This document shows, piece after piece, positions 1-64,000 of a stretch of 64,000 nucleotides of DNA (the first letter of the stretch is position 1; every line of letters begins with the position of its first letter). Position numbers and translations under genes: made by a program. The DNA is from Corynebacterium resistens DSM 45100 (GTDB taxonomy: Bacteria > Actinomycetota > Actinomycetes > Mycobacteriales > Mycobacteriaceae): positions 2,356,001-2,420,000 of the forward strand of contig NC_015673.1 of NCBI RefSeq assembly GCF_000177535.2. Reading direction: 5' to 3'. A model generated the notes under the pieces. The model searched no databases and had not been told where the DNA came from. It saw only the letters and a list, made by a program, of their open reading frames with translations.

Positions 1-1323
1 GAAGAAATCCCCGAGGATCTCTCCTTTGATGTAAAGATTCGCTACGCCGGCAATCCCCGCCCGCTGCGTTCGCAATGGGGCGAGGTGGGTTGGGAGGAAA
101 CCAATAATGGCGCCTTGGTAGCTGGCCAGCCTAATGGCGCACCCAGTTGGTTCCCGTGTGATGACACCCCGGATGAGAAAGCAACGTACCGTATTGCTTT
201 CACCACGAATAAGGACATAACCGCGGTAGCCACAGGTACCCAGGTTGAGGTCGCACATCGGGGCGCATGGACAACCCGTGTGTTCGAGGTGAACTACCCC
301 ATGGCTACATATTTAGCCGCGGTGTATGTGGGGCCATACCAGCAATCGGACCTACCCGCCGCTCAAGTGGGGCGTAAAACGGTACCGGTCAATGCTTGGC
401 TGCCTTACGGGGATCATCAATCGCGGCTCGTCCGCGAGCGCTTCTCCCATGATTTCGCTGATCAGACAGCCATGATCGAAGCCTATAGTGACATGTTCGG
501 CCCCTACCCATTCCCGGAATACGGTGTGGTGATCACGGACGAAGTCATGGAGATTCCACTAGAGGCTCAAGCCATGAGCATGTTTGGCAAGAACCATGCC
601 AATGGCAAAAAGACTTGGGAACGCCTCATCGCCCACGAGCTTTCCCATCAATGGTTCGGCAACTCTGTCGGCCTCGTGGAGTGGCGCGACATCTGGCTGA
701 ATGAGGGATTCGCCTGCTACGCGGAATGGCTATGGTTCGAACGCTCCCAGAACATCCCGGCGGAGAAGCACGCCCGTTTCCATTACCACCACCTGGCGAA
801 TAAGCCACAGGATTTGCGGCTCATCGATCCCGGCGCGTCGGACATGTTCGATGATCGCGTTTACAAGCGCGGTGCCCTCACTGTCCACGCCTTGCGCGTG
901 TTGTTGGGCGATGAGGATTTCTTCGCGCTACTGCGCCGCTGGACGTCAGAACACCGCTTCGGGCTCGTGGAAACTCGCGATCTGGAAAACCTCGTCCACG
1001 ATCAGATCCAGCACCGCAAGGACATCACCCCCGCTGATGTCTCTGCCCTCTTTGATGCTTGGCTGCGGCACCCCGAGTTGCCGAACTTCCCGGCCACTCC
1101 GTCGTCGCCATATTTCGGTACGACGCCCACGAGTTCCCTCACCGAGGATCTCACCGGGCTTCCCGCAGCTGACTTGGACACGGAGGTCGATGCAGGTGGC
1201 CCAGCTCGCGCTGCGACTCAAGCAGCCGCCCAAGCTAAGGAGGCCGCTGCCCAAGCGGGCCAGGTTGTCAGCAATGCTGCAAAAGACGTGCTCAGTGCAG
1301 CTAAGAATGCCTTGGGCAATTGA
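1..1323 (+). CDS. M1 family zinc aminopeptidase, C-terminal part (5' end outside window)
   Basis: The frame is open from base 1, so the start lies upstream of the window; 440 residues are visible. The zinc-binding HELSHQWFGN motif (HEXXH) is encoded near nt 633-660 and the third ligand lies in NEGFACYAEW near nt 700. The sequence before it (WGEVGWEE, then QPNGAPSWFPCDD) is typical of the N-terminal beta domain of actinobacterial M1 peptidases. The family removes N-terminal residues from peptides, usually in the cytoplasm. The last 60 or so residues are rich in Ala, Gln and Lys and look like a low-complexity tail. The next gene starts 21 bases downstream on the same strand. Confidence 0.9.
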   Translation, partial: EEIPEDLSFDVKIRYAGNPRPLRSQWGEVGWEETNNGALVAGQPNGAPSWFPCDDTPDEKATYRIAFTTNKDITAVATGTQVEVAHRGAWTTRVFEVNYPMATYLAAVYVGPYQQSDLPAAQVGRKTVPVNAWLPYGDHQSRLVRERFSHDFADQTAMIEAYSDMFGPYPFPEYGVVITDEVMEIPLEAQAMSMFGKNHANGKKTWERLIAHELSHQWFGNSVGLVEWRDIWLNEGFACYAEWLWFERSQNIPAEKHARFHYHHLANKPQDLRLIDPGASDMFDDRVYKRGALTVHALRVLLGDEDFFALLRRWTSEHRFGLVETRDLENLVHDQIQHRKDITPADVSALFDAWLRHPELPNFPATPSSPYFGTTPTSSLTEDLTGLPAADLDTEVDAGGPARAATQAAAQAKEAAAQAGQVVSNAAKDVLSAAKNALGN

Positions 1324-1344
1324 GAAAGGCTGGGCGGATCCCCT

Positions 1345-2610
1345 ATGCGCGCTATGAGCCTAGCCACCGTGTTAGTGGCAGCATCCGGATACCTCATCCT
1401 CATCGTGGCGGCGCATGCATTGGGCAAAGCCAACTACGAGATCTTCCTCGTGTATTGGGGATTCTTCTTCGCCCTCACTGGTTTCCTCGACGGCTTAATG
1501 CAGGAAACTACGCGCGCGGTCACTGCTCGTCGCAATGTTGAGGAGGCAAATGCTCACCGGGAATCCGGGGCACCCCACACTCGCCCGATTCGCGCCGCCG
1601 CTTTAATTGCAGTGATCTTCGCGGCTTTCATTGCACTCACTAGCCCGCTGTACATCGGCAAGATGGCCCCGGATACTCCGGTTCTCGGCGCCACCCTACT
1701 CGCGGTGGGGCTCGCGAGTTACGCCTTCCAAGCGTTATTGTGCGGACTACTCTCCGCTGCTCTGGCGTGGAACCGCTTTGCGCTCTTGATCACGATTGAC
1801 TCGGTCTCCCGCCTAGTTCTGGCGCTAGTGGCCTTAGCTTTGGGGTGGCACACCATCGCCTTCCTGCTGGTCACAGTGTTAGGCGCGATAACTTGGCTGG
1901 GGTTCGTCCTACTGTCTGCTGAATGCCGAGCACTGTTGTCCGAACGGGCCGATGCCAATCAGCGCACGTTCCTACACCGTACCGTCAAGGCCATGATCGC
2001 CAGTGGTGCGAATGCCGTAGTCATCACGGGATTCCCAGTATTGCTGAAATTCACCACGGATTCTTCGACCGCGCAGGGTGCACTTGCTGCCACCATCACC
2101 GCAGTCACGATTACCCGAGCACCGATTCTGGTTCCACTACAGCGATTCCAACCAGCACTCATCGTGCACTTCACGAAGGCAGGCAAGAAAGTTCTGTCGG
2201 CTGCGCTGCTTCCAATTGCAGCGGTCGCTGCGATCGCGGTGCTCGGTGGGATAGCTGCATTCCTCATCGGGCGCCCCCTATTGGGGCTCTTCTTCACGGA
2301 TGATCTGCTGGTTACTCCTTTGTGGCTTGGTCTCTTCACTCTCGTATCGGGCGCAACCGCGATCCTCATGATCACGGGTAGCGCCGCTTTGGCCGCCGAA
2401 CGGCATACGCTGTATTCGGTTGGATGGGTTATCGCTACCCTCGTGGCCATCGGCGCTCTCTTTATCGATGCCTCCCCCGAAGTCCGTGCCATGGTCGCAT
2501 TGGGAGTGGGCCCAGTCATCGGTGCCGTTACCCATCTAACTATTCTCACTGTTTCGCATCGTCAATCGAGCCGTGCCGGCAACTCCATTCAAGGACATAC
2601 CCATGCCTAA
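1345..2610 (+). CDS. Polytopic membrane protein, probable polysaccharide/lipid flippase (Wzx/MATE-like)
   Basis: This 421-residue protein is almost entirely hydrophobic, with about 12 predicted membrane segments and short charged loops, as in oligosaccharide flippases of the MOP superfamily. Its last codons overlap the start of a family 2 glycosyltransferase, and a second glycosyltransferase and a DUF2304 protein follow, so a role in moving a lipid-linked glycan across the membrane is inferred from context. A second in-frame ATG is three codons downstream. No catalytic motif is expected for this class, so the substrate cannot be read from the sequence. Confidence 0.7.
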   Translation: MRAMSLATVLVAASGYLILIVAAHALGKANYEIFLVYWGFFFALTGFLDGLMQETTRAVTARRNVEEANAHRESGAPHTRPIRAAALIAVIFAAFIALTSPLYIGKMAPDTPVLGATLLAVGLASYAFQALLCGLLSAALAWNRFALLITIDSVSRLVLALVALALGWHTIAFLLVTVLGAITWLGFVLLSAECRALLSERADANQRTFLHRTVKAMIASGANAVVITGFPVLLKFTTDSSTAQGALAATITAVTITRAPILVPLQRFQPALIVHFTKAGKKVLSAALLPIAAVAAIAVLGGIAAFLIGRPLLGLFFTDDLLVTPLWLGLFTLVSGATAILMITGSAALAAERHTLYSVGWVIATLVAIGALFIDASPEVRAMVALGVGPVIGAVTHLTILTVSHRQSSRAGNSIQGHTHA

Positions 2611-3556
2611 TCGCCCCAACTCCACAGAAGAATCCCGAACCTTCGTTCCGCCAGCGGCCGAAACACCGAAGCCATGCCCTGTTTCGGTCCTCATTTCGGT
2701 CTACCATCGCATCGACCCACGCGACCTCACCTGGGCTCTGGCTAGTCTGCACCAACAGTCCATGCCCGCCGAGGAGGTAGTGATTGTTCTAGACGGCCCC
2801 GTCGGCAGCCAACTACGTGGCGTCGTCGAAAAATTCGAAGAAGCCTACCCCTACACAACCAAGGTTGTAGAGCTAGAGCGCAACGTCGGAACAGCCGGGG
2901 CCCTCAACGCAGGTTTGGAGCACTGCTCGCACGGCTTAAACGCTAGGCTCGACGCCGACGACATCGCCAAACCCGATCGCTTGCACGCGCAAGTAGAGTT
3001 CATGAACGCGCATCCGAAGGTGGCTGTGTTGGGCAGCGCGCTGGAAGAGTTTCGCTCCGAGGAGCTAGCTACCCATGAGGTGCAGATCGGTGATATGAAC
3101 GCCGACTTGGGGACGATGAAGCAGCTCAGTACGAAAATCCGCAAGCTTCCGGAGCAGCATTCAAAGATCGTGCGTACCGCGAAGATCAACTCTCCGGTGA
3201 ATCACCCCTCGGCGATGTTGCGTACGGATGTGCTTCGGGAAGTGGGCGGCTACCACCACGTGCATTTTATGGAAGATTATGACCTGTGGGCGCGAGTCAT
3301 TCAGGCTGGCTACCAACTACACAATGATCCACGAGCGCTAACCTGGTTCCGCACTTCGGAGGCAATGTTCGCCCGCCGTAGTGGCAAAGAGATGTGGCGC
3401 GCTGAAATTCAGATGCAACGCAATCTTGTTCAATACGGGTTGATTGGGGTTCCGCGCGCTATTGTAAATTTCGTTATGCGCAGTGCGTTCCGAGCCCTCC
3501 CAACGCCTCTGTTGGCGAAAACTTACAAGATCATTTTCCAACGACCCGCACGTTAG
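2603..3556 (+). CDS. Glycosyltransferase family 2
   Basis: A GT-A fold transferase of 317 residues. SVLISVYHRIDP opens the nucleotide-sugar-binding domain after a polar N-terminal stretch of about 35 residues, GTAGALNAGL follows, and the metal-binding DXD-type motif is in ARLDADDIAKPDRL. I chose the ATG at 2603 because AAGGAC sits about 7 bases upstream; an in-frame GTG at 2573 would lie inside the flippase gene. With this start the gene overlaps the flippase by 8 bases, so translation is probably coupled. It probably adds a sugar to an envelope glycan; donor and acceptor are unknown. Confidence 0.85.
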   Translation: MPNRPNSTEESRTFVPPAAETPKPCPVSVLISVYHRIDPRDLTWALASLHQQSMPAEEVVIVLDGPVGSQLRGVVEKFEEAYPYTTKVVELERNVGTAGALNAGLEHCSHGLNARLDADDIAKPDRLHAQVEFMNAHPKVAVLGSALEEFRSEELATHEVQIGDMNADLGTMKQLSTKIRKLPEQHSKIVRTAKINSPVNHPSAMLRTDVLREVGGYHHVHFMEDYDLWARVIQAGYQLHNDPRALTWFRTSEAMFARRSGKEMWRAEIQMQRNLVQYGLIGVPRAIVNFVMRSAFRALPTPLLAKTYKIIFQRPAR

Positions 3557-3609
3557 CCTATCCTTTGGGCCGCGATGCACTCCGAACGAAAACCCACGAA
3601 AAGGTAGTT

Positions 3610-4323
3610 ATGAATCGACCTTCCCCAACACCGGGTGGCGATAACCGCGATGTGTGGCTGGTCATACCCTGTTACAACGAAGGGGCTGTCATTGGCGAAG
3701 TAATCGCTAATGCACGGCAAACCTTCCCCAACATTGTGGCGGTCAATGACGGATCGGCCGACAATTCCGCTGAAGCAATCCACGCAGCTGGCGCACACCT
3801 TGTCAATCACCCGGTGAATCTGGGCCAAGGAGCAGCCTTGCAAACCGGCATTGAGTACGCCCGGAAGCAGCCGGGCGCGCAGTACTTTGTCACTTTTGAC
3901 GCCGACGGGCAGCACCAAGTAAAAGATGTACTTCGCATGCTGGACCGTCTGCGGGCAGAACCCGTGGATATCATCACCGGCACCCGTTTCGGTGGCCAGG
4001 ACAATACCCAAGTGCCGTGGTTGAAACGCATGGTTCTCAAAACGGTGGTGCTCCTATCGCCCACCACCCGCAAGCTGGGGCTTTCTGATGCCCACAATGG
4101 CTTGCGCGTATTTAACAAAACTGTCGCGGATCAGATGAATCTGCGTATGAACGGCATGAGTCACGCGAGCGAGATTGTGCAGCTCATGGTCAGAAACAAT
4201 TGGAGGGTTAGCGAAGAACCCGTGGACATCCTTTACACGGAGTACTCGATGTCCAAGGGTCAGAGCTTGCTCAACGGTGTCAATATTCTGGCTGACGGAT
4301 TTATCGCAAGGAAGCTGCCATGA
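3610..4323 (+). CDS. Glycosyltransferase family 2, polyprenyl-phosphate sugar transferase type
   Basis: A 237-residue GT2 protein resembling dolichyl/polyprenyl-phosphate mannosyl- or glucosyltransferases: VIPCYNEGAVIGEVI at the N terminus, VNDGSADNS, and FDADGQHQ carrying the catalytic DXD. It lacks the C-terminal membrane helices found in some relatives. ATG 3610 has AAGG 6 bases upstream; an upstream in-frame TTG (3565) is less likely. The stop overlaps the next start by 4 bases (ATGA). That neighbour is a DUF2304 protein, a common partner of this GT2 type, so the two probably work together at the membrane. Confidence 0.85.
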   Translation: MNRPSPTPGGDNRDVWLVIPCYNEGAVIGEVIANARQTFPNIVAVNDGSADNSAEAIHAAGAHLVNHPVNLGQGAALQTGIEYARKQPGAQYFVTFDADGQHQVKDVLRMLDRLRAEPVDIITGTRFGGQDNTQVPWLKRMVLKTVVLLSPTTRKLGLSDAHNGLRVFNKTVADQMNLRMNGMSHASEIVQLMVRNNWRVSEEPVDILYTEYSMSKGQSLLNGVNILADGFIARKLP

Positions 4324-4685
4324 TCGAGACGTTATTAATTCAAATTTTCCTACTGCTCGCGGTCATCGGACTCGCACTCTATTTCCTGTCTAACCGTCGG
4401 AAGGCCCGGGCAAAGGCCGGTGTAAAAATCGGCTTCATCATTTTTGTATTTGCCACTGTATGGGCGGTGTTGCGCCCCGACGACCTCACTGTGGTCGCCC
4501 AATGGGTGGGAGTGTCCCGCGGCACCGATCTGTTGCTGTATCTGCTGGTAGTGGCCTTCATGTTCACCACCATGTCCACCTATATTCGTTTCCGCGAACA
4601 GGAACTGCGCTACGCTCGCTTGGCACGTGCTGTGGCACTACAAAATGCGGTGCCACCGAAAGAGGATGAAAACGAATCCGATTGA
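4320..4685 (+). CDS. DUF2304 family small membrane protein
   Basis: A 121-residue protein with three hydrophobic segments (about residues 2-22, 36-52 and 70-87) and a charged C terminus containing the RFREQELRYARLAR amphipathic stretch typical of DUF2304. Members are usually encoded directly after a polyprenyl-phosphate glycosyltransferase, as here with an ATGA overlap, and probably anchor or assist it. No catalytic residues are recognisable. The stop is 2 bases from the end of the convergent MFS gene. Confidence 0.8.
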   Translation: MIETLLIQIFLLLAVIGLALYFLSNRRKARAKAGVKIGFIIFVFATVWAVLRPDDLTVVAQWVGVSRGTDLLLYLLVVAFMFTTMSTYIRFREQELRYARLARAVALQNAVPPKEDENESD

Positions 4686-4687
4686 AG

Positions 4688-5917
4688 CTAGGCTTCAGTT
4701 TTCTCGGCTTCGGGACGGAAACGATTTCCCACGATCGTGACTAGAACTAAGCTCAGCACGGCGATAACCACGCCCACGCCGAGCATGAGTTCGTAAGTGA
4801 ACCACTCGCTCATCTTGGACAAAATCATGGGGAAAAAGAATCCCAAGTACGTCACTGCGTAGAAAATCGCGGTGAGGCCACCCAAATCATCGGGGCCAGC
4901 GAGCTGCTGAACTTCAGTCAAACCAGTAATCATGCACACGCCGTAGGCAGTGCCCAAGATGATTGCCGCGATAGCAGCTCCGACGAGTGAGCGCTCGTGT
5001 GCCGTCCATACTGCCAGGAGCATTCCAGCAATGATGAGCCCCAATCCCAATTGCTGGCCCCGTGTTCCGCCATGTCGCAGGTAGGTATCGCTTATTTGTT
5101 GCACGCCAAAGCCGAAGGTCAAGGCCACCATGGTGATGACAGCAGAGAATGCGATGGGGATTGACACTTTGTCCTGTGTCAGCGATGGAAGGATCGCGTA
5201 GGCCACGCCTGCACAACCGAATACCCACGGTGCAATCGGTAGCACTGCCAACAAGAAGCGTGGGTGCAGGGCAACTGGAGTAGCGATATCGGACCAGAAG
5301 CTGCCTTTCACGTTGAGGTGGGCACTCTGCCTAGTCTCGGGGACCGTCAACAGACCGGCCATGCTGACGACCGAAAGCAGAATGTGAATCAAGTACGGTG
5401 TCTGCCCTGGGGCAGGCCCCCACTCCGCCAGACAGCCAGCGAGCAAAGCGCCCAAGCCAAATCCCGCGGTTAAGGACATCGTGGCACGTCGAGCACCCGC
5501 CCCGGGTTTCGCAGAAGGATCGAATGAAGGAGTGGAAAGCTCTTTAATCCACGATCCGCCCGCTGTCATCGCCATACCGATGGAAATTCCCGAAAGAACG
5601 CGCCCGACGAAGATGAGTGGTGAATTCGTTTCCCCCGCTGCGATGAGCGCGCTGCCCACCAACGCCACGGCGGGCGCGGGAAGCATCACAGTACGTCGGC
5701 CGTATCTATCGGATAGCGGTCCCGAAATAAGCAAACTGATCGCGATACCTGCGGCGTAACTTGCCAGCAGAGCGTCCACAAACACATCACCGAACACTCT
5801 TTCACCGCGATAGAACACCATCATCGGGGTGAATTCATTACCGCCCCACGCTGCAGCGAATACAGCGAAGGCGATGAACTTCCAATAATTGCGTGCGGAC
5901 GAGCGTGGTGAAGACAT
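4688..5917 (-). CDS. MFS transporter
   Basis: A major facilitator protein of 409 residues with 12 predicted membrane segments and the loop 2-3 signature GPLSDRYGRRTV (family A motif G-X3-D-R/K-X-G-R). FNPMM-like or drug-specific signatures are not evident, so the substrate is unknown. I chose ATG 5917 (MSSPRSSARN) because a TAGAAT box at 5925-5930 lies exactly 7 bases upstream, which fits a leaderless transcript; an in-frame start 23 codons further upstream would include that promoter. The gene converges on the glycosyltransferase cluster. Confidence 0.85.
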   Translation of the reverse strand: MSSPRSSARNYWKFIAFAVFAAAWGGNEFTPMMVFYRGERVFGDVFVDALLASYAAGIAISLLISGPLSDRYGRRTVMLPAPAVALVGSALIAAGETNSPLIFVGRVLSGISIGMAMTAGGSWIKELSTPSFDPSAKPGAGARRATMSLTAGFGLGALLAGCLAEWGPAPGQTPYLIHILLSVVSMAGLLTVPETRQSAHLNVKGSFWSDIATPVALHPRFLLAVLPIAPWVFGCAGVAYAILPSLTQDKVSIPIAFSAVITMVALTFGFGVQQISDTYLRHGGTRGQQLGLGLIIAGMLLAVWTAHERSLVGAAIAAIILGTAYGVCMITGLTEVQQLAGPDDLGGLTAIFYAVTYLGFFFPMILSKMSEWFTYELMLGVGVVIAVLSLVLVTIVGNRFRPEAEKTEA

Positions 5918-6062
5918 AGCAATAATTCTAGGACCTATGCTTTTCGTGCACGGTGTTGACCCCGAAAAACCGCTTTTGAGCTGCAAAGCAGCTAAGCGTC
6001 AAAGCGGCGTCGGCATAAAGAAAACGCCCGCGCATGCGAAGCCCCACTTGTAAAGTAGGGCT

Positions 6063-8258
6063 ATGTCACAACCACGTGAACCACAGAATTCCCACCTCAC
6101 CGATCCCAGCATCGCCGATGAGGAGAACATCACCACCGCCCAAACAGAGGGGGCTCCCACGAATGTAACGGATGCCACCTCTTCGACAGAGAAGAAGGCC
6201 AAGAAGCAGGATATCCGCCGTTCTAAGGCTGCCCCTGCGACACTCAACGCTGATCCCAGTGCCAGCGTTCAAAAGCACGTTGCTAGGGAACTTAAGAAAA
6301 TCCTCGACGGCAGTTTCCCCGAAGCACGCGCCCGCATCCGCAAAGACGTGCTATCCAACCCAGATTCTTTGCCGGTGTACGACCAAGATTTGGAAGGAAG
6401 TCGCGCGCATACTACCGACCAACTGCAGATGGTTCTGGAATCGGGGCTGCCCTATGGGGCTTTCCGGAAGGATCAGGGTGGAACAGGTGAAACCGGTCAG
6501 ACATTGACCTCCATTGAAATGCTCGGTCACATTGATCTTTCTCTCATGGTGAAGTCAGGCGTGCAGTGGGGGCTGTTCGGCGGTGCTGTGGGAAACCTTG
6601 GCACTGAGCGCCACTCGGAGCTCGTGAAAGACCTGATCGAGCTACGTGCACTGGGATGTTTCGCGATGACCGAGCGCGGCCATGGTTCCGATGTGCAGTC
6701 GCTGGAAACGACGGCGACCTACGATCCGGAAACCCAAGAGTTCATCATCAACTCCCCCACCGCCTCCGCTGAAAAGTGGTTCATCGGCAATGCAGCTCGC
6801 GATGGCCGTTTCGCTGCTGTTTTCTGCCAGCTCTACACCCCTGGCGTGGAGGAATCCCACGGCGTGCACTGCATTGTCGCCCGCATCCGCGAAGACGATG
6901 GTTCGGCTATCCCAGGTGTGCGCCTTGGCGATCACGGCTACAAGGGCGGCTTGAAGGGCGTGGATAACGGCACCTTGAGCTTTGAAAACTACCGAGTGCC
7001 GAGGGAAAACTTGCTGAACCGCTTTGCGGATGTTGATGCGGAAGGCAATTACTCCTCGCCCATCGAGAATCCGAATCGTCGCTTTTTTACGATGCTGGGA
7101 GCACTCGTCCGTGGGCGCGTGACCGTGGGTGCCGCCGCTGGCGCTGCCGCGCGCACCGCGCTGGGCATCGGGGTGAATTACGCGAATATCCGTCGCCAAT
7201 TCGCGGCCGATGATTCCCTGCCGGAAAAGCGGTTGATTGAGCACCGTCAGCATCGGCTGCGCCTAGTCCCACGCATTGCCCGTGCTTATGCGCTACAGCT
7301 TGCCACCAACAACCTGATCTCGCGCGTACACGACCTAGATCAGCTGGGACTCGACCCCACGAACATGACCAAGGAGCAGCAATCCGATCAACGTGAGGTC
7401 GAAGCTCACGCCGCTGCGCTTAAGGCCGCGAACACCGCTCATGCCACCGATACCATCCAAGAGATGCGCGAAGCCTGCGGTGGCGCCGGCTATATGGCGG
7501 AGAACTTGTTAACCACACTCAAGGCAGATTCCGATGTGTTCACCACCTTTGAAGGTGACAACGTGGTCATGCTGCAACTGGCGGCAAAGGAGCTGATGAC
7601 TGGCTTCGCCCGCGAGGTCGGCTCCCTTCGCCCAATGGAAATGGTGCGCTTCGGCTTGGACAATTTCAGCACCCTGTTGCGCCGCCGTACGGCTGCGGAT
7701 GCCCTGATCCAGAATCTCGTCGATACATTCTCTGATAGCGACGAAACCAGCTTGTTCGACCCAAGTTTCCAGGTCAAGCTGATCGAGGAACGGGAGAATC
7801 GCTTGATGGTTTCTTTGGCTCGACGCCTACGTCCTGCCAAGAAGATGGACATCGAGGAAGCCGCCGAGGTTGTCGACAACGCCCAAGATCACCTGATCTC
7901 GGTGGCGTGGGCACATATCGACCGGATTCTGTTTGAGGCGTTGTTAGAAGCTGAGTCCGAGGTCGAATCAGAGGATGCTCGCCGAGTATTCGAGCAGGTG
8001 CGCCACGTGTTCTTCCTAGACATGATTAAGACCAACGCGGCGTGGTACCTAGAGCAGAATCTACTGACGGGCACTCGCACGAAGGCGGCTCGCGCTGCTC
8101 TGAACGATCTGGTGGATTCGCTGGGCCCATGGTCCAAACCATTGGTGGATGCCTTTGGTATCCCGGACAGCATCTTGAATGTCACCCTCATGCAGGATCC
8201 GGCGAGCCTCACCCCGAAGTACGAATCGAGCCCGGCCGCCGGCCAAAGCGACAACTAG
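6063..8258 (+). CDS. Acyl-CoA dehydrogenase / acyl-CoA oxidase-like flavoprotein, long form
   Basis: A 731-residue flavoenzyme. The central region follows peroxisomal acyl-CoA oxidase pattern more closely than short acyl-CoA dehydrogenases: MTERGHGSDVQSLETTATYD, AEKWFIGNAARDG, then ACGGAGYM and FEGDNVVMLQLAAKEL in the C-terminal domain. It should oxidise acyl-CoA to trans-2-enoyl-CoA with FAD in beta-oxidation. The first 75 residues are polar and Thr/Ala/Lys-rich and lie outside the conserved fold. TAAAGT at 6051-6056 is 6 bases before the ATG, consistent with leaderless expression. Whether O2 or an electron-transfer flavoprotein is the acceptor cannot be read from sequence. Confidence 0.85.
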   Translation: MSQPREPQNSHLTDPSIADEENITTAQTEGAPTNVTDATSSTEKKAKKQDIRRSKAAPATLNADPSASVQKHVARELKKILDGSFPEARARIRKDVLSNPDSLPVYDQDLEGSRAHTTDQLQMVLESGLPYGAFRKDQGGTGETGQTLTSIEMLGHIDLSLMVKSGVQWGLFGGAVGNLGTERHSELVKDLIELRALGCFAMTERGHGSDVQSLETTATYDPETQEFIINSPTASAEKWFIGNAARDGRFAAVFCQLYTPGVEESHGVHCIVARIREDDGSAIPGVRLGDHGYKGGLKGVDNGTLSFENYRVPRENLLNRFADVDAEGNYSSPIENPNRRFFTMLGALVRGRVTVGAAAGAAARTALGIGVNYANIRRQFAADDSLPEKRLIEHRQHRLRLVPRIARAYALQLATNNLISRVHDLDQLGLDPTNMTKEQQSDQREVEAHAAALKAANTAHATDTIQEMREACGGAGYMAENLLTTLKADSDVFTTFEGDNVVMLQLAAKELMTGFAREVGSLRPMEMVRFGLDNFSTLLRRRTAADALIQNLVDTFSDSDETSLFDPSFQVKLIEERENRLMVSLARRLRPAKKMDIEEAAEVVDNAQDHLISVAWAHIDRILFEALLEAESEVESEDARRVFEQVRHVFFLDMIKTNAAWYLEQNLLTGTRTKAARAALNDLVDSLGPWSKPLVDAFGIPDSILNVTLMQDPASLTPKYESSPAAGQSDN

Positions 8259-8295
8259 CCCTCCGGCTGTCTCAGTGCCAGCTAGACTATCGGGT

Positions 8296-8607
8296 ATGAA
8301 CCCCATCATCGCCCGCGTGAAGAACTCCGCCCTGACCTTTCCGCAGGTTCACGCTCCTGGGTTGGCCGGGGCGTTAGTTCGTTCCCTCACCGGTGGTAGT
8401 GGCAAGTCAGGCTCTTCTGCAGCTTCTTTTCATTCCGACGCCGCCTACCGCAGCCCCGCACTCAGCATCGGTGAACCGGGTGAACGCTACGCGCCGCAGT
8501 ACCCGAAAGACGGGCGCGTGGATGGCATCCGTGCAGCTCAGGCTGCAGCTGCTCGGCCCGCTCCAGCTCAAAAGCTGGAGCGCAATATCGTCGACGTGGA
8601 AAGCTAG
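8296..8607 (+). CDS. Small hypothetical protein
   Basis: A 103-residue protein that I do not recognise. It begins MNPIIARVKNSALTFPQ, has a Gly/Ser-rich stretch near residues 33-45 and an Ala-rich stretch near 78-92, and shows no membrane segment or catalytic motif. The start is supported by a TAGACT box (8283-8288) exactly 7 bases before the ATG, the leaderless spacing seen at many genes here. It lies between the acyl-CoA oxidase-like gene and a convergent lipid kinase. Codon use looks like that of the neighbours. Confidence 0.6.
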   Translation: MNPIIARVKNSALTFPQVHAPGLAGALVRSLTGGSGKSGSSAASFHSDAAYRSPALSIGEPGERYAPQYPKDGRVDGIRAAQAAAARPAPAQKLERNIVDVES

Positions 8608-8676
8608 ACCCCTACTGCAGGCTCGTGAGGTGGGGATGAACGGGGTTGGCGTCGGTTTAAAAAGATCCCCAAGCCA

Positions 8677-8702
8677 CGCCCCGCCATGACGACGACGGGG
8701 CG
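8677..8702 (-). terminator. Possible terminator between convergent genes
   Basis: A 7-bp GC stem (CGCCCCG / CGGGGCG) with a 12-base loop lies between the small hypothetical gene and the lipid kinase. On the minus strand a short T run (ATCTTTTTAAA) follows only about 15 bases after the stem, so the intrinsic terminator is imperfect. Confidence 0.35.
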
Positions 8703-8709
8703 CAGGCGC

Positions 8710-9756
8710 CTACGGACGGGGGACTAGGAACTTGCCGGCGCCTGGGATGGCCTCGACTTCCATGGGCAGAGGTGCAAATTTATCTCCGTCGGCGTAGCCG
8801 TTGATGTTCGGCATCGTGATGCGAGCACGCTTCGTGCGGTACATATCTAGGCCTTCTTCACCGCGAATGTCGCCCGTGAAAATCTTGCGGAATTTCAGGG
8901 CGGCCTTGGTGCGCGAAAGGCGCCCCATCACTGTGATATCGAGAAGCCCATCGTGGTGGTCTGCATCCGGGCAAATGTACATGCCACCACCGTAGGAGCG
9001 GGTCACTCCCATAGCGCACAGTGTGGCTTGGGTTGTGATCACGCGCTGCGATTCTTCGCCCGCATCCAACACCAGCGTGGTGGGGATGGAGTGGAAGTTC
9101 AGGAATTCCAGCACGATCGCGAGGTTGTAGCGGTTGCGCCCCTTCGGCCACGTGATCTGATTCGTGCGGTCGGAAACAAGGGAATCGAAACCTGCGCAAG
9201 CGATAGTTCCGAACCAATACGTACTGAGCGGATCACCGAGCTCACGCTGCGTGATATCGGTGCTATGCGGGTAGGAACGCATGATTCCCAAGTCTGAGGT
9301 GGTCCAAAATCCGTCCGCGATAACTTCGGCGGCATTTACTGGATCAGTGGGAATACTGTATTCACGTGCGTGGTCGTTGCCCGTGCCTGCGGGAATGATG
9401 CCCAGGGGTTTGCCCGATTGAGCTTGCTCCTGCAGCGCGAGGGCGATGAGACCATCGCCACCTGCGACAACAAGCGCATCAATCCGTTCATCAGCGACCA
9501 TGGCGGCAGCTAGCTCGCGGGAAGACTCTGGACTGGAGCCTTGGATTGAAACCACATCAACACCCAATTGATTTAGTCGCTGTTTCGCCTTTTGTGCTGC
9601 ATTGCTCGCGCTGCCCTTGCCTGCTGCGGGGTTGGTCAGCAATGCAACGCGCTTGATTTTGGCAGTGCCGACCTCGAAGGCCCCGTGGGAGTGATGAATC
9701 GTGGACAAGTTGTGCTCGTTTCTTATTGCAATTCCATTGAGAAACACGAAATGCAT
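8710..9756 (-). CDS. Diacylglycerol kinase family lipid kinase
   Basis: A 348-residue protein of the DagK/YegS/sphingosine kinase family. NPAAGKGSA begins the ATP-binding lobe, followed by VVAGGDGLIALALQE (GGDG motif) and GIIPAGTGND, both diagnostic of the family. It should phosphorylate a lipid such as diacylglycerol at the membrane. Roughly 30 residues precede the conserved fold, so a later start is possible; no strong ribosome binding site decides it. It is 33 bases downstream of an ATPase gene on the same strand. Confidence 0.85.
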   Translation of the reverse strand: MHFVFLNGIAIRNEHNLSTIHHSHGAFEVGTAKIKRVALLTNPAAGKGSASNAAQKAKQRLNQLGVDVVSIQGSSPESSRELAAAMVADERIDALVVAGGDGLIALALQEQAQSGKPLGIIPAGTGNDHAREYSIPTDPVNAAEVIADGFWTTSDLGIMRSYPHSTDITQRELGDPLSTYWFGTIACAGFDSLVSDRTNQITWPKGRNRYNLAIVLEFLNFHSIPTTLVLDAGEESQRVITTQATLCAMGVTRSYGGGMYICPDADHHDGLLDITVMGRLSRTKAALKFRKIFTGDIRGEEGLDMYRTKRARITMPNINGYADGDKFAPLPMEVEAIPGAGKFLVPRP

Positions 9757-9789
9757 TTGCCGAAGTAAATCATTTCCATTGCGGAATCT

Positions 9790-10956
9790 CTATTTTTCAG
9801 CGTTATCTCTAAATACTTGGTAGGGAGCTTGCGTGCGTAAAAAGTCACGCATATACGGAAGCTCGAAGTCTACTTTTCCGTAACCAGCACTTTCTATAAT
9901 CTCTGCCTCTATTAGCCTACGACGGTAAGTCCCGGCGTACTGGGAATTAACGTTTAGACGTTCAGAAATAGCGGACATTTTCGAAGGCCCATCATCGACT
10001 GCCATGGCGAGGAGGAAAGCACGGTCCACCTGAGATAAGTCAGAAAACGACGGCTCATGCACCAACTGACCAAGCTTCCGCCGTGCGGCTGGGGCCGCCT
10101 GTTCTGTCGATTCCACAGTGATTGTCTGTGCATCTTTGTTTCTGAAGCATTGTTGCCCCAGCAGTTGAATCATGAAAGGGTACCCTCCGCACTCTCTAAC
10201 TGCTATTTCCAGCGCCTCGGGTTCCCACGCGCACCCCGCATTCAACACCGGCTCTTCAAGTGCACGCCGAACCTCATCGTCGGGAATGAGCCCCAAGTCA
10301 ATACGGTTCGCTCTTCTCAGGAAGGTTACTGGATTTCGTCCTTCCTGGTTTGCAAGCAGCGGTCGGATAGCTTGAGGGATGCCTGCCATTGCTACTGCAA
10401 TTTCCCGATCCTCCCTCACCAGATGTTGAATGGTTGATCCAAACTCAATAACCTCGTCCTGCCGGTAATAGTGCAGTTCATCCACAGTGATTAATAAGCC
10501 AACAGGTTCCTGACCAAGTCGCCGGCTAAGCTCTTCTTGCCAATCAAGGAACTTTGTCAGTGCGAATCTTAAAGTTACATCTGGCTTGTGCTCTTCACTT
10601 TCCGAAAATTGCAGCCCTCCTAGGCTTGGGAGCGTAAGGCCAGTAATTCTCTTCTTGTGAGTCCGCAGAGCATCTTCAGCGAGCCGAAAAAGCGAGTCTC
10701 TAATTCGATCCGTGAAACCCTTGGTCGCTGTCTCCGAGATCACCCACCAGGATTGCTTCTGCGCTTCTTCCTCAAACGCATTGAGCAACACCGTCTTACC
10801 TACACCACGCAAGCCGGTAACTAAAGCGATGCGTTCATGTGTCCCCGGCCCATCCAACAAGGCATCAGTAAAGTCACGTAGCTCTCCCGCGCGACCTGCA
10901 ATATAGGGCGGTGTGGAGCCTAAACTGGCTCGGAAAGGATTTCGCGGGCGATTCAT
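9790..10956 (-). CDS. AAA/STAND-like ATPase with C-terminal winged-helix region
   Basis: A 388-residue ATPase. IAGRAGELRDF precedes Walker A GLRGVGKT (about residues 48-55), and Walker B is LLITVDELH near residue 160, followed by arginine-rich sensor segments. The last 70 residues (AISERLNVNSQYAGTYRRRL onward) look like a winged helix. This is the plan of Orc1/Cdc6-like or STAND ATPases found as single genes in actinobacteria, often accessory. Its role is unknown. A TACCCT box (10963-10968) 6 bases before the ATG suggests leaderless expression, and four 9-bp repeats lie just upstream. Confidence 0.75.
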   Translation of the reverse strand: MNRPRNPFRASLGSTPPYIAGRAGELRDFTDALLDGPGTHERIALVTGLRGVGKTVLLNAFEEEAQKQSWWVISETATKGFTDRIRDSLFRLAEDALRTHKKRITGLTLPSLGGLQFSESEEHKPDVTLRFALTKFLDWQEELSRRLGQEPVGLLITVDELHYYRQDEVIEFGSTIQHLVREDREIAVAMAGIPQAIRPLLANQEGRNPVTFLRRANRIDLGLIPDDEVRRALEEPVLNAGCAWEPEALEIAVRECGGYPFMIQLLGQQCFRNKDAQTITVESTEQAAPAARRKLGQLVHEPSFSDLSQVDRAFLLAMAVDDGPSKMSAISERLNVNSQYAGTYRRRLIEAEIIESAGYGKVDFELPYMRDFLRTQAPYQVFRDNAEK

Positions 10957-10982
10957 GACTTCAGGGTAGCACCGAAGTTTTT

Positions 10983-11018
10983 TGATCTCTTTTAATCTTT
11001 ATGATCTTTATGATCTTT
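10983..11018. repeat. Four tandem 9-bp AT-rich repeats upstream of the ATPase gene
   Basis: The plus strand reads TGATCTCTT, TTAATCTTT, ATGATCTTT, ATGATCTTT in a row; the last two are identical. The array starts 15 bp upstream of the putative -10 box of the ATPase gene, that is across its -35 region. Its spacing is close to one helical turn, so it could be an operator bound by an oligomer, but no binder is known. Confidence 0.6.
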
Positions 11019-11056
11019 GGTGCGGCCCCATCTGCCAGTTCTACGCCAAACAGCGT

Positions 11057-12766
11057 TTAGAGCTGCCGTTTTGCATTCGGCGCTGCTTGTTCAGGGCTCA
11101 GCGCGTAGGTCTTGCCAGGGTTCAAGATGCCCGCGGGATCCAGCTCGCGCTTCACAGCTTGGAGCATTGCGATCCCCAGTCCGCCGACTTCGAGCCCCAT
11201 CCACGGCAAGTGGTCAGTACCGACGGCGTGGTGGTGGGTCACGGTGCCATTGTGGGTTGCCATCGCCTCTGACGCCGCCGTCTTTGCCTTCTTCCAGCGC
11301 TCCTCAGGGTTTTCGCCAGCATCGGCGACAACGGTGAAGTACAAGGAACAGCCCTCGGCATAGACATGAGAAACATGACACATGATCAAGGCCGGCGAAC
11401 CATCCGCAACCAATGCGCGAGACAGAGCATTGCCCACGGCTTTCTTCAATCGCGGCACATTAGACCAATCCGTTGCGGTTTCCAAGGTCTCGCACAAGGC
11501 TCCCGCATCGATGAGCGAATCGCGCAGGACCGGCGCGCCAAAGCGCCCTTGTTCCCACTTCCGGGCGGGACCCTCGCCGAGAGAAACTCCACCATGAGCC
11601 AACATAATTGCGCGTGTCTCCGCATGACGGGATTGCGCATGTTGGGTGGTGCCTTCGAAAACGGTCAGCGCCAAACATCCGGTGTGCTGGGATTCATCTT
11701 GTTCCCCGATGTTGTCTGTGCTTGTCAGGTTCACACTGGATTCGATCTCATCCGACAAACGCATGACCGTCGGGCCGGCTCCGGTTTGTTCCACATCCCG
11801 CAGAGCATTCACACCATCTATGAACGTTGGGAAGCTAAATGCTTCATACAACTTGGTTTCTGGAATTGGGTGAACCCGAACGCGCACCTTGGTGATAATG
11901 CCCAAAGTGCCCTCCGAACCGAGGAATAGCTGCTTCAATGCCGGCCCCGCGGCAGTCGCCGGGGAAGCCTGCCCAGCTTCAATAATGCCTTTCGGGGTGA
12001 CCACGGTCAGGGAGCGGACCATGTCATCGAAACGGCCATATCCCGCGGAGTTCTGCCCAGAACTGCGGGTCGCGGCGAAGCCACCAATCGTAGCGTAGGG
12101 GAAAGATTGTGGGAAGTGGCCAAGCTGCAATCCCTCTTCGCTCAGCAGCATTTCCGCATGCGGGCCGGATAGCCCCGCACCCAGCGTTGCCAAGCCCGAT
12201 ACCGGATCCACGTCTTCCAATTGATCGAAGCGAGCCAAGTCCAAACTGATGACTGCGCGATGGCCACCGTCAACGGGATTCAAGCCGCCCACGACGGAAG
12301 TTCCGCCACCAAAAGGCACAACTGCGATCTTTTCCTTCGTGCAGTACTCCAAAATGCTCAGCACTTCGTCATCGGTGGCGGGTGCAACCACCATATCCGG
12401 AGCAGCTATTTCCCCATCAGTACGCCAATCCAGCAGATCCAGATAGCTCTTCCCACGGGCGCGGGGCATACGCTGCTCGTCATCGGATGAGACGAAGGCC
12501 TCGCCAACAATTTCTGCAAAAGCAGTGCGGTCCGCCTCGGTTGTGCGGGGGGCGGACAGTTGAATGCGGGCAGCGGGGCGTCGAGGTAAAGAACCCTGCA
12601 CGCCCAGTAGTTGGCCGAGCATCTTTTTGATGGAATCGCTCAGAGGCTTAGCTTCATCTTCCGTACCCCAGAGATTGAAAACCATCGGAGGCACCGGCAG
12701 CGAATTATGCGGTGCGCGATCGATAGCGGGATTGGAAACCTGATCGGCCCTGTGGTTGTCACTCAT
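11057..12766 (-). CDS. FAD-binding oxidase, alkyl-dihydroxyacetonephosphate synthase-like
   Basis: A 569-residue FAD_binding_4 (PCMH-type) flavoprotein. The FAD domain shows VVPFGGGTSVVGG near residue 150 and FLGSEGTLGIIT near 285; the C-terminal domain carries HHHAVGTDHLPW, which matches the His-rich motif of alkyl-DHAP synthases, and ends in the LDPAGILNPGK segment common to glycolate/D-lactate oxidase relatives. Actinobacterial members are often next to glpD, as here. Ether-lipid synthesis is not established in this genus, so an oxidase of a hydroxy acid or glycerol derivative is equally possible. A TAAACT box 7 bases before the ATG supports this start and leaderless expression. Confidence 0.8.
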   Translation of the reverse strand: MSDNHRADQVSNPAIDRAPHNSLPVPPMVFNLWGTEDEAKPLSDSIKKMLGQLLGVQGSLPRRPAARIQLSAPRTTEADRTAFAEIVGEAFVSSDDEQRMPRARGKSYLDLLDWRTDGEIAAPDMVVAPATDDEVLSILEYCTKEKIAVVPFGGGTSVVGGLNPVDGGHRAVISLDLARFDQLEDVDPVSGLATLGAGLSGPHAEMLLSEEGLQLGHFPQSFPYATIGGFAATRSSGQNSAGYGRFDDMVRSLTVVTPKGIIEAGQASPATAAGPALKQLFLGSEGTLGIITKVRVRVHPIPETKLYEAFSFPTFIDGVNALRDVEQTGAGPTVMRLSDEIESSVNLTSTDNIGEQDESQHTGCLALTVFEGTTQHAQSRHAETRAIMLAHGGVSLGEGPARKWEQGRFGAPVLRDSLIDAGALCETLETATDWSNVPRLKKAVGNALSRALVADGSPALIMCHVSHVYAEGCSLYFTVVADAGENPEERWKKAKTAASEAMATHNGTVTHHHAVGTDHLPWMGLEVGGLGIAMLQAVKRELDPAGILNPGKTYALSPEQAAPNAKRQL

Positions 12767-12802
12767 GCTCGTCAGTTTACTGACTGGAGTACGTTAAAGA
12801 TT
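12767..12802. promoter_or_regulatory. 36-bp divergent promoter region with inverted repeat
   Basis: Only 36 bp separate the start codons of the FAD oxidase (minus) and glpD (plus). Minus-strand TAAACT (12774-12779) is 7 bases from its ATG and plus-strand TACGTT (12790-12795) is 7 bases from the glpD ATG. The perfect inverted repeat GTCAGT-TT-ACTGAC (12771-12784) covers the minus-strand -10 box and lies where the plus-strand -35/spacer would be, so one regulator could control both genes. Confidence 0.6.
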
Positions 12803-14545
12803 ATGAATCGCATTGCCAATGCTACTTTTCTGGCTAATCAAACAACCCGAGCCATGCGAGGCTACGAGCGTTCTCACGAGGCTTCATTCAGCTACGAAGG
12901 AGCCACTCTCTCACCACAGCGACATGCCAAGTTGCTGGAAAAATTGCGCGCCGGAACAAAGCCGCAAGGCAGCGCCGAATCTAGCGCGCCCCACTATGAC
13001 TTAGTGGTGATCGGCGCCGGAGTTACCGGAGCAGGTGTAGCACTGGATGCGTCCACACGCGGATTAAGCGTGCTTCTGGTGGACAAAGAAGATTTAGCAT
13101 TCGGTACATCCCGCTGGTCTTCGAAGCTGGCTCACGGCGGTTTGCGTTATCTAGCCAGCGGAAACGTTGGTATTGCCCGGCGCAGCGCGGTAGAGCGTGG
13201 CATCCTCATGGAAGTCACGGCCCCGCACCTCACACGTGCCCTGGGGCAGGTAGTTCCCGTGATGTCGAAATTCTCCGCATTGAATAATGTGCTGCCGCGC
13301 TTGGGATTTTTCGCTGGCGATGCGCTGCGTATTGCTGCGGGCACGTCAGGCAAGACGTTGCCGCGCTCCCGGACGATTTCAGCTCGACGAGTCGCGGAGC
13401 TGTGCCCTGCCGTCGATCGTCGCAATGTGAAGTTCGGCTACCTCAATTATGACGGTCAACTTATTGATGACGCCGCCTTGGTCACCGCGCTCGCGCGCAC
13501 GGCTGGGGGTTTCGGCGCTGATGTATTGACGCACTGCCGGTCGGAATCCGTGGATGATCTGCGCGGTAACGGCTCGGTTAATTCAGCTGGCGGGAATGCT
13601 GCCGTCCACCTCAATGTAGAGGGTGAAATTCTTACTGTGAATGCCTCCGCGGTGGTGAACGCCACCGGTGTGTGGGCAGGTGATCTGGATGCGACCGTGA
13701 AGGTCACACCGTCCCGCGGCACCCATTTAGTCGTTACCGCTGAGAAGCTGGGGAACCCCGAAGGCGCGCTGACCGTGCCTGTACCCGGCGCGACCAATCG
13801 CTTCTGCTTTATCCTGCCTACCCAGTTGGGGCGTTGCTACATCGGTTTGACCGATGAACAAGCGGAACTCGAGGACGTGCCCACCGCACCCGAGGAGGAT
13901 GTGCAGTGGATTCTGGACGTGGTGAACCAGGCGCTGCTGGTAGACCTGACCACGGATGATGTGATTGGCACGTTCGCTGGACTGCGTCCGTTGGTGGAGT
14001 TCGCGGAGCCGGGCAAGGTGGCGTCGAACCAAGAAAACAGTGCGAACGACGAGAAACACACCGCGGATCTGTCGCGCGAACATGCGATTTTGGTGCGTGG
14101 TCCGCTGGTAACAGTGACCGGCGGCAAGTTGACCGAGTACCGACTGATGGCCGAGCAGACGGTGGATCGGGTGCTGGCGGAAGGTCTGATCACGAGGGCG
14201 GATATCGGTCCGTGTGTAACGAAGGAGACACCGCTGATTGGTGCACCTGCGAGGCCCGAGCAGACCGCGGCGTTCAGGATGTCCGATGAATCGATGGGCG
14301 CGGCAGCTACCGCGGAAACGAACAGCGATGCAGATCCGGGCAGCTCGATTGCGCGCCCCGATGAACCAGTGGTTCCAGGGCTTGCGGTAACTCGTGGGCA
14401 GCTGAGCTTCGCAGTGACCCACGAGGGCGCGCGGACGGTATCCGATATTTTGGATCGTCGCACGCGAATCGGGTTGGTGCCGGCGGATCGCGCGGCGGCG
14501 GAACCGGTAGCGCGGGAGGTACTCGCAGCAGCAGGGTTGGGTTAG
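12803..14545 (+). CDS. glpD: Glycerol-3-phosphate dehydrogenase (FAD-dependent)
   Basis: A 580-residue FAD enzyme oxidising glycerol-3-phosphate to dihydroxyacetone phosphate and passing electrons to the quinone pool. The dinucleotide-binding motif VVIGAGVTGAGVALDA is near residue 70, and the family signature GTSRWSSKLAHGGLRYL follows. TGVWAGDL and the C-terminal helical domain (EGARTVSDILDRRTRIGL) are also typical. The ATG at 12803 is set by the TACGTT box 7 bases upstream; longer in-frame starts run into the divergent gene. Length is normal. Pairing with an alkyl-DHAP-synthase-like oxidase points to shared control of three-carbon or glycerolipid metabolism. Confidence 0.92.
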   Translation: MNRIANATFLANQTTRAMRGYERSHEASFSYEGATLSPQRHAKLLEKLRAGTKPQGSAESSAPHYDLVVIGAGVTGAGVALDASTRGLSVLLVDKEDLAFGTSRWSSKLAHGGLRYLASGNVGIARRSAVERGILMEVTAPHLTRALGQVVPVMSKFSALNNVLPRLGFFAGDALRIAAGTSGKTLPRSRTISARRVAELCPAVDRRNVKFGYLNYDGQLIDDAALVTALARTAGGFGADVLTHCRSESVDDLRGNGSVNSAGGNAAVHLNVEGEILTVNASAVVNATGVWAGDLDATVKVTPSRGTHLVVTAEKLGNPEGALTVPVPGATNRFCFILPTQLGRCYIGLTDEQAELEDVPTAPEEDVQWILDVVNQALLVDLTTDDVIGTFAGLRPLVEFAEPGKVASNQENSANDEKHTADLSREHAILVRGPLVTVTGGKLTEYRLMAEQTVDRVLAEGLITRADIGPCVTKETPLIGAPARPEQTAAFRMSDESMGAAATAETNSDADPGSSIARPDEPVVPGLAVTRGQLSFAVTHEGARTVSDILDRRTRIGLVPADRAAAEPVAREVLAAAGLG

Positions 14546-14631
14546 ACACACAGCTGGTACTGATCAAGCGAACGGCAAGGCCGTGGCACCGAAGGCCTTC
14601 GTCAAACGATCAACTGTCATAGAATCGACCA

Positions 14632-15252
14632 ATGCAAATTTCGCGTCCTGCAACGATATCAATCATCCTGTTCGAGGGATTCGAACTTCTCGACGTGTTT
14701 GGCCCAGCGGAGGTGTTTTCACATACGCCCGGCTTGTCGCAACAATTTTTGTCCCCTGATGGACAGCCTGTAGCTAGCTCTCAAGGGGTACAGGTAATCC
14801 CGGATGGCGCTTACGCCTCTCATGAGGGCGATACCATTTTGATTCCAGGAGGAGCCGGAACACGTTCTTTGGTGAACGACCCAGGGTTTCTCGAACAACT
14901 GAAAACATTAGTTGAATCCTCTAACATCGTGTGCTCTGTATGCACAGGATCAGCGCTGCTCGCCGCCACAGGTGCCCTAGATGGATACTCCGCAACCAGC
15001 AATAAGTCTGCGTGGGAGTGGGCTAGCTCGTTTGGTGCCGACATCACCTGGCAGAGATCGGCCCGATGGGTTCACGATCGCGACCGATGGACGTCATCGG
15101 GAGTAGCCGCAGGTACAGACATGGCTGTGGCGTTCGTTGCTAAGTTCTTTGGCCACGGCACTGCACACAAAGTCGCGCACGACATAGAACTCACGGTAAA
15201 CGAGGATCCTTCAAACGATCCTTTTGCAAAGGAGCCCACCTCATCCTCATGA
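14632..15252 (+). CDS. DJ-1/PfpI family protein (isonitrile hydratase-like)
   Basis: A 206-residue member of the DJ-1/PfpI superfamily. ILFEGFELLDVFGPAEVF is the typical N-terminal segment of the AraC-domain or isonitrile-hydratase branch, and VCSVCTGSALLAATG is the nucleophile elbow with the conserved cysteine. There is no DNA-binding extension, so it is an enzyme-like stand-alone member of unknown substrate. A TAGAAT box (14620-14625) sits 6 bases before the ATG. It is the last chromosomal gene before the genomic island, whose left end begins 17 bases after its stop codon. Confidence 0.85.
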   Translation: MQISRPATISIILFEGFELLDVFGPAEVFSHTPGLSQQFLSPDGQPVASSQGVQVIPDGAYASHEGDTILIPGGAGTRSLVNDPGFLEQLKTLVESSNIVCSVCTGSALLAATGALDGYSATSNKSAWEWASSFGADITWQRSARWVHDRDRWTSSGVAAGTDMAVAFVAKFFGHGTAHKVAHDIELTVNEDPSNDPFAKEPTSSS

Positions 15253-15267
15253 GGATCAAGGGCATAC

Positions 15268-15306
15268 TGACCCGCCACCGCCTTACTGCTGGTGACGGGT
15301 CATTTT
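15268..15306 (+). terminator. Rho-independent terminator (captured tRNA-Thr terminator copy)
   Basis: A stem of TGACCCGCCACC and GGTGACGGGTCA (11 of 12 pairs) with an 11-base loop is followed by ATTTT on the plus strand, directly after the DJ-1 gene. The same hairpin lies next to the intact tRNA-Thr at 25171-25200, so this copy was displaced by the island insertion and may now end the DJ-1 transcript. Confidence 0.7.
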
Positions 15307-15350
15307 GGAACCGCTTGTGAGAATCGAACTCGCGACCTTTTCATTAAGAG
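15270..15350. repeat. Left attachment-site repeat: displaced 3' half of tRNA-Thr
   Basis: These 81 bp match 25171-25251 in the same orientation with 5 mismatches. They contain the last 45 bases of the minus-strand tRNA-Thr, from the anticodon loop through CCA, plus the tRNA terminator. Identity stops exactly in the anticodon loop. This is the expected product of integration into a tRNA gene, with the intact gene kept at the other end. The anticodon base is mutated here (TTAAGAG against TTACGAG), so this copy is non-functional. Confidence 0.85.
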
Positions 15351-15655
15351 CCAAATCCCCGTTCGGGAAAGCAAGGATCTCGCGGGCTTGTGCAGAATAT
15401 CGCGTTCTTCGCGCAGTTGAGAGACTTCCTTTTCTAGCTGGCGAAACCGTTCGGAATCATTCGCTGCTTGGGCATTATCATGCACGGCTTTAATGCGCGC
15501 ACGTCTTCCGGTGCCGTGCTTCTTGATCCAAGAATGAAGCGAGGCACGGTTGATCCCAAGCTGTGTTGATACTGCGTTCAGTGAGAGGTCCTCATTGTTT
15601 TCTTAGGGAGCCACGGCATCGCATTTGAACTGTTCGGAGTACTAGACATGGTGGT
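15351..15655 (-). pseudogene. IS3-family OrfA remnant
   Basis: Reading the minus strand gives YSEQFKCDAVA, an in-frame stop, then ENNEDLSLNAVSTQLGINRA (helix-turn-helix) and a coiled-coil leucine zipper QLEKEVSQLREERDIL, which is the layout of an IS3-family OrfA. The start codon is one base out of frame, the stop interrupts it, and the C terminus is diverged or cut at the tRNA repeat. On its upstream side (about 15695-15720) GTCTGGACC...TGGTGGACACC looks like an IS3 terminal repeat. No matching OrfB follows, so the element is dead. Confidence 0.7.
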
Positions 15656-15699
15656 AGGTTACCTTTCTTCCCAGCTCGACTGGGATGGATATCAGGTGT

Positions 15700-16002
15700 C
15701 CACCAAAAAAGGTCCAGACCCTTTCATTAACCGGGCTGTCTTGCCGCGACCAATATAAAAAACCTTCACGGTTCATCACGTGCCATAGTGTGCGGATGCC
15801 GTAGACCGAGAAATTCTCCGCATGGACGCGTTGCATCTCCGGGGATGAGCAGGGCAGTGCTTAAGGTCCTTGCACTGAGAACGCGTGTGGTGGCTTTTTG
15901 GTAGCCACGTGAGGTGATGATTCGACGATCTGCTTGCTTAAAGACTCGGCAGATGGCCTCGACCCCAACCTGATCTTTGTACGTGTCGATGTAGGAGATC
16001 AT
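15700..16002 (-). pseudogene. IS3-family OrfB, N-terminal fragment with two frameshifts
   Basis: The minus strand encodes MISYIDTYKDQVGVEAICRV, the usual OrfB N terminus, then after a one-base shift near 15840 QRVHAENFSVYGIRTLWHVM, and after a second shift at a T run the expected RDKTARLM-like segment. The DDE catalytic core is missing because another IS3 end begins at about 15720. This fragment belongs to a different IS3 copy from the OrfA remnant below it, since OrfB lies upstream of OrfA here, the reverse of the normal order. Confidence 0.7.
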
Positions 16003-16080
16003 GTGGTCGTGGGTTGGTCGAGTTCCACAGCAAAAAGCCGATGCAGTCTTAACAATCCCGTTTGCTCGTTTCAGCTCACG

Positions 16081-16088
16081 GCTTCTGG
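16081..16088. repeat. Target-site duplication of the IS256-family element (left copy)
   Basis: GCTTCTGG here is repeated at 17530-17537 directly after the right end of the element. An 8-bp duplication is the normal signature of IS256-family transposition. Both copies lie within an IS3 OrfA remnant on the minus strand. Confidence 0.8.
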
Positions 16089-17529
16089 GGGAGTGTCAGG
16101 AAGTTTGTGTGTGAGGCTCTGATCTAGAAGGAGTTTCACCGATAATGACTACGGTGTCACCGAAGAAAGGCCATGACCCGGCGAGGGTCAACGAGATCAC
16201 CGAGAAGCTGATGGAAAATCCTGAGCTCGCCAGCTTGAAAAGCGAGCTGTCGACGTCCGCTGATGATGCCAGCGATTTGGTCAAAGGCCTGTTGCAGGCA
16301 TCGATCAACGCTGGTCTGCAGGCGGAGATGGATGCGCATTTGGGCTACGGACATTCCGACCGTAAAACCAAAGCCCAGGTTGAACCCACACACGGCGGCA
16401 ATCACCGCAACGGGTCGTATACCAAGACCGTCCATTCTGGCTATGGCGCAGTGGAAGTGACCGTGCCCAGGGATCGTGCTGGCACGTTTACCCCGAAGAT
16501 GGTGCCCAAGGGAGCACGCCGGCTGACAGAGCTCGACGACATGATCGTCTCGCTGTATGCCGGTGGGATGACGGTGCGCGATATTCAGCACCACCTTACG
16601 ACCACGCTTGGGGTGGATGTGAGCCCGGATACGATCAGCACGATTACCGATGCGGTGTTAGACGAGGTCATGATCTGGCAGAACCGCCAGCTCGACGAGT
16701 TTTACCCGGTGATCTTCCTCGACGCGCTCCGCGTCAAAATCCGTGACGGTCACCGCGTGGTCAACAAAGCCTGTTACATGGCTGTTGGCATCGACATCGA
16801 CGGCATCAAGCACATCTTGGGATTGTGGATCGCTGAAAATGAAGGCGCCGCATTCTGGGCATCGGTGTGCGCGGATCTGGCCAACCGCGGTGTCCAAGAC
16901 GTGTTCATCGTCTGCTGCGACGGGCTGAAAGGCCTGCCGGAAGCCGTGGAGGCAACCTGGCCAAATTCCATGGTGCAAACCTGCATCGTGCACCTGATTC
17001 GGGCTGCGAACCGGTGGGTGTCCTACCAGGACCGCAAATCTGTCTCCCGGGCGCTGCGTGAGGTCTACACGGCCGCAAACGAGGACACCGCTCGTGCTGG
17101 ATTAGATGCTTTCGAGGCCTCAGAATTGGGCCAAAAATACCCGCAGTCGGTCAAAGTCTGGCGCGACGCGCGGGGGCGGTTCATACCGTTTCTGCAGTTC
17201 CCGCCGGCGGCACGCCGGGTGCTCTACACCACCAACTCGATCGAATCGCTCAACGCTGAACTACGTAAAGCTACCCGTAACCGCGGGCAATTCCCGAACG
17301 ATACTGCGGCGCTGAAGACGCTGTGGCTGATGATCTGCAATATCGAGGACAAGCGCGCTGCCCAGCGAGCGAAGAAAGCGAAACGCGACATCGAATGCAA
17401 CGGCTAAATTGAAGGAGCGAAAGCCACCGGATGGAAACAAGCCATCAACCAACTAGCCGTGGCTTACCCTGACCGATTCGCGGATTACTTGTAAACCAAG
17501 CCCCCGCACACAAACAATCGGACACCCTC
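16089..17529 (+). mobile_element. IS256-family insertion sequence, complete with terminal repeats
   Basis: The element is 1441 bp long. Its left end GGGAGTGTCAGGAAGTTTGT and the reverse complement of its right end GAGGGTGTCCGATTGTTTGT are imperfect inverted repeats of about 30 bp. An 8-bp direct duplication GCTTCTGG flanks it. It holds one transposase gene with a premature stop. It sits inside the C-terminal part of an IS3 OrfA remnant, so it is younger than that element. Confidence 0.85.
16145..17494 (+). pseudogene. IS256-family transposase with in-frame stop
   Basis: The frame runs 420 codons to a TAA at 17405-17407 and then continues in the same frame for 28 more codons (IEGAKATGWKQAINQLAVAY and on) to a second TAA at 17492-17494, giving the normal family length of about 449. 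The catalytic DDE residues are present before the stop: FLDALRVKIRD, VCCDGLKGLPEA and NSIESLNAELRKATR. A single base change (for example AAA to TAA) would explain the break. The shortened protein lacks only its last helix, so it is not certain that activity is lost. Confidence 0.8.
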
Positions 17530-17650
17530 GCTTCTGGGCGCAGACGATTGAGTTCTTCTTCCATCCGGCGCCATTGCTAGCAAGTGGTAGTGCTCTGCGA
17601 GTGAACGTTCTGGATGCATAGCGCGTGCTTCGAGCAACCGCCTCAATCAC
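17530..17650 (-). pseudogene. IS3-family OrfA remnant, part upstream of the IS256 insertion
   Basis: On the minus strand this stretch reads MEEELNRLRPE up to the target duplication; on the other side of the IS256 element the minus strand continues at 16088 with SRELKRANGIVKTASAF, the C-terminal end of OrfA, and then the OrfB start at 16002. Joining the two sides restores an OrfA-like leucine-zipper region, though with a frameshift. The remnant degrades beyond about 17640. Confidence 0.55.
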
Positions 17651-17734
17651 CGCACCTCACTGTCGCCACTATCCACGCTTCACCCCGTCATGTGTCTGCG
17701 CTCGCGTGCCCTACCCCGCTGGTCCGCTATCGCT

Positions 17735-17770
17735 ACGGGCAAGTAGCCAGGTGGATGCAGTGTTGTCGAT
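17735..17770 (+). repeat. Left arm of a perfect 36-bp inverted repeat bracketing the MMPL-RibB-MarR cassette
   Basis: The reverse complement of these 36 bases is identical, base for base, to 23374-23409. The next base on each side differs, so the match has sharp edges. The arms are 5.6 kb apart and enclose the whole five-gene cassette and a small gene fragment. The 15-mer CTATCGCTACGGGCA overlaps this arm and occurs again, in the same orientation, just outside the right arm. Confidence 0.75.
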
Positions 17771-17794
17771 ACGTGCGCGTGGCGTAGCGAAATA

Positions 17795-17962
17795 TCACCC
17801 AAACACCAACATCGCTCCATCCGGAATGTCCAGAAGGCTGCCCAGGATCACTTCATCATGCTGCTCAGTAGAAGCAAACCCACGCAACTCCGAAACTAAA
17901 CGATGACCTAGATAAAGGTTGGGCACTGTCCAGAAACCTACGCCTACGAACAACCACTTCCA
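17795..17962 (-). pseudogene. Short open frame, probable C-terminal fragment of an unknown gene
   Basis: The minus strand has a 55-codon open frame starting WKWLFVGVGFWTVPNLYLGH and ending GAMLVFG before a stop. No ATG or convincing ribosome binding site precedes it; only an internal TTG could start it. It looks like the tail of a longer protein, but I do not recognise the family. The rest of 17650-18080 shows no gene. Confidence 0.35.
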
Positions 17963-18080
17963 TCAGTCATACCGTTCCAACATTCCAACTTCCTCAACGC
18001 ATCGCATACCTACGCACGTCTAGTCGTTGTCCGAGGAATGCATCAGTTGCACTGGGTAGATGTTCACAATGTCAGCGTTA

Positions 18081-20240
18081 TCAAATAGCCATGGGGATTG
18101 ACTCTGGGCATCGGATGTCATCGTCCGCACCTCCTCCCAAATCTGCCGTAATACTAGGTGATCCACCCCACACACTGGGGCCGATGAGTGTGAGAACCGA
18201 GGGCAACAGGAGTGGGCGGACAATCAACGCGTCCATTGCCACGGCCATGGCGAGACCCAAACCAATTTCACGCACGATGCTGATCTCCGCAACCATGAAC
18301 GAAAGAAATACTCCGATCATGATGATCGCCGCGAAGATTACCAACCGCGATGTCTTCGCGATTCCGAGAGAAATGGCATGTCTATGACGCGCGGTCTTAA
18401 CAAACTCTTCTTTCATACGGGACGCCATAAGCACCATGTAGTCCATCGATAGGCCAAAGACGATGGCGAAGATAACGATCGGGGTGACCGAGTTGATGGA
18501 ATCACCTGTCACGGCTTTCCATATAAAGGACAACAGCCCCATCGCCGCAGAGACCACCAGTCCGTTGAGGGCAACCGCGAGGACGGGCAGGCGCCACGAG
18601 CGGAATGCCCAGCCCAGCAGGGCCAACGAGATGAGCACCACGGCTGCGATGATCCAGGGAATGGAGCTTTCGACCAAGCGGTCGAAATCATCCCCCTGGG
18701 CGGTGGCTCCCGAGACGTAGACATCAGCCTGGTCGCCTGTGAGATCTTTAATATCTCGGATCATCTCGTGGGCGTCATCAGAATCCGGCAGTCCCGTCGA
18801 GGTGACGAGCACGCGAGAGTAATTCACTGACTGTTGCGATCCCGATAGTGGGTAGGGGGAGAACTTTTCCTCTGGCGTCCCCGGGACAAGCACCTGATCG
18901 ACGTTGCTGACGCCACCAAGTTGGTCGGCAAATGCTGTGGCTTTCGCCTGCACGTCTTCAGCTGATTCGCCCGGTGCCCCTTCGAAGGTCACGCTCGTGG
19001 GGAACAAGGCGCGGGCATCGAGTTCGGACTGGATCGCTTCGATGCCCTCACGGGAATCCTTGCCCTCTGGGAGGATCGACGCGCTGGCGACTGGGACCTG
19101 CAGCTTGATTCCCGCCAACGGTACGGCACATACGAGCAGTGGCACGACGACCGCGAGAGCCACGATGGCTGGTTTGGTCAGTGCGGCGCGGAGCATCGGT
19201 GAATCTTTTTCCTCCTCGATAACCAGCGCGTCGTGGAAGCCCGGAAGTTTGCCGAAGAAGAGTCGGTCGCCGAGCACGGTGATGATGGCCGGCACCAGGG
19301 TGGACAGAGCAAGCAGCGCAATCGTCGTCACAATGATCCCTGCCAACGCAATAGAAGAAAAGACCATATTCCGAGCGATAAACAGAGCGCACAAGGCGGC
19401 GATGACGCTCAGGCCGCCAAAGCGGATGGCATGCCCCGCGGTATGCGTCGCCAGGCGCAATGCCTCCGGTTTGTCCACCCCAGCGTGGATGTTCTCTTTG
19501 TAACGAGCAATGAGGAAGAGACAATAGTCCACGCTCACGGCCAAGCCGATCAATGATGCACCCGTGACGTACATGTTCGACACATCCATGAACTGAGCCA
19601 AGACCGTCCCGGCACCTTGTGTTCCCGCCAGGCAGATGCCTGCCGTGATCAGCGTGACCACGGTCGGACCGACGGCGCGGTAGATGAACAGCAGCACGAG
19701 GATGAGCAGCGGGAAAGCGATCATTTCCGCGTGCAGGGCATCTTGCTGGGACTGAATATTCAGGTCATAGTCCAGTGCCGCAGCGCCCGTAACGTGATTG
19801 TCTACCGCGGTGCCGTCGACAGCCTCGGCGACTTTGTCACGGAGTGTGGGCACCATGTTCTGTGTCGTCGTGTTGTCGGCGTCGAAGCCGACTTGGACAA
19901 TCTGCGTCTGCCCGGAGTCAGAGCCGAGCTGCGCGACTTGTCGTCCATCCGTCACATACTCAACGTGTGGCAGCTCGTGGATGGCAGTTTCCACGGCATC
20001 CAGTGTTGAAGAATCAACGGTCTCGTCGGAGGTGAGCACGACGGAGAGTTCATTGTCGGCATCGCCGAAGGCCTCGCGGTTGACGTCTTGGCCGGCGAAC
20101 GATTGACCGTGCTGGTCATTGAAGCCGCCGGCTTTGACGGCGTCGTTAAGATGCCATGCGCCGACCGCGCTGAGGACGAACACTACTGCCCACAAGAGAA
20201 TCACGAGCTTGGCGTGACGCTGAACAAACGTGAGAATCAT
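18081..20240 (-). CDS. MMPL family (RND superfamily) transporter
   Basis: A 719-residue inner-membrane exporter with the two-fold plan of MmpL proteins: one N-terminal helix, an extracytoplasmic porter domain (about residues 35-170), five helices, a second domain (about 385-530) and five more helices. The proton-relay Asp-Tyr pairs are visible in SVDYCLFLIARYKE and LSMDYMVLMASRMKEEF. MmpL proteins export lipids or lipid-linked compounds, and some confer drug efflux. It is the last gene of a minus-strand run ribB-plsC-mmpL, starting 3 bases after the acyltransferase stop, so an acylated lipid is a plausible substrate (inference). Confidence 0.88.
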   Translation of the reverse strand: MILTFVQRHAKLVILLWAVVFVLSAVGAWHLNDAVKAGGFNDQHGQSFAGQDVNREAFGDADNELSVVLTSDETVDSSTLDAVETAIHELPHVEYVTDGRQVAQLGSDSGQTQIVQVGFDADNTTTQNMVPTLRDKVAEAVDGTAVDNHVTGAAALDYDLNIQSQQDALHAEMIAFPLLILVLLFIYRAVGPTVVTLITAGICLAGTQGAGTVLAQFMDVSNMYVTGASLIGLAVSVDYCLFLIARYKENIHAGVDKPEALRLATHTAGHAIRFGGLSVIAALCALFIARNMVFSSIALAGIIVTTIALLALSTLVPAIITVLGDRLFFGKLPGFHDALVIEEEKDSPMLRAALTKPAIVALAVVVPLLVCAVPLAGIKLQVPVASASILPEGKDSREGIEAIQSELDARALFPTSVTFEGAPGESAEDVQAKATAFADQLGGVSNVDQVLVPGTPEEKFSPYPLSGSQQSVNYSRVLVTSTGLPDSDDAHEMIRDIKDLTGDQADVYVSGATAQGDDFDRLVESSIPWIIAAVVLISLALLGWAFRSWRLPVLAVALNGLVVSAAMGLLSFIWKAVTGDSINSVTPIVIFAIVFGLSMDYMVLMASRMKEEFVKTARHRHAISLGIAKTSRLVIFAAIIMIGVFLSFMVAEISIVREIGLGLAMAVAMDALIVRPLLLPSVLTLIGPSVWGGSPSITADLGGGADDDIRCPESIPMAI

Positions 20241-20243
20241 GAG

Positions 20244-21488
20244 TTATGGCCTCCCGTGTGCTGCGCCGGTGAGCTGGGCTAAGGCACCAGAGATCTTCTC
20301 TTTGCGCGCGACTCCTCGGGGATCAGCAGCATCAATGTTGTGTAGTGCGTTTTCGTAGGCGTCGACGGCGCCGGAGGTGTCACCGGCGGCAGCCAGAGAC
20401 TCCGCAAGCCCCACATAGGCCTGTGATGTCATCTGCCCTTCGCGGGCGACGGCACGCTTGAAGTGTGTGCTCGCTTTGCTTGTGCCGCCTCCCATCCATG
20501 GCGGCAGGACGAGAGAGCTACGGCCAGCGAGGTAGGCCGCGAAGTCGTAGGACGAATGCAGGTCGGAAAGTCGATCGGCTTTTTGATTCACGGCAGCGGC
20601 ACGCACCATCGTGCCCACGGGAGTCAGTGAGTTTAAGGCGCGGAAGCCGTCGATGCGTGTTTTCTGTACCTGCAAGTCCAAGCGCCGTCGAGACGTTTTA
20701 TCTGCAATTCTCAACAGAAGCTGAATCCGGGAGACGACCTCGGCGGGCAGGTTTCCGTCCACCGTGAGGTTCTCAGCCACCATGGTCTGGGAGAGCGTAA
20801 CCATCCCGTCGAGCGCCTGGCCGGAATCTTTCGCGGTGACGTGACTGGAGCGGTACTTCAGACCAGAGATCTTGTCGAAAGCGTCATCGCGCATGGCGCG
20901 CGCTCGGGCACGTTCATCACCACTGGTCGGCACCGTTAACGGTTGACCAATCGCGACAGAGAGCAACCGGCGGCGGGGAATAGACGCACCCTTCGGAAGC
21001 ACCTCGGCCAGGCCGGTCATCCCGACGGGAATGACGGGCGTCTTGTTGGCCAATGCCATCCGGAACGCTCCGGACTTAAACGGGAGGAGCCCATCTCCCG
21101 TGTTGCGGGTGCCTTCGGGGTAGAGAACGAGTGTGTCGTCACGATCCAGGACGTCGCGGGCACGTTGGAAGATTTCTTCGCTGGGCGCGTTGCGGTCCAC
21201 GGGGTAGCAGTCCATGGATTCGTGCCAGACGCGCGACAAGAAGGTGTCGAAGGCTTCCGCCTTTGTCGGGAACCAGACGCGGCCGGGGCGAACAGACTCG
21301 GCGAGGGTTTTCATCACGAAGTGGTCCATGTAGGACGAGTGGTTGGCGACGAGAATGACCGGTCCTGTGCGCGGGATATTCTCTAATCCTTCGACATAAC
21401 CGACGTGTCGGAGGACGAGGTCGTGGATGCGAGGGGTCGATATTTTGCGGGTGGATTGCCCGATGCGGGTGGTGTTGTAGTTGACCAT
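20244..21488 (-). CDS. 1-acyl-glycerol-3-phosphate acyltransferase-like (PlsC) with C-terminal helical repeat region
   Basis: A 414-residue protein. The PlsC domain has ANHSSYMDHF (H-X4-D catalytic motif, near residue 48) and YPEGTRNTGDG (motif III). The C-terminal 180 residues are helical and end in a TPR-like unit (AYVGLAESLAAAGDTSGAVD), which ordinary PlsC proteins lack. I start at ATG 21488, 8 bases after the ribB stop; the longer frame would begin inside ribB with a basic, unlikely peptide. It probably transfers an acyl chain to a lipid that the adjacent MMPL pump exports. Confidence 0.85.
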   Translation of the reverse strand: MVNYNTTRIGQSTRKISTPRIHDLVLRHVGYVEGLENIPRTGPVILVANHSSYMDHFVMKTLAESVRPGRVWFPTKAEAFDTFLSRVWHESMDCYPVDRNAPSEEIFQRARDVLDRDDTLVLYPEGTRNTGDGLLPFKSGAFRMALANKTPVIPVGMTGLAEVLPKGASIPRRRLLSVAIGQPLTVPTSGDERARARAMRDDAFDKISGLKYRSSHVTAKDSGQALDGMVTLSQTMVAENLTVDGNLPAEVVSRIQLLLRIADKTSRRRLDLQVQKTRIDGFRALNSLTPVGTMVRAAAVNQKADRLSDLHSSYDFAAYLAGRSSLVLPPWMGGGTSKASTHFKRAVAREGQMTSQAYVGLAESLAAAGDTSGAVDAYENALHNIDAADPRGVARKEKISGALAQLTGAAHGRP

Positions 21489-21496
21489 GGTGACAC

Positions 21497-22249
21497 TTAC
21501 TTCACGCTCGTCAGGGGGGTGGCCAGTGGGGAGCCGTCGGGACGTTGGGTGATCGCGACACCGGCGGCGACCTGTTCTTGGCGGTAGGTGCGCAAGCGTT
21601 CGATGGTGGATAGTGCGATGCCGCGTTCGGCGCACCATTCCACGAGCTGTGGGAGGCGCAGCATTTCGCCGTCGTCGCCGATGATTTCGACGATGGCTCC
21701 CACAGGCGCGAATCCAGCCATGGCGGCGAGGTCACTGCCTGCTTCGGTGTGGCCGATGCGGGTGAGCACGCCGCCCTCGCGTGCCATGAGTGGGAAGACG
21801 TGGCCGGGGCGGTGGAAGTTGCTGGCTACTCCCCCGGAGGCCAACAGGTTGATCGTTGCGGCGCGGTCGGAGGCGGAAATGCCGGTGGTGATACCGAAGT
21901 CGGCGATGGCATCGCAAGAGACGGTAAAGGAGGTGCCGAAGTCGTCTTCGTTGCGTTCGACCATGGGAGCGAGGTTGAGGGTGCGGGCGTGCTCAGCGGT
22001 CATGGGAACGCACAGCAATCCCTTGCCTTGGGTGATCATGAAGTTGACAGTCTCGGGAGTGATCGCTTCGGCGGCCATGATGAGGTCGCCTTCGTTTTCT
22101 CGATCTTCATCGTCGACGAGAACGACCATCTTGCCGGCGGCAATATCCGCGACGATGTCTTCAATGGGAGCCAGGTGGGTTTCTGCACGGAGGCGAGCGG
22201 TGGTCTTGGTGTCGTTGGTCTGTGGAATGTCGGTCAGCGTGCGGGTCAT
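21497..22249 (-). CDS. ribB: 3,4-dihydroxy-2-butanone 4-phosphate synthase, stand-alone
   Basis: A 250-residue RibB that converts ribulose 5-phosphate to the four-carbon precursor of riboflavin. The metal- and substrate-binding motif VLVDDEDRENEGDLIMAAE is near residue 43, and FHRPGHVFPL and HTEAGSDLAAMAG are also conserved. Most actinobacteria use a RibBA fusion; here the GTP cyclohydrolase II half is absent and replaced by about 35 non-homologous residues. AAAGGATC lies 6 bases before the ATG. It is the first gene of a mobile cassette, so it is likely an accessory copy. No FMN riboswitch is visible upstream. Confidence 0.88.
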   Translation of the reverse strand: MTRTLTDIPQTNDTKTTARLRAETHLAPIEDIVADIAAGKMVVLVDDEDRENEGDLIMAAEAITPETVNFMITQGKGLLCVPMTAEHARTLNLAPMVERNEDDFGTSFTVSCDAIADFGITTGISASDRAATINLLASGGVASNFHRPGHVFPLMAREGGVLTRIGHTEAGSDLAAMAGFAPVGAIVEIIGDDGEMLRLPQLVEWCAERGIALSTIERLRTYRQEQVAAGVAITQRPDGSPLATPLTSVK

Positions 22250-22275
22250 GGTCAGATCCTTTCAAGAAATACCCG

Positions 22276-22299
22276 TGACACAACATCATTGTTGCGTCA
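22276..22299. promoter_or_regulatory. 24-bp palindrome, candidate MarR operator
   Basis: TGACACAACA-TCAT-TGTTGCGTCA has arms matching at 9 of 10 positions. It lies 27 bp upstream of ribB and 139 bp upstream of the SRPBCC gene, in the only divergent promoter region of a cassette that encodes its own MarR protein. A plus-strand TATAAT is at 22308-22313. Confidence 0.6.
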
Positions 22300-22437
22300 T
22301 TGGTATTTATAATTCAGACCGGAAAAGCGCTCCATGCGAACGGCAAAGTACCCAACATTGGGGGTAGTTTGTTACATAATTCCAGCTTGATTAGCACCAT
22401 TTCCCTTTTTACTGGGCGGTCACCTATTATCCATGTC

Positions 22438-22863
22438 ATGTCATTAAAGACTCATAATTCCGCGGCTATTACTCTTGAGCATGATCCGTCTATGATTAGA
22501 AAAATCCTGCTCGACATCAGCAATCTCTCCACATGGAACCCTGCCTTCAGCAATATCGGGCCAGAAGATTCCGACGGTGCGCATTCCGTAACCATCCGTA
22601 GCCTCATGAAAGGAAAGTTAACCTACACGCAACCCTCCCCTGACGTCATCACGTTTCATATTGAGATCCCGGGCCTCACCGAAGAATCCACCTTCACCCT
22701 CACCCCAGATTCTCGCGGCACGACGGTCGCCCACACCATCAACCAGCACGGTGTCCTCACCGCCATCATCGGTGACCACGAAGCCTCGCTCGTCCCCCAC
22801 AAGCGCCTGACCCGCCTCGTCCAGACCCTCAACAACTCCTCCCCACACGATATCCCCTCATGA
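22438..22863 (+). CDS. SRPBCC-type (START/polyketide-cyclase-like) lipid-binding domain protein
   Basis: A 141-residue protein with the pattern of a single SRPBCC domain: an amphipathic helix-and-strand start (ITLEHDPSMIRKILLDISNL), a W-N-P turn, and a series of alternating strands ending in a long C-terminal helix. Members bind hydrophobic ligands. The ATG at 22438 follows a TATTAT box by exactly 7 bases; the longer frame from 22300 would run through the promoter region. It overlaps the MarR gene by 4 bases (ATGA), so the two are coupled and the protein may sense or carry the ligand relevant to the cassette. Confidence 0.7.
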   Translation: MSLKTHNSAAITLEHDPSMIRKILLDISNLSTWNPAFSNIGPEDSDGAHSVTIRSLMKGKLTYTQPSPDVITFHIEIPGLTEESTFTLTPDSRGTTVAHTINQHGVLTAIIGDHEASLVPHKRLTRLVQTLNNSSPHDIPS

Positions 22864-23351
22864 ACAAGACCATTGCCGACCACCCTGAAGAGTTCCGCTA
22901 CCTGATCCTCGCCCTCCAACGGCAAGGAAACCGACAACTCAACAATCTCTTTGCACAGCTGGACCTGACCAATTCCCAAGCCGAAGCCATCGAAGTCATC
23001 GGCGCCTACGGCCCGATGAGCACTCGAGAAGTCGGCGATTACCTCGTCTGCGAATCCGGCAGCCCCAGTCGCCTGCTCACCACTCTCGCATCCAAAGGGC
23101 TGACAATAACCTCCCAGTCCACCACAGATAAACGGGCAACCCTCCACGCTCTCACGCCGGCCGGTCGTGAAATGGTTGCCGCAATCACCAATCTCAAGAA
23201 GAACTTCGACGACAGTATCGGTGATGCTCTCACCCATGCGCTCAGCGCTCACCCGGAGGACATCCTCACCCAACTGACCTGTCTACTGACTGACCCCTCC
23301 CTAAGCGCAGCCATGAAGAAGCGCTACCCACACCTGTTCGACAAGCTCTAG
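22860..23351 (+). CDS. MarR family transcriptional regulator
   Basis: A 163-residue winged-helix regulator: helix-turn-helix in MSTREVGDYLVCESGSPSRL, wing segment TSQSTTDKRATLHALTPAGR, and flanking dimerisation helices. MarR proteins usually repress neighbouring operons until a small lipophilic ligand binds. It probably acts on the palindrome at 22276-22299 between this operon and ribB-plsC-mmpL. The right 36-bp inverted-repeat arm begins 22 bases after its stop. Confidence 0.85.
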   Translation: MNKTIADHPEEFRYLILALQRQGNRQLNNLFAQLDLTNSQAEAIEVIGAYGPMSTREVGDYLVCESGSPSRLLTTLASKGLTITSQSTTDKRATLHALTPAGREMVAAITNLKKNFDDSIGDALTHALSAHPEDILTQLTCLLTDPSLSAAMKKRYPHLFDKL

Positions 23352-23373
23352 ATTCCAGTCCCATCGCGACCGG

Positions 23374-23409
23374 ATCGACAACACTGCATCCACCTGGCTA
23401 CTTGCCCGT
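23374..23409 (-). repeat. Right arm of the perfect 36-bp inverted repeat
   Basis: Exact reverse complement of 17735-17770. Its end forms part of a hairpin, TGCCCGT-12 bases-ACGGGCA (23403-23427), which could also end the MarR transcript. See the left arm for the bracketed cassette. Confidence 0.75.
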
Positions 23410-23512
23410 TTCACTATCGCTACGGGCAGTTGCCCTTCAAATTCACCCACACCGTTTGCACATCATGTGCGTCGGGTTACGTTGTGACAAAACAGGTTGG
23501 TTTTTACAGGCT

Positions 23513-23632
23513 CTACCGTCCGTTATTCCGCATCCATTGGCGAATCTGTTTGCGACTCCACTGCACCGGAACAGTGACTAGTTGGCCTTTCATCTTGATG
23601 GTCTTAGTCTCCCCGCTAAACGTAGGCAGTAG
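23513..23632 (-). pseudogene. 3' part of a short open frame cut by IS1249
   Basis: The minus strand reads 39 codons from the IS edge to a stop, including SGETKTIKMKGQLVTVPVQW. On the far side of the IS (25115 down to 25044) the minus strand has ATG plus 23 codons, MRLEESESLLALVASVTFAS and on, ending exactly in frame. Removing the 1411-bp IS would therefore give one 63-codon frame. I do not recognise the protein, and the joined frame could be chance because no target duplication is present. The surrounding stretch 23428-23512 holds nothing I can name. Confidence 0.3.
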
Positions 23633-25043
23633 GGGTTAAGTAGCAAAAAGTGTGTCTGACTTTCAGCATTATTGCTGATCAGAACGGGTAAATCGGGCGG
23701 ATATAAGCATCAAGACCTTATATCCGCCCGATTAGTGTTCAATCCACCGGAATGGCACCCGCATGTGCTAATCGGGGGTTGGTGTGCTTTCCGGGTGAGT
23801 AAAAACAGACCACGATGCCCGATATGCGCTGGGCAAATGAAGAAAAACGGAACCACTACTAAAGGCACAACCAGGTGGCGATGCAAGGACCCGAACTGCG
23901 GCAGTTCCACGACACGAACCCGCACCGACCGCACGCAGACCCGCGACTTTAAAGCCTTCGTCTCTTATGCCACCTCCACAGCAACGTTGTCTGAACTCGC
24001 CCAGCAACAAGGGGTAAGCCGTTGGACACTTGACCGCCGATTCACACCGTTCTGGCTCATCGACATCCCCAACGACGGTGACCCACAGCGCGTCTACGAC
24101 CAAATCTTCATCGACGGCACCTACACCACCGCCGGATGCCTACTGGTAGCCGCAAGCCGTGACCACGTCATCTCCTGGCACTGGGCCAAACGCGAAACCG
24201 CCCACGCCTACACACAACTACTGCGCGGTATCGCCGAACCGTTATGTGTGGTCCTCGACGGCGGACAAGGCGCACTTACTGCGATTAAAGCCTGCTGGCC
24301 GAACGCGATGATCCAACGATGCCTCGTCCATGCGCAACGCGTCATCCGCCGCTACACCACATCACGACCACGCACCGACGCCGGCAAAGCCATCTACGCC
24401 CTGGCGTTGACACTGACCCGTATCACCACCGTGGACCACGCACGCAACTGGACACTACGCCTGCACGACTTCGGACAGGTATTCAAAGCATTCCTCAACG
24501 AAAAAACACCATTGCCCAAAGAACATCGCACGCTCAATAAACAGTGGGAATGGACACATATCCGAGTTCGCAAGGCATACAACTCCCTGCTGCACCTCTC
24601 ACGGAAAGGATGGCTGTTTACCTACCTGCAGCCACCACCAGAAGCACTCGACCCAGCCCGGTGGGCAGCGACTACGAACAGTCTTGAAGGCGGCATTAAC
24701 GCTCAACTCAAACGCATCGCTGATGCACATCGCGGCAGAGCGGGAGAACGGCAACGCAGAATGCTCGGGTGGTACCTGCACGCGAAAACGCAGCTGCCTG
24801 ACGATCCGCTAAAGATCGCCAGGCAGTGCAATTTCGGACAAGATCAACTCGCCAAAGTCAACGATCTTGTCGAAGAAGACCACAACACAGCCGACCAGGA
24901 AGCAGGCCGACCAGCCTTCTACGACAACGCTATCCCAACCGAGTACGAACACTCGATAGGAATCAGAAAAGGCCCCATGAAGTAACAAACCGTGTACCCG
25001 CCCCGCAACACGCGAAACGGACACACTTTTTGCTACTTAACCC
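23633..25043 (+). mobile_element. IS1249-type insertion sequence, copy 1
   Basis: A 1411-bp element with inverted ends GGGTTAAGTAGCAAAAAGTG (left) and the same sequence at the right end. It has the same length as copy 2 at 58396-59806, with an offset of 34763 bp throughout. Flanking 8-mers differ (GGCAGTAG and CCTACTTG), so no target duplication remains, unlike copy 2. It is the last element before the right edge of the genomic island. Confidence 0.88.
23795..24985 (+). CDS. IS1249-family transposase, copy 1
   Basis: A 396-residue transposase of the IS1249 type (IS256 family). A zinc-ribbon-like N terminus (CPICAGQMKKNGTTTKGTTR followed by CKDPNC) precedes a helix-turn-helix and the DDE core with D in IFIDGTYTTAG, D in VVLDGGQGA and E in NSLEGGINAQLKRI. 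I chose GTG 23795 because the protein then begins with the conserved SKNRPRC; the frame is open further upstream to 23672. The gene is intact. Confidence 0.85.
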   Translation: MSKNRPRCPICAGQMKKNGTTTKGTTRWRCKDPNCGSSTTRTRTDRTQTRDFKAFVSYATSTATLSELAQQQGVSRWTLDRRFTPFWLIDIPNDGDPQRVYDQIFIDGTYTTAGCLLVAASRDHVISWHWAKRETAHAYTQLLRGIAEPLCVVLDGGQGALTAIKACWPNAMIQRCLVHAQRVIRRYTTSRPRTDAGKAIYALALTLTRITTVDHARNWTLRLHDFGQVFKAFLNEKTPLPKEHRTLNKQWEWTHIRVRKAYNSLLHLSRKGWLFTYLQPPPEALDPARWAATTNSLEGGINAQLKRIADAHRGRAGERQRRMLGWYLHAKTQLPDDPLKIARQCNFGQDQLAKVNDLVEEDHNTADQEAGRPAFYDNAIPTEYEHSIGIRKGPMK

Positions 25044-25170
25044 CCTACTTGCAACACTGGCAAATGTAACACTTGCAACTAAAGCAAGTAAAGACTCTGA
25101 CTCCTCAAGTCTCATTTCCCACGGCAATTACCCCCCCACCTTGTTATCCAGCCCACCGAAAAACAAAAGA

Positions 25171-25200
25171 ACCCGACACCGCATTACTGCTGGTGACGGG
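25171..25200 (-). terminator. tRNA-Thr terminator
   Basis: On the minus strand ACCCGTCACC, an 11-base loop and GGTGTCGGGT (9 of 10 pairs) are followed by TCTTTTGTTTTTC, immediately after the CCA end of tRNA-Thr. A displaced copy lies at 15268-15306. Confidence 0.75.
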
Positions 25201-25251
25201 TCATTTTGGAGCCGCTTGCGAGAATCGAACTCGCGACCTTTTCATTACGAG
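25171..25251. repeat. Right attachment-site repeat inside tRNA-Thr
   Basis: These 81 bp match 15270-15350 in direct orientation with 5 mismatches. They run from the tRNA terminator into the anticodon loop (TTACGAG, 25245-25251). The intact tRNA shows that this is the integration end that restored the gene. The direct copies bound about 9.9 kb. Confidence 0.85.
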
Positions 25252-25282
25252 TGAAACGCTCTGCCGACTGAGCTAAAGCGGC
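25207..25282 (-). tRNA. tRNA-Thr (anticodon CGU)
   Basis: A 76-base cloverleaf on the minus strand, starting GCCGCTTTAGCTCAGTCGGC and ending GCGGCTCCA with encoded CCA. The anticodon stem TTTCA/TGAAA encloses the loop CTCGTAA, so the anticodon is CGU and the tRNA reads ACG (Thr). The T arm GCGAGTTCGATTCTCGC is canonical. It is the insertion site of the genomic island at lower coordinates. Confidence 0.95.
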
Positions 25283-25445
25283 GCATACAAGATGTTCTCG
25301 TGGCGGATGGTTGAGCGCTGCGGGCTCTCGCAATCCAGATAGAACTTCAGGTACGAAGCGTAATCCTAGCGGATGGGGTTCATCCGAACAAAACTGATGG
25401 TAGCCCTCCGGCGCTATCCGCTCGCGCTACTCGTCGGCAATGCCC

Positions 25446-26642
25446 CTAGACCACCGCGCAGCATTGCTGCAGGCGCCCAGCCAGCGCCATCAATGCCAAC
25501 TCGGGCTTCACGTTGGACAGCAGACGTTGGCGGCATTCCGTTACCGCGTCAATGCATTGCACCAGCGCTGCCCCTGAATTTCGCCGTGCGAGCTCGCGAG
25601 CCGTCGCAGCCATATCCGGGTGCTGGAATCCACCCACGGGCTCGCCGTCGACAACCGCGCCCGTCGCCACCATCATCGCATCACGGTACAACCCGGCGAT
25701 ATCAATGAGCGCCAAATCCAAACTCTCACTGGATTGGCGGGTGCGACGCATCTTCTGTTTGCGTTCCAGCTCCGCGACCGCACCTGCCGAACCGCGCTGA
25801 GCCTTCGCCGCCCCTTTGCCTTTGGCACCCACACCATAGGCATCCTCCAATTCATCACGCTCACGCTGGTCTTGTGTGGCCAGCAGACTCTCGGCCTCCT
25901 CCTGAGCTTTCGCCACCAACTCCCCTACATAGCGATAAAGTTTCGCGGGTTCATAAACAAGTTGCGGAACTTTCAAAGCCGCAGCTCGCTTCGCCCTCGC
26001 TTTCTCATCGCGTGCCAAGTGCCGTGCCCGGCCGATATGCCCGCCGGAGACTCCCGCGGCCCACTGGGCTTGTTCCTCAGTGAGGGCCAGTGCGGCGTCG
26101 GATAAAAGTACCCCTGCAACCGCCTCCGGCGAAGGAGTAGGGATGTAGACGTGCCGGCACCGCGAGCGCAGTGTGATGGAAATATCCGAGGGGTCCGTAG
26201 ATGGCGCGCACAGCACGAAGTAAGTGCTCGCGGGTGGCTCCTCAACGGATTTCAACAGAGAGTTGGAGCCGGCCGCGTTGAGGCGATCGGCTTGCTCCAC
26301 CACAATCACGCGACGGCGCCCAACCGTGGGCAGCTTGGCCGCATCAGAAATGACCTCACGCACTTTATCCGCATGGATCCACACCCCATCGGTACTTACC
26401 CAAACAACGTCCGGGTGGGTACCCGCCTGCACCATCCGACACTGTTCGCACTGCCCGCACCCGTTATTAGGGCACACAAGGGCGGCAGCAAACGCCTTGG
26501 CTGCAATCGAGCGGCCTGACCCCGGAGGGCCGGTGAACAGCCAAGAGTGGGTCAGGGTCTGCGGATCCACTACAGCCCGCCGCAGCTGTTCACGCACGTC
26601 GGGAGCGGTAATAGTGGCGAAAACGCCGGCGTTGTTGGTCAT
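25446..26642 (-). CDS. holB: DNA polymerase III subunit delta'
   Basis: A 398-residue clamp-loader subunit. Walker A is FTGPPGSGRSIAA near residue 36; a four-cysteine zinc module CPNNGCGQCEQC is near residue 57; the SRC motif occurs in TLRSRCRH; RRRVIVVEQADRLN is the Walker B region. It works with DnaX and HolA to load the beta clamp. Relative to E. coli HolB it has a charged, Gln/Ala-rich insert near residues 240-285, as other corynebacterial forms do. It is divergent from the adenylate cyclase gene, a conserved actinobacterial arrangement. The 163 bp between it and tRNA-Thr show no gene. Confidence 0.92.
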   Translation of the reverse strand: MTNNAGVFATITAPDVREQLRRAVVDPQTLTHSWLFTGPPGSGRSIAAKAFAAALVCPNNGCGQCEQCRMVQAGTHPDVVWVSTDGVWIHADKVREVISDAAKLPTVGRRRVIVVEQADRLNAAGSNSLLKSVEEPPASTYFVLCAPSTDPSDISITLRSRCRHVYIPTPSPEAVAGVLLSDAALALTEEQAQWAAGVSGGHIGRARHLARDEKARAKRAAALKVPQLVYEPAKLYRYVGELVAKAQEEAESLLATQDQRERDELEDAYGVGAKGKGAAKAQRGSAGAVAELERKQKMRRTRQSSESLDLALIDIAGLYRDAMMVATGAVVDGEPVGGFQHPDMAATARELARRNSGAALVQCIDAVTECRQRLLSNVKPELALMALAGRLQQCCAVV

Positions 26643-26783
26643 GGCTTCCTAGTCTAGCTTCCGCGATAGACATCGCCCGAAGGTCGGTTCGGTGCACTTA
26701 ACAGTGGGGTAGTTCCCCGGTTCCTCCCCGTCATTCAAAGAACCTTTGGTACTGGCAGGCGAACAACCGTTACTCTATTAAGC

Positions 26784-28310
26784 ATGAAACAATTCATCCG
26801 CTACATATCTTGGGCCTGGGGAACCTCCTGGCCCTTGTACGCAGCGGTGATTCTGTTTACGAACGTCGCCGGTGCCCTAGGCGTGGCAACTTTTCTGCGA
26901 TTCTTGATCCCTCTTCCTGCGGCACGAAACCTACTCAAGCTGGATCCCACCACAGCAACGCTGTATGCCTTGTATTTCGCACTAGCCGTGGTTGCTGGCG
27001 TGGTTGCTAGCTTGGTTTTCTTCGCTCCCGTGTTGCGATGGCAGCGCAATCCGAATGCCTACGATCCCAATATGATGCGCAACCTCGTACTGCGTATCCC
27101 ATTCCTGCAAACGATTACGGGAGCAGTGCTGTGGATCATTGGCGTGGTGTTGTTCACCGTGGTGGCCTCGCGATATTCCCCGGAATGGGCCATCACAGTA
27201 GCCGTGACCTCAACCTTTGGAGGCTTCATGGTGGGGTTGGTGACTTACATGGTCGCCGAACGCCTCGTGCGCCCGATCGCCGCCCGCGCCTTGCAGCGAG
27301 GCACCCTGGAGCAATCCAGCCCGGCTCCACTTTCACGCCGACTGATGATGACATGGCTCATGACTTCTGCCGTGCCAGTTGTTGGCATGATGCTGCTGAT
27401 CTTCGGGCAAGCCCGCGGATTCTTCCCCGTCGATGGCGATGAGCTCTTGCCAGCCCTTCTGGCTTTGGGTTTCACCACGCTGCTCAGTGGTTTTTCCGGC
27501 ACATTCCTTTTCGCCATGGCCGTCGCCGATCCCATCCGCGAGCTGCAGTACGCCATCAACCGCGTGCGCCGCGGGTCGGTGGACACCACCGTGCGCATCT
27601 ACGATTCCTCCGAAATCGGGGTACTGCAAGCCGGTTTCAACGAGATGATGCGCGGGCTCCGCGAGCGCCAGCGCGTCAACGATCTCTTCGGCCGCTATGT
27701 GGGAACCGAAGTCGCCCGGCGCGCTCTCGAGGAAAAACCCGAACTGGGTGGCGAAGCCCGCCAAGTAGCTGTGCTCTTCGTCGACGTTATTGGCTCCACC
27801 GGCTTCGCGGCTGAACGCTCTCCAGAACATGTCGTTAAAGCCCTCAACGGCTTTTTCGACCGAGTAGTCGATGTTGTTCACTCTAACAAGGGCATCATCA
27901 ATAAGTTCGAAGGCGATGCAGCCCTCGCAGTCTTCGGCGCTCCCTTCCCTCTGGAGGATTCCGCGGGCCATGCCCTCGCTGCTGCTCGCGAACTTCAGCA
28001 GCAATTAGGCGGACTTGAGTTCGAAGCCGGCATTGGTGTGGCCGCCGGCTCGGTCGTCGCTGGTCATATCGGCGCTCGCGATCGCTTTGAGTACACGGTT
28101 ATTGGCGACGCCGTCAATCAAGCCGCTCGCATCACCGACTTGGCCAAGGAAACCCCCGGCCGCGTGCTCACCAGCGCTGCGACCCTACGCACTGCCAACG
28201 AAGCCGAGCAACGCCGGTGGACGCTCATGAAGTCGGTGGAGCTACGTGGCCGCCGCGAAATGACGCAGCTGGCCCGCCCCCTACGCGAAACCATGGCGGA
28301 AGGAACTTAG
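26784..28310 (+). CDS. cyaB: Membrane class III adenylate cyclase
   Basis: A 508-residue protein with six membrane segments (about residues 1-250), a HAMP linker (DPIRELQYAINRVRRGSVDT) and a class III cyclase domain. The catalytic domain shows VAVLFVDVIGSTGFAAE with the first metal Asp, NKFEGDAALAVFGAP with the second, and DRFEYTVIGDAVNQAARI. It makes cAMP, the ligand of GlxR, whose gene is at 51427 in this window. The start is supported by a TACTCT box 7 bases before the ATG (26771-26776). It is the orthologous locus of the C. glutamicum cyclase next to holB and topA. Confidence 0.9.
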   Translation: MKQFIRYISWAWGTSWPLYAAVILFTNVAGALGVATFLRFLIPLPAARNLLKLDPTTATLYALYFALAVVAGVVASLVFFAPVLRWQRNPNAYDPNMMRNLVLRIPFLQTITGAVLWIIGVVLFTVVASRYSPEWAITVAVTSTFGGFMVGLVTYMVAERLVRPIAARALQRGTLEQSSPAPLSRRLMMTWLMTSAVPVVGMMLLIFGQARGFFPVDGDELLPALLALGFTTLLSGFSGTFLFAMAVADPIRELQYAINRVRRGSVDTTVRIYDSSEIGVLQAGFNEMMRGLRERQRVNDLFGRYVGTEVARRALEEKPELGGEARQVAVLFVDVIGSTGFAAERSPEHVVKALNGFFDRVVDVVHSNKGIINKFEGDAALAVFGAPFPLEDSAGHALAAARELQQQLGGLEFEAGIGVAAGSVVAGHIGARDRFEYTVIGDAVNQAARITDLAKETPGRVLTSAATLRTANEAEQRRWTLMKSVELRGRREMTQLARPLRETMAEGT

Positions 28311-28313
28311 CTT

Positions 28314-29234
28314 TTACTGCCCTTTCACCGCAGTAATCGGCAACCCCTTTTGCCGCGCCCATTCTTCCCACCACGCAGCAGACTTCGTCGCGAACAATTC
28401 CGCGAAGGCCTCCGCAGTGCAATCCACACCATCCGCATCGCGCAGCTCATCAACCGCTACCGCCTGTGTGAACCCTTCCAGAAAATGTGGCTCCAGCAAC
28501 GCCACGGCCACCCATCCCTCAGCTGCCTGGTACACGGAATACTGTGGCAAACTCCCACCCAGCAACCCCTCGGTCATCAACCCAAACCGCGCTGGCTCGC
28601 CGAAAACTTCTGCCATTCCGGCCAACGCCACCTCACGATACGTACCCTCACCAGTGATCTGAGTTTCATACAGCGCCGTCATCGCTTCGGCCACCGCACG
28701 CTCGGAGCCCGCCAAATCAGCAACCGGAATTCGTGGCATCAGCGGTCGCCCCTCGCCATCACGGGTCAACGTGCCCGCATCTGCCTGATACGTCAGGTCG
28801 TGGCCTGCGACATCAGCATCCACACCGGAATGCCCCACGATCGCAACCTGGCTCAACCTCGGAAAACGCGCATGGATGTCCTCCCATCCCAAACCCATTC
28901 GTTCCAGCGCCGCCGTGCGGTGGGAAGTCAGCAGGATATCGGCATCCACCAGCAGCTCATGCAATGCTGCCATCCCCTTGGGATCCTTCAGATTCAGCGC
29001 GACCACGGACTGTGATTCTGTGAGCGCCTCATAGTACTGCGGACAGTACAGTGCCATCGGGTCCCCACTGGGGGCTTCCACCTTGGTGACATCGCCGCCG
29101 AGAGCGGCGAGGCGTCTAGCTGCCAAAGGCCCCGGTAAGTTCGGCGCCAAACTCACAACTGTAAACGCCAAGCCCTCCCCTGCCTCGGCGCCCGTGTTTG
29201 TTGCACTGGTCAGGCCCGCGCTTTGTTCTGCCAT
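28314..29234 (-). CDS. CoA-transferase family III (CaiB/BaiF) / alpha-methylacyl-CoA racemase-like
   Basis: A 306-residue protein. Family features include LPGPLAARRLAALGGDVTKV with the CoA-binding N terminus, VALNLKDPKG, and GHDLTYQADAG followed by PVADLAGS, where racemases carry the catalytic His and Asp. It is shorter than most CoA transferases (about 360-400) and closer to the racemase subgroup. It lies 26 bases after an acyl-CoA dehydrogenase gene on the same strand, so it probably handles branched or unusual acyl-CoA. Its stop is 3 bases from the stop of the convergent cyclase gene. Confidence 0.82.
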   Translation of the reverse strand: MAEQSAGLTSATNTGAEAGEGLAFTVVSLAPNLPGPLAARRLAALGGDVTKVEAPSGDPMALYCPQYYEALTESQSVVALNLKDPKGMAALHELLVDADILLTSHRTAALERMGLGWEDIHARFPRLSQVAIVGHSGVDADVAGHDLTYQADAGTLTRDGEGRPLMPRIPVADLAGSERAVAEAMTALYETQITGEGTYREVALAGMAEVFGEPARFGLMTEGLLGGSLPQYSVYQAAEGWVAVALLEPHFLEGFTQAVAVDELRDADGVDCTAEAFAELFATKSAAWWEEWARQKGLPITAVKGQ

Positions 29235-29260
29235 CTTCTTCTCCCTCTTTTTCTCGACGC

Positions 29261-30412
29261 CTAAAGGTCCCTAGAAATGAGCTCCTTCATGATCTCGTTG
29301 GTGCCACCGTAGATTTTCTGCACGCGTGCATCGGCATAGGCCCGCGCAATCGGGTACTCCAGCATGTAGCCATAACCACCGAATAGCTGCAGGCAACGGT
29401 CAATAATTTCAACTTGTTTATCCGTGGCGAGGTACTTCACAGCAGAAGCTGTGGCGGGATCCAACTCGCCTGCTACATGGCGCTGGATACAGTGATCCAC
29501 AAAGGTGCGCACCGCCATGGCCTCGGTGGTACATTCCGCCAGCTCGAAGCGCGTGTTCTGGAATTTGAAAACTGGGCGGCCAAACGCTTCACGCTGCTTG
29601 GTGTAGTCAATAGTTTGCTGGATAGCCGCTTCAGTTGCTGCGATGGCGCCGACAGCGATCGAGAGGCGTTCCTGCGGAAGTTGCTGCATGAGGTAGATGA
29701 AGCCCTTGCCCTCTTCACCCAAGATATTTTCCGCAGGCACGCGCACGTCTTGGAAAAATAGCTCTCGGGTATCTTGCCCCTTCATCCCGATCTTGTTGAG
29801 AACCCGGCCACGGCTGAAGCCTTCGAGGCCCTCGGTCTCGACTACGACAAGGGAAATCCCAGCATGCCCTTCCTCGCCGGTGCGGCACACCACGATGATG
29901 AGATCCGCGTGGCTGCCGTTGGTGATGAAAGTCTTGGAACCGTTGATGACGTATTCATCACCATCGCGCTTCGCCGTGGTCTTGATGGATTGTAGGTCAG
30001 AACCCGTACCCGGTTCAGTCATCGCAATTGCGCCGACAAATTCACCCGATGCGAGCTTGGGTAGCCACCGCTGTTTTTGCTCTTCGGAAGCATAGTTCGT
30101 GAAGTAAGGGGCGACGATACCAGAGTGCACGAAATTTCCGAAAGCGGAATCCCCTAGGAACGCTTGCTCATATTGCACCACTGCTTCATGGGCAAAGCTT
30201 CCCCCACCGCCACCGTACTCTTCGGGAACGGACAAGCACAGTAGGCCAGCTTGACCAGCCTTCGTCCACAGCTCGCGATCTACCTGCTGGTTTTCTGCCC
30301 ACTTTTCGAAATAGGGCACAGATTCCTTTGCGAAGAACTTCCGCGTAAGCTCCGCCAAACTATCCAATTCGTCGGTCATCCATGGCGAGCGGTAATCGGT
30401 GAGAAAGGACAT
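29261..30412 (-). CDS. Acyl-CoA dehydrogenase
   Basis: A 383-residue enzyme of normal length. AMTEPGTGSDLQSIKTTAKR is the FAD/substrate motif, INGSKTFITNG follows, and LQLFGGYGYMLEYPIARAYA and IYGGTNEIMKELISRDL close the C-terminal domain. It forms trans-2-enoyl-CoA and passes electrons to ETF. With the downstream CaiB-like gene it forms a two-gene fatty-acid catabolism operon. Confidence 0.9.
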   Translation of the reverse strand: MSFLTDYRSPWMTDELDSLAELTRKFFAKESVPYFEKWAENQQVDRELWTKAGQAGLLCLSVPEEYGGGGGSFAHEAVVQYEQAFLGDSAFGNFVHSGIVAPYFTNYASEEQKQRWLPKLASGEFVGAIAMTEPGTGSDLQSIKTTAKRDGDEYVINGSKTFITNGSHADLIIVVCRTGEEGHAGISLVVVETEGLEGFSRGRVLNKIGMKGQDTRELFFQDVRVPAENILGEEGKGFIYLMQQLPQERLSIAVGAIAATEAAIQQTIDYTKQREAFGRPVFKFQNTRFELAECTTEAMAVRTFVDHCIQRHVAGELDPATASAVKYLATDKQVEIIDRCLQLFGGYGYMLEYPIARAYADARVQKIYGGTNEIMKELISRDL

Positions 30413-30538
30413 GGATCCACACTGCTTCCCCGGAACTTATCTGAAGCGCCGTCGTTTGAAACTGTTTTTGTTTTGTACGTCACACTAGTGCCGGGGTAGG
30501 GGGTCGCGTGGGGAAATCCGATTCATGAAACGTCAAAC

Positions 30539-30573
30539 GGGGGTTGCCAGGGAATTAATCCCGAGCAACCCCC
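30539..30573 (-). terminator. Terminator downstream of topA
   Basis: A perfect 9-bp stem GGGGGTTGC/GCAACCCCC encloses 17 bases that hold a second small palindrome (GGGATTAATTCCC on the minus strand). It begins 32 bases past the topA stop. The minus-strand tail GTTTGACGTTT is only weakly T-rich. Confidence 0.65.
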
Positions 30574-30604
30574 TTCAAAGACGGCCTGAACTATGCAGGC
30601 CCAA

Positions 30605-33600
30605 CTAGTGGGAGCGCTTAACAGTGCGCTTGGTCAGTGTTGGTGGAGCCTTCTTTGTGGACTTCTTCGTCCCCGTTTTCTTAGCGCCAGCCTTCTTGGT
30701 AGTTTTCTTCGCGCTGGTTTTCCTTGTCGATTTCTTAGCGGCCTTGCGCGCGGACTTCGCCGGCGCTGTTCCTTCGGCGGCCATCTTGGCGCGACGCTCA
30801 CTGAGCAGTTCGTTGGCGCGCGCATCCGTGATCGTCTCAGGCGTATCACCCTTACGCAGGGAAGCGTTCGTCGTGCCGTCAGTGACATAAGCACCGAAAC
30901 GGCCTTCCTTCACACTCATGGGCTTGCCGGAAACGTCGTTATCGCCCAGCTGCTTCAACGGAGGCTTGGCTGCGGCGCGGCCACGTCGCTTCGGTTCAGC
31001 GTAGATGCGGCGAGCTTCATCCAACGTGACGGTGAAGATCTGCTCCTCGTTCGCCAGAGAGCGGGAGTCGCTACCCTTCTTCAGGTACGGGCCAAAGCGA
31101 CCGTTTTGCGCCGTGATCATCTCCCCATCGGAAGGATCCACACCAACTTCACGTGGCAGGCTCATCAACTTCAGAGCCTCTTCCAAGGTCACCGATGCCG
31201 GCTCCATGTCGGAGAACAAGGATGCGGTCTTCGGCTTCAGGGAAGCCTCCACCAATTCCTTCACGCGCTTGGCCTTTTGGTTCTGCGCGGTCTTGGTCTC
31301 GCGGGATAGTGGCTTCTTACCTTCGGCCTCGCGCTCCCGATCCTGCTCGTCGCGCTCAGCTTCCCATTGTGCTTCGGCCTTGGCAGCGGCTTGGGCTTCC
31401 TCATCTTCACCGAGCAACTCCGTGACATATGGGCCATAACGGCCCTCGCGTGCCACGATGGTGCGCCCAGATTCAGGGTTCACACCCAATTCCCGGCCGC
31501 CCTGCGGAGTGGCGAATAACTTCTCTGCAACATCCAAAGTCAGCCCGTCCGGGGTCATGGACTCAGGAAGGTTGGCACGCTGAACTTCCGGCTCGGTGCC
31601 TTCCGGAGCGCCCGCGGGAACCGGCTTGACCCGCTCTAGGTAGGGACCGTATCGGCCCACGCGAACCACGATGGGATTGCCCTCGGCGTCGTCAAAGAGA
31701 TGGAGGGAATTCACGCGACGAGCATCGATCTGCTCCAAGTTATCGCCCACGATGTGCTGCAACCCGCCCTGGCGGGGAATTGCCGAGGAAGGGGAATCCT
31801 TGTCGCGGGAATCGTCACCGAAGTAGAACCCGCGCAACCAATTTGCGCGATCGGTGCGCCCCTCCGCGATCGCGTCCAGCTCATCCTCCATCGCGGATGT
31901 GAAGTCATAATCCACCAGCGAACCGAAGTTTTGCTCCAGCAATCCGACAACTGCAAACGCCACCCAAGACGGCACCAGCGCATTGCCACGGGGCAGCACG
32001 TATCCACGATCTTGAATCGTGCGGATAATGGAAGCGTAGGTGGAAGGACGGCCGATGCCGAGCTCTTCCATCCTTTTCACCAACGACGCCTCGTTGTACC
32101 GCGCCGGTGGATTCGTGGTGTGCCCCTCGGCCGTGACCTCAGACGCCTTCAGAGCATCACCTTGCGACATGACAGGCAGGCGCTTCTCGGCATTATCGGC
32201 CATGTCTTTGCCATCACCCGTGGAGCTGACCTCCACATAAGCCTTCAAGAATCCAGGGAACGTCAGCGTGCGTCCCGTGGCCGTGAACTCCACTTCGGTA
32301 CTGGTAATACCCGGGACTTCCGCTGCCTGGGAAGAAGAACCTGCCACTGTGACCTTCATGGACATGCCCTTGGCGTCGGCCATTTGGGAGGCGACAGTGC
32401 GCTGCCAGATCAGTTCGTAGAGCTTGTATTCCTCGGCGTCCAGCTTGCCCGCAAGTTGGCCCGGCGTATCGAAAGTTTCACCGGCAGGGCGGATTGCTTC
32501 GTGGGCCTCTTGCGAATTCTTGACCTTGCGATTGTATTGGCGTGGCGCATTAGCCACGAACTTCGCGCCGTAGAGTTCCTTGGCCTGTGCGCGAGCAGCC
32601 TGCATACCGGACTGGCTCAGCGTGGTCGAATCCGTACGCATATAGGTAATGTGGCCGTTTTCGTACAAGCGCTGCGCAATACGCATGGTGCGTTCGGAGG
32701 TGAAACGGAGCTTTCGCGCCGCTTCTTGCTGCAGCGTAGAGGTCATAAACGGTGGGTAAGGGCGGCGTGTGTAAGGCTTTTCCTCCACCCCGGTGACCTG
32801 CATATCTGAACCGGTGAGGTCCGTTGCGAGGGCGTTGGCGCTGCCACCGTCAAGCACAACCGCTTCGCTCTTGAGCTGGCCGTCATCGTTGAAGTCGCGG
32901 CCTTGCGCCACACGCTTACCACCGACGGTTGCGAGACGCGCTTCGAAGGAGTTCGGCTCCCCGTCAAGGCCAGCTGTTTGAAGATTCAGCTTGGCGGTCA
33001 GATCCCAGTACTCAGCAGAAACGAACGCCATACGTTCACGTTCGCGCTCCACGATCACGCGAGTTGCCACGGACTGCACACGACCTGCGGAAAGCCGTGG
33101 CATGACCTTCTTCCACAGCACAGGCGAGACCTCGTAACCGTAGAGGCGGTCCAACACACGACGGGCTTCCTGGGCATCGACCAAGTCTTGATCGAGTTCA
33201 CGAGTATCCTCCGCAGCCGCCAAAATAGCGGGCTTGGTGATCTCGTGGAACACCATGCGGCGCACCGGCACCTTCGGCTTGAGGACTTCCAGCAGGTGCC
33301 AAGCAATGGCCTCACCCTCACGGTCGGGGTCGGTAGCGAGGTAGAGTTCGTCAACCTGCTTGAGCTTCGCTTTGAGGTCGGAGACCTTCTTTTTCTTGTC
33401 GGCGCTGACCACGTAGAGGGGTTCGAACTCTTTATCTACATTGACGCCCAGACGTGCCCACGGTTCCTTCTTGTACTTGGCTGGTACGTCGGCTGCGCCG
33501 CGGGGAAGATCGCGGATGTGCCCCACTGAAGCTTCGACGATGTAGTTGGGGCCTAGGTAGGGAGCGATCTTGCGAGCCTTCGTCGCAGACTCCACAATCA

Positions 33601-33628
33601 CCAGACGCTTGAGATCGTCCTTAGCCAT
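30605..33628 (-). CDS. topA: DNA topoisomerase I
   Basis: A 1007-residue type IA topoisomerase that relaxes negative supercoils. The Toprim domain begins RLVIVESATKARKIAPYLG with YLATDPDREGEAIAWHLLE (DxD metal site); the active-site tyrosine is in GHITYMRTDSTTLS. Four C-terminal GPYV/GAYV-type repeats (for example RYGPYLERVKP, RYGPYVTELLG, RFGPYLKKG, RFGAYVTDG) replace zinc fingers, as in other actinobacteria, and a Lys-rich tail of about 60 residues with KKxxKK repeats ends the protein, probably aiding DNA binding. Confidence 0.96.
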   Translation of the reverse strand: MAKDDLKRLVIVESATKARKIAPYLGPNYIVEASVGHIRDLPRGAADVPAKYKKEPWARLGVNVDKEFEPLYVVSADKKKKVSDLKAKLKQVDELYLATDPDREGEAIAWHLLEVLKPKVPVRRMVFHEITKPAILAAAEDTRELDQDLVDAQEARRVLDRLYGYEVSPVLWKKVMPRLSAGRVQSVATRVIVERERERMAFVSAEYWDLTAKLNLQTAGLDGEPNSFEARLATVGGKRVAQGRDFNDDGQLKSEAVVLDGGSANALATDLTGSDMQVTGVEEKPYTRRPYPPFMTSTLQQEAARKLRFTSERTMRIAQRLYENGHITYMRTDSTTLSQSGMQAARAQAKELYGAKFVANAPRQYNRKVKNSQEAHEAIRPAGETFDTPGQLAGKLDAEEYKLYELIWQRTVASQMADAKGMSMKVTVAGSSSQAAEVPGITSTEVEFTATGRTLTFPGFLKAYVEVSSTGDGKDMADNAEKRLPVMSQGDALKASEVTAEGHTTNPPARYNEASLVKRMEELGIGRPSTYASIIRTIQDRGYVLPRGNALVPSWVAFAVVGLLEQNFGSLVDYDFTSAMEDELDAIAEGRTDRANWLRGFYFGDDSRDKDSPSSAIPRQGGLQHIVGDNLEQIDARRVNSLHLFDDAEGNPIVVRVGRYGPYLERVKPVPAGAPEGTEPEVQRANLPESMTPDGLTLDVAEKLFATPQGGRELGVNPESGRTIVAREGRYGPYVTELLGEDEEAQAAAKAEAQWEAERDEQDREREAEGKKPLSRETKTAQNQKAKRVKELVEASLKPKTASLFSDMEPASVTLEEALKLMSLPREVGVDPSDGEMITAQNGRFGPYLKKGSDSRSLANEEQIFTVTLDEARRIYAEPKRRGRAAAKPPLKQLGDNDVSGKPMSVKEGRFGAYVTDGTTNASLRKGDTPETITDARANELLSERRAKMAAEGTAPAKSARKAAKKSTRKTSAKKTTKKAGAKKTGTKKSTKKAPPTLTKRTVKRSH

Positions 33629-33879
33629 CAGTGTTGCTCACGCTTCCTAACTTCACCGTGTTCGTCGAAGGGGATGGGTTTCCCCTCACTATTTACCTTA
33701 TGTATAACGCCTACCATGAAGGTTTTTCATACTGCCCCTTCATTTCTCGCCCCAAAACCCTACACCGTTACCCCCGTTAGCCAAGTGATTAAACGTTAAA
33801 AAGGGGTGCGCGGGGCGTCGGATAAATAACAGAAAGACCCCCCGAAAGACCTAGGCAAAAGTCCAGGTAAAAGCACAAA
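33629..33879. other. Intergenic region upstream of topA
   Basis: No open frame of note. The minus strand has a TATACAT element near 33700 that could be the -10 box of topA, and the remainder is AT-rich with a few short C runs. I see no tRNA or riboswitch here. Confidence 0.4.
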
Positions 33880-33936
33880 ACCGCCCAATCTTGCCCGATA
33901 GCAGGATAAACCTGTTAAACAAGCAGATTGGGCGGT
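33880..33936 (-). terminator. cspA terminator, compound hairpin
   Basis: A perfect 12-bp stem ACCGCCCAATCT/AGATTGGGCGGT has a 33-base loop that can itself form CAGG...CCTG. The minus-strand tail is TTTTGTGCTTTT. It lies 77 bases past the cspA stop. Confidence 0.75.
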
Positions 33937-34012
33937 CAGCCGAGCGTTAACGTTTGGAATTAGAGTTTTCGCAACAGTTAAAGCACAAGGCTTGGGGCAA
34001 GGTTTTTAAACC

Positions 34013-34216
34013 TTACAGAGCGGTGACGTTTTGAGCCTGTGGACCCTTGGCGCCTTCGCCGATCTCGAATTCGACCTTCTGATTTTCTTCCAGAGTGCGG
34101 AATCCATTGCCCTGAATCTCGGAGTAATGGACGAAGACGTCTGCAGAGCCATCTTCAGGGGCGATGAAACCAAAGCCCTTTTCCGCGTTGAACCACTTAA
34201 CGGTTCCCTGTGCCAT
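34013..34216 (-). CDS. cspA: Cold-shock protein
   Basis: A 67-residue single cold-shock domain with RNP1 [11 protein letters not shown] and RNP2 DVFVHYSEI, beginning [18 protein letters not shown]. It binds single-stranded RNA/DNA and melts RNA structure. The position between topA and the DUF1998 helicase is conserved in actinobacteria. The 248 bp upstream contain no gene and may provide a leader with regulatory structure. Minus-strand TAGAAGT near 34312 is a possible -10 box. Confidence 0.95.
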
Positions 34217-34464
34217 TTTCTAACCTAACTGTTGTGAAAGCTCGTTCCCCGCCCGGCAATGAGGGGCCTGCGAACAGGGCGCTCGGTGCTGGAACTACTC
34301 ACGGAAATACTTCTACCGTGGAATATGAGAACGTTTACACAGTTTGCCACGTGGGGAGGCCATGGGGGCCACTGGCGGATAGTGAGTTTTTCGTCAAGCG
34401 CCCCGACATGCGTTAATGTAATTAATTTACCCCCGTATGGGGAGCTGGGGATTGGAGGTGTGGT

Positions 34465-36825
34465 GTGGACGAGGTCGAAAAAGCTGGGCGCGTAGGTGAT
34501 GAAATTCTCGCCGAATTACGCACTGCGCTTTCGCGATCGACATGCACGCATGTTGAGAACATCCCCGCCCGTATATCCACACCGATGGATTGGCCAGATT
34601 GGGCAGCACCGTCGTTGGTTGAATTCCTCGTTGATGAAGGTATTCGCCAACCGTGGAGCCACCAGGTGGAAATGGCTGAGCATATCCATGCTGGGCGAGA
34701 TGTCGTGTGCGCTACCGGGACCGCCTCGGGCAAGAGTTTGGGATACCAACTGCCGATCCTCAGCGAACTTGCGCAGCCCGGAAATACCGCGAGTGCGCTG
34801 TACATCAGCCCAACGAAAGCTCTAGCGCAAGATCAGCGAGCTGCGATCGCACAAATGTGTGCAGCTAGTAGTGAACTGGCGGACGTGGTGGTAGCCACGT
34901 ATGACGGCGATACCCCGCCAGAAGCGCGGCGCGTGATCCGAGAGCAAGCTCGGGTGATTGTGACGAATCCCGATATGTTGCACGCTTCGATCTTGGGAAA
35001 CCCGCAGGTATGGGGGCGCTTTCTGCGGAGCTTGAAATTTGTGGTGATCGACGAGTGCCACACATACCGCGGGGTTTTCGGCGCGCATGTCTCCTTGGTG
35101 TTGCGTCGATTATTGCGGTTGTGCCAGCTGAAACCGGTGGTAGCTTTGGCGAGCGCCACCAGCGTAGATCCGGCTGCTCACGCGGAGCGGCTAACGGGGC
35201 GATCAGAGATCGTGGCAGTCACAAACGACGGTTCACCCAGAGGCAGCACAACGGTGGCTTTATGGGAGCCGGGATTACTACCAGATATGAAGGGCGAAAA
35301 CGGTGCACCCGTCCGCCGAGCTGCGAATACGGAGGCCGCAGAGATTATGGGGCGGGTTATCGCCCACGGTGCCCGCACGTTAACTTTCGCCCGTTCACGG
35401 CGTGGAGCAGAAACTGTGGCCATGGGCGCTGCCGAACAGTTGTCATCCATGGGGCGCGCCGCTGATGCCGTCCGCGTGGCTGCCTACCGCGCAGGTTACA
35501 CAGCCGAGGATCGCCGAGCGTTGGAGCGCCGTTTAGACAATGGCGAGTTGCTGGGCGTGGCCAGCACCAACGCCCTGGAGCTAGGCATCGACGTAGGCGG
35601 GCTAGACTGCGTCATTACCAGCGGGTTCCCCGGTACGATCGCAAGCTTCCGCCAGCAAGCCGGCAGAGCGGGCCGCCGTGGCCAGTCCGCATTGGTCATG
35701 CTGGTGGGCGCGGATGACCCGATGGATACGTATCTGGTACACCACCCAGAGGCACTGTTGAACCGGCCTGTGGAGAACACAGTTTTTGACCCCACCAATC
35801 CCTATATTCTGGCCGATCATCTAGTGTGCGCTGCTGCCGAAAAGCCTCTATCCGACGCCGAAGTGACCCAGTGGCAAGGCGAGCAACTAGTACAACAGTT
35901 GATTTCGGCGGGGCGGCTGAAGCGCCGACCCAAGGGGATTTTTGCCAATCTCACGGTAGCGAAGGAGGTGCACGCGGGCATGTCCATCCGCGGTGGCGCG
36001 GTGAAATCAGTTGCCATCGTGGAATCGAGCACGGGCAGGCTGCTGGGCGAAGTGGATGCGGGGCGGGCCGCTAGCGATGTACACACGGGGGCGGTATACC
36101 TGCATCAAGGCGAGACATATGTCGTCGATAACCTCGACCTCGAGGCGAATGTGGCGTGGGTGCGCGCCGATTTTCCGGAGTATTCCACCCAAGTAGTCCG
36201 CGAAACCGATATCCGGGTTGTGCGCACGCGCCGCACCCAGCGCCTCGCCGATGGGGTGTGGTTGGCGGATGTGGATGTGGAGGTATCGCATACGGTGACG
36301 GGCTACCGGAAACGCTTGCCCGGTGGGGAGATCCTGGAAGTCGTTCCTCTTGATGTGCCGCCGGAGCGGTTGTTTACCCGGGCGGTGGCCTACACGGTGG
36401 ATCCGGAAGTATTGAAAGGCGAAATAGGGCTTCCCGAACCGACGTGGCCAGGAGCGTTGCACGCTGCTGAACATGCCGCGATTGGAATGCTTCCGCTGAT
36501 CGCTACCTGCGATAGGTGGGACATCGGCGGTGTTTCCACGGTGCTGCATCAGGACACGGGGCTGCCCACGGTTTTTGTGTACGACGGATATGCCGGTGGC
36601 GCGGGGTTCGCCGAGCGTGGATTCGAAGCTTTCAGCCAATGGATGCAAGTTACAAAGGAAACGGTTGAGGCATGCGAGTGCGCAAGCGGCTGCCCTTCAT
36701 GCGTGCAGTCCCCGAAATGCGGCAATGGCAATGAACCGTTATTTAAGGCGGGGGCTGTGGAGGTTTTGAGTTTTCTTGCCAGCGCGTGCCGCTCCGGGAA
36801 AGAGAATAAGCATTCCGGTGGCTAA
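34465..36825 (+). CDS. DEAD/DEAH-box helicase with C-terminal DUF1998 zinc domain (MrfA/Hrq1-like)
   Basis: A 786-residue superfamily 2 helicase. Walker A is ATGTASGKS near residue 91, motif II is VIDECHTYRG, and motif VI is RQQAGRAGRRGQ. The C-terminal DUF1998 region holds CECASGCPSCVQSPKCGNG, the cysteine cluster of MrfA/Hrq1 helicases that bind iron or zinc and take part in DNA crosslink repair. GTG 34465 has GGAGG 6 bases upstream. The neighbouring topA and csp genes make the family assignment consistent with the mycobacterial locus. Confidence 0.9.
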   Translation: MDEVEKAGRVGDEILAELRTALSRSTCTHVENIPARISTPMDWPDWAAPSLVEFLVDEGIRQPWSHQVEMAEHIHAGRDVVCATGTASGKSLGYQLPILSELAQPGNTASALYISPTKALAQDQRAAIAQMCAASSELADVVVATYDGDTPPEARRVIREQARVIVTNPDMLHASILGNPQVWGRFLRSLKFVVIDECHTYRGVFGAHVSLVLRRLLRLCQLKPVVALASATSVDPAAHAERLTGRSEIVAVTNDGSPRGSTTVALWEPGLLPDMKGENGAPVRRAANTEAAEIMGRVIAHGARTLTFARSRRGAETVAMGAAEQLSSMGRAADAVRVAAYRAGYTAEDRRALERRLDNGELLGVASTNALELGIDVGGLDCVITSGFPGTIASFRQQAGRAGRRGQSALVMLVGADDPMDTYLVHHPEALLNRPVENTVFDPTNPYILADHLVCAAAEKPLSDAEVTQWQGEQLVQQLISAGRLKRRPKGIFANLTVAKEVHAGMSIRGGAVKSVAIVESSTGRLLGEVDAGRAASDVHTGAVYLHQGETYVVDNLDLEANVAWVRADFPEYSTQVVRETDIRVVRTRRTQRLADGVWLADVDVEVSHTVTGYRKRLPGGEILEVVPLDVPPERLFTRAVAYTVDPEVLKGEIGLPEPTWPGALHAAEHAAIGMLPLIATCDRWDIGGVSTVLHQDTGLPTVFVYDGYAGGAGFAERGFEAFSQWMQVTKETVEACECASGCPSCVQSPKCGNGNEPLFKAGAVEVLSFLASACRSGKENKHSGG

Positions 36826-36852
36826 CAGCGGGTTCGTTGCTAGATTGTTTCT

Positions 36853-38274
36853 ATGGGAAACATATCTGCGTTCGAAACTTCCGTCGCCTCGAGTGCATCT
36901 TCTGTTAGTCACCGAGGATGGCGCTCTGCAGTGATGTCACTGACGACCGTCGCCGCACTTTCAAGCGGTGGGGCGATTGTTACAGCTGGACCTATTTCCG
37001 CCGCGCCTACAACAGGAGCTTCCGCGCCAGCTCTAACTGGGACGGGTTCATCAAGCCGAGGATCTTCCGAAGCCTTGGGGTCCGTTGCTGATGTGACCCC
37101 TCGGTCTGCAGTGAAGCAGGGCAAACCAATGCGGGAACCTGCCCCGTACCCCACCACACCGATCGATAGTGGCCTAGTGATCGGCACCCTTCCCGCCACC
37201 ACCGGTGAGCCCATGAACGTGACCCCGCTGGATTCGCGGGTGGGGTTGAGCGGGGCGTCGAAGCAATATAGATTCTCCTACTCCACGACGAATCAGCACG
37301 GCAAGATAGCAACCTCAACCGCTGCAATTTTTCTACCAAAAGGGAAAATGCCTGCGGGTGGTTGGCCCATCCTAGCGTGGGCACATGGAACTGTGGGGCT
37401 TGGGGATAATTGCACGCCTTCTATGAATCCCCGTTCAGAACGAGACGCAGCATATCTCAATCATTGGTTACGCCAAGGATATGCAATTGTTGCGTCTGAT
37501 TATGCAGGTCAAGGCACTAGCGGCTTGATGAGTTACCTAAATGGAAAATCTACGGCCGCCAATGTCGTTGATTCTGTGATCGCGGCACGCAAGCTGTCAC
37601 CAACGAAAGGGAATTTGGCGAAACGTTGGGCAGCCATTGGCCAATCGCAAGGTGGGGGCGCAGCTTTGCATGTAGCGCAGCGAGCTACGCAGGCAAGCCG
37701 CGCGGCTGGGATTGATTTCCGCGGCACAGTAGCTACCGGCGCTCCGGCATACATTGAGAACATCGTGCTGGCAGGTGGGCCGACATTCCCGCCCGTGGTG
37801 TTGCCAATAGGATTGAATGTATATGCCCTATACATCATGGCCGCGATAGCTGACGCACGGCCAGATTTGGACGTCGATCAGGTACTTACCCCAGAGGGTA
37901 AAAAGATGGTGAAATGGGCTGAAACCGCCTGCTATGCCCAGATGGCAGACGCTGTGGAAGGCACGAATGTAGCGAGGGCGTTCAAGAAGCCCGTGCGCAG
38001 CATCCCCGGCATTAAGCAGGCGCTCACAACCCACATGGCGACCGCCACAACTGGATATGACAAACCCGTTTTTGTTGGTCATGGACTAAAGGATAAGGAC
38101 GTTCCCACGCCGATTGGTTTGGCACTGAATTCCGAGATGTGGCTGAACCAGTTCATTGCCTCACCACGCAATAAGCGCGTGGTGGTGCGCTGGTATGCAG
38201 CCGACCACGGCGAAACCGTGTATGCCTCGATGAAGGACTCCACTCCCTTCCTTGCTGGAATCATGCGCCCCTGA
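36853..38274 (+). CDS. Secreted triacylglycerol lipase / alpha-beta hydrolase (LIP family)
   Basis: A 473-residue secretory lipase-type protein. An N-terminal signal with a long polar start, arginines near residues 21-24 and a hydrophobic core (about 27-48) ends near ISAAPTT. A Ser/Thr/Ala-rich linker follows. The nucleophile elbow is AAIGQSQGGGA near residue 263; the acid and His are probably in HGLKDKDVPT and AADHGETV. It should release fatty acids from host or environmental lipids, which fits the beta-oxidation genes in the window. TAGATT lies 6 bases before the ATG. Confidence 0.85.
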   Translation: MGNISAFETSVASSASSVSHRGWRSAVMSLTTVAALSSGGAIVTAGPISAAPTTGASAPALTGTGSSSRGSSEALGSVADVTPRSAVKQGKPMREPAPYPTTPIDSGLVIGTLPATTGEPMNVTPLDSRVGLSGASKQYRFSYSTTNQHGKIATSTAAIFLPKGKMPAGGWPILAWAHGTVGLGDNCTPSMNPRSERDAAYLNHWLRQGYAIVASDYAGQGTSGLMSYLNGKSTAANVVDSVIAARKLSPTKGNLAKRWAAIGQSQGGGAALHVAQRATQASRAAGIDFRGTVATGAPAYIENIVLAGGPTFPPVVLPIGLNVYALYIMAAIADARPDLDVDQVLTPEGKKMVKWAETACYAQMADAVEGTNVARAFKKPVRSIPGIKQALTTHMATATTGYDKPVFVGHGLKDKDVPTPIGLALNSEMWLNQFIASPRNKRVVVRWYAADHGETVYASMKDSTPFLAGIMRP

Positions 38275-38444
38275 TCCAGCACAGCAACAACAAAACGAAC
38301 AAGCTAAATCAGGGCTTGCGACGATGTTCCCAAAGAGAACACCTACAACCCAACGTGCGATCAACATAAGTAACATCTGGACATCCTGATAAAATCTGGA
38401 CTGAATGATTACACTTTCGTCGCAAGTTCTTCTCTATTTGGTGG

Positions 38445-39038
38445 ATGCACATGCAATCAATAGTCAATCTTCTAGCAGCGATAAGTCCGTGGCCCACCAT
38501 CATCGGACCATTACTTACCACAACTCTTTTCCTAACAAAATGGTATACAGATAACCGAAACGAACCATCTTTTTTTATAAGACGTACTACTAATGAGATA
38601 AATTCTCTCAACGAATTGAAAGTTATAGCAGAAAAACGAAGAGACCGACGCCTCATTGAAGAAATGAACGAATTCATTGATCATTTGAACCGCTCAGCGT
38701 TTCATCAGTATTTACGGCGGTACAAGAGGTCTTCTGCAGATGCGATGCTCTACCTCTCAATAGCATTATTAGTCGCAACTACTGCAGCTTACTCGACATG
38801 GAAGATCACTTCCCATCGAGCTACATCACAACCCGACGCATACAATGAGGCAGCTTTTGCGTGTGCCGTATGCACAATCGTATTCTTCATAGCCTCAGTT
38901 ACTTTCCAAGCAAGCCACTATATCTTGTTGGTTAAAGCAAATAAAGAACTCAAGATTTTCGATAATCAATTCATCGCTTATCGGGACGAGTTCAACTCTA
39001 GATTCCTCCCACCAGGAAAATCAACCGATGAAACTTAA
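38445..39038 (+). CDS. Hypothetical membrane protein, AT-rich
   Basis: A 197-residue protein I do not recognise. It has a hydrophobic N-terminal segment (about residues 12-31), a basic, helical central part (about 45-100), two membrane segments (about 103-122 and 135-157) and a charged C terminus. The layout resembles small two-helix membrane effectors such as the SLATT group, but no signature proves this. The region 38280-39160 is visibly richer in A and T than its neighbours and uses A/T-ending codons, suggesting recent acquisition. No strong ribosome binding site is visible; ATG 38451 is an alternative start. Confidence 0.55.
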   Translation: MHMQSIVNLLAAISPWPTIIGPLLTTTLFLTKWYTDNRNEPSFFIRRTTNEINSLNELKVIAEKRRDRRLIEEMNEFIDHLNRSAFHQYLRRYKRSSADAMLYLSIALLVATTAAYSTWKITSHRATSQPDAYNEAAFACAVCTIVFFIASVTFQASHYILLVKANKELKIFDNQFIAYRDEFNSRFLPPGKSTDET

Positions 39039-39163
39039 GAACTCGACACCCATTTCCGACGACTTACTTGTTTTACAGAGTTTTTCTTTTATTCCATTCC
39101 AACAATCAGAAAATTGTAGGAATGTAGAGTCTGGTATTCTGAGTTAGTAACTACGAATCGTCT

Positions 39164-39469
39164 TCATACTGGCCCCGCCAAGGAAGTTGCGGAACCACCG
39201 CGCCCCTTATTTACTGCGACCGTCACGCGGACAAATTCTCCTTCCACGTGGCAGTCACTCACACTTGCTTGGTTCGCCCCTGCGATCGTGCCTGCAACGG
39301 CACACGGATTATCACCTCCTGATACCAAATCACTGGCCGCGGATAGCGCCGCGAGATCCGCCGCGGCCACCGCCCGCTGTTGTGCCACGAGATCAGTTAC
39401 GCCTACGACGACGTACATCACCACGCTCAGCACAGCGAGAATGATCATCGCGCCGTAGGTCGTGCTCAC
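39164..39469 (-). CDS. TadE-like/Rv3655c-type secretion-neighbourhood protein
   Basis: A 101-residue protein with one N-terminal membrane segment (about residues 6-28, IILAVLSVVMYVVVGVTDLV) followed by QQRAVAAADLAALSAA, the usual TadE/TadG-like pattern after the helix. Two cysteines follow (NPCAV, SDCHV) and may form a disulfide outside the cell. GTG start with GGGAGA 6 bases upstream. It ends the minus-strand tad operon. Confidence 0.75.
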   Translation of the reverse strand: MSTTYGAMIILAVLSVVMYVVVGVTDLVAQQRAVAAADLAALSAASDLVSGGDNPCAVAGTIAGANQASVSDCHVEGEFVRVTVAVNKGRGGSATSLAGPV

Positions 39470-39604
39470 AATATTCTCCCTTCTCTAAGTTCCGCCTGTT
39501 GCTCTGCGCCGGCGCCTATCGCACCACACTCGCGCTCTTGATCCGTGCCGGTAACTGTTGCTCTGCGGCCGTGGCTGTCGCTTTGCAGCCTGTGCCTGTA
39601 GTTC

Positions 39605-39910
39605 CTATTCGGTTGGCTCAGCCACCACCACGGCTTCCGCACTCACATCCTTCAGAGGCGCATCCTTGCTCACGGTCACGCGCACGATAGGTACCTCACC
39701 GATACGTTCTTGACTGACCTGGACCCGAGCCTCCGAGTCACGCTGGTTGACGTATGCACGCGCATCCTCCCCCAATGCTCCGGCGCGAGCTGCATCGCGG
39801 GCTAGCGCTTGAGCCGTGGAGTGTTCTGCTAAAGTCACAAAACCCGAGACCGCCCCTGCCGCCACCAGTGTCATCGCGCTGAGAACGATGGCGCCTTCAA
39901 CGGTGTTCAT
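39605..39910 (-). CDS. TadE-family pseudopilin-like protein
   Basis: A 101-residue protein starting MNTVEGAIVLSAMTLVAAGA: a short leader with Glu at position 5 of the hydrophobic helix, as in type IV/Flp pilins and TadE. The extracellular part is Asp/Val-rich. It follows the pilin gene by 12 bases and is separated from the next tad gene by 135 bp without a gene; that gap contains loose repeats of a TTGCTCTGCG motif. Confidence 0.75.
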   Translation of the reverse strand: MNTVEGAIVLSAMTLVAAGAVSGFVTLAEHSTAQALARDAARAGALGEDARAYVNQRDSEARVQVSQERIGEVPIVRVTVSKDAPLKDVSAEAVVVAEPTE

Positions 39911-39922
39911 ATTGAGCCTCTA

Positions 39923-40273
39923 TCATTGTTTCCCCTGCTGCAGCGCCTTTTCGAAGATTCCGCTCAGCGCTTGCTCGACAGTATCGGAAGTCACCACGGT
40001 ATATAGCAATGCACCAAGGGCTGCGGCCGCGACACATCCAAGAGCATATTCAATCGTGGACATTCCACGCTCATCTGCCATATACCCTCTGATCGCAGCC
40101 ACTAACTTTTCGAAAGCAGTCGGTTCCTTATCCGACGCCTCGCTGCATTCCACATCCGTTTCCTGCCTAGCAATCTCGTCTTTCCCAGGAGGAGTGTACG
40201 TGGTTGGCTCGAGGGCGTCGGTAACAGAAGTTTGGGTAGCCATGGTCGTTTTGATTGCAGTTTGAGTAGCCAT
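39923..40273 (-). CDS. Flp-type pilin (DUF4244)
   Basis: A 116-residue protein with a long polar leader and the pilin-type segment DERGMSTIEYALGCVAAAAL near residue 68, where processing before or near GMSTIEY would expose the conserved Glu. A single membrane helix follows, then a short C terminus. This is the probable major subunit of the Flp pilus. AAAAGGAC lies 7 bases before the ATG. The first ten codons are imperfectly repeated (MATQTAIKTT, MATQTSVT), so a second start at codon 11 is possible. Confidence 0.8.
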   Translation of the reverse strand: MATQTAIKTTMATQTSVTDALEPTTYTPPGKDEIARQETDVECSEASDKEPTAFEKLVAAIRGYMADERGMSTIEYALGCVAAAALGALLYTVVTSDTVEQALSGIFEKALQQGKQ

Positions 40274-40408
40274 GATTGTTGTCCTTTTCGTTCGTGTTTG
40301 TTGTTGAGGTTTTGCCTTGAAGTCATCGGTGCAGCGTTGCCAAGACTGTTTAATTGATCGCCACGCCCGTGCTCGTTGTCTGTGCGTTGTAGATAGCGGT
40401 GGTGCGGT

Positions 40409-41542
40409 TCAGATTCCTGCGAGGCCGATTGCTAAAGGCAACAGCCCCACCACGACGAACATCGGTAGGAAGCACAGAGTTAGTGGTGCTGCCAGCACAA
40501 CCAACATTTTTTCCGCAGCTGCAGTGGCTTCGTTATTGGCGTGCTGTCTCAAACGCTGCGCCTGTGCACCTGCTCCCACGGAGAGCGCTGTTCCCGACCG
40601 CGCTTGCTGCAAGGCTTGCCGTGCGACAGGTCCGAATCCGACATGAGCTTTCAATTTCTTCCACGCCTGGGCGAAATCCCCCATGTCCAGCAGATGCCCC
40701 ACCGTGAGCACATCACGATCAGCCTCCGCCAGCTTGTCTGGGCCCCAATGCTGCACCATCACTGTCCACGCCCGATTCGTGGGCAACCCCACTTGCAATG
40801 CGGCGGTGAAGATGTCCAAACCCCGGGCGATATCGAGGGAAGTTAAGCCAACCTGTTTTTCAGGCCCCGCCCGACTTCCCCCTCCAACGAGCTTCCACTG
40901 GGAACGCGTTAGGAACTCCGTCCACTGCACACCGGCACATCCCAGTACCGACCCCACCAGCACTAACAGCGCACCTAGCGGATTTCGCACAAAGAATTGC
41001 GGGGTACCCAAACCCATGGTTTGCCCTAAAATGACTGCTCCGATCGGCAGAGCCAGCAACACGGTCACCGTCAGCCGAGCACCAGCCATTGCGGATTCGT
41101 ATTTCTCCCGCCGTTCCAAGGCTGCATCAATATCGCACGCATAGGCCTCTGCCAACACGGAAAGCGGTATTCCCCGTTCCGTAGCAATCCCCCACAGCTG
41201 GCAGAAATAGCCTAGGTTTCGCTGCGTCGAAGAACCGTGTTCAGCACCTTCACCTGCATCGGCGGCCACATCCTTATCACCTTGAATGCTGAGGCGGTAA
41301 CGCGCTACTAGTTGTAGGGCTCCATTAGCTATGGCTTCATCATCAACAAATTGCGCTGCCGCCAGCACCGCATCCTCAGGTCGAGCCCCCGCTTGAGATT
41401 CTCTACTAACAGCTCCGATGAACTCGCGTTCGAGTTCGATTTTTCGCCGAGTCCTCTTATCACGCAGAATTCTCTGCGCAACGTGGGCGGCGACATAACC
41501 CCACATCACAACCACCGCAGCCCATACGATTGCGTTAATCAT
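40409..41542 (-). CDS. Fused TadB-TadC type pilus platform protein
   Basis: A 377-residue integral membrane protein with two T2SSF-like domains. The first (about residues 35-200) includes LAEAYACDIDAALERREKYE, followed by two helices; the second (about 235-377) begins LDIFTAALQVGLPTNRAWTV and ends with LVVLAAPLTLCFLPMFVVVG. In most Tad loci these are two proteins, TadB and TadC. I moved the start to ATG 41542 because AGGAGGTG lies 6 bases upstream and overlaps the longer GTG start. It is the inner-membrane platform for the CpaF ATPase. Confidence 0.8.
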   Translation of the reverse strand: MINAIVWAAVVVMWGYVAAHVAQRILRDKRTRRKIELEREFIGAVSRESQAGARPEDAVLAAAQFVDDEAIANGALQLVARYRLSIQGDKDVAADAGEGAEHGSSTQRNLGYFCQLWGIATERGIPLSVLAEAYACDIDAALERREKYESAMAGARLTVTVLLALPIGAVILGQTMGLGTPQFFVRNPLGALLVLVGSVLGCAGVQWTEFLTRSQWKLVGGGSRAGPEKQVGLTSLDIARGLDIFTAALQVGLPTNRAWTVMVQHWGPDKLAEADRDVLTVGHLLDMGDFAQAWKKLKAHVGFGPVARQALQQARSGTALSVGAGAQAQRLRQHANNEATAAAEKMLVVLAAPLTLCFLPMFVVVGLLPLAIGLAGI

Positions 41543-41645
41543 CGTCTTCACCTCCTTCTTTTCTTCACCATCCCCGCCTGTTAGAGCCCGCTAGCTGCCA
41601 GTTTCAAACGCATCACAAGTACCGTGCCCCACTTCCAGACCTTTC

Positions 41646-42782
41646 CTACGCCGCCTGTTGGCCTAAATCCATCATGAAATTGCTCCACCCGTCGCAAGGA
41701 CCATTGGCCCACAACATGCGCACGTCCAACCTTTGCCGGTTATCCAGAGCTAACTGCCCCACATGTGTGAGCCTGCGCCCTTCAGCCGTGCGGGCTACAT
41801 GCAACAACACATCAATTCCGTCCACGGCTTGGCGCGCTAACGCACGCTCCGGCAACCCGGCCATCGCGCCCAGCGCATCCAACCGTCCAGGCACTGCTTG
41901 CGGAGAGTTCGCGTGTATCGTTCCGGCACTTCCCGCATGTCCGGTGTTCAGGGCTACCAGCAGATCCGCAACTTCTGCGCCACGAATCTCCCCGACCACG
42001 ATCCGATCTGGGCGCATACGCAGGCATTGCTTCACTAATGTCTGCATCGTGATGGCTCCTTTGCCCTCGGCATTTCCCCGGCGCGCGGTCAGCGAAACAA
42101 CATGCGGATGCCCCGGCATCAACTCGGGCGTATCCTCCACCACGATGCAGCGTTGCCACCCTGGCACTTCACCCAGCATGGTCGCCAGCAGGGTCGTCTT
42201 TCCAGCGCCGGTTCCCCCGCTGATCAGCACATTCTTGCGATTGTCGACAATCCCTCGCAAGGCTTCGGCCAGCTCTACACTCACGAACCTGTCCCGCACC
42301 AACTGTTCGATGCTTAGCCCACTCGTTTTTAGCATGCGCAAACTAATGCATGTCCCGCCTTGCACCGGCGGCGATAGCACCGCATGCATTCGGATCGCCG
42401 CTGCCGGAATATCCGCCGGCAGCCCAGTCAGTACCCCATCTGCGTAAGGCATGGCATCATCCAACCGACTACCGCACGTAGCAGCCATGTGGACCGCCAA
42501 GTTACGCGCTTCCTCCGCCACCAACTCGATGCCGAGCCGCTCCATGCCCTCCCCGCGGTCTTGCCACACACTGCCATCTGCATTGACCACAACGTCTGTC
42601 ACCCACGGGTCGGTGAGCACTTGCCCAAGCCTCCCCAACCCGCTGAGCTCAAGCTGCACCTGCCTTATCGTTTCCACGTCGGTCTCGGCCGGCATAACTT
42701 CACTGATCTTTTCCACCGACGCCTCGCTGAACCCCCGCTCCGCCAACCGCAGGCGCACATCCTCCACAAAAGCATTGCTCAT
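41646..42782 (-). CDS. Flp pilus assembly ATPase CpaF/TadA
   Basis: A 378-residue secretion ATPase powering pilus assembly. Walker A is ISGGTGAGKTT, the Asp box VVEDTPEL and Walker B RPDRIVVGEIRGAEVADLL follow, then the His box GHAGSAGTIHANSP. ATG 42782 starts one base after the stop of the CpaE-like gene, so they are coupled; the longer frame up to 42950 would overlap that gene. Confidence 0.92.
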   Translation of the reverse strand: MSNAFVEDVRLRLAERGFSEASVEKISEVMPAETDVETIRQVQLELSGLGRLGQVLTDPWVTDVVVNADGSVWQDRGEGMERLGIELVAEEARNLAVHMAATCGSRLDDAMPYADGVLTGLPADIPAAAIRMHAVLSPPVQGGTCISLRMLKTSGLSIEQLVRDRFVSVELAEALRGIVDNRKNVLISGGTGAGKTTLLATMLGEVPGWQRCIVVEDTPELMPGHPHVVSLTARRGNAEGKGAITMQTLVKQCLRMRPDRIVVGEIRGAEVADLLVALNTGHAGSAGTIHANSPQAVPGRLDALGAMAGLPERALARQAVDGIDVLLHVARTAEGRRLTHVGQLALDNRQRLDVRMLWANGPCDGWSNFMMDLGQQAA

Positions 42783-42783
42783 G

Positions 42784-44097
42784 TCAGGCCACCCTTTCAG
42801 TTGCATCCAACCGCAAACTCTCGATGTCGAGGAAAGTGCGGGTTCGCTGTGCTTGTATGACTTCCACGAGCCCCCGAGCAGCGTGAACGGGTTTGCATCT
42901 GCGCACGCGCTGCTCTGCCTCACACCTATACTCCCCCAGCCCACGCGCAATTTGCCGTTCTACACTGCGTTCCGCTGTTTCCAGGGCAGTTTCTGTAAAC
43001 GCCCATGCGTGCCGCAACCCCGCGCTCAGGGATCGGGGGCGCGCGCCGGGAATTTCTGCTGCACGTTCCGCCACGATTTCAGGGGATTCGCGGTAACCGT
43101 TGGCGTAGTACTCCAGTTGCCCACTATCAATGTCTTGTGCCAGCTGCGGGTCATCCTCAATGACGATGGTGGGCAGGGTATCAAGGATGACACTCGCCAG
43201 CGCCAACGTCACTGATGAATGAGCCGTTTGGCGTAGTACGAACAACGGGTCTGGCCAACCACTGTCTAGAGCGCGTTCCCAGTAGATAAGCGCTGCCGCG
43301 ACCCCAGCTACCGTTAAAGGACACACGATGACATGGGCATCGGGAACGTAGTTCTGCCACCTTGAAGCTTCATGAGGAATGGCCCGCCCGCAATCAACGA
43401 CGACCGCCGATTCCTCCAAACCCCGCAGGTATCGCGGTAGGTCAATGGAAGTGCAGCCTTCACGAGCTTGGGCAAGTAACCGCGCGAATCCCACCTGTGG
43501 CAATTCTTTCAGCTCAGGGTTGAGATCCGCGCCCACTATCCGAGAGCCTTCAATCCTTTCCACCCCGAGCGCCACGTCAACACCGGTTGATTCAGGTGCA
43601 GCATCCAACATCACTGCATCCATGCCCGCAGCTCCCAATGCATCCGCTAGGAAGAATGCCAATGTAGATACTCCAGCCCCACCCACGCTGCCGCTGACTG
43701 CGATTAACGGAGCCTCCCCCACTCGCAGTAAACGCGCTAATTCCAACGGGCCAGCCGAATCAAAATCAGGCTGCATCTGATCCAACCTGATCGCATACGC
43801 ATTTGCGGCATTACACAGCGGTGAATCATGATCTGCGATAACGACCGCTGTTTCTCCCTCTTCGAGCCGCGCCACTAGGTACCTAATGATGGATTCATCT
43901 CCAAATGTGTTGACATAGCCCCTGCGGTTCACTTCGGCAACCAACGAGGCTTCCTCGGCCCACGACTGATTCTCCACATCCAGAATTACTGGCCTCATCG
44001 CCCACGGGGACGCGTAACTATCAGGTCCCACAATTCGATGTAATCCCTGACGGATCCCCCGTATATGCTGTTCACGAGCGTTTTCCACATATCCCAT
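42784..44097 (-). CDS. CpaE-like/septum-site-determining family ATPase (Rv3660c type)
   Basis: A 437-residue protein. The middle holds a deviant Walker A, VSGSVGGAGVSTLAFFLADA, near residue 150, followed by VMLDAAPESTGVD and VVVDCGRAI, the pattern of MinD/CpaE ATPases. The N terminus resembles a receiver-like domain and the C-terminal 110 residues are Arg-rich and helical. In actinobacteria it is the first gene of the tad locus and may localise pilus assembly. It is divergent from the HAD phosphatase gene. Confidence 0.82.
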   Translation of the reverse strand: MGYVENAREQHIRGIRQGLHRIVGPDSYASPWAMRPVILDVENQSWAEEASLVAEVNRRGYVNTFGDESIIRYLVARLEEGETAVVIADHDSPLCNAANAYAIRLDQMQPDFDSAGPLELARLLRVGEAPLIAVSGSVGGAGVSTLAFFLADALGAAGMDAVMLDAAPESTGVDVALGVERIEGSRIVGADLNPELKELPQVGFARLLAQAREGCTSIDLPRYLRGLEESAVVVDCGRAIPHEASRWQNYVPDAHVIVCPLTVAGVAAALIYWERALDSGWPDPLFVLRQTAHSSVTLALASVILDTLPTIVIEDDPQLAQDIDSGQLEYYANGYRESPEIVAERAAEIPGARPRSLSAGLRHAWAFTETALETAERSVERQIARGLGEYRCEAEQRVRRCKPVHAARGLVEVIQAQRTRTFLDIESLRLDATERVA

Positions 44098-44258
44098 AGC
44101 TGAAAGTGTGTCACCACAACATCGAGATATTTAGGGGCCCAGAAAGCGCCTGTGGATAAGTAGCGAGGGGCGTCAAAAAGATTAAAGAACCTGTGGACAA
44201 CCAGAAGAATTGTTACTGAAGTGACAGGTGTGACTTGAAAGGTTGTAGGATCAGAAGT

Positions 44259-45125
44259 GTGACGCCTTCCAACGGAAACATTGACGAGCAGTCAGCAGGA
44301 AAAACCACCTGCAGCGAGGTGAGCTGCCCAAATGACCGCAACACACACCGTGTGCTTGCCATTTTCGATTTGGATAAGACGATCATCGATACCTCGGCAT
44401 CCATGGCATACCGCCGGCCAATGGCAGAGCGTGGACTAATCAGCACATCGGAAGTGCTGCGCATGATGGCCCTTCTGGGCAATTACATGCTCTCCACCCA
44501 CACCGAAGAGAACATGAACGCCACAAAAGATGCGTTGCTCAACATCATCAAAGGACGCGATGAAGTGGCGATGCGCACAATGGCTCAAGATGCACTGACG
44601 GAGGTAATCACTCCATACATCTATGCCGAAGCTCGTGAACTTCTGGATTGGCATCGCGAACGCCAGCATGCCATTGCGATCGTCACCGCTTCAGCATCGG
44701 TGATGGTGGAACCGATCGCAACAGAACTGCAGGTAGACCACCTTATCGCCACTGAACTAGGTGTAGCCGAAGGGAAGTTCACCGGCGAAGTTCTGCACTT
44801 CAACAAAGGCACGGCCAAGGTGGAACGCATACGCGAACTCGCCGATGCTCACGGCTATGACCTAAAGGAGAGCTTTGCGTATTCCGATTCAGCTACGGAT
44901 CTTCCGATGCTGGAGTTGGTTGGCAATCCTGTGGCTGTAAACCCTGATCGACCGCTGCGCAAAGCAGCGATGTCGCGCGGTTGGCCCATTCACAAGTTCG
45001 ACAAGCCTGAACCACTGTTCGCGCAAGGAGCAGTCCTCGCTGGTGCCGGCGCCACCCTCGCGGTTCTCGGCGCTGTGGCTACCGGCCTGGCATTTTGGAT
45101 GAAGTCACGGGACGAATCCACTTAA
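44259..45125 (+). CDS. HAD-superfamily IB hydrolase (SerB-like)
   Basis: A 288-residue phosphatase of the HAD IB group. The nucleophile motif is AIFDLDKTIIDTSA, motif II is VTASAS and motif III/IV is KESFAYSDSATDLPMLELVG. The C-terminal 30 residues form a membrane-like helix (AGAGATLAVLGAVATGLAFW), suggesting membrane anchoring. GTG 44259 is chosen because TAGGAT lies 7 bases upstream. Orthologues next to the tad locus in mycobacteria are annotated as SerB-like; the physiological substrate is uncertain. Confidence 0.85.
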   Translation: MTPSNGNIDEQSAGKTTCSEVSCPNDRNTHRVLAIFDLDKTIIDTSASMAYRRPMAERGLISTSEVLRMMALLGNYMLSTHTEENMNATKDALLNIIKGRDEVAMRTMAQDALTEVITPYIYAEARELLDWHRERQHAIAIVTASASVMVEPIATELQVDHLIATELGVAEGKFTGEVLHFNKGTAKVERIRELADAHGYDLKESFAYSDSATDLPMLELVGNPVAVNPDRPLRKAAMSRGWPIHKFDKPEPLFAQGAVLAGAGATLAVLGAVATGLAFWMKSRDEST

Positions 45126-45225
45126 TTGCAGTGCAAGTAACTGTGGCACCAGCTGCGCACTGCGGCGCCGGCTGGGCACTACAGCTTTTTGGGCATCACC
45201 ACTACCCGCCTAGAATCCGGCAAAC

Positions 45226-46005
45226 CTACTTGGCATCCGCGATGGACTTCGCCTCTAAGCTTCCTTCACAAATCCCCGTTGCATGGAAGATAATCCACTC
45301 CCCCACCCCACTGGGCTCCCCGGAGGCAAAGCCCGCAGCTTTCGCTGCGTACTCTTCGCGGTGGCGGTTCCACCACACTTCCGGTACACCCAAACCGCGC
45401 GGATCCAACCCACCGGAGATGGTAGCCAGACGGGAGCACGCCCGAGCAGTGACCCCGTTGGCGTCGGCAAAAGGTTCCAAAGTCAACAGTTCACCGTGAA
45501 TAATGGCCGAAAGAACAACGGAGTTAACCTTCGTCCCACCAGTGATCAACCGGCCGAGCAGCTGCAAGCGAGCATCCGTAGCCTGCTTGGGGCGCCCGGG
45601 TACAAGAAACTCTGCGCTCCCCGCCACCTTCTGGCGGAAGGATTCATCGGACATCTGAGGGCTAGCAACCGAGTTAAGCTTTGCCATGACCTGCAGCGGT
45701 GCGCGGCGCCATGTGGTTTGCGTTTCACTAATTCCATCTGGAGCCAGCATTTCCGCAGCGCGCAGCGCACCAGCCAGAACCGGGTCATCGACTTGGCCGT
45801 CGTCTGGCAGCCACGGTGTCCCACCATCGAGCTGCGCCGAAGCGCGGGCTCCCCGCAATACAGCCTCCGAGCCCGTGACATCCCACCCTTTGAGGTTGGC
45901 TGGGTGCCGGTGCACGCGCGCCACATAGTCGTTGGCTTTTTCGACTGCTTCCTGCACTCCATCTAGTTTCAGCAGCGGTTGCAAAGGATCCACAAACTCA
46001 GTCAT
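45226..46005 (-). CDS. Fic-like protein with degenerate catalytic motif
   Basis: A 259-residue protein. IIHGELLTLEPFADANGVTA followed by RACSRL has the spacing and helix of the Fic motif HPFxxGNGRxxR, but the catalytic His is Glu (EPF) and the GNGR Gly-Arg positions are altered (ANGVTAR). Upstream, GSEAVLRGARASAQLDGG resembles the inhibitory-helix region S/TxxxE/G of Fic proteins. AMP transfer is therefore unlikely. ATG 46005 follows TATTGT by 7 bases. The gene position next to the SerB-like gene is conserved among relatives; function unknown. Confidence 0.65.
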   Translation of the reverse strand: MTEFVDPLQPLLKLDGVQEAVEKANDYVARVHRHPANLKGWDVTGSEAVLRGARASAQLDGGTPWLPDDGQVDDPVLAGALRAAEMLAPDGISETQTTWRRAPLQVMAKLNSVASPQMSDESFRQKVAGSAEFLVPGRPKQATDARLQLLGRLITGGTKVNSVVLSAIIHGELLTLEPFADANGVTARACSRLATISGGLDPRGLGVPEVWWNRHREEYAAKAAGFASGEPSGVGEWIIFHATGICEGSLEAKSIADAK

Positions 46006-46095
46006 GACTGACACAATAATTCACCCCTACGCGCGAATTGTTCGCGAGCATGGCAAAATGGGGAAAGTCTGTCTGATAATACGAGGAGTTTTGAC

Positions 46096-46611
46096 GTGAG
46101 CAAGAACGACAGCGAAGGCCTGTACACCGATCCAAATAGCTTCAACCCGCAGGTCAACGCCATTCCACTGTCCGATGTGGATACCCACCCTAAGGGCAAG
46201 GCGGGCATCAAGGACCTGGTGATGGATGCGTCTTCCCAGTTCTCTAGCCTGGTTCGCTCCGAGGTTGAGTTGGCCAAGACCGAGCTCGCTCAATCCGCTA
46301 AGAAGGCGGGTATCGCAGCTGGCCTATTCGGCGCTGCCGGCGTCATCGCCGCTTACAGCTCCTTCTTCCTGTTCTTCTTCTTGGCGGAGCTGCTGGCAAC
46401 CTGGTTGCCACGCTGGGCCGCATTCCTGATTGTTTTCGTCTTCATGCTGGTTTTGGTCGGCATCCTCGCCGTAGTCGGAATCAAGCAGATCAAGGGCGTT
46501 AAGAAGCCAGAAAAGACCATCGAGTCTGTCAATGACATGAAGGAGCTCGTCCCCTCCCGCGGTGGCAACTCCTCCCGCGCGGTGAGCCAAGAACCAGGTA
46601 TGTATACCTAA
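46096..46611 (+). CDS. Putative actinobacterial holin-X / DUF1469-type membrane protein
   Basis: A 171-residue protein with a polar N terminus, a conserved amphipathic segment (LVRSEVELAKTELAQSAKKA, about residues 53-72) and two membrane helices (about 74-100 and 107-130), then a basic tail. This is the holin superfamily III-like plan common as a chromosomal housekeeping protein in actinobacteria, not evidence for a prophage. GTG start with GAGGAG about 9 bases upstream. Confidence 0.75.
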   Translation: MSKNDSEGLYTDPNSFNPQVNAIPLSDVDTHPKGKAGIKDLVMDASSQFSSLVRSEVELAKTELAQSAKKAGIAAGLFGAAGVIAAYSSFFLFFFLAELLATWLPRWAAFLIVFVFMLVLVGILAVVGIKQIKGVKKPEKTIESVNDMKELVPSRGGNSSRAVSQEPGMYT

Positions 46612-46692
46612 ATCTCCTCTTCCATTTCACGCTGCGCACGTCACCGCACTTTTCCAGCGAGTGACCGCGCCTGCGCAACCCCCTGCGAGCCC

Positions 46693-47628
46693 ATGCAGAG
46701 CCCAGACTTCTCCTCACCCGCCAATCCCGAAGGCGCCGATGCCCCCGAAGGCACTTATGTGCACTCGCGGGGCATTCGCTTGTACGCAGAACAACAAGGC
46801 CCTAAGCGCGCGCCTCTCGTGCTTTTCGTTCACGGATTCGGAGGCGGCAGTTTCGAATGGCGCCCTCTATTCCGCGAACTAGCCGGCACCGATGTACGCC
46901 TCGCGGCCGTGGATCTTCGTGGCTACGGCAAATCCGATAAAACCCCTCGCGGGTACGACCTCACGACCGCCGCCAGCGATATCGCCGGTGTCGTGCGGCG
47001 CCTCGGTTACGAACACGCCACCATCGTGGGCCACGGCTATGGTGGCATGATCGGCTGGACCCTCGCGGCACATGAGCCGGCTCGCGTTAGCTCACTCATC
47101 ACCATTTCCTCTGCTCACCCTGTTGTTCAGGCTCGCGCAGTCGCCCTTCGCCCCACCAGCCAGTGGCGTCGCGTGCGCCACGGCCTTTTCTCCCAACTCC
47201 CTCGATTGCCGGAGAAGCGTCTTTTGGATAATGACGCCGCCCAGGCTGAAATCTATTTCCGCGAAAGAACAGCCCCAGGGTTTAGGGATACCGAACGCTA
47301 CCGTGAACAGGTTGCTCTGCGGCGCGATGCCATCCGGATCGACAAAGTGGCGCATCTTTCCAATGAGTACGTGCGCTGGCTTTTCCGCTCCCGTTTGCGC
47401 CCGGAAGGTGCCCGATTTGATAGCACCTTCCCCCGCCAGGTGCCGGTCGATGTCCTCGCTATCGACGGCAGCATGGACCCTGGTTACACGGAGAAGGTTG
47501 CGCACAGCTCCCTCGAGAGGGCGCGATCGGGCCGCGCAGAATTACTATATGGGCTCGGGCATTTTTCTCATGTGGAGGATCCGGAAGCGGTCGCAGCGCT
47601 AATCACTGGGTACGTAGCCACCCACTAA
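46693..47628 (+). CDS. Alpha/beta hydrolase fold protein, EphE-like, lacking a canonical nucleophile
   Basis: A 311-residue alpha/beta hydrolase with the oxyanion-hole segment LFVHGFGGGSFEW and RGYGKSDKTPRG as in epoxide hydrolases. At the nucleophile elbow the sequence is VGHGYGGMIGW: the catalytic position is Gly instead of Ser or Asp. The downstream His is present in GLGHFSHVEDPE. Its place before the marP-type protease gene matches the mycobacterial ephE locus. It may be a non-hydrolytic member. Confidence 0.8.
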   Translation: MQSPDFSSPANPEGADAPEGTYVHSRGIRLYAEQQGPKRAPLVLFVHGFGGGSFEWRPLFRELAGTDVRLAAVDLRGYGKSDKTPRGYDLTTAASDIAGVVRRLGYEHATIVGHGYGGMIGWTLAAHEPARVSSLITISSAHPVVQARAVALRPTSQWRRVRHGLFSQLPRLPEKRLLDNDAAQAEIYFRERTAPGFRDTERYREQVALRRDAIRIDKVAHLSNEYVRWLFRSRLRPEGARFDSTFPRQVPVDVLAIDGSMDPGYTEKVAHSSLERARSGRAELLYGLGHFSHVEDPEAVAALITGYVATH

Positions 47629-47631
47629 ACG

Positions 47632-48852
47632 CTACTTATTCACGCATTTCCCAGTTCCCACCGGCACTTCTGCCTGCAAGGCGTTACGTGCATGCTTTAG
47701 TACTTCTTCTTTTGTGAGCGCGTAACCCGTTTCGGCGTTATTAATATCCGCGCCGAATATCAGCCCCAGCACGCGACCGGAAGCATCAATCAAGGGACCA
47801 CCGGAATTTCCTTCCACCACGGTTCCACGTAGTGAATAGGCTTCACGCTCCACACGATTGGTGGCATAGATATTCGGCCCACTGACTGTAAAGCGTTCCC
47901 TCACCCGAGCCGGAGTAGCCACGAATGGGCCGCCCTTGGGGTGCCCCAAAACAATCGCGTCCTCACCCGACTCAGCCGGAGCATCCGCCCATGCCAATGG
48001 TTTAATTCCCAAGTTTTCCGAATGCAAAACAGCGACATCTGCTTCTGGGTTGTAGTACACCACATCTGCCTTAGCCCGCCCCTGCGTGGTATCTAATTCC
48101 ACAACGTTGGTACCTGCCACCACGTGAGCATTAGTGAGGATAGTATCCGGCTCGATCACAAATCCACTGCCCTGCAGCAAGCGTGAACACTGGCTTGCTT
48201 CGCCCACCACACGAACCACCGCGTCACGAGATTGCTTCACAGCTGGCGAACGCTGCAATGCATTATCGGGTGCTTCCACCTCGCTAGCAGGAAGCTTGTC
48301 CAATGGCCCCGCGATAAGCGGGAGTCCAGAATCGTTGAGCATCGTAGCCGTACGAGAGGGCAGATTCTCCATCCAAGCGGGAACCGTGGCACCCACCGCG
48401 GAAAGAATGCGGGAGCCACGCAGTTGCTTACCGAAATCTGACTTGTTAGCGGAAGCAATCGGCACCAAAACTAGCCAGATAACCAGCAGGTATGTAACGA
48501 CCTGTACGACAGTCCCCACGGCCGAATCAATAGTGATCCCGTTTCGCGTGCGGATCTTATCTCTCATTGAAGCGCCCGTACCCGAACCAATCAGGTACCC
48601 CACCACGATGAGGAAAGTCATGGTGATAATCGCCGCAATTAATCGCGTGCCACCATTATCGCCAATCTTCTGATTCACCAGTTCAATCACATAGGGCAGC
48701 ACCTGCACGCCGACAAGGCCACCCAACAACACACCTACGAAGCCAAGGAACGCTGACAGCCCTCCCTGGCGCCAGCCAGAAACGATCGCAGCGATGATCA
48801 CCACGATCAACAAACCGTCGATCATCAACGAACCCGTGGATCCGGGGTTCAT
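47632..48852 (-). CDS. marP: MarP-like membrane serine protease (CvpA plus trypsin domain)
   Basis: A 406-residue protein. The first 165 residues contain four membrane helices of the CvpA/colicin V production type. The chymotrypsin-like periplasmic domain has His in ILTNAHVVAG, Asp in PEADVAVLHS and Ser in VEGNSGGPLID. Cysteines in EASQCSRLL and the C-terminal TGKCVNK match the disulfide pair of M. tuberculosis MarP, which supports acid and oxidative resistance. It overlaps the Nudix gene by 4 bases and ends the nth-tlpA-nudix-marP operon. Confidence 0.88.
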   Translation of the reverse strand: MNPGSTGSLMIDGLLIVVIIAAIVSGWRQGGLSAFLGFVGVLLGGLVGVQVLPYVIELVNQKIGDNGGTRLIAAIITMTFLIVVGYLIGSGTGASMRDKIRTRNGITIDSAVGTVVQVVTYLLVIWLVLVPIASANKSDFGKQLRGSRILSAVGATVPAWMENLPSRTATMLNDSGLPLIAGPLDKLPASEVEAPDNALQRSPAVKQSRDAVVRVVGEASQCSRLLQGSGFVIEPDTILTNAHVVAGTNVVELDTTQGRAKADVVYYNPEADVAVLHSENLGIKPLAWADAPAESGEDAIVLGHPKGGPFVATPARVRERFTVSGPNIYATNRVEREAYSLRGTVVEGNSGGPLIDASGRVLGLIFGADINNAETGYALTKEEVLKHARNALQAEVPVGTGKCVNK

Positions 48853-49745
48853 GGTGCTCCTCCCTGTGGCCCAGCGGCACGGAATTGCTTCTTCATGGAT
48901 TGCAGAGCTTCACCGTTGGATGATTCTTCCAAGGCGTGGAATAGGTCTACCACGGGTTCGTCTTTCCACGGACATTCCCACCCAGCAAGTCGCAAGATAC
49001 TGTCCACAATTCCCGCGGTGAATCCCCACAACAGTCGGTCACCAATCCGAAACGCTGGCCCCGACCATTCCATGAATCCTACCCGGAAGCGGTGCTCGGC
49101 CGCCGTCAAATGGGAAAGCGCCACCATTCGAACCCAATCGTTTTCTGTACTCGCAGGATGAACTTCATGGGGCGTTTTCCAATAAGCCAGTACCGGCACT
49201 ACTGCGAAATTCGTGCGGTCAATGTAGACCGGCTGTAGTACTGCCAAAGGCGCAACTGATTCAAGGTCAAGATCGGTTTCTTCCCATGCCTCGCGCAACG
49301 CAGTCGCGATCGCATCACGATCCTGTGGTTCCCGTCTTCCCCCGGGGAAGGCCATCTGGCCGGAGTGATTGCGCATCGTCGCCGCACGGTGAGTCAAAAG
49401 CAGCGCTGCGTTTTCCGGAAACGGACTATCCTCGAGTGTCGCCTTGGTCTCATCGCATTCTCCAACTGCATCCACACTTTCGGCGTCGCTAAGCAGCACT
49501 AACACCGCTGAATATCGCGGAGGCTTTCCATCTTTGCCGACTTTCGGCACGATCCGGGCGGAGTCATTGAGCGCCTCATGAATATCACCTGCCCGCGCAG
49601 TCTGCACTAAGTCTGCAATCCACTCCGGCACATGTGCCGGTAGGGGAGGCTGGGTCTCATTGCGTTCCAGCCACTGCTGTTGGGTAGTTTCCTCCGGCCC
49701 GATACTCGCGTTCTCCCGTCTCTCCCCAGCCTTAGGCTTTTTCAT
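48849..49745 (-). CDS. Nudix hydrolase, CoA pyrophosphatase-like
   Basis: A 298-residue Nudix protein. The Nudix box reads GGRREPQDRDAIATALREAW followed by EET (G-x5-E-x7-REUxEExGU pattern), preceded by LTHRAATMRNHSGQMAFPGG, which resembles the CoA-pyrophosphatase signature. It is longer than most members because of a polar N-terminal region of about 70 residues. It overlaps both neighbours by 4 bases (ATGA), so it is translationally coupled. Confidence 0.85.
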   Translation of the reverse strand: MKKPKAGERRENASIGPEETTQQQWLERNETQPPLPAHVPEWIADLVQTARAGDIHEALNDSARIVPKVGKDGKPPRYSAVLVLLSDAESVDAVGECDETKATLEDSPFPENAALLLTHRAATMRNHSGQMAFPGGRREPQDRDAIATALREAWEETDLDLESVAPLAVLQPVYIDRTNFAVVPVLAYWKTPHEVHPASTENDWVRMVALSHLTAAEHRFRVGFMEWSGPAFRIGDRLLWGFTAGIVDSILRLAGWECPWKDEPVVDLFHALEESSNGEALQSMKKQFRAAGPQGGAP

Positions 49746-50515
49746 CGGGTTCCCTCCGGGTTCTCGCGCAACGCTTGCTCCACCGCCTGCTCTAGGTCAT
49801 GAACAGTATCGAAAGCCTTGGGAATTAGTTTGGCGCGTGTCCCATCGGCTCGGTACACCAGTGTTAAAGGCACGACCTTCGGTAGTTTTCCTAGCGCATC
49901 GAGTTTATGGGAGGAATCCTGATAACTCGGCAGGTTATCCACCCCTAGCCCCCGCAGCATGTCCGCGCCCGCTTGAGCTTTAGCATCCACGTGCACACCC
50001 ACCACGTTGTATTCCGGGTGTTTCTCACGCAATTCCTGCATCAGTGGTAGCTCTGTTCGGCATGGCCCACACCACCACGCCCAAACGTTAACTACTGTCG
50101 GTTTGCCCGCCACAGCTGCAGCCATTGACGTAGCGGGCTGCACCGCATTTCCTGTCTTTTCGGCTGACAACGCGCCACCTTTGGTCAGGCACGGCAACTC
50201 AATATTGACCAGTTCCGATTGCGGGGAGAATTCCCCTTCCCCTTTGGGACATGCCAGCTGCTTGTGAACCCGGACGTTAGTTTGTTCCGGTTGGGCCGGG
50301 GTGGCGTCGGTCTTATGTTCCGACGCCCCCAGCGGCGCCTGATCGTCGTTTGTGCCTTGCAGGCCTGCAATCAGTGGAATCGCAGCGATGACCAACCCCA
50401 CCACCACGGTGATAGCAATCAAAATAGCGCGAGCGCGCGGTGAAACTTCCGGAGTAGGGGCACTGGCCTCGGTTTCCACGGCTTCAGGAGTATGGGAGGA
50501 AGGGTTTTCAGTCAT
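49742..50515 (-). CDS. TlpA-like membrane-anchored thioredoxin-fold protein
   Basis: A 257-residue protein. A polar N terminus, one membrane helix (about residues 29-50, [20 protein letters not shown]) and an extracytoplasmic thioredoxin domain with [20 protein letters not shown] (CxxC WCGPC). Two more cysteines precede it ([17 protein letters not shown]). It probably reduces or forms disulfides in envelope proteins such as the adjacent MarP-like protease (inference). Coupled with nth and the Nudix gene by 4-base overlaps. Confidence 0.85.
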
Positions 50516-51324
50516 GAGAATCCAGCCAATTTTAGCAATCGCTCGCGATCATCGGATTTAATGAGCCCCGCAGCTTCTTCCGGATCAATCGGCCCAACTT
50601 GTCCGAAGCTCGGGCATTGTTTCGCCAACAAGCACGCCCCGCATGCCGCCCTTCGTGAATGGCAGACTCTCCGACCGTGAAAGATCGTTCGATGGGAAAA
50701 CTGTGTCCATTCTTTTCTCTCGATGAGTTCCATGAGATCGCGTTCCACGTGGACCGGATCCTCATGCTCGGTGAGCTTCCACCGGCGGGCGAGCCGGCCC
50801 AAGTGTGTATCGACCGTGATCCCCGGAACACCAAATGCATTGCCGAGCACGACGTTGGCGGTCTTCCTGCCCACACCGGGAAGCGCGACCAAATCCTCGA
50901 GATTATTTGGAACCTCCCCATCGTGGTTTTCCACAATGGCTCGAGCGAGACCCAAAATGCTATTGGCTTTCGACCTGTAGAACCCCGTTGGGCGTATCAT
51001 CTGCTCTAGTTCATCGCGATCAGCCTCTGCGTAGGCTTGTGCGCTGAGAAAACGAGAAAACAAGGCCGGTGTGACAATATTCACACGAACGTCGGTACAC
51101 TGGGCGGAGAGCACAGTGGCTATCAGTAGTTCTAAGGGATTGCTGAAGTCCAACTCGGCGTGCGCGTCCGGATAGGCTTCGGCCAACATCCGGTTTATTT
51201 TTCGCGCGCGTCTGGTGGTGCCGAGCGGAGTTTCCTCGCCCCTGAAAGCCCGATGGCTTCCCGGACGGGGCAGCGAAGGTCGTTGATTCGGCTGCAACTG
51301 AGAATCCGGCATGAGTTCCACCAT
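50512..51324 (-). CDS. nth: Endonuclease III
   Basis: A base-excision repair glycosylase/AP lyase of about 270 residues. The helix-hairpin-helix [20 protein letters not shown] carries the catalytic Lys, the catalytic Asp is in [11 protein letters not shown], and the 4Fe-4S loop is [17 protein letters not shown] (C-x6-C-x2-C-x5-C). The N terminus is extended by about 40 residues beyond the E. coli enzyme. The start is uncertain: TTG 51342, ATG 51324 and ATG 51312 are in frame; I use 51324. It is divergent from glxR. Confidence 0.92.
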
Positions 51325-51386
51325 ATCGCGCCTGCAAGCCAATATTGCTTGTAGCGTGTGTAAACGGACTGGATGAATCGCTAGTG

Positions 51387-51401
51387 CGGGCCCGAGGCCC
51401 G
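51387..51401 (+). promoter_or_regulatory. GC hairpin in the glxR leader
   Basis: CGGGCC-CGA-GGCCCG forms a 6-bp stem directly before GGAGG at 51401-51405, about 21 bases upstream of the glxR ATG. A closer A-rich AGAGGAA at 51411-51417 may be the real ribosome binding site. The hairpin could affect translation or stability. Confidence 0.4.
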
Positions 51402-51426
51402 GAGGAAAGTAGAGGAATACAAGGCA

Positions 51427-52110
51427 ATGTCCGAAGTATCGGAGATTCTGTCTCGCGCAGGCATCTTTCAGGGCGTGGACCCAGCTGCGGTGCGCGCGCT
51501 TATCGATGAGTTAGACACGACCAAATTCCCTCGTGGCACCACCATCTTCGATGAAGGCGAACCTGGCGATCGGTTGTACATCATCATTAGTGGCAAGGTG
51601 AAGCTGGCTCGCCATGCCGCGGATGGTCGAGAGAACTTGTTGACGGTCATGGGCCCGTCCGACATGTTCGGTGAATTGTCTATTTTCGATCCTGGTCCGC
51701 GCACTTCCTCCGCTATTTGTGTGACCGAGGTAGTCGCCGCCACGATGGATTCCACAATGCTCCACGACTGGATCAAGGAGCACCCAGAGATCTCGGAACA
51801 ATTACTCCGAGTTTTGGCCCGTCGCCTTCGCCGCACCAATAATTCGCTAGCCGATCTCATCTTTACCGATGTTCCTGGCCGAGTGGCCAAGGCATTGCTG
51901 CAGCTCGCCAACCGGTTCGGAATTCAAGAAGGCCCCGCACTGCGAGTGCACCATGACTTAACTCAGGAAGAGATTGCCCAGCTAGTGGGTGCCTCGCGCG
52001 AGACAGTCAACAAGGCGCTGGCTGAGTTTGCCCACCGCGGATGGATCCGCCTCGAGGGCAAGTCGGTACTCATCTCCGATACCGAGCGCCTGGCGAAGCG
52101 CGCTCGCTAG
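51427..52110 (+). CDS. glxR: Crp/Fnr family global regulator GlxR
   Basis: A 227-residue cAMP receptor-type regulator. The cyclic-nucleotide-binding domain (about residues 10-120) has [16 protein letters not shown] and [16 protein letters not shown], the phosphate-binding cassette; the winged-helix domain has [20 protein letters not shown]. GlxR is the main cAMP-dependent regulator of carbon and energy genes in corynebacteria. The cyclase supplying cAMP is at 26784 here. The gene lies between nth and an MBL gene, as in C. glutamicum. Confidence 0.95.
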
Positions 52111-52121
52111 CACAACTCTTG

Positions 52122-52163
52122 CTAGCGGCGCCTTGAGCGCTTCGCACATCAAGGCGCCGCTAG
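52122..52163. terminator. Strong hairpin between convergent glxR and MBL genes
   Basis: A perfect 15-bp stem CTAGCGGCGCCTTGA/TCAAGGCGCCGCTAG with a 12-base loop, followed at 52169-52186 by a second GCGCGC-AAA-GCGCGC hairpin. It lies 11 bases after the glxR stop and 23 bases from the convergent gene's stop. It lacks a long T run and probably works in both directions. Confidence 0.7.
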
Positions 52164-52186
52164 ATCAGAGCGCGCAAAGCGCGCCT

Positions 52187-53011
52187 CTATTCGCCTTTGA
52201 GGAATCGTAAGGTTACGCGCGTCGATTGCGCTGCAGCGTTGCGAAGCACCGGGTCCACATCGGTGTAAATGTGATCCACGATGTCGCCAACATTCGCGTC
52301 TTCACCCAGTTCCTGCAAAGCATCCTTAACCTGCTGCAGTCGCAGCTCACGCCGCTCGATGTACCGCTCCGCAACCTCGGAGACGTCCGGCTGGTCAGGG
52401 CCGTGACCGGGCAATAGTGGAACGTTCTTTCCGCGCTCCTTGAGCTTGCCCAAGGTCTCCAAGTATTCCCCAAGGTCGCCATCGGTTTCCGAAATCATGG
52501 TGGTGTGACGGCCCGCGATGGTATCGCCGGTCAGAATCGCTTCCACATCGGAATCATCCTGCCCGCCATTGGAATGGATGAAGAAGCTCACGCAATCACG
52601 GGTGTGCCCAGGAGTGTGAACAACCTCAATAGTTGGGGTAAGCCCCTCGATCGAGATGATTTCGCCATCTTCCAATTCATCCGCCGCGATGCAGTACTGC
52701 TTCTCAAACGCACGCACGGGTGCACCAGAAATCTGCCGGAAACGCTGTGCTCCATTGGCGTGATCTGCGTGGCGGTGAGTGAGCAACACCAGGGCAATTT
52801 CAGAACCGTCTTCGGTGGCCTTGGTGTTGAGGACGTTCAGATGCCCTTCATCTTGCGGGCCCGGGTCCACAACGACCGAGACCTTATCCTCGGGGCCACG
52901 AATGACCCAAGAGTTCGTTCCTTCCAGCGCGGCGTAACTAGGGTTTGGTGCTAGTACCACACCGACATTGGGAGTTACTGGACGTAGTTGGCTGTACGCG
53001 GGGTGCTCCAT
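52187..53011 (-). CDS. MBL-fold metallo-hydrolase (LACTB2-like)
   Basis: A 274-residue metallo-beta-lactamase fold protein. The zinc motif LLTHRHADHANGAQRF (HxHxDH) is near residue 78, then HTPGHTRDCVSFF and ILTGDTIAGRHTT; the C-terminal ELRLQQVKDALQ helix region is typical of LACTB2-like hydrolases, some of which are RNases. TAGGCT lies 7 bases before the ATG, suggesting a leaderless mRNA. The downstream side is the large hairpin shared with glxR. Confidence 0.85.
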   Translation of the reverse strand: MEHPAYSQLRPVTPNVGVVLAPNPSYAALEGTNSWVIRGPEDKVSVVVDPGPQDEGHLNVLNTKATEDGSEIALVLLTHRHADHANGAQRFRQISGAPVRAFEKQYCIAADELEDGEIISIEGLTPTIEVVHTPGHTRDCVSFFIHSNGGQDDSDVEAILTGDTIAGRHTTMISETDGDLGEYLETLGKLKERGKNVPLLPGHGPDQPDVSEVAERYIERRELRLQQVKDALQELGEDANVGDIVDHIYTDVDPVLRNAAAQSTRVTLRFLKGE

Positions 53012-53035
53012 GACTCTAAGCCTACTTCTTCTGCT

Positions 53036-53500
53036 CTACTGGGTGGCTACCTGAACGATAATTTCCACTTCAACGGGGGCATTAAGCGGCAATTCGGCAA
53101 CACCGACAGCGGCCCGGGCATGAGCCCCAACTTCGCTCCCGAAAACTTCACCTAACAGCTCGCTTGCGCCGTTAATAACTGCGGGCTGGCCACCGAACCC
53201 CTTTGCTGATGCGACAAACCCATTAACCTTGACGATTTTTGTGATCTTGTCGATACCCACCAGATCGTGAACCGCCGCTAGCGCATTGAGGGTAGCGATC
53301 CGCGCTTGTTCGTAAGCAGTCTCCTCATCCACATCACCGCCCACAAGGCCGGTTGCGGATAGTTTTCCATCCACGAAGGGCAGCTGCCCAGAGGTGTAGA
53401 TGAGGTCACCGGACTGAACAGCAGGCACATATGCGGCGACTGGCGCTGCTACTGAAGGCAGCTCAATTCCAAGTTCTGCAAGCTTTGCGGAATAACTCAT
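53036..53500 (-). CDS. RidA/YjgF family protein
   Basis: A 154-residue protein of the Rid superfamily, which deaminates reactive imine/enamine intermediates. Features include GDLIYTSGQLPFVDGKL, QARIATLNALAAV and VGVAELPLNAPVEVEIIVQV, the C-terminal strand where archetypal RidA has RxxV before an acidic stretch; here an Arg at that site is replaced (ARAAVGVAELP), so it may belong to a Rid subgroup other than classical RidA. It starts 3 bases after the DUF4177 stop. Confidence 0.82.
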   Translation of the reverse strand: MSYSAKLAELGIELPSVAAPVAAYVPAVQSGDLIYTSGQLPFVDGKLSATGLVGGDVDEETAYEQARIATLNALAAVHDLVGIDKITKIVKVNGFVASAKGFGGQPAVINGASELLGEVFGSEVGAHARAAVGVAELPLNAPVEVEIIVQVATQ

Positions 53501-53502
53501 TT

Positions 53503-53658
53503 TTAATCCAGTTCACGCTTCAAGTAAGCCACGTGCTGTTCACCGGTTGGCCCGGGTAATACAGACACGAGTTCCCAACCGTCTTGCCCCCAGTTATCGA
53601 GAATCTGCTTCGTAGCGTGTGTGAGCAATGGCACTGTGGCGTATTCCCATTTAGTCAT
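53503..53658 (-). CDS. DUF4177 domain small protein
   Basis: A 51-residue protein starting MTKWEYATVPLLTHATKQIL, with NWGQDGWELVSVLPG, the DUF4177 core. Function is unknown. The start is fixed by TATACT (53666-53671) 7 bases before the ATG, so a leaderless mRNA is likely. A downstream RidA gene follows immediately on the same strand. Confidence 0.8.
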   Translation of the reverse strand: MTKWEYATVPLLTHATKQILDNWGQDGWELVSVLPGPTGEQHVAYLKRELD

Positions 53659-53674
53659 ACCTGCGAGTATAACG

Positions 53675-53708
53675 AAACGCCCGGACATCTTGGCCTGCCC
53701 GGGCGTTT
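53675..53708. terminator. Terminator hairpin between whcA and the DUF4177 gene
   Basis: A perfect 10-bp stem AAACGCCCGG/CCGGGCGTTT with a 14-base loop. On the minus strand it is followed by TTATACT, so it probably ends the whiB-type transcript only 4 bases before the next promoter's -10 box. Confidence 0.65.
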
Positions 53709-53889
53709 TGCTTGAATCCATTCCATGGAACATATTCGCTCCGCATTGTGGGGTGGCCCTGCCTAGATCATTTCTAAAAACAAGACCGCGGAGCGCACTG
53801 GCACCTCAATTTATACGGCGCCGTACTAACGCGGTGGTTTATTAGCGATGTGCTTTCTCAACACGGCGCCTTGGTTGTATAAACGGGAA

Positions 53890-54282
53890 TTAACGAGGCG
53901 CCTTTGCCGATTCCAGTTGACCTGCGAAGAAATCAGCCCAACTCGTGATCTCTGGGTGCTTACGCAACAGTGCGCGACGCTGCCGTTCAGTCATGCCACC
54001 CCACACGCCGAATTCCACGCGATTGTCTAGCGCATCTGCGCGACATTGCAGAACAACCGGGCAATGGCGGCAAATAGCCACAGCCTTGCGCTGCTCTGCC
54101 CCCTTCACGAACAACTCATCCGGATCCACATTGCGGCAGTGCGCGAGGGTAATCCATTCACCACGATTGTTGAAAGACTCGCGACTAGTTACCTGGTCGG
54201 CCGGCTGGCACGTTGGCTTTGTTGCCGACGCCTTGCTTCCAGCAACAGTGGACTGAGTAGGGCGAGCGAGTGATGCAGTCAT
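53890..54282 (-). CDS. whcA: WhiB-family iron-sulfur regulator
   Basis: A 130-residue Wbl protein. The four cluster cysteines lie in LAHCRNVDPDELF, AICRHCPVVLQC, giving C, then C-x2-C-x5-C; the turn FGVWGGMTERQRRAL is diagnostic. The C-terminal basic helix RRALLRKHP binds DNA. The gene is divergent from ponA, as whcA (a repressor of oxidative-stress genes) is from a PBP gene in C. glutamicum. ATG 54282 with CGGAG 8 bases upstream is preferred; the frame is open to 54345. The 53709-53889 interval shows several GGCGCC palindromes but no gene. Confidence 0.85.
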   Translation of the reverse strand: MTASLARPTQSTVAGSKASATKPTCQPADQVTSRESFNNRGEWITLAHCRNVDPDELFVKGAEQRKAVAICRHCPVVLQCRADALDNRVEFGVWGGMTERQRRALLRKHPEITSWADFFAGQLESAKAPR

Positions 54283-54391
54283 GGTTACTCCGAGAAATCC
54301 TTCGGTTGTGAAACTTGTTTGCACGTTAGACGTAATCTTATTCACACGTTTTTAGAAGTGTCGAATGGGTCACATTTTGGGGGTAAATACC

Positions 54392-54412
54392 GCACACGCT
54401 ACAAACGTGTGC
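54392..54412. promoter_or_regulatory. Inverted repeat in the whcA-ponA divergent intergenic region
   Basis: GCACACG-CTACAAA-CGTGTGC has perfect 7-bp arms and a 7-base spacer. It lies 110 bp upstream of the whcA start, within a 478-bp gap to ponA that holds no convincing gene. It does not fit the GlxR consensus TGTGA-N6-TCACA. Confidence 0.45.
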
Positions 54413-54760
54413 ATTGGCACCACCCGCCACACTGGAAGTCACACATCAGCCAGCCACCTAAAAAAGTGAGCCATCACACATACGCTATTCACGCTGGTCA
54501 GTGCATTTGCGCAAATAACAGCCCCTCACCTTCATGGATATCTGGGGCACGCAAGCTCCCCTTCAGTCACATGAGCACCCACTCAACACACCCACCACAA
54601 CCACTACCCCCACGCGAACTCACTCTCGAATTGTGATTCTGCACACATTTTCTACGTTTGCCTTCCTCCATGCTTTTGGAGCAGCGGGTTGCCAAACCTG
54701 GGTCCACAGGATTCCAAACATGGTCGGCTATGTCGCGGGAGTCGACTAGGGTTATGCGTT

Positions 54761-57031
54761 GTGAATACTTCGACGTCCCTCGCCAAGTTGTTTGCTGCCA
54801 TTCTCGTAGGTGGGTTACTCCTAGCTTTAGCTATGGTTCCTTTCGCCGGATTGAGTGGCTGGGCTGTCAGCGCCACAAACAAGACGATGAACTCGAATGT
54901 GCAGGATATTTCAGCCAATGACGATCTGCCCCGAATGTCTAGGGTCACGGATCGCAACGGCAGCACTTTGGCGTATATCTACGATCAACGTCGAATCGAA
55001 GTGAGCCCGGATGCGATTTCGCAAAGCATGAAAGATGCAATCGTATCGATTGAGGATCGCCGCTTCTTCGAGCATGGCGGCGTCGATGTTAGAGGAACAA
55101 TTCGTGCTGCAGCAGCCAATGTAACGAGCGGCGGCGTATCCGAAGGTGCAAGTACGTTAAACCAGCAGTACGTCAAGAATTACCTCTTGCTAGTGAAGGC
55201 GGACTCCACAGAGCAGCAAGCTGCAGCCATTGAAACCTCTATTCCGCGCAAACTTCGTGAAATGAAGATGGCCAGCGAGTTGGACAAGAAGTTCTCCAAG
55301 GATGAGATCCTCGCACGCTACTTGAACCTCGTTTCTTTCGGAAACAACGCCTTCGGTGTGCAAACCGCAGCTCAGACGTATTTTGGCGCAAATGCCAAGG
55401 ATCTCACTGTGCCACAGGCAGCGTTATTAGCCGGTGTAGTGCAATCAACGAGCCGGCACGACCCATTCACCAACCCCGATAGTGCGCGGGCCCGGCGCAA
55501 CGCTGTGCTTGACGCAATGGCCAGCACCGGAAAAATATCCACTGAGGAAGCCAAGAAGTACAAGGAACAGCCTTTAGGTGTTGGTAAAGAACCCCGCAGG
55601 AACACCAACGGGTGCATTGGAGCGGGTAACGCAGGTTTCTTCTGCGACTACGTCATGCAATGGCTGGATTCAAAGGGCTTAGATCGAGACAAAATCGCTA
55701 AGGGTGGGTACACAATCAGAACGACTCTCGACCGGCCTGCACAGGAAGCGGCAAATAAAGCATCCAAGAAGCACGTATCAGCCACTGCTCCGGGGGTCGC
55801 CAGTGCAAGCAATTACGTCACTCCTACGAAGGATGGCCACGAGGTGCTAGCGATGGCATCTTCCCGCAACTATGGATTGGATTCGAAAAAATACGAGACC
55901 GTTCTGCCGATCACACACTCCCTGCAAGGGCATGGCGCTGGCTCGGTCTTCAAGATTTTCGCGGCGGCCAAAGCAATCGAACAGGGCGCTGGTTTGAATA
56001 CCGTATTGGATGTACCAAGCCGCCTCGATGTAGACAACATGGGCCACGGTGGTGCGAAGAACTGCCCGCCAACTAAATACTGCGTTGAAAATGCAGGACC
56101 CTACAAATCCACTATGACCTTGAAGGAGGCGCTTGCGACCAGCCCGAATACGCCTTTCATCTCGATGGTGGAAAAGGTGGGTGTGAAGGAAGTTGTCGAC
56201 CTTGCAGTAAAAATGGGGCTGCGCAGCTATGCCAACAAAAACAGCCACGGGGATACGAGCGTTGCGAAATACACCACGGACAACAACCTAGGCTCGTTTG
56301 TGCTGGGGCCAAATGCCGTCAATCCCCTGGAGCTGTCCAACGTGGCTGCGACCTTGGCGGACCATGGGCGCTGGTGTGAACCCCGCCCGGTTCTCAAAGT
56401 AACCGACCACGCTGGTAAAGAAGTGGACCTTAAGAAGACTGAGTGCGAACAAGCCCTCAATAAAGATGTTGCCGATGCCTTGGCGAACGGCATGGGTTCA
56501 GACATTTCGTCGGGTACCGCGACCAGCGCTGCATCCAGTGTTGGGTGGTCGGGCCCTATTTCCGCCAAGACCGGTACAACAGAAACCAGCTACTCGGCAG
56601 CTTTCCTAGGCTTCACCCCAAAATGGGCAGGCTCTACCTACATCTTTAATGACGGCGGAACCTCCATGAACTTGTGCACCGCACCTGTCCGACAATGCGC
56701 AGAAGGAAATCTCTACGGCGGCAACGAGCCAGCGCAAACCTTCCTCGAAACATCAAAGACTGAGGTCGGTCGCTATGGCGGGCCTGGATTACCGAGCTAC
56801 GACCGAAAGTACGATTCCGGTACGGATCCAGGAAAATTCGCCTCCCAAAACCCCACACGGAGCACGGCGACCAATTCAAATTCAACCGCGCCTTCGAGGG
56901 ATCGTTCTTCCCGCTCGCCTAACACTCCTCCGGCGTTGCAGGATTTTGAGAGTCAGATCAATGATCTTCTCAATCGCCTACAGACATTCGGCAACCAACC
57001 TTCGCAAGGTACCCGCCCCGGGCGTCGTTAA
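54761..57031 (+). CDS. ponA: Class A penicillin-binding protein (PBP1A/1B type)
   Basis: A bifunctional peptidoglycan synthase of 756 residues. After one membrane helix (about residues 7-32), the GT51 domain has VSIEDRRFFEHGGVDVRGT and GASTLNQQYVKNYLL; the transpeptidase domain has SVFKIFAAAK (SxxK), SPNTPF (SxN) and AKTGTT (KTG). The C-terminal tail is Ser/Pro/Asn-rich. GTG 54761 is used because TAGGGT is 8 bases upstream and the membrane helix follows at once; the frame is open to 54689. Confidence 0.92.
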   Translation: MNTSTSLAKLFAAILVGGLLLALAMVPFAGLSGWAVSATNKTMNSNVQDISANDDLPRMSRVTDRNGSTLAYIYDQRRIEVSPDAISQSMKDAIVSIEDRRFFEHGGVDVRGTIRAAAANVTSGGVSEGASTLNQQYVKNYLLLVKADSTEQQAAAIETSIPRKLREMKMASELDKKFSKDEILARYLNLVSFGNNAFGVQTAAQTYFGANAKDLTVPQAALLAGVVQSTSRHDPFTNPDSARARRNAVLDAMASTGKISTEEAKKYKEQPLGVGKEPRRNTNGCIGAGNAGFFCDYVMQWLDSKGLDRDKIAKGGYTIRTTLDRPAQEAANKASKKHVSATAPGVASASNYVTPTKDGHEVLAMASSRNYGLDSKKYETVLPITHSLQGHGAGSVFKIFAAAKAIEQGAGLNTVLDVPSRLDVDNMGHGGAKNCPPTKYCVENAGPYKSTMTLKEALATSPNTPFISMVEKVGVKEVVDLAVKMGLRSYANKNSHGDTSVAKYTTDNNLGSFVLGPNAVNPLELSNVAATLADHGRWCEPRPVLKVTDHAGKEVDLKKTECEQALNKDVADALANGMGSDISSGTATSAASSVGWSGPISAKTGTTETSYSAAFLGFTPKWAGSTYIFNDGGTSMNLCTAPVRQCAEGNLYGGNEPAQTFLETSKTEVGRYGGPGLPSYDRKYDSGTDPGKFASQNPTRSTATNSNSTAPSRDRSSRSPNTPPALQDFESQINDLLNRLQTFGNQPSQGTRPGRR

Positions 57032-57077
57032 TGCCTAACACCGGTAGAAATACATTGCACCGGTAGAGTTAAGCACT

Positions 57078-58049
57078 GTGATGTTCCCCAACCGATTTAC
57101 CACTTCTAAATTCGCAGTTCGCGCACTAACCGTGGCCTCAGGGATCACGGTCGCAGGCTTCGCGACCGCATACCTTGCAAACCGCGAAATTCGCCAGTTC
57201 GAAATGCACGAGGTCACAGTGCCCGTCTTCGAACCCGGTGCTTTGCCCGAGGGCTGGGGTTCTATTCGGGTGCTACACCTGAGTGATCTGCACATGCTGG
57301 AAAACCAGGAAGCGAAGGAAGCTTTTGTCGCGGGTCTAGATACCACTAACCCCGACCTCGTCATTAACACCGGTGACAACCTTAGCTCCAGGGACGGGGT
57401 ACCCGCGGTGATCCGTTCGCTTAACGATCTTCTCAGCCGTCCCGGCGCATTCGTTTTCGGCTCCAACGATTACTACGCACCACGGCCAGTGAACCCGTTC
57501 ATCTACCTTCTCGGCAAGAAGCACAAGCCCAGCGAGGAAAAACTGCCGTGGGAAGGCATGCGTGCAGCATTCGTAGAGCGAGGCTGGCACGATGCCACCC
57601 ACCAGCGCTTGGAGTTCACTATCGCCCCAGCAGGAGTCGGGGATTCGGATTACGAGCGCGAGGTTAAGCTAGCCATTGCTGGTGTAGACGACCCGCACCA
57701 CAAACTCGATGACTATGACTCCATTGCGGGCCCTGCGAACCCCGATGCTGATTTGAAGATCGGTTTGAGTCATTCCCCCGAGCCATACGTTCTTGACCGC
57801 TTCTCGGCCGATGGTTACCACATTGTCCTCAGTGGGCACACGCATGGTGGACAAATATGCCTTCCCGGTGGAAAGGCAATTGTTACGAACTGTGGAATCG
57901 ATCGCAATAGAGCCAGGGGACTATCCCGGTGGAGCGAGAAGACGTGGCTGCACGTGACAAATGGCTTAGGAAACTCAAAGTACGTGCCTTTCCGAACTTT
58001 CTGTCGCCCCAGCGCAACCCTGTTGCACTTCGTGGAACGCGAAGCCTGA
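57078..58049 (+). CDS. Metallophosphoesterase (YkuE/LpxH-like calcineurin fold)
   Basis: A 323-residue protein with an N-terminal membrane helix (about residues 13-32) and a calcineurin-type domain: HLSDLHM, INTGDNLS, GSNDYYAP and SGHTHGGQICLPGG supply the metal ligands. GSND replaces the more usual GNHD, so the His of that motif is Asp. GTG 57078 and ATG 57081 are both possible; TAGAGT is 8 bases before the GTG. The short repeat CACCGGTAGA occurs twice just upstream. Confidence 0.85.
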   Translation: MMFPNRFTTSKFAVRALTVASGITVAGFATAYLANREIRQFEMHEVTVPVFEPGALPEGWGSIRVLHLSDLHMLENQEAKEAFVAGLDTTNPDLVINTGDNLSSRDGVPAVIRSLNDLLSRPGAFVFGSNDYYAPRPVNPFIYLLGKKHKPSEEKLPWEGMRAAFVERGWHDATHQRLEFTIAPAGVGDSDYEREVKLAIAGVDDPHHKLDDYDSIAGPANPDADLKIGLSHSPEPYVLDRFSADGYHIVLSGHTHGGQICLPGGKAIVTNCGIDRNRARGLSRWSEKTWLHVTNGLGNSKYVPFRTFCRPSATLLHFVEREA

Positions 58050-58203
58050 CCCCGTAACCACGCCTAAACCATTAGTTAGGGGGCGCTTTGCACCCCTACA
58101 CTGGCCAGCGTTATAGTTATCTAGCGTTACAGCGGAAGGCTTCAACATTGCACCTCGCTGCAGGTAGCAAGAAGAGAGTCGAGACCTTCCAGCCGTTTCA
58201 CCT

Positions 58204-58280
<77 letters not shown>

Positions 58281-58395
58281 AATTCATTCGGCCAGTGGCT
58301 GCAGCTCCCAAAAATCAGGGAACCAGCCACTGGCTTTTCGCTACCCAACGGCAACCCTCATCCAACTCGGTCCGGTTCTTTGCAGACCTATCGGT

Positions 58396-59806
58396 GGGTT
58401 AAGTAGCAAAAAGTGTGTCTGACTTTCAGCATTATTACTGATCAGAACGGGTAAATCGGGCGGATATAAGCATCAAGACCTTATATCCGCCCGATTAGTG
58501 TTCAATCCACCGGAATGGCACCCGCATGTGCTAATCGGGGGTTGGTGTGCTTTCCGGGTGAGTAAAAACAGACCACGATGCCCGATATGCGCTGGGCAAA
58601 TGAAGAAAAACGGAACCACTACTAAAGGCACAACCAGGTGGCGATGCAAGGACCCGAACTGCGGCAATTCCACGACGCGAACCCGCACCGACCGCACGCA
58701 GACCCGCGACTTTAAAGCCTTCGTCTCTTATGCCACCTCCACAGCAACGTTGTCTGAACTCGCCCAGCAACAAGGGGTAAGCCGTTGGACACTTGACCGC
58801 CGATTCACACCGTTCTGGCTCATCGACATTCCCAACGACGGTGACCCACAGCGCGTCTACGACCAGATCTTCATCGACGGCACCTACACCACCGCCGGAT
58901 GCCTACTGGTAGCCGCAAGCCGTGACCACGTCATCTCCTGGCACTGGGCCAAACGCGAGTCAGCCCACGCCTACACGCAGCTACTCCGCAACATCGCTGA
59001 GCCGCTCTGCGTTGTCCTCGACGGCGGGCAAGGCGCCTACTCAGCAATCAAAGCCTGCTGGCCGAACGCGATGATCCAACGATGCCTCGTCCATGCGCAA
59101 CGCGTCATCCGCCGCTACACCACAGCACGACCCCGCACCGATGCCGGCAAAGCCATCTACGCCCTGGCGTTGAAACTGACCCGTATCACCACCGTGGACC
59201 ACGCACGCAACTGGACACTACGCCTGCACGACTTCGGGCAGGTATTCAACGCATTCCTCAACGAGAAAACGCCCGTGCCAAAAGAGCGCCGCACACTCAA
59301 CAACCAGTGGGAATGGACCCATCTGCGAGTGCGCAAGGCATACAACTCCCTGCTGCACCTCTCACGGAAAGGATGGCTGTTTACCTACCTGCAGCCCCCA
59401 CCGAATGCGCTTGAGCCTCAACGCTGGGCTTCAACGACAAACAGTCTGGAAGGCGGCATCAACGCCCAGCTCAAACGCATCGCCGACGCGCATCGCGGCA
59501 GGTCCGGGGAACGCCAACGCAGAATGCTCGAGTGGTACCTGCACTCGAAAACGCAACTGCCTGACGACCCATTAAAAATCGCCAGGCAGTGCAATTTCGG
59601 CCAAGATCAACTCGCCAAAGTCAACGATCTTGTCGAAGAAGACCACAACAAAGCCGACCAGGAAACAGGCCGACCAGCCTTCTACGACAACGCTATCCCA
59701 ACCGAGTACGAACACTCGATAGGAATCAGAAAAGGCCCCATGAAGTAACAAACGGTGTGCCCGCCCCGCAACACACCGAGCGGACACACTTTTTGCTACT
59801 TAACCC
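58396..59806 (+). mobile_element. IS1249-type insertion sequence, copy 2, with 8-bp target duplication
   Basis: A 1411-bp element whose ends GGGTTAAGTAGCAAAAAGTG are inverted at the right. CTATCGGT occurs on both sides (58388-58395 and 59807-59814), so the insertion is intact and probably recent. It lies between tRNA-Pro and the mrp operon and runs in the same direction as mrp. Confidence 0.93.
58558..59748 (+). CDS. IS1249-family transposase, copy 2
   Basis: A 396-residue DDE transposase, identical in layout to copy 1 at 23795. The N-terminal zinc-ribbon CPICAGQMKKNG, catalytic IFIDGTYTTAG, VVLDGGQGA and NSLEGGINAQLKRI are intact. Differences from copy 1 are clustered, for example KRESAHAYTQLLRNIAE against KRETAHAYTQLLRGIAE, and are mostly synonymous at the DNA level. 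Start GTG as in copy 1. Confidence 0.88.
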   Translation: MSKNRPRCPICAGQMKKNGTTTKGTTRWRCKDPNCGNSTTRTRTDRTQTRDFKAFVSYATSTATLSELAQQQGVSRWTLDRRFTPFWLIDIPNDGDPQRVYDQIFIDGTYTTAGCLLVAASRDHVISWHWAKRESAHAYTQLLRNIAEPLCVVLDGGQGAYSAIKACWPNAMIQRCLVHAQRVIRRYTTARPRTDAGKAIYALALKLTRITTVDHARNWTLRLHDFGQVFNAFLNEKTPVPKERRTLNNQWEWTHLRVRKAYNSLLHLSRKGWLFTYLQPPPNALEPQRWASTTNSLEGGINAQLKRIADAHRGRSGERQRRMLEWYLHSKTQLPDDPLKIARQCNFGQDQLAKVNDLVEEDHNKADQETGRPAFYDNAIPTEYEHSIGIRKGPMK

Positions 59807-59823
59807 CTATCGGTTCAGTCAGA

Positions 59824-59844
59824 CCCACCCCCCTTATGGGTGGG
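59824..59844. other. Hairpin upstream of mrpA
   Basis: A perfect 7-bp stem CCCACCC/GGGTGGG with a 7-base loop sits just after the IS target duplication and about 14 bases before a TAAGAT box (59858-59863) that may be the -10 element of mrp. Confidence 0.35.
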
Positions 59845-59995
59845 GAAAAGCACCTGCTAAGATTTTTAACAGTCGCTTTACATTGAAATCGCGGTGCATG
59901 CAGCGCCACAATCGCGTTCCCACCATGATGTGTGGTTGTTGTATGGGCTGGCTTCCCATCCAACTGATTTAAAAGTCTCGGGGTGTTGCTTCAAC

Positions 59996-62900
59996 GTGGC
60001 CATTCTCGCCATTCCCGCCGTCCTACTCATCGCCCTAGCCTGCGTGCCACTTTTGGTTAAAATCCTCGACCGCAACGCGGGTTGGCCATTGGCGCTCGCA
60101 TTCTTGAGCTTGGCTGGGTTCCTCATCTCGCAGGCGAAAGACGTCCTACACGGGTCTGGCATCTTCTGGACTCACTCGTGGATCAAAGGTTTCCTTTCCG
60201 GCAGCACAGCGCAGAACCCCGCCGAACTCACCTCCGTCCCCGAGAACATCTCTTATAACACCGCTTTCAGCGGAGACATGCAGATCGCCCTGCGTTTGGA
60301 TGCGCTGAGCCTCGCCTTCACGCTTCTCGCGCTCATCATCGGCGCGGTGGTTTTCATCTATTCCACGCGTTACCTGCACCGTGGAACCAAGATCTTGAGT
60401 TTCTACTCGCTCATGACCACCTTCATGCTGGCCGTGGTTGTCCTGTTCCTGGCCGACGACGTAGTGCTACTGTTCATCGGTTGGGAGCTGGTCAGCTTGG
60501 CGTCATTCTTCCTGATCGCCCGGGCCGGCTCCAGCGGCGAGGCAGGCTCCATCCGCACCCTGCTGCTCACCTTTACCGGCGGGCTGTTCTTAGTCGCTGC
60601 GTTAGCGGTCATGGTGGCGACCACCGGAACGATGAGCGTAACTGAAATCATCGCCTCCCCACGGTGGGAAGAGGAGCCCGTGCGCATCGGGTTGGTAGCA
60701 ATTCTCATTGCGCTGGCCGCCTTCTCGAAAGCCGCGCAGATCCCATTCCACTTCTGGCTCCCAGAGGCCATGGCTGCGGATACCCCAGTTTCTGCATTCC
60801 TGCACGCAGCCGCGGTGGTAAAGGCCGGCATCTTCCTGCTGCTGCGCTTCAATGCTCTATTCAAAGGCGTTGCGATGTGGCACTACGTGCTGATCGTAGT
60901 GGGAATGACCACTGCCGTGATGGCCGCTGTCTTCGCGATGCAGAAAACTGACCTGAAGAAGCTCACCGCCTACTCCACCGTCTCTCAACTCGGGTGGATC
61001 GTTGCCACTATCGGCGTGGGCACCCCCTTCGCAATCTCCGCGGCGATCGCGCATACCGCCGCGCACGCACTATTTAAGTCGTCTCTATTCATGCTGGTTG
61101 GTGTGGTTGATCACCAGGCAGGTTCCCGCGATATTCGCCGCTTGGGCCCATTGTGGCGCCAAATGCCATTGACGTTTGGCTCCGCGGTCATCGCCGCCGC
61201 CTCAATGGCAGCGATTCCCCCAACCTTCGGTTTCGTTTCCAAGGAAGGAATGCTGGAAGCGTTTACGGAAGCGCCCTTTAACTCCATTGGCGTAGGTCTT
61301 CTGCTGTTCGTCGCGGGCGTCGGTGCTTTGGCTACTCTGCTGTATTCCGCCCGCTATGTCTTCGGCGCGTTCATCGACGGCAAACGCGATATGTCCCACG
61401 TCAAGGAAGCCCAGCTTTCCTTGCTTTTGCCGGCTGCGCTTCCCGGTGTGCTGAGCCTGCCTTTGGTGCTGTTCATGAGCAGCGCCAATCACCCTATCGA
61501 TGCTGTGGTTGAGGCCACCGGTGCCGGCGAAGCACACACCCATTTGGCGCTGTGGCATGGTGTGACTCTTCCCTTAGTCATCTCACTCATTGTCATGGCT
61601 GTGGGGCTGGTGGCTATTCTTAACCGACGCCGCGTTTTCGACCCGCTCGAGGACCGCCGGCTGGGGCTTATTGCTGGCGAAGACATCATCCAGAAAGTGG
61701 AAGACCTATCCACGCGCCTTGGCAAGATCTTGGCTCGCCCAGCTGCTTCTATTGCACCTTCCCGCCACGTCGTATGGATCCTGAGCATGATCATCCTGCT
61801 CGCCGCGTTTGCGGTCATGGGTCCGGGCCGTCTCGAGGGCATCACTGCACTAGCCCCGCGTATTTCGGGCATCGATCGCCCGGAAGATCTCATTGGTCTG
61901 ATCATCGTCGCTGCAGCCACAATCAGCTTGACCGCAACTCGTTCCCGTTTCGCTTCCGTAGTCCTCGTAGGCGTTATCGGTGCTGGCGTATCTTGGGTCA
62001 TGCTCACTTTGGGCGCGCCCGACGTAGCGCAAACCCAGCTGCTGGTGGAGTTCTGCGTTGTGGTCATCATGATGCTGGTCATCCGTCACCAACCGCGCCT
62101 GTACTTGCGCGAAGGCGAAAACCGCACAAAGTTCGCTACAACCTTGGCGGTAATCATGGGGTTGATCACCTTCTTCGGTGTGTGGCTGCTGATCGGCCGT
62201 CACGATAAGCCACAGATCGCGCAGTGGTATCTGGAAAACACCCCGGATATTTCCGGCGCCAACAATGTAGTCGCAGCCATCCTCGTGGAATTCCGTGCCT
62301 TCGATACGATGGGCGAGCTCATCGTCTTGGGCATGGCCGGTATCGTCATCGCAGCGATCATAGGCTCCATCCCCCGCTCCCCTTTCCCGGGATATGGCCC
62401 CGGTTCCACTGCAGAACTTTTCCGTGCGCCGGGTTCGCACCGTTTCCCGGATGTGCACAAAGTGCCGGAACTTGCGCCGTTCTATTCCAAATACCTTCGC
62501 TCGACATACCTGAACTCCATCATCTCCCGCATGGCACTGCGCCCGCTACTGCCGGTTCTCATCATTCTTTCCGCAGTGGTGTTCTGGCGCGGTCACCAAG
62601 CACCTGGTGGCGGCTTCCTCGCAGCTCTTATCGCTGCATGTGCGCTGTTCTACCTGTACCTCGGCAGGGCTTCCGCCCGGAAGCTGGGCAGTGATGAACT
62701 CGGCTACCGGCTTGTTGGATCGGGCATACTTTTGGCACTGCTCACGGGCATGGCAGGTTTCTTCGAAGGCAGTTTCCTTGCGCCATTGCACACCGAAATC
62801 GCGGGCGTGCATCTGACGACTTCTCTCCTGTTCGATGGTGGCGTGTACCTAGCGGTTATCGGTTTGATCGTGATCGTCATCAACCAAATGGGAGGGCGCG

Positions 62901-63241
62901 AACGTCCCGGTGTCAACCCTTCGGATATGCCTTTTGGTCGACGCCAAGCGACATTCAGCCCAAAACTCAGCAGTCTGAAGAACTCCCGGGAACACCATCC
63001 CGTGGAGGGAAAGCGGGCAGACAATGCGAAGAAAATCAGCCCTGTAGCTGTGCATGTGGGTGGTTCTCACATCACATTGAATCCAAGTGAAGTCAGAAAG
63101 CACGCAGAGGACGAACGCCGTTCCGAATCCGGCCCTAGGGCGGGAAGTGAAAGCGCGCGGGCCGGCGTCGACAACAAAAAGAAACCACCCAAAAACCAGA
63201 AGAAAACCAGCAACGACGAGGAAGGAGACAGCGAGAAATGA
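59996..63241 (+). CDS. mrpA: Na+/H+ antiporter subunit A with fused MrpB domain
   Basis: A polytopic protein of about 1081 residues. The N-terminal part is homologous to complex I subunits (FIGWELVSLASFFLIARAG, KAAQIPFHFWLPEAMAADTP, SAFLHAAAVVKAGIFLLLRF); the last 250 residues before the tail are the MrpB/DUF4040 type (FWRGHQAPGGGFLAALIAAC). Fusion of MrpA and MrpB is common in corynebacteria. The C-terminal 100 residues are charged and Lys/Arg-rich. GTG 59996 begins directly before the first helix; the open frame extends to GTG 59894 with a peptide that does not look conserved. It overlaps mrpC by 4 bases. Confidence 0.9.
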   Translation: MAILAIPAVLLIALACVPLLVKILDRNAGWPLALAFLSLAGFLISQAKDVLHGSGIFWTHSWIKGFLSGSTAQNPAELTSVPENISYNTAFSGDMQIALRLDALSLAFTLLALIIGAVVFIYSTRYLHRGTKILSFYSLMTTFMLAVVVLFLADDVVLLFIGWELVSLASFFLIARAGSSGEAGSIRTLLLTFTGGLFLVAALAVMVATTGTMSVTEIIASPRWEEEPVRIGLVAILIALAAFSKAAQIPFHFWLPEAMAADTPVSAFLHAAAVVKAGIFLLLRFNALFKGVAMWHYVLIVVGMTTAVMAAVFAMQKTDLKKLTAYSTVSQLGWIVATIGVGTPFAISAAIAHTAAHALFKSSLFMLVGVVDHQAGSRDIRRLGPLWRQMPLTFGSAVIAAASMAAIPPTFGFVSKEGMLEAFTEAPFNSIGVGLLLFVAGVGALATLLYSARYVFGAFIDGKRDMSHVKEAQLSLLLPAALPGVLSLPLVLFMSSANHPIDAVVEATGAGEAHTHLALWHGVTLPLVISLIVMAVGLVAILNRRRVFDPLEDRRLGLIAGEDIIQKVEDLSTRLGKILARPAASIAPSRHVVWILSMIILLAAFAVMGPGRLEGITALAPRISGIDRPEDLIGLIIVAAATISLTATRSRFASVVLVGVIGAGVSWVMLTLGAPDVAQTQLLVEFCVVVIMMLVIRHQPRLYLREGENRTKFATTLAVIMGLITFFGVWLLIGRHDKPQIAQWYLENTPDISGANNVVAAILVEFRAFDTMGELIVLGMAGIVIAAIIGSIPRSPFPGYGPGSTAELFRAPGSHRFPDVHKVPELAPFYSKYLRSTYLNSIISRMALRPLLPVLIILSAVVFWRGHQAPGGGFLAALIAACALFYLYLGRASARKLGSDELGYRLVGSGILLALLTGMAGFFEGSFLAPLHTEIAGVHLTTSLLFDGGVYLAVIGLIVIVINQMGGRERPGVNPSDMPFGRRQATFSPKLSSLKNSREHHPVEGKRADNAKKISPVAVHVGGSHITLNPSEVRKHAEDERRSESGPRAGSESARAGVDNKKKPPKNQKKTSNDEEGDSEK

Positions 63242-63765
63242 TCATCGCAGCAATCATCGCCGTCCTCGTAGCTGGGGGCGTGTACCTCGTGATGCAACGA
63301 GGCATGATGCGCCTGATTTTGGGAGTGACGTTGATTAGCCACGCGGTCAACGTGCTGATCCTCGCGACAGGAAACTCGGCATGGCGGCAAGACCCGCTGA
63401 TGGATCGCGCAACCGCCGGTGAAGCGGCGGATCCCCTGCCACAAGCGTTTGTGCTGACAGCAATTGTGATTTCCATGGCTGCGACCGCGGTGATGCTGGC
63501 ACTCACAGCGCTGGGGCGCGATGACGATACCCGGAACCCGGAGGATCCGGAGCGCACCGCACGTCGTAACCGCGTACTCAACACCACCGGTCATGGCCTG
63601 AATCGGGCCGGTTCCGGAGACCGGTTGGCAAAGCAGGCTGCAGACCAAAAACTCAGTGAAGAAACCAGCCAGGGTGTAGCCCGCGGTGCGGACCGGAAAG
63701 TTACAGGGCGCGGCGGGCACAAGGCTCACACTGAGGTTCAGCAGAAAGACGGTGATGCACAATGA
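63238..63765 (+). CDS. mrpC: Na+/H+ antiporter subunit C
   Basis: A 175-residue NuoK-like protein with three membrane helices (about residues 1-18, 22-44 and 73-95) and the LGVTLISHAVNVLILATG segment typical of MrpC. The polar C-terminal 80 residues are longer than in most MrpC proteins. It overlaps mrpA (ATGA) and mrpD (ATGA), so the three are co-translated. Confidence 0.9.
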   Translation: MIIAAIIAVLVAGGVYLVMQRGMMRLILGVTLISHAVNVLILATGNSAWRQDPLMDRATAGEAADPLPQAFVLTAIVISMAATAVMLALTALGRDDDTRNPEDPERTARRNRVLNTTGHGLNRAGSGDRLAKQAADQKLSEETSQGVARGADRKVTGRGGHKAHTEVQQKDGDAQ

Positions 63766-64000
63766 CTTCCGGCGCGCTTCTTTCACTGTTCATCGTCGTG
63801 CCACTGCTTTCCGCAGGTCTGGCGGCCATGCTGCCATGGGGATTTGGGCGACGCGCACTGGGGTTCGTTGTGCCTATCGCCGGCATCGGTGGCTCGATCG
63901 TGCTGCTCACCAAGGTTGCCGGGGCGAACCCGGGAGTTCTGGCTGACAACGTTGGCGCCTTCCCCGGCGGTATCTCCATTCCGCTGGTAGCCGATTCTTT
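63762..64000 (+). CDS. mrpD: Na+/H+ antiporter subunit D, N-terminal part (cut by window end)
   Basis: The frame starts MTSGALLSLFIVVPLLSAGL and continues to the window edge, 79 residues visible. Two hydrophobic segments and the position after mrpC identify the start of the second complex-I-like antiporter subunit. Confidence 0.82.
   Translation, partial: MTSGALLSLFIVVPLLSAGLAAMLPWGFGRRALGFVVPIAGIGGSIVLLTKVAGANPGVLADNVGAFPGGISIPLVADS

Follow-up and report, generated by a model that had tools for sequence, protein, structure and literature searches.

The closest described counterparts of the locus analyzed here are mobile elements that use tRNA genes as attachment sites. The available text of Islander (PMC4383910) gives an anticodon-loop subsite for 2083 islands. 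In actinomycetes, a tRNA-Thr gene is the attachment site of pSE211-type elements, according to the available text of PMC3218068, and the available text of PMC3164646 describes prophage CULC22IV of Corynebacterium ulcerans as using a tRNA-Thr gene in the same way. For Corynebacterium resistens DSM 45100, the genome paper (PMC3350403) gives a chromosome of 2,601,311 bp and names two prophages; in its available main text, there are 0 occurrences of the terms “genomic island” and “MMPL”.

We analyzed a stretch of 64,000 nucleotides of this chromosome (the window; its genome is designated G000), in which a preliminary description had placed an old, fixed 9.9-kb island in the gene for tRNA-Thr(CGU). 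The likeness to the islands defined in the available text of Islander (PMC4383910) consists of a regenerated tRNA, a displaced 3' fragment and the anticodon-loop subsite; in contrast to those islands, the integrase is gone here and most of the contents are younger than the scar. The attachment gene is of the same type as that given for the pSE211-type elements in the available text of PMC3218068, whereas the 26-bp repeat given for C. ulcerans in that of PMC3164646 differs in sequence from the repeat of the window. A description of the locus was not found in the limited collection of literature searched, including the available texts of PMC3350403, PMC4383910, PMC3164646, and PMC3218068. We class the locus as a known type of relic: it is not a 9.9-kb island unit but an old attachment scar that mobile DNA arriving later has refilled.

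Structure of the Repeat

The 81-bp direct repeat with five mismatches was confirmed by repeat search and alignment: positions 15270-15350 and 25171-25251 show exactly 5 differences (sites 6, 13, 41, 49, and 78). In a repeat search of positions 14500-26500, the pair extends over 15270-15355 and 25171-25256 (86 nt at 92%, spacing 9901), and the runner-up direct-repeat family within those 12 kb reaches 30 nt at 70%. ARAGORN and Rfam (72.8 bits) place an intact tRNA-Thr(CGT) at 25207-25282 on the minus strand; the right copy (25171-25251, minus strand; repeat search, alignment, and folding) includes its 3' part, being composed of a hairpin with a U-rich tail and the 3' 45 nt of this tRNA. The left copy (15270-15350, minus strand; repeat search and alignment), which is common to the window and genome G033, comprises a hairpin and the 3' 45 nt of tRNA-Thr, carries 4 private changes in its 81 bp, and was not recognized as a tRNA in the Rfam search. 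The anticodon, as derived from tRNA position 34, occupies 25247-25249, and the repeat ends at 25251, that is, inside the anticodon loop and two bases 5' of the anticodon, in agreement with the preliminary description.

In each copy, the 52-nt stretch directly past the tRNA end folds into a hairpin (energies of -20.4 and -25.6 kcal/mol), and 0 of 200 shuffles were as good. The hairpins are likely to represent a predicted transcription terminator; this reading is no stronger than likely because the U-rich tail follows the hairpin at the right copy only and a simple terminator scan picked up neither hairpin. As for the left copy, it is a duplicate that has been displaced and is decaying; it had been called a displaced 3' half with its terminator, of which the 3' half and the hairpin stand, and the terminator is likely only.

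The integrase is indeed missing: PF00589 is absent between the repeat copies (the three PF00589 matches listed for the genome all lie elsewhere), and an integrase profile run against the window ORFs of at least 60 aa gave zero matches. Neither integrase, excisionase nor attP is left in the window, and therefore the original element is one that we infer. Compared with the hallmarks of tRNA-gene islands, the locus has an intact (regenerated) tRNA at one end, a displaced same-strand tRNA fragment at the far end, and a junction at a known integrase subsite (the anticodon loop, the same as in six integrase-bearing intervals described below). The 9.9-kb interval contains no integrase gene, and its contents and repeat did not move as one unit, given that G033 has the left half and an IS3 remnant and no cargo. 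Because the integrase gene is absent inside, the locus is classed as a relic site and not as an island.

Integrase-Bearing Intervals at the Same Junction

The tRNA region was searched in 61 genomes, 37 of them within the genus. Among the matches listed, at least 7 of these 37 (G000, the genome of the window, and G033, G028, G008, G020, G018, and G026) have a second same-strand copy of the 3' half on the 3' side. Examination of 5.0-44.8 kb from the 3' side of tRNA-Thr in 32 other genomes revealed a second copy in 10 (G033, G028, G008, G020, G018, G026, G240, G112, G013, and G204), a fraction that is not an unbiased rate because six of the loci had already been flagged by the 61-genome search before selection. 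The second copy extends to nt 45-46 in 9 of the 10 and stops at nt 31 in G204.

Six intervals of 6.4-39.8 kb (G240, G028, G018, G020, G008, and G026) end in the same 3'-half copy. They share the tRNA gene, the junction, and the side with the window and differ from it in retaining the integrase: among the 13 genomes profiled, PF00589 was found in 6 of 6 such intervals, 0.13-1.6 kb from one end (in G020 as two pieces around an IS256-like ORF), and was absent from the short intervals of G033, G112, G013, and G204 and from the window. The half copy is 100% identical to the genome's own tRNA half over 44-46 nt in 5 of the 6 integrase-bearing intervals, and the half copies of the integrase-less G033, G112, G013, and G204 are at 85-93%. 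The exception is G240, with a half copy at 86% to its own tRNA half; this displaced half is 100% identical over 49 nt to the tRNA of the window genome, and the full gene of G240 has a different 3' half, a pattern that fits a 3' half supplied by the element. The integrases at tRNA-Thr are mutually related yet diverse (28-56% identity), and in G093 (C. dentalis), where 9.4 kb were examined, an integrase adjoins tRNA-Thr and a half copy is lacking. Selected ORFs of the G240, G028, and G018 intervals match repressor-like and replication- or primase-like families; no such genes are present among the selected ORFs of the window's interval. As these loci document, integration in Corynebacterium has used tRNA-Thr(CGU) repeatedly.

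Another explanation attributes the half-tRNA duplicate to illegitimate recombination or the activity of an IS in place of an integrase. Both flanks are IS-rich, similar IS-like ends abut the tRNA 3' end in G033, G131, G132, and G265 (as judged by eye), and neighbouring pieces in G033 match IS481 below the cut-off. However, the junction coincides with that of six integrase-bearing intervals, a site that an IS duplication would not favour, and we consider this origin highly improbable. Because the same junction bounds these six intervals, the interpretation of the repeat as an attachment scar made by an integrase is well supported, and the integrase-type insertion into the anticodon loop that had been proposed is very likely.

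Age of the Scar

Judging by HolB, G033 is the closest genome (92% aa identity, next 72%, among the matches listed for 242 genus genomes). The order in G033 is FAD oxidase - glpD - left half copy - 1.24 kb - tRNA-Thr - holB, and the first 457 bp, from the hairpin into the IS3 remnant, are 88% identical to the window. The gap of G033 otherwise reads as broken IS sequence, in which two pieces match the IS481 family model below the cut-off; the IS3 piece of G033 matches the NF033516 IS3 model, likewise below the cut-off. The cargo of the window is absent from this locus, where 1.24 kb of IS debris precedes the tRNA. The three 81-bp copies have 10 variable sites, each private to one copy (right 1, left 4, and G033 left 5), as is expected if the three were identical in the ancestor. 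The right copy of G033 has no hairpin, and an IS-like end abuts the tRNA there; therefore, the duplication in G033 is evident for the tRNA part only.

Since G033 has the left half and the IS3 remnant and lacks the cargo, the repeat and most of the present contents differ in age. As read from these alignments, the scar predates the split of this species from that of G033, and its contents have turned over. The view of the insertion as an old event is sustained, the left half and the IS3 remnant being common to G033. The view of the 9.9 kb as one old, fixed island is not: G033 has the left half and the adjoining IS3 remnant, with 1.24 kb inside and no cargo, and the finding that had been set beforehand as decisive against that view, a left repeat where the island is absent, is literally present in G033. 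The scar of an attachment event can persist through a species split after the element itself is gone, and therefore a flanking tRNA repeat neither dates nor delimits what lies between its copies.

It is highly probable that an integrase element in the common ancestor with G033 left the scar in tRNA-Thr(CGU), and that the element was lost and the cargo gained later. In the ancestor that the window genome shares with G033, a tyrosine-integrase element would have entered tRNA-Thr(CGU) at its anticodon loop. With a 3' half that matched and a hairpin, both brought by the element, the tRNA gene would have been restored, its former 3' half being displaced leftward. The element and its integrase would then have been lost via IS insertions and deletions, with the useless left half presumably decaying independently in each lineage (the private changes and the interiors differ). 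A module close to that of G206 would have been gained later between the copies, with a small element end and IS1249 alongside.

The flanks were compared as well. A DJ-1/PfpI-family gene (14632-15252, plus strand; PF01965, 82.4 bits) lies outside the repeat. Its best homologues, at 60-62% among the matches listed, are located elsewhere; no DJ-1 match occurs in the fetched tRNA-Thr loci of other genomes, and none of the homologues of other genomes lies within 25 kb of a listed holB (by eye, among the matches listed). No DJ-1 gene is present at this place in G033, where the interval from the glpD match to the left repeat measures only 6 bases and includes the glpD stop. DJ-1 was rejected as the native neighbour, being absent at other tRNA-Thr loci and between glpD and the repeat in G033. 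The conserved right neighbour is a presumed holB-type gene, so named in the preliminary description (25446-26642, minus strand; 92% aa identity to G033), which adjoins tRNA-Thr in the fetched relatives. An unoccupied reference is provided by G147, with the order FAD oxidase - glpD - amino-acid permease - single tRNA-Thr - holB; with HolB at 71%, G147 represents a more distantly related species, its hairpin is different, and a permease gene precedes its tRNA. Of the empty site predicted in the preliminary description (DJ-1 - terminator - tRNA-Thr - holB), the single-copy tRNA with glpD and holB was found, in G147, and the DJ-1 gene order was not.

Origin of the Cargo

The cargo (~5.3 kb) encodes an MMPL-family exporter of 719 aa (18081-20240, minus strand; PF03176, 247.5 bits), a PlsC-type acyltransferase of 415 aa (20244-21491, minus strand; PF01553, 100 bits) with a weak TPR-like C-terminus below the Pfam cut-off, a second, stand-alone RibB (DHBP synthase; 21497-22249, minus strand; PF00926, 254 bits, and TIGR00506 above the cut-off), an SRPBCC/Polyketide_cyc2-like protein (22300-22863, plus strand; a weak match below the Pfam cut-off), and a MarR-type regulator (22860-23351, plus strand; PF13463 above the cut-off and PF01047 just below). 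Another DHBP synthase domain is found in the genome at C1:1330231, and of the 7994 candidates scored in the search for the PlsC-type acyltransferase, 28 proteins reached E<=1e-20. None of the five cargo proteins has a PADLOC match, and a defence island was rejected on this ground.

The DNA of the cargo is 98.7% identical to that of G206 over 5649 bp, and the cargo genes are at 96.3-99.9% DNA identity, versus 69.0% for holB and 73.8% for the neighbouring cyclase-like gene. Four host genes are 80.6-86.2% identical to G033 at the DNA level (holB 80.6%). The cargo being near-identical to that of G206 while holB is only 69% identical, it came later and by horizontal transfer; the acquisition follows from the identity, and the route is our proposal. 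Relatives of the cargo acyltransferase at 49-100% along most of its length occur in 10 of 242 genus genomes, namely G000 itself, G131, G132, G206 (two pieces), G074, and G245 at 96-98% and G265, G112, G013, and G153 at 49-67%; in G033, there is nothing beyond a 33% paralogue. The copies of G131 and G132 are mosaic, with RibB and PlsC at 98-99% and MarR at 76-78%. These comparisons document a horizontally moving RibB-PlsC-MMPL module, with functions assigned by family.

The surroundings of the cargo vary. In G206, tRNA-Ala(TGC) is nearby, and the cargo is enclosed by 702-bp direct repeats (98.6%) whose start falls within this tRNA and which integrase pieces adjoin; in G131 and G132, the distance to tRNA-Thr(CGT) is ~0.39 kb, and the 12.5-12.7 kb examined contain no half copy; in G074 and G245, there is no tRNA within the fetched 20 kb around it. 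Because the edges differ among holders, no common mobile boundary is definable. In the window, the cargo is flanked by 45-nt inverted arms, the left at 17735-17779 (plus strand) being 93% identical to 23365-23409; the right arm, with more of the same ~1-kb element (23365-23630), is contiguous with the cargo in G206, too. On plasmid pK43 of C. jeikeium, a stretch of ~1 kb is bordered by the left-arm sequence. In a check for a composite transposon, the element copies were seen to be only partial.

These data bear on two further explanations. One is that the 9.9 kb entered whole as a single integrase island, the present cargo included, and became fixed thereafter, with G033 losing most of it. This would agree with the position of the cargo within the repeat and with G206, where the same cargo lies between tRNA-Ala 3'-half repeats with a broken integrase alongside. 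However, the identity of 98.7% to G206, compared to 80.6-86.2% for host genes with G033, is indicative of an arrival after a split at which the left half was already present, and the IS3 remnant adjoining the left half is common to both lineages, whereas the remainder is not; we find this explanation very improbable. The other, accretion, is that the cargo came with a second integrase element at the same tRNA-Thr site and that this element was later stripped. This is unlikely: the site is reused across the genus, and the cargo occurs in a tRNA-Ala interval (G206) and beside tRNA-Thr (G131 and G132), but positions 14500-26500 contain no third half copy, the window ORFs give no integrase match, IS-like ends are seen at the cargo edges, which are not the same in the different holders (by eye), and G131 and G132 have no half copy in the 12.5-12.7 kb. 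A scar emptied of its element and later refilled is the reading that we prefer.

The function of the cargo can be proposed from protein families. The cargo might specify an undescribed pathway, in which the second RibB makes a four-carbon phosphate, the PlsC-type acyltransferase acylates a product, MMPL exports this product to the envelope, and MarR exerts control; the module might move between corynebacteria via tRNA-gene islands, at tRNA-Ala in G206 and at positions beside or within tRNA-Thr here and in G131 and G132, with dead scars as repeated landing places. We regard this scheme as doubtful.

Other Features of the Interval

Next to the left copy, a 47-bp stretch (15349-15395, minus strand) resembles a corynebacterial plasmid replication-initiator gene, with 83% identity to the G000:C1 sequence near 72.2 kb (E 1.7e-6), where an ORF matches plasmid replication initiation proteins. 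A 56-bp DNA query matched no corynebacterial plasmid, and in a Rep search of 40 loci and the window, pK43 (L104) aside, the best result was a 24% match at E 0.18. For a candidate integrative plasmid or AICE-type element, this single 47-bp, 83% match is the only replication-initiator trace, and the stretch might weakly suggest a plasmid Rep fossil of the lost element. A plasmid origin of the whole interval was rejected, as none of the plasmid records accounts for more than 9% of its length. The whole genome is a single contig of 2,601,311 bp.

An IS3-family orfA remnant (15377-15720, minus strand), which is common to G033 (88%), shows 79-80% identity to five longer IS3 matches in G131. It is followed by a possible second IS3 remnant (15766-16039, minus strand), an ORF without a Pfam match that has a sub-threshold match to RF01497 (ALIL; 28 bits versus gathering 50), which we take to be a mark of IS3 frameshift sites, and by an IS256-family transposase ORF (16145-17407, plus strand; NF033543, 387 bits; PF00872).

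Before the right copy lies a 126-bp stretch (25045-25170). Direct repeats at ~25047-25085 resembled the integrase arm sites of G026 and were considered as attP arm sites; this reading was dropped, as the best genus-wide matches outside G000 and G033 fall in an intergenic stretch of G161 and G189, which 25042-25093 resembles at 79-81% and whose loci have tRNA-Glu genes and no tRNA-Thr. To its left is an IS1249-family element (23632-25044, plus strand; repeat search and profile) with perfect 25-bp terminal repeats and no visible target duplication, the 10 bases on either side being different. A second IS1249 copy is present in the window at 58396-59807.

The cargo module and the tRNA loci of related genomes

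The same cargo module as that of the window (MMPL-PlsC-RibB/SRPBCC-MarR) was found in the tRNA-Ala(TGC) interval of genome G206 (locus L099, 2388-13667), together with 702-bp direct repeats and a broken integrase. For the PlsC-type protein of the window (20244-21491), 28 proteins were detected at E<=1e-20 out of 7994 candidates scored, and this family is small. The source-given names of its members are actinobacterial, with the sole exception of one labelled Streptococcus thermophilus.

In G074 and G245, two further holders of a related acyltransferase, integrase fragments lie ~0.7 kb from tRNA-Thr(CGT) (L177, 11593-11892; L178, 7355-7654), and no displaced half copy of the tRNA was found near it within the 8.1-8.3 kb examined. 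Inspection by eye showed IS-like ends that resemble one another directly against tRNA-Thr(CGT), at its 3' end, in G033, the nearest relative by HolB, and in G131, G132, and G265 (L045, 9320-9393; L095, about 12650-12721; L096; L176). Pieces near this end in G033 match the IS481 model, with a score below the cut-off.

Insertion sequences in the C. resistens chromosome

A second IS1249 copy, with 93% identity, is located at 58396-59807 of the window, right next to tRNA-Pro(CGG) (58204-58280). Elsewhere, 14 equal-score matches, at 71% to IS1249 and scattered over many places on the chromosome, point to a multicopy IS related to this element. Near 72.2 kb, a chromosomal ORF (L206, 1320-2216) is akin to corynebacterial plasmid replication-initiator proteins; it is adjoined by an IS6-family transposase.
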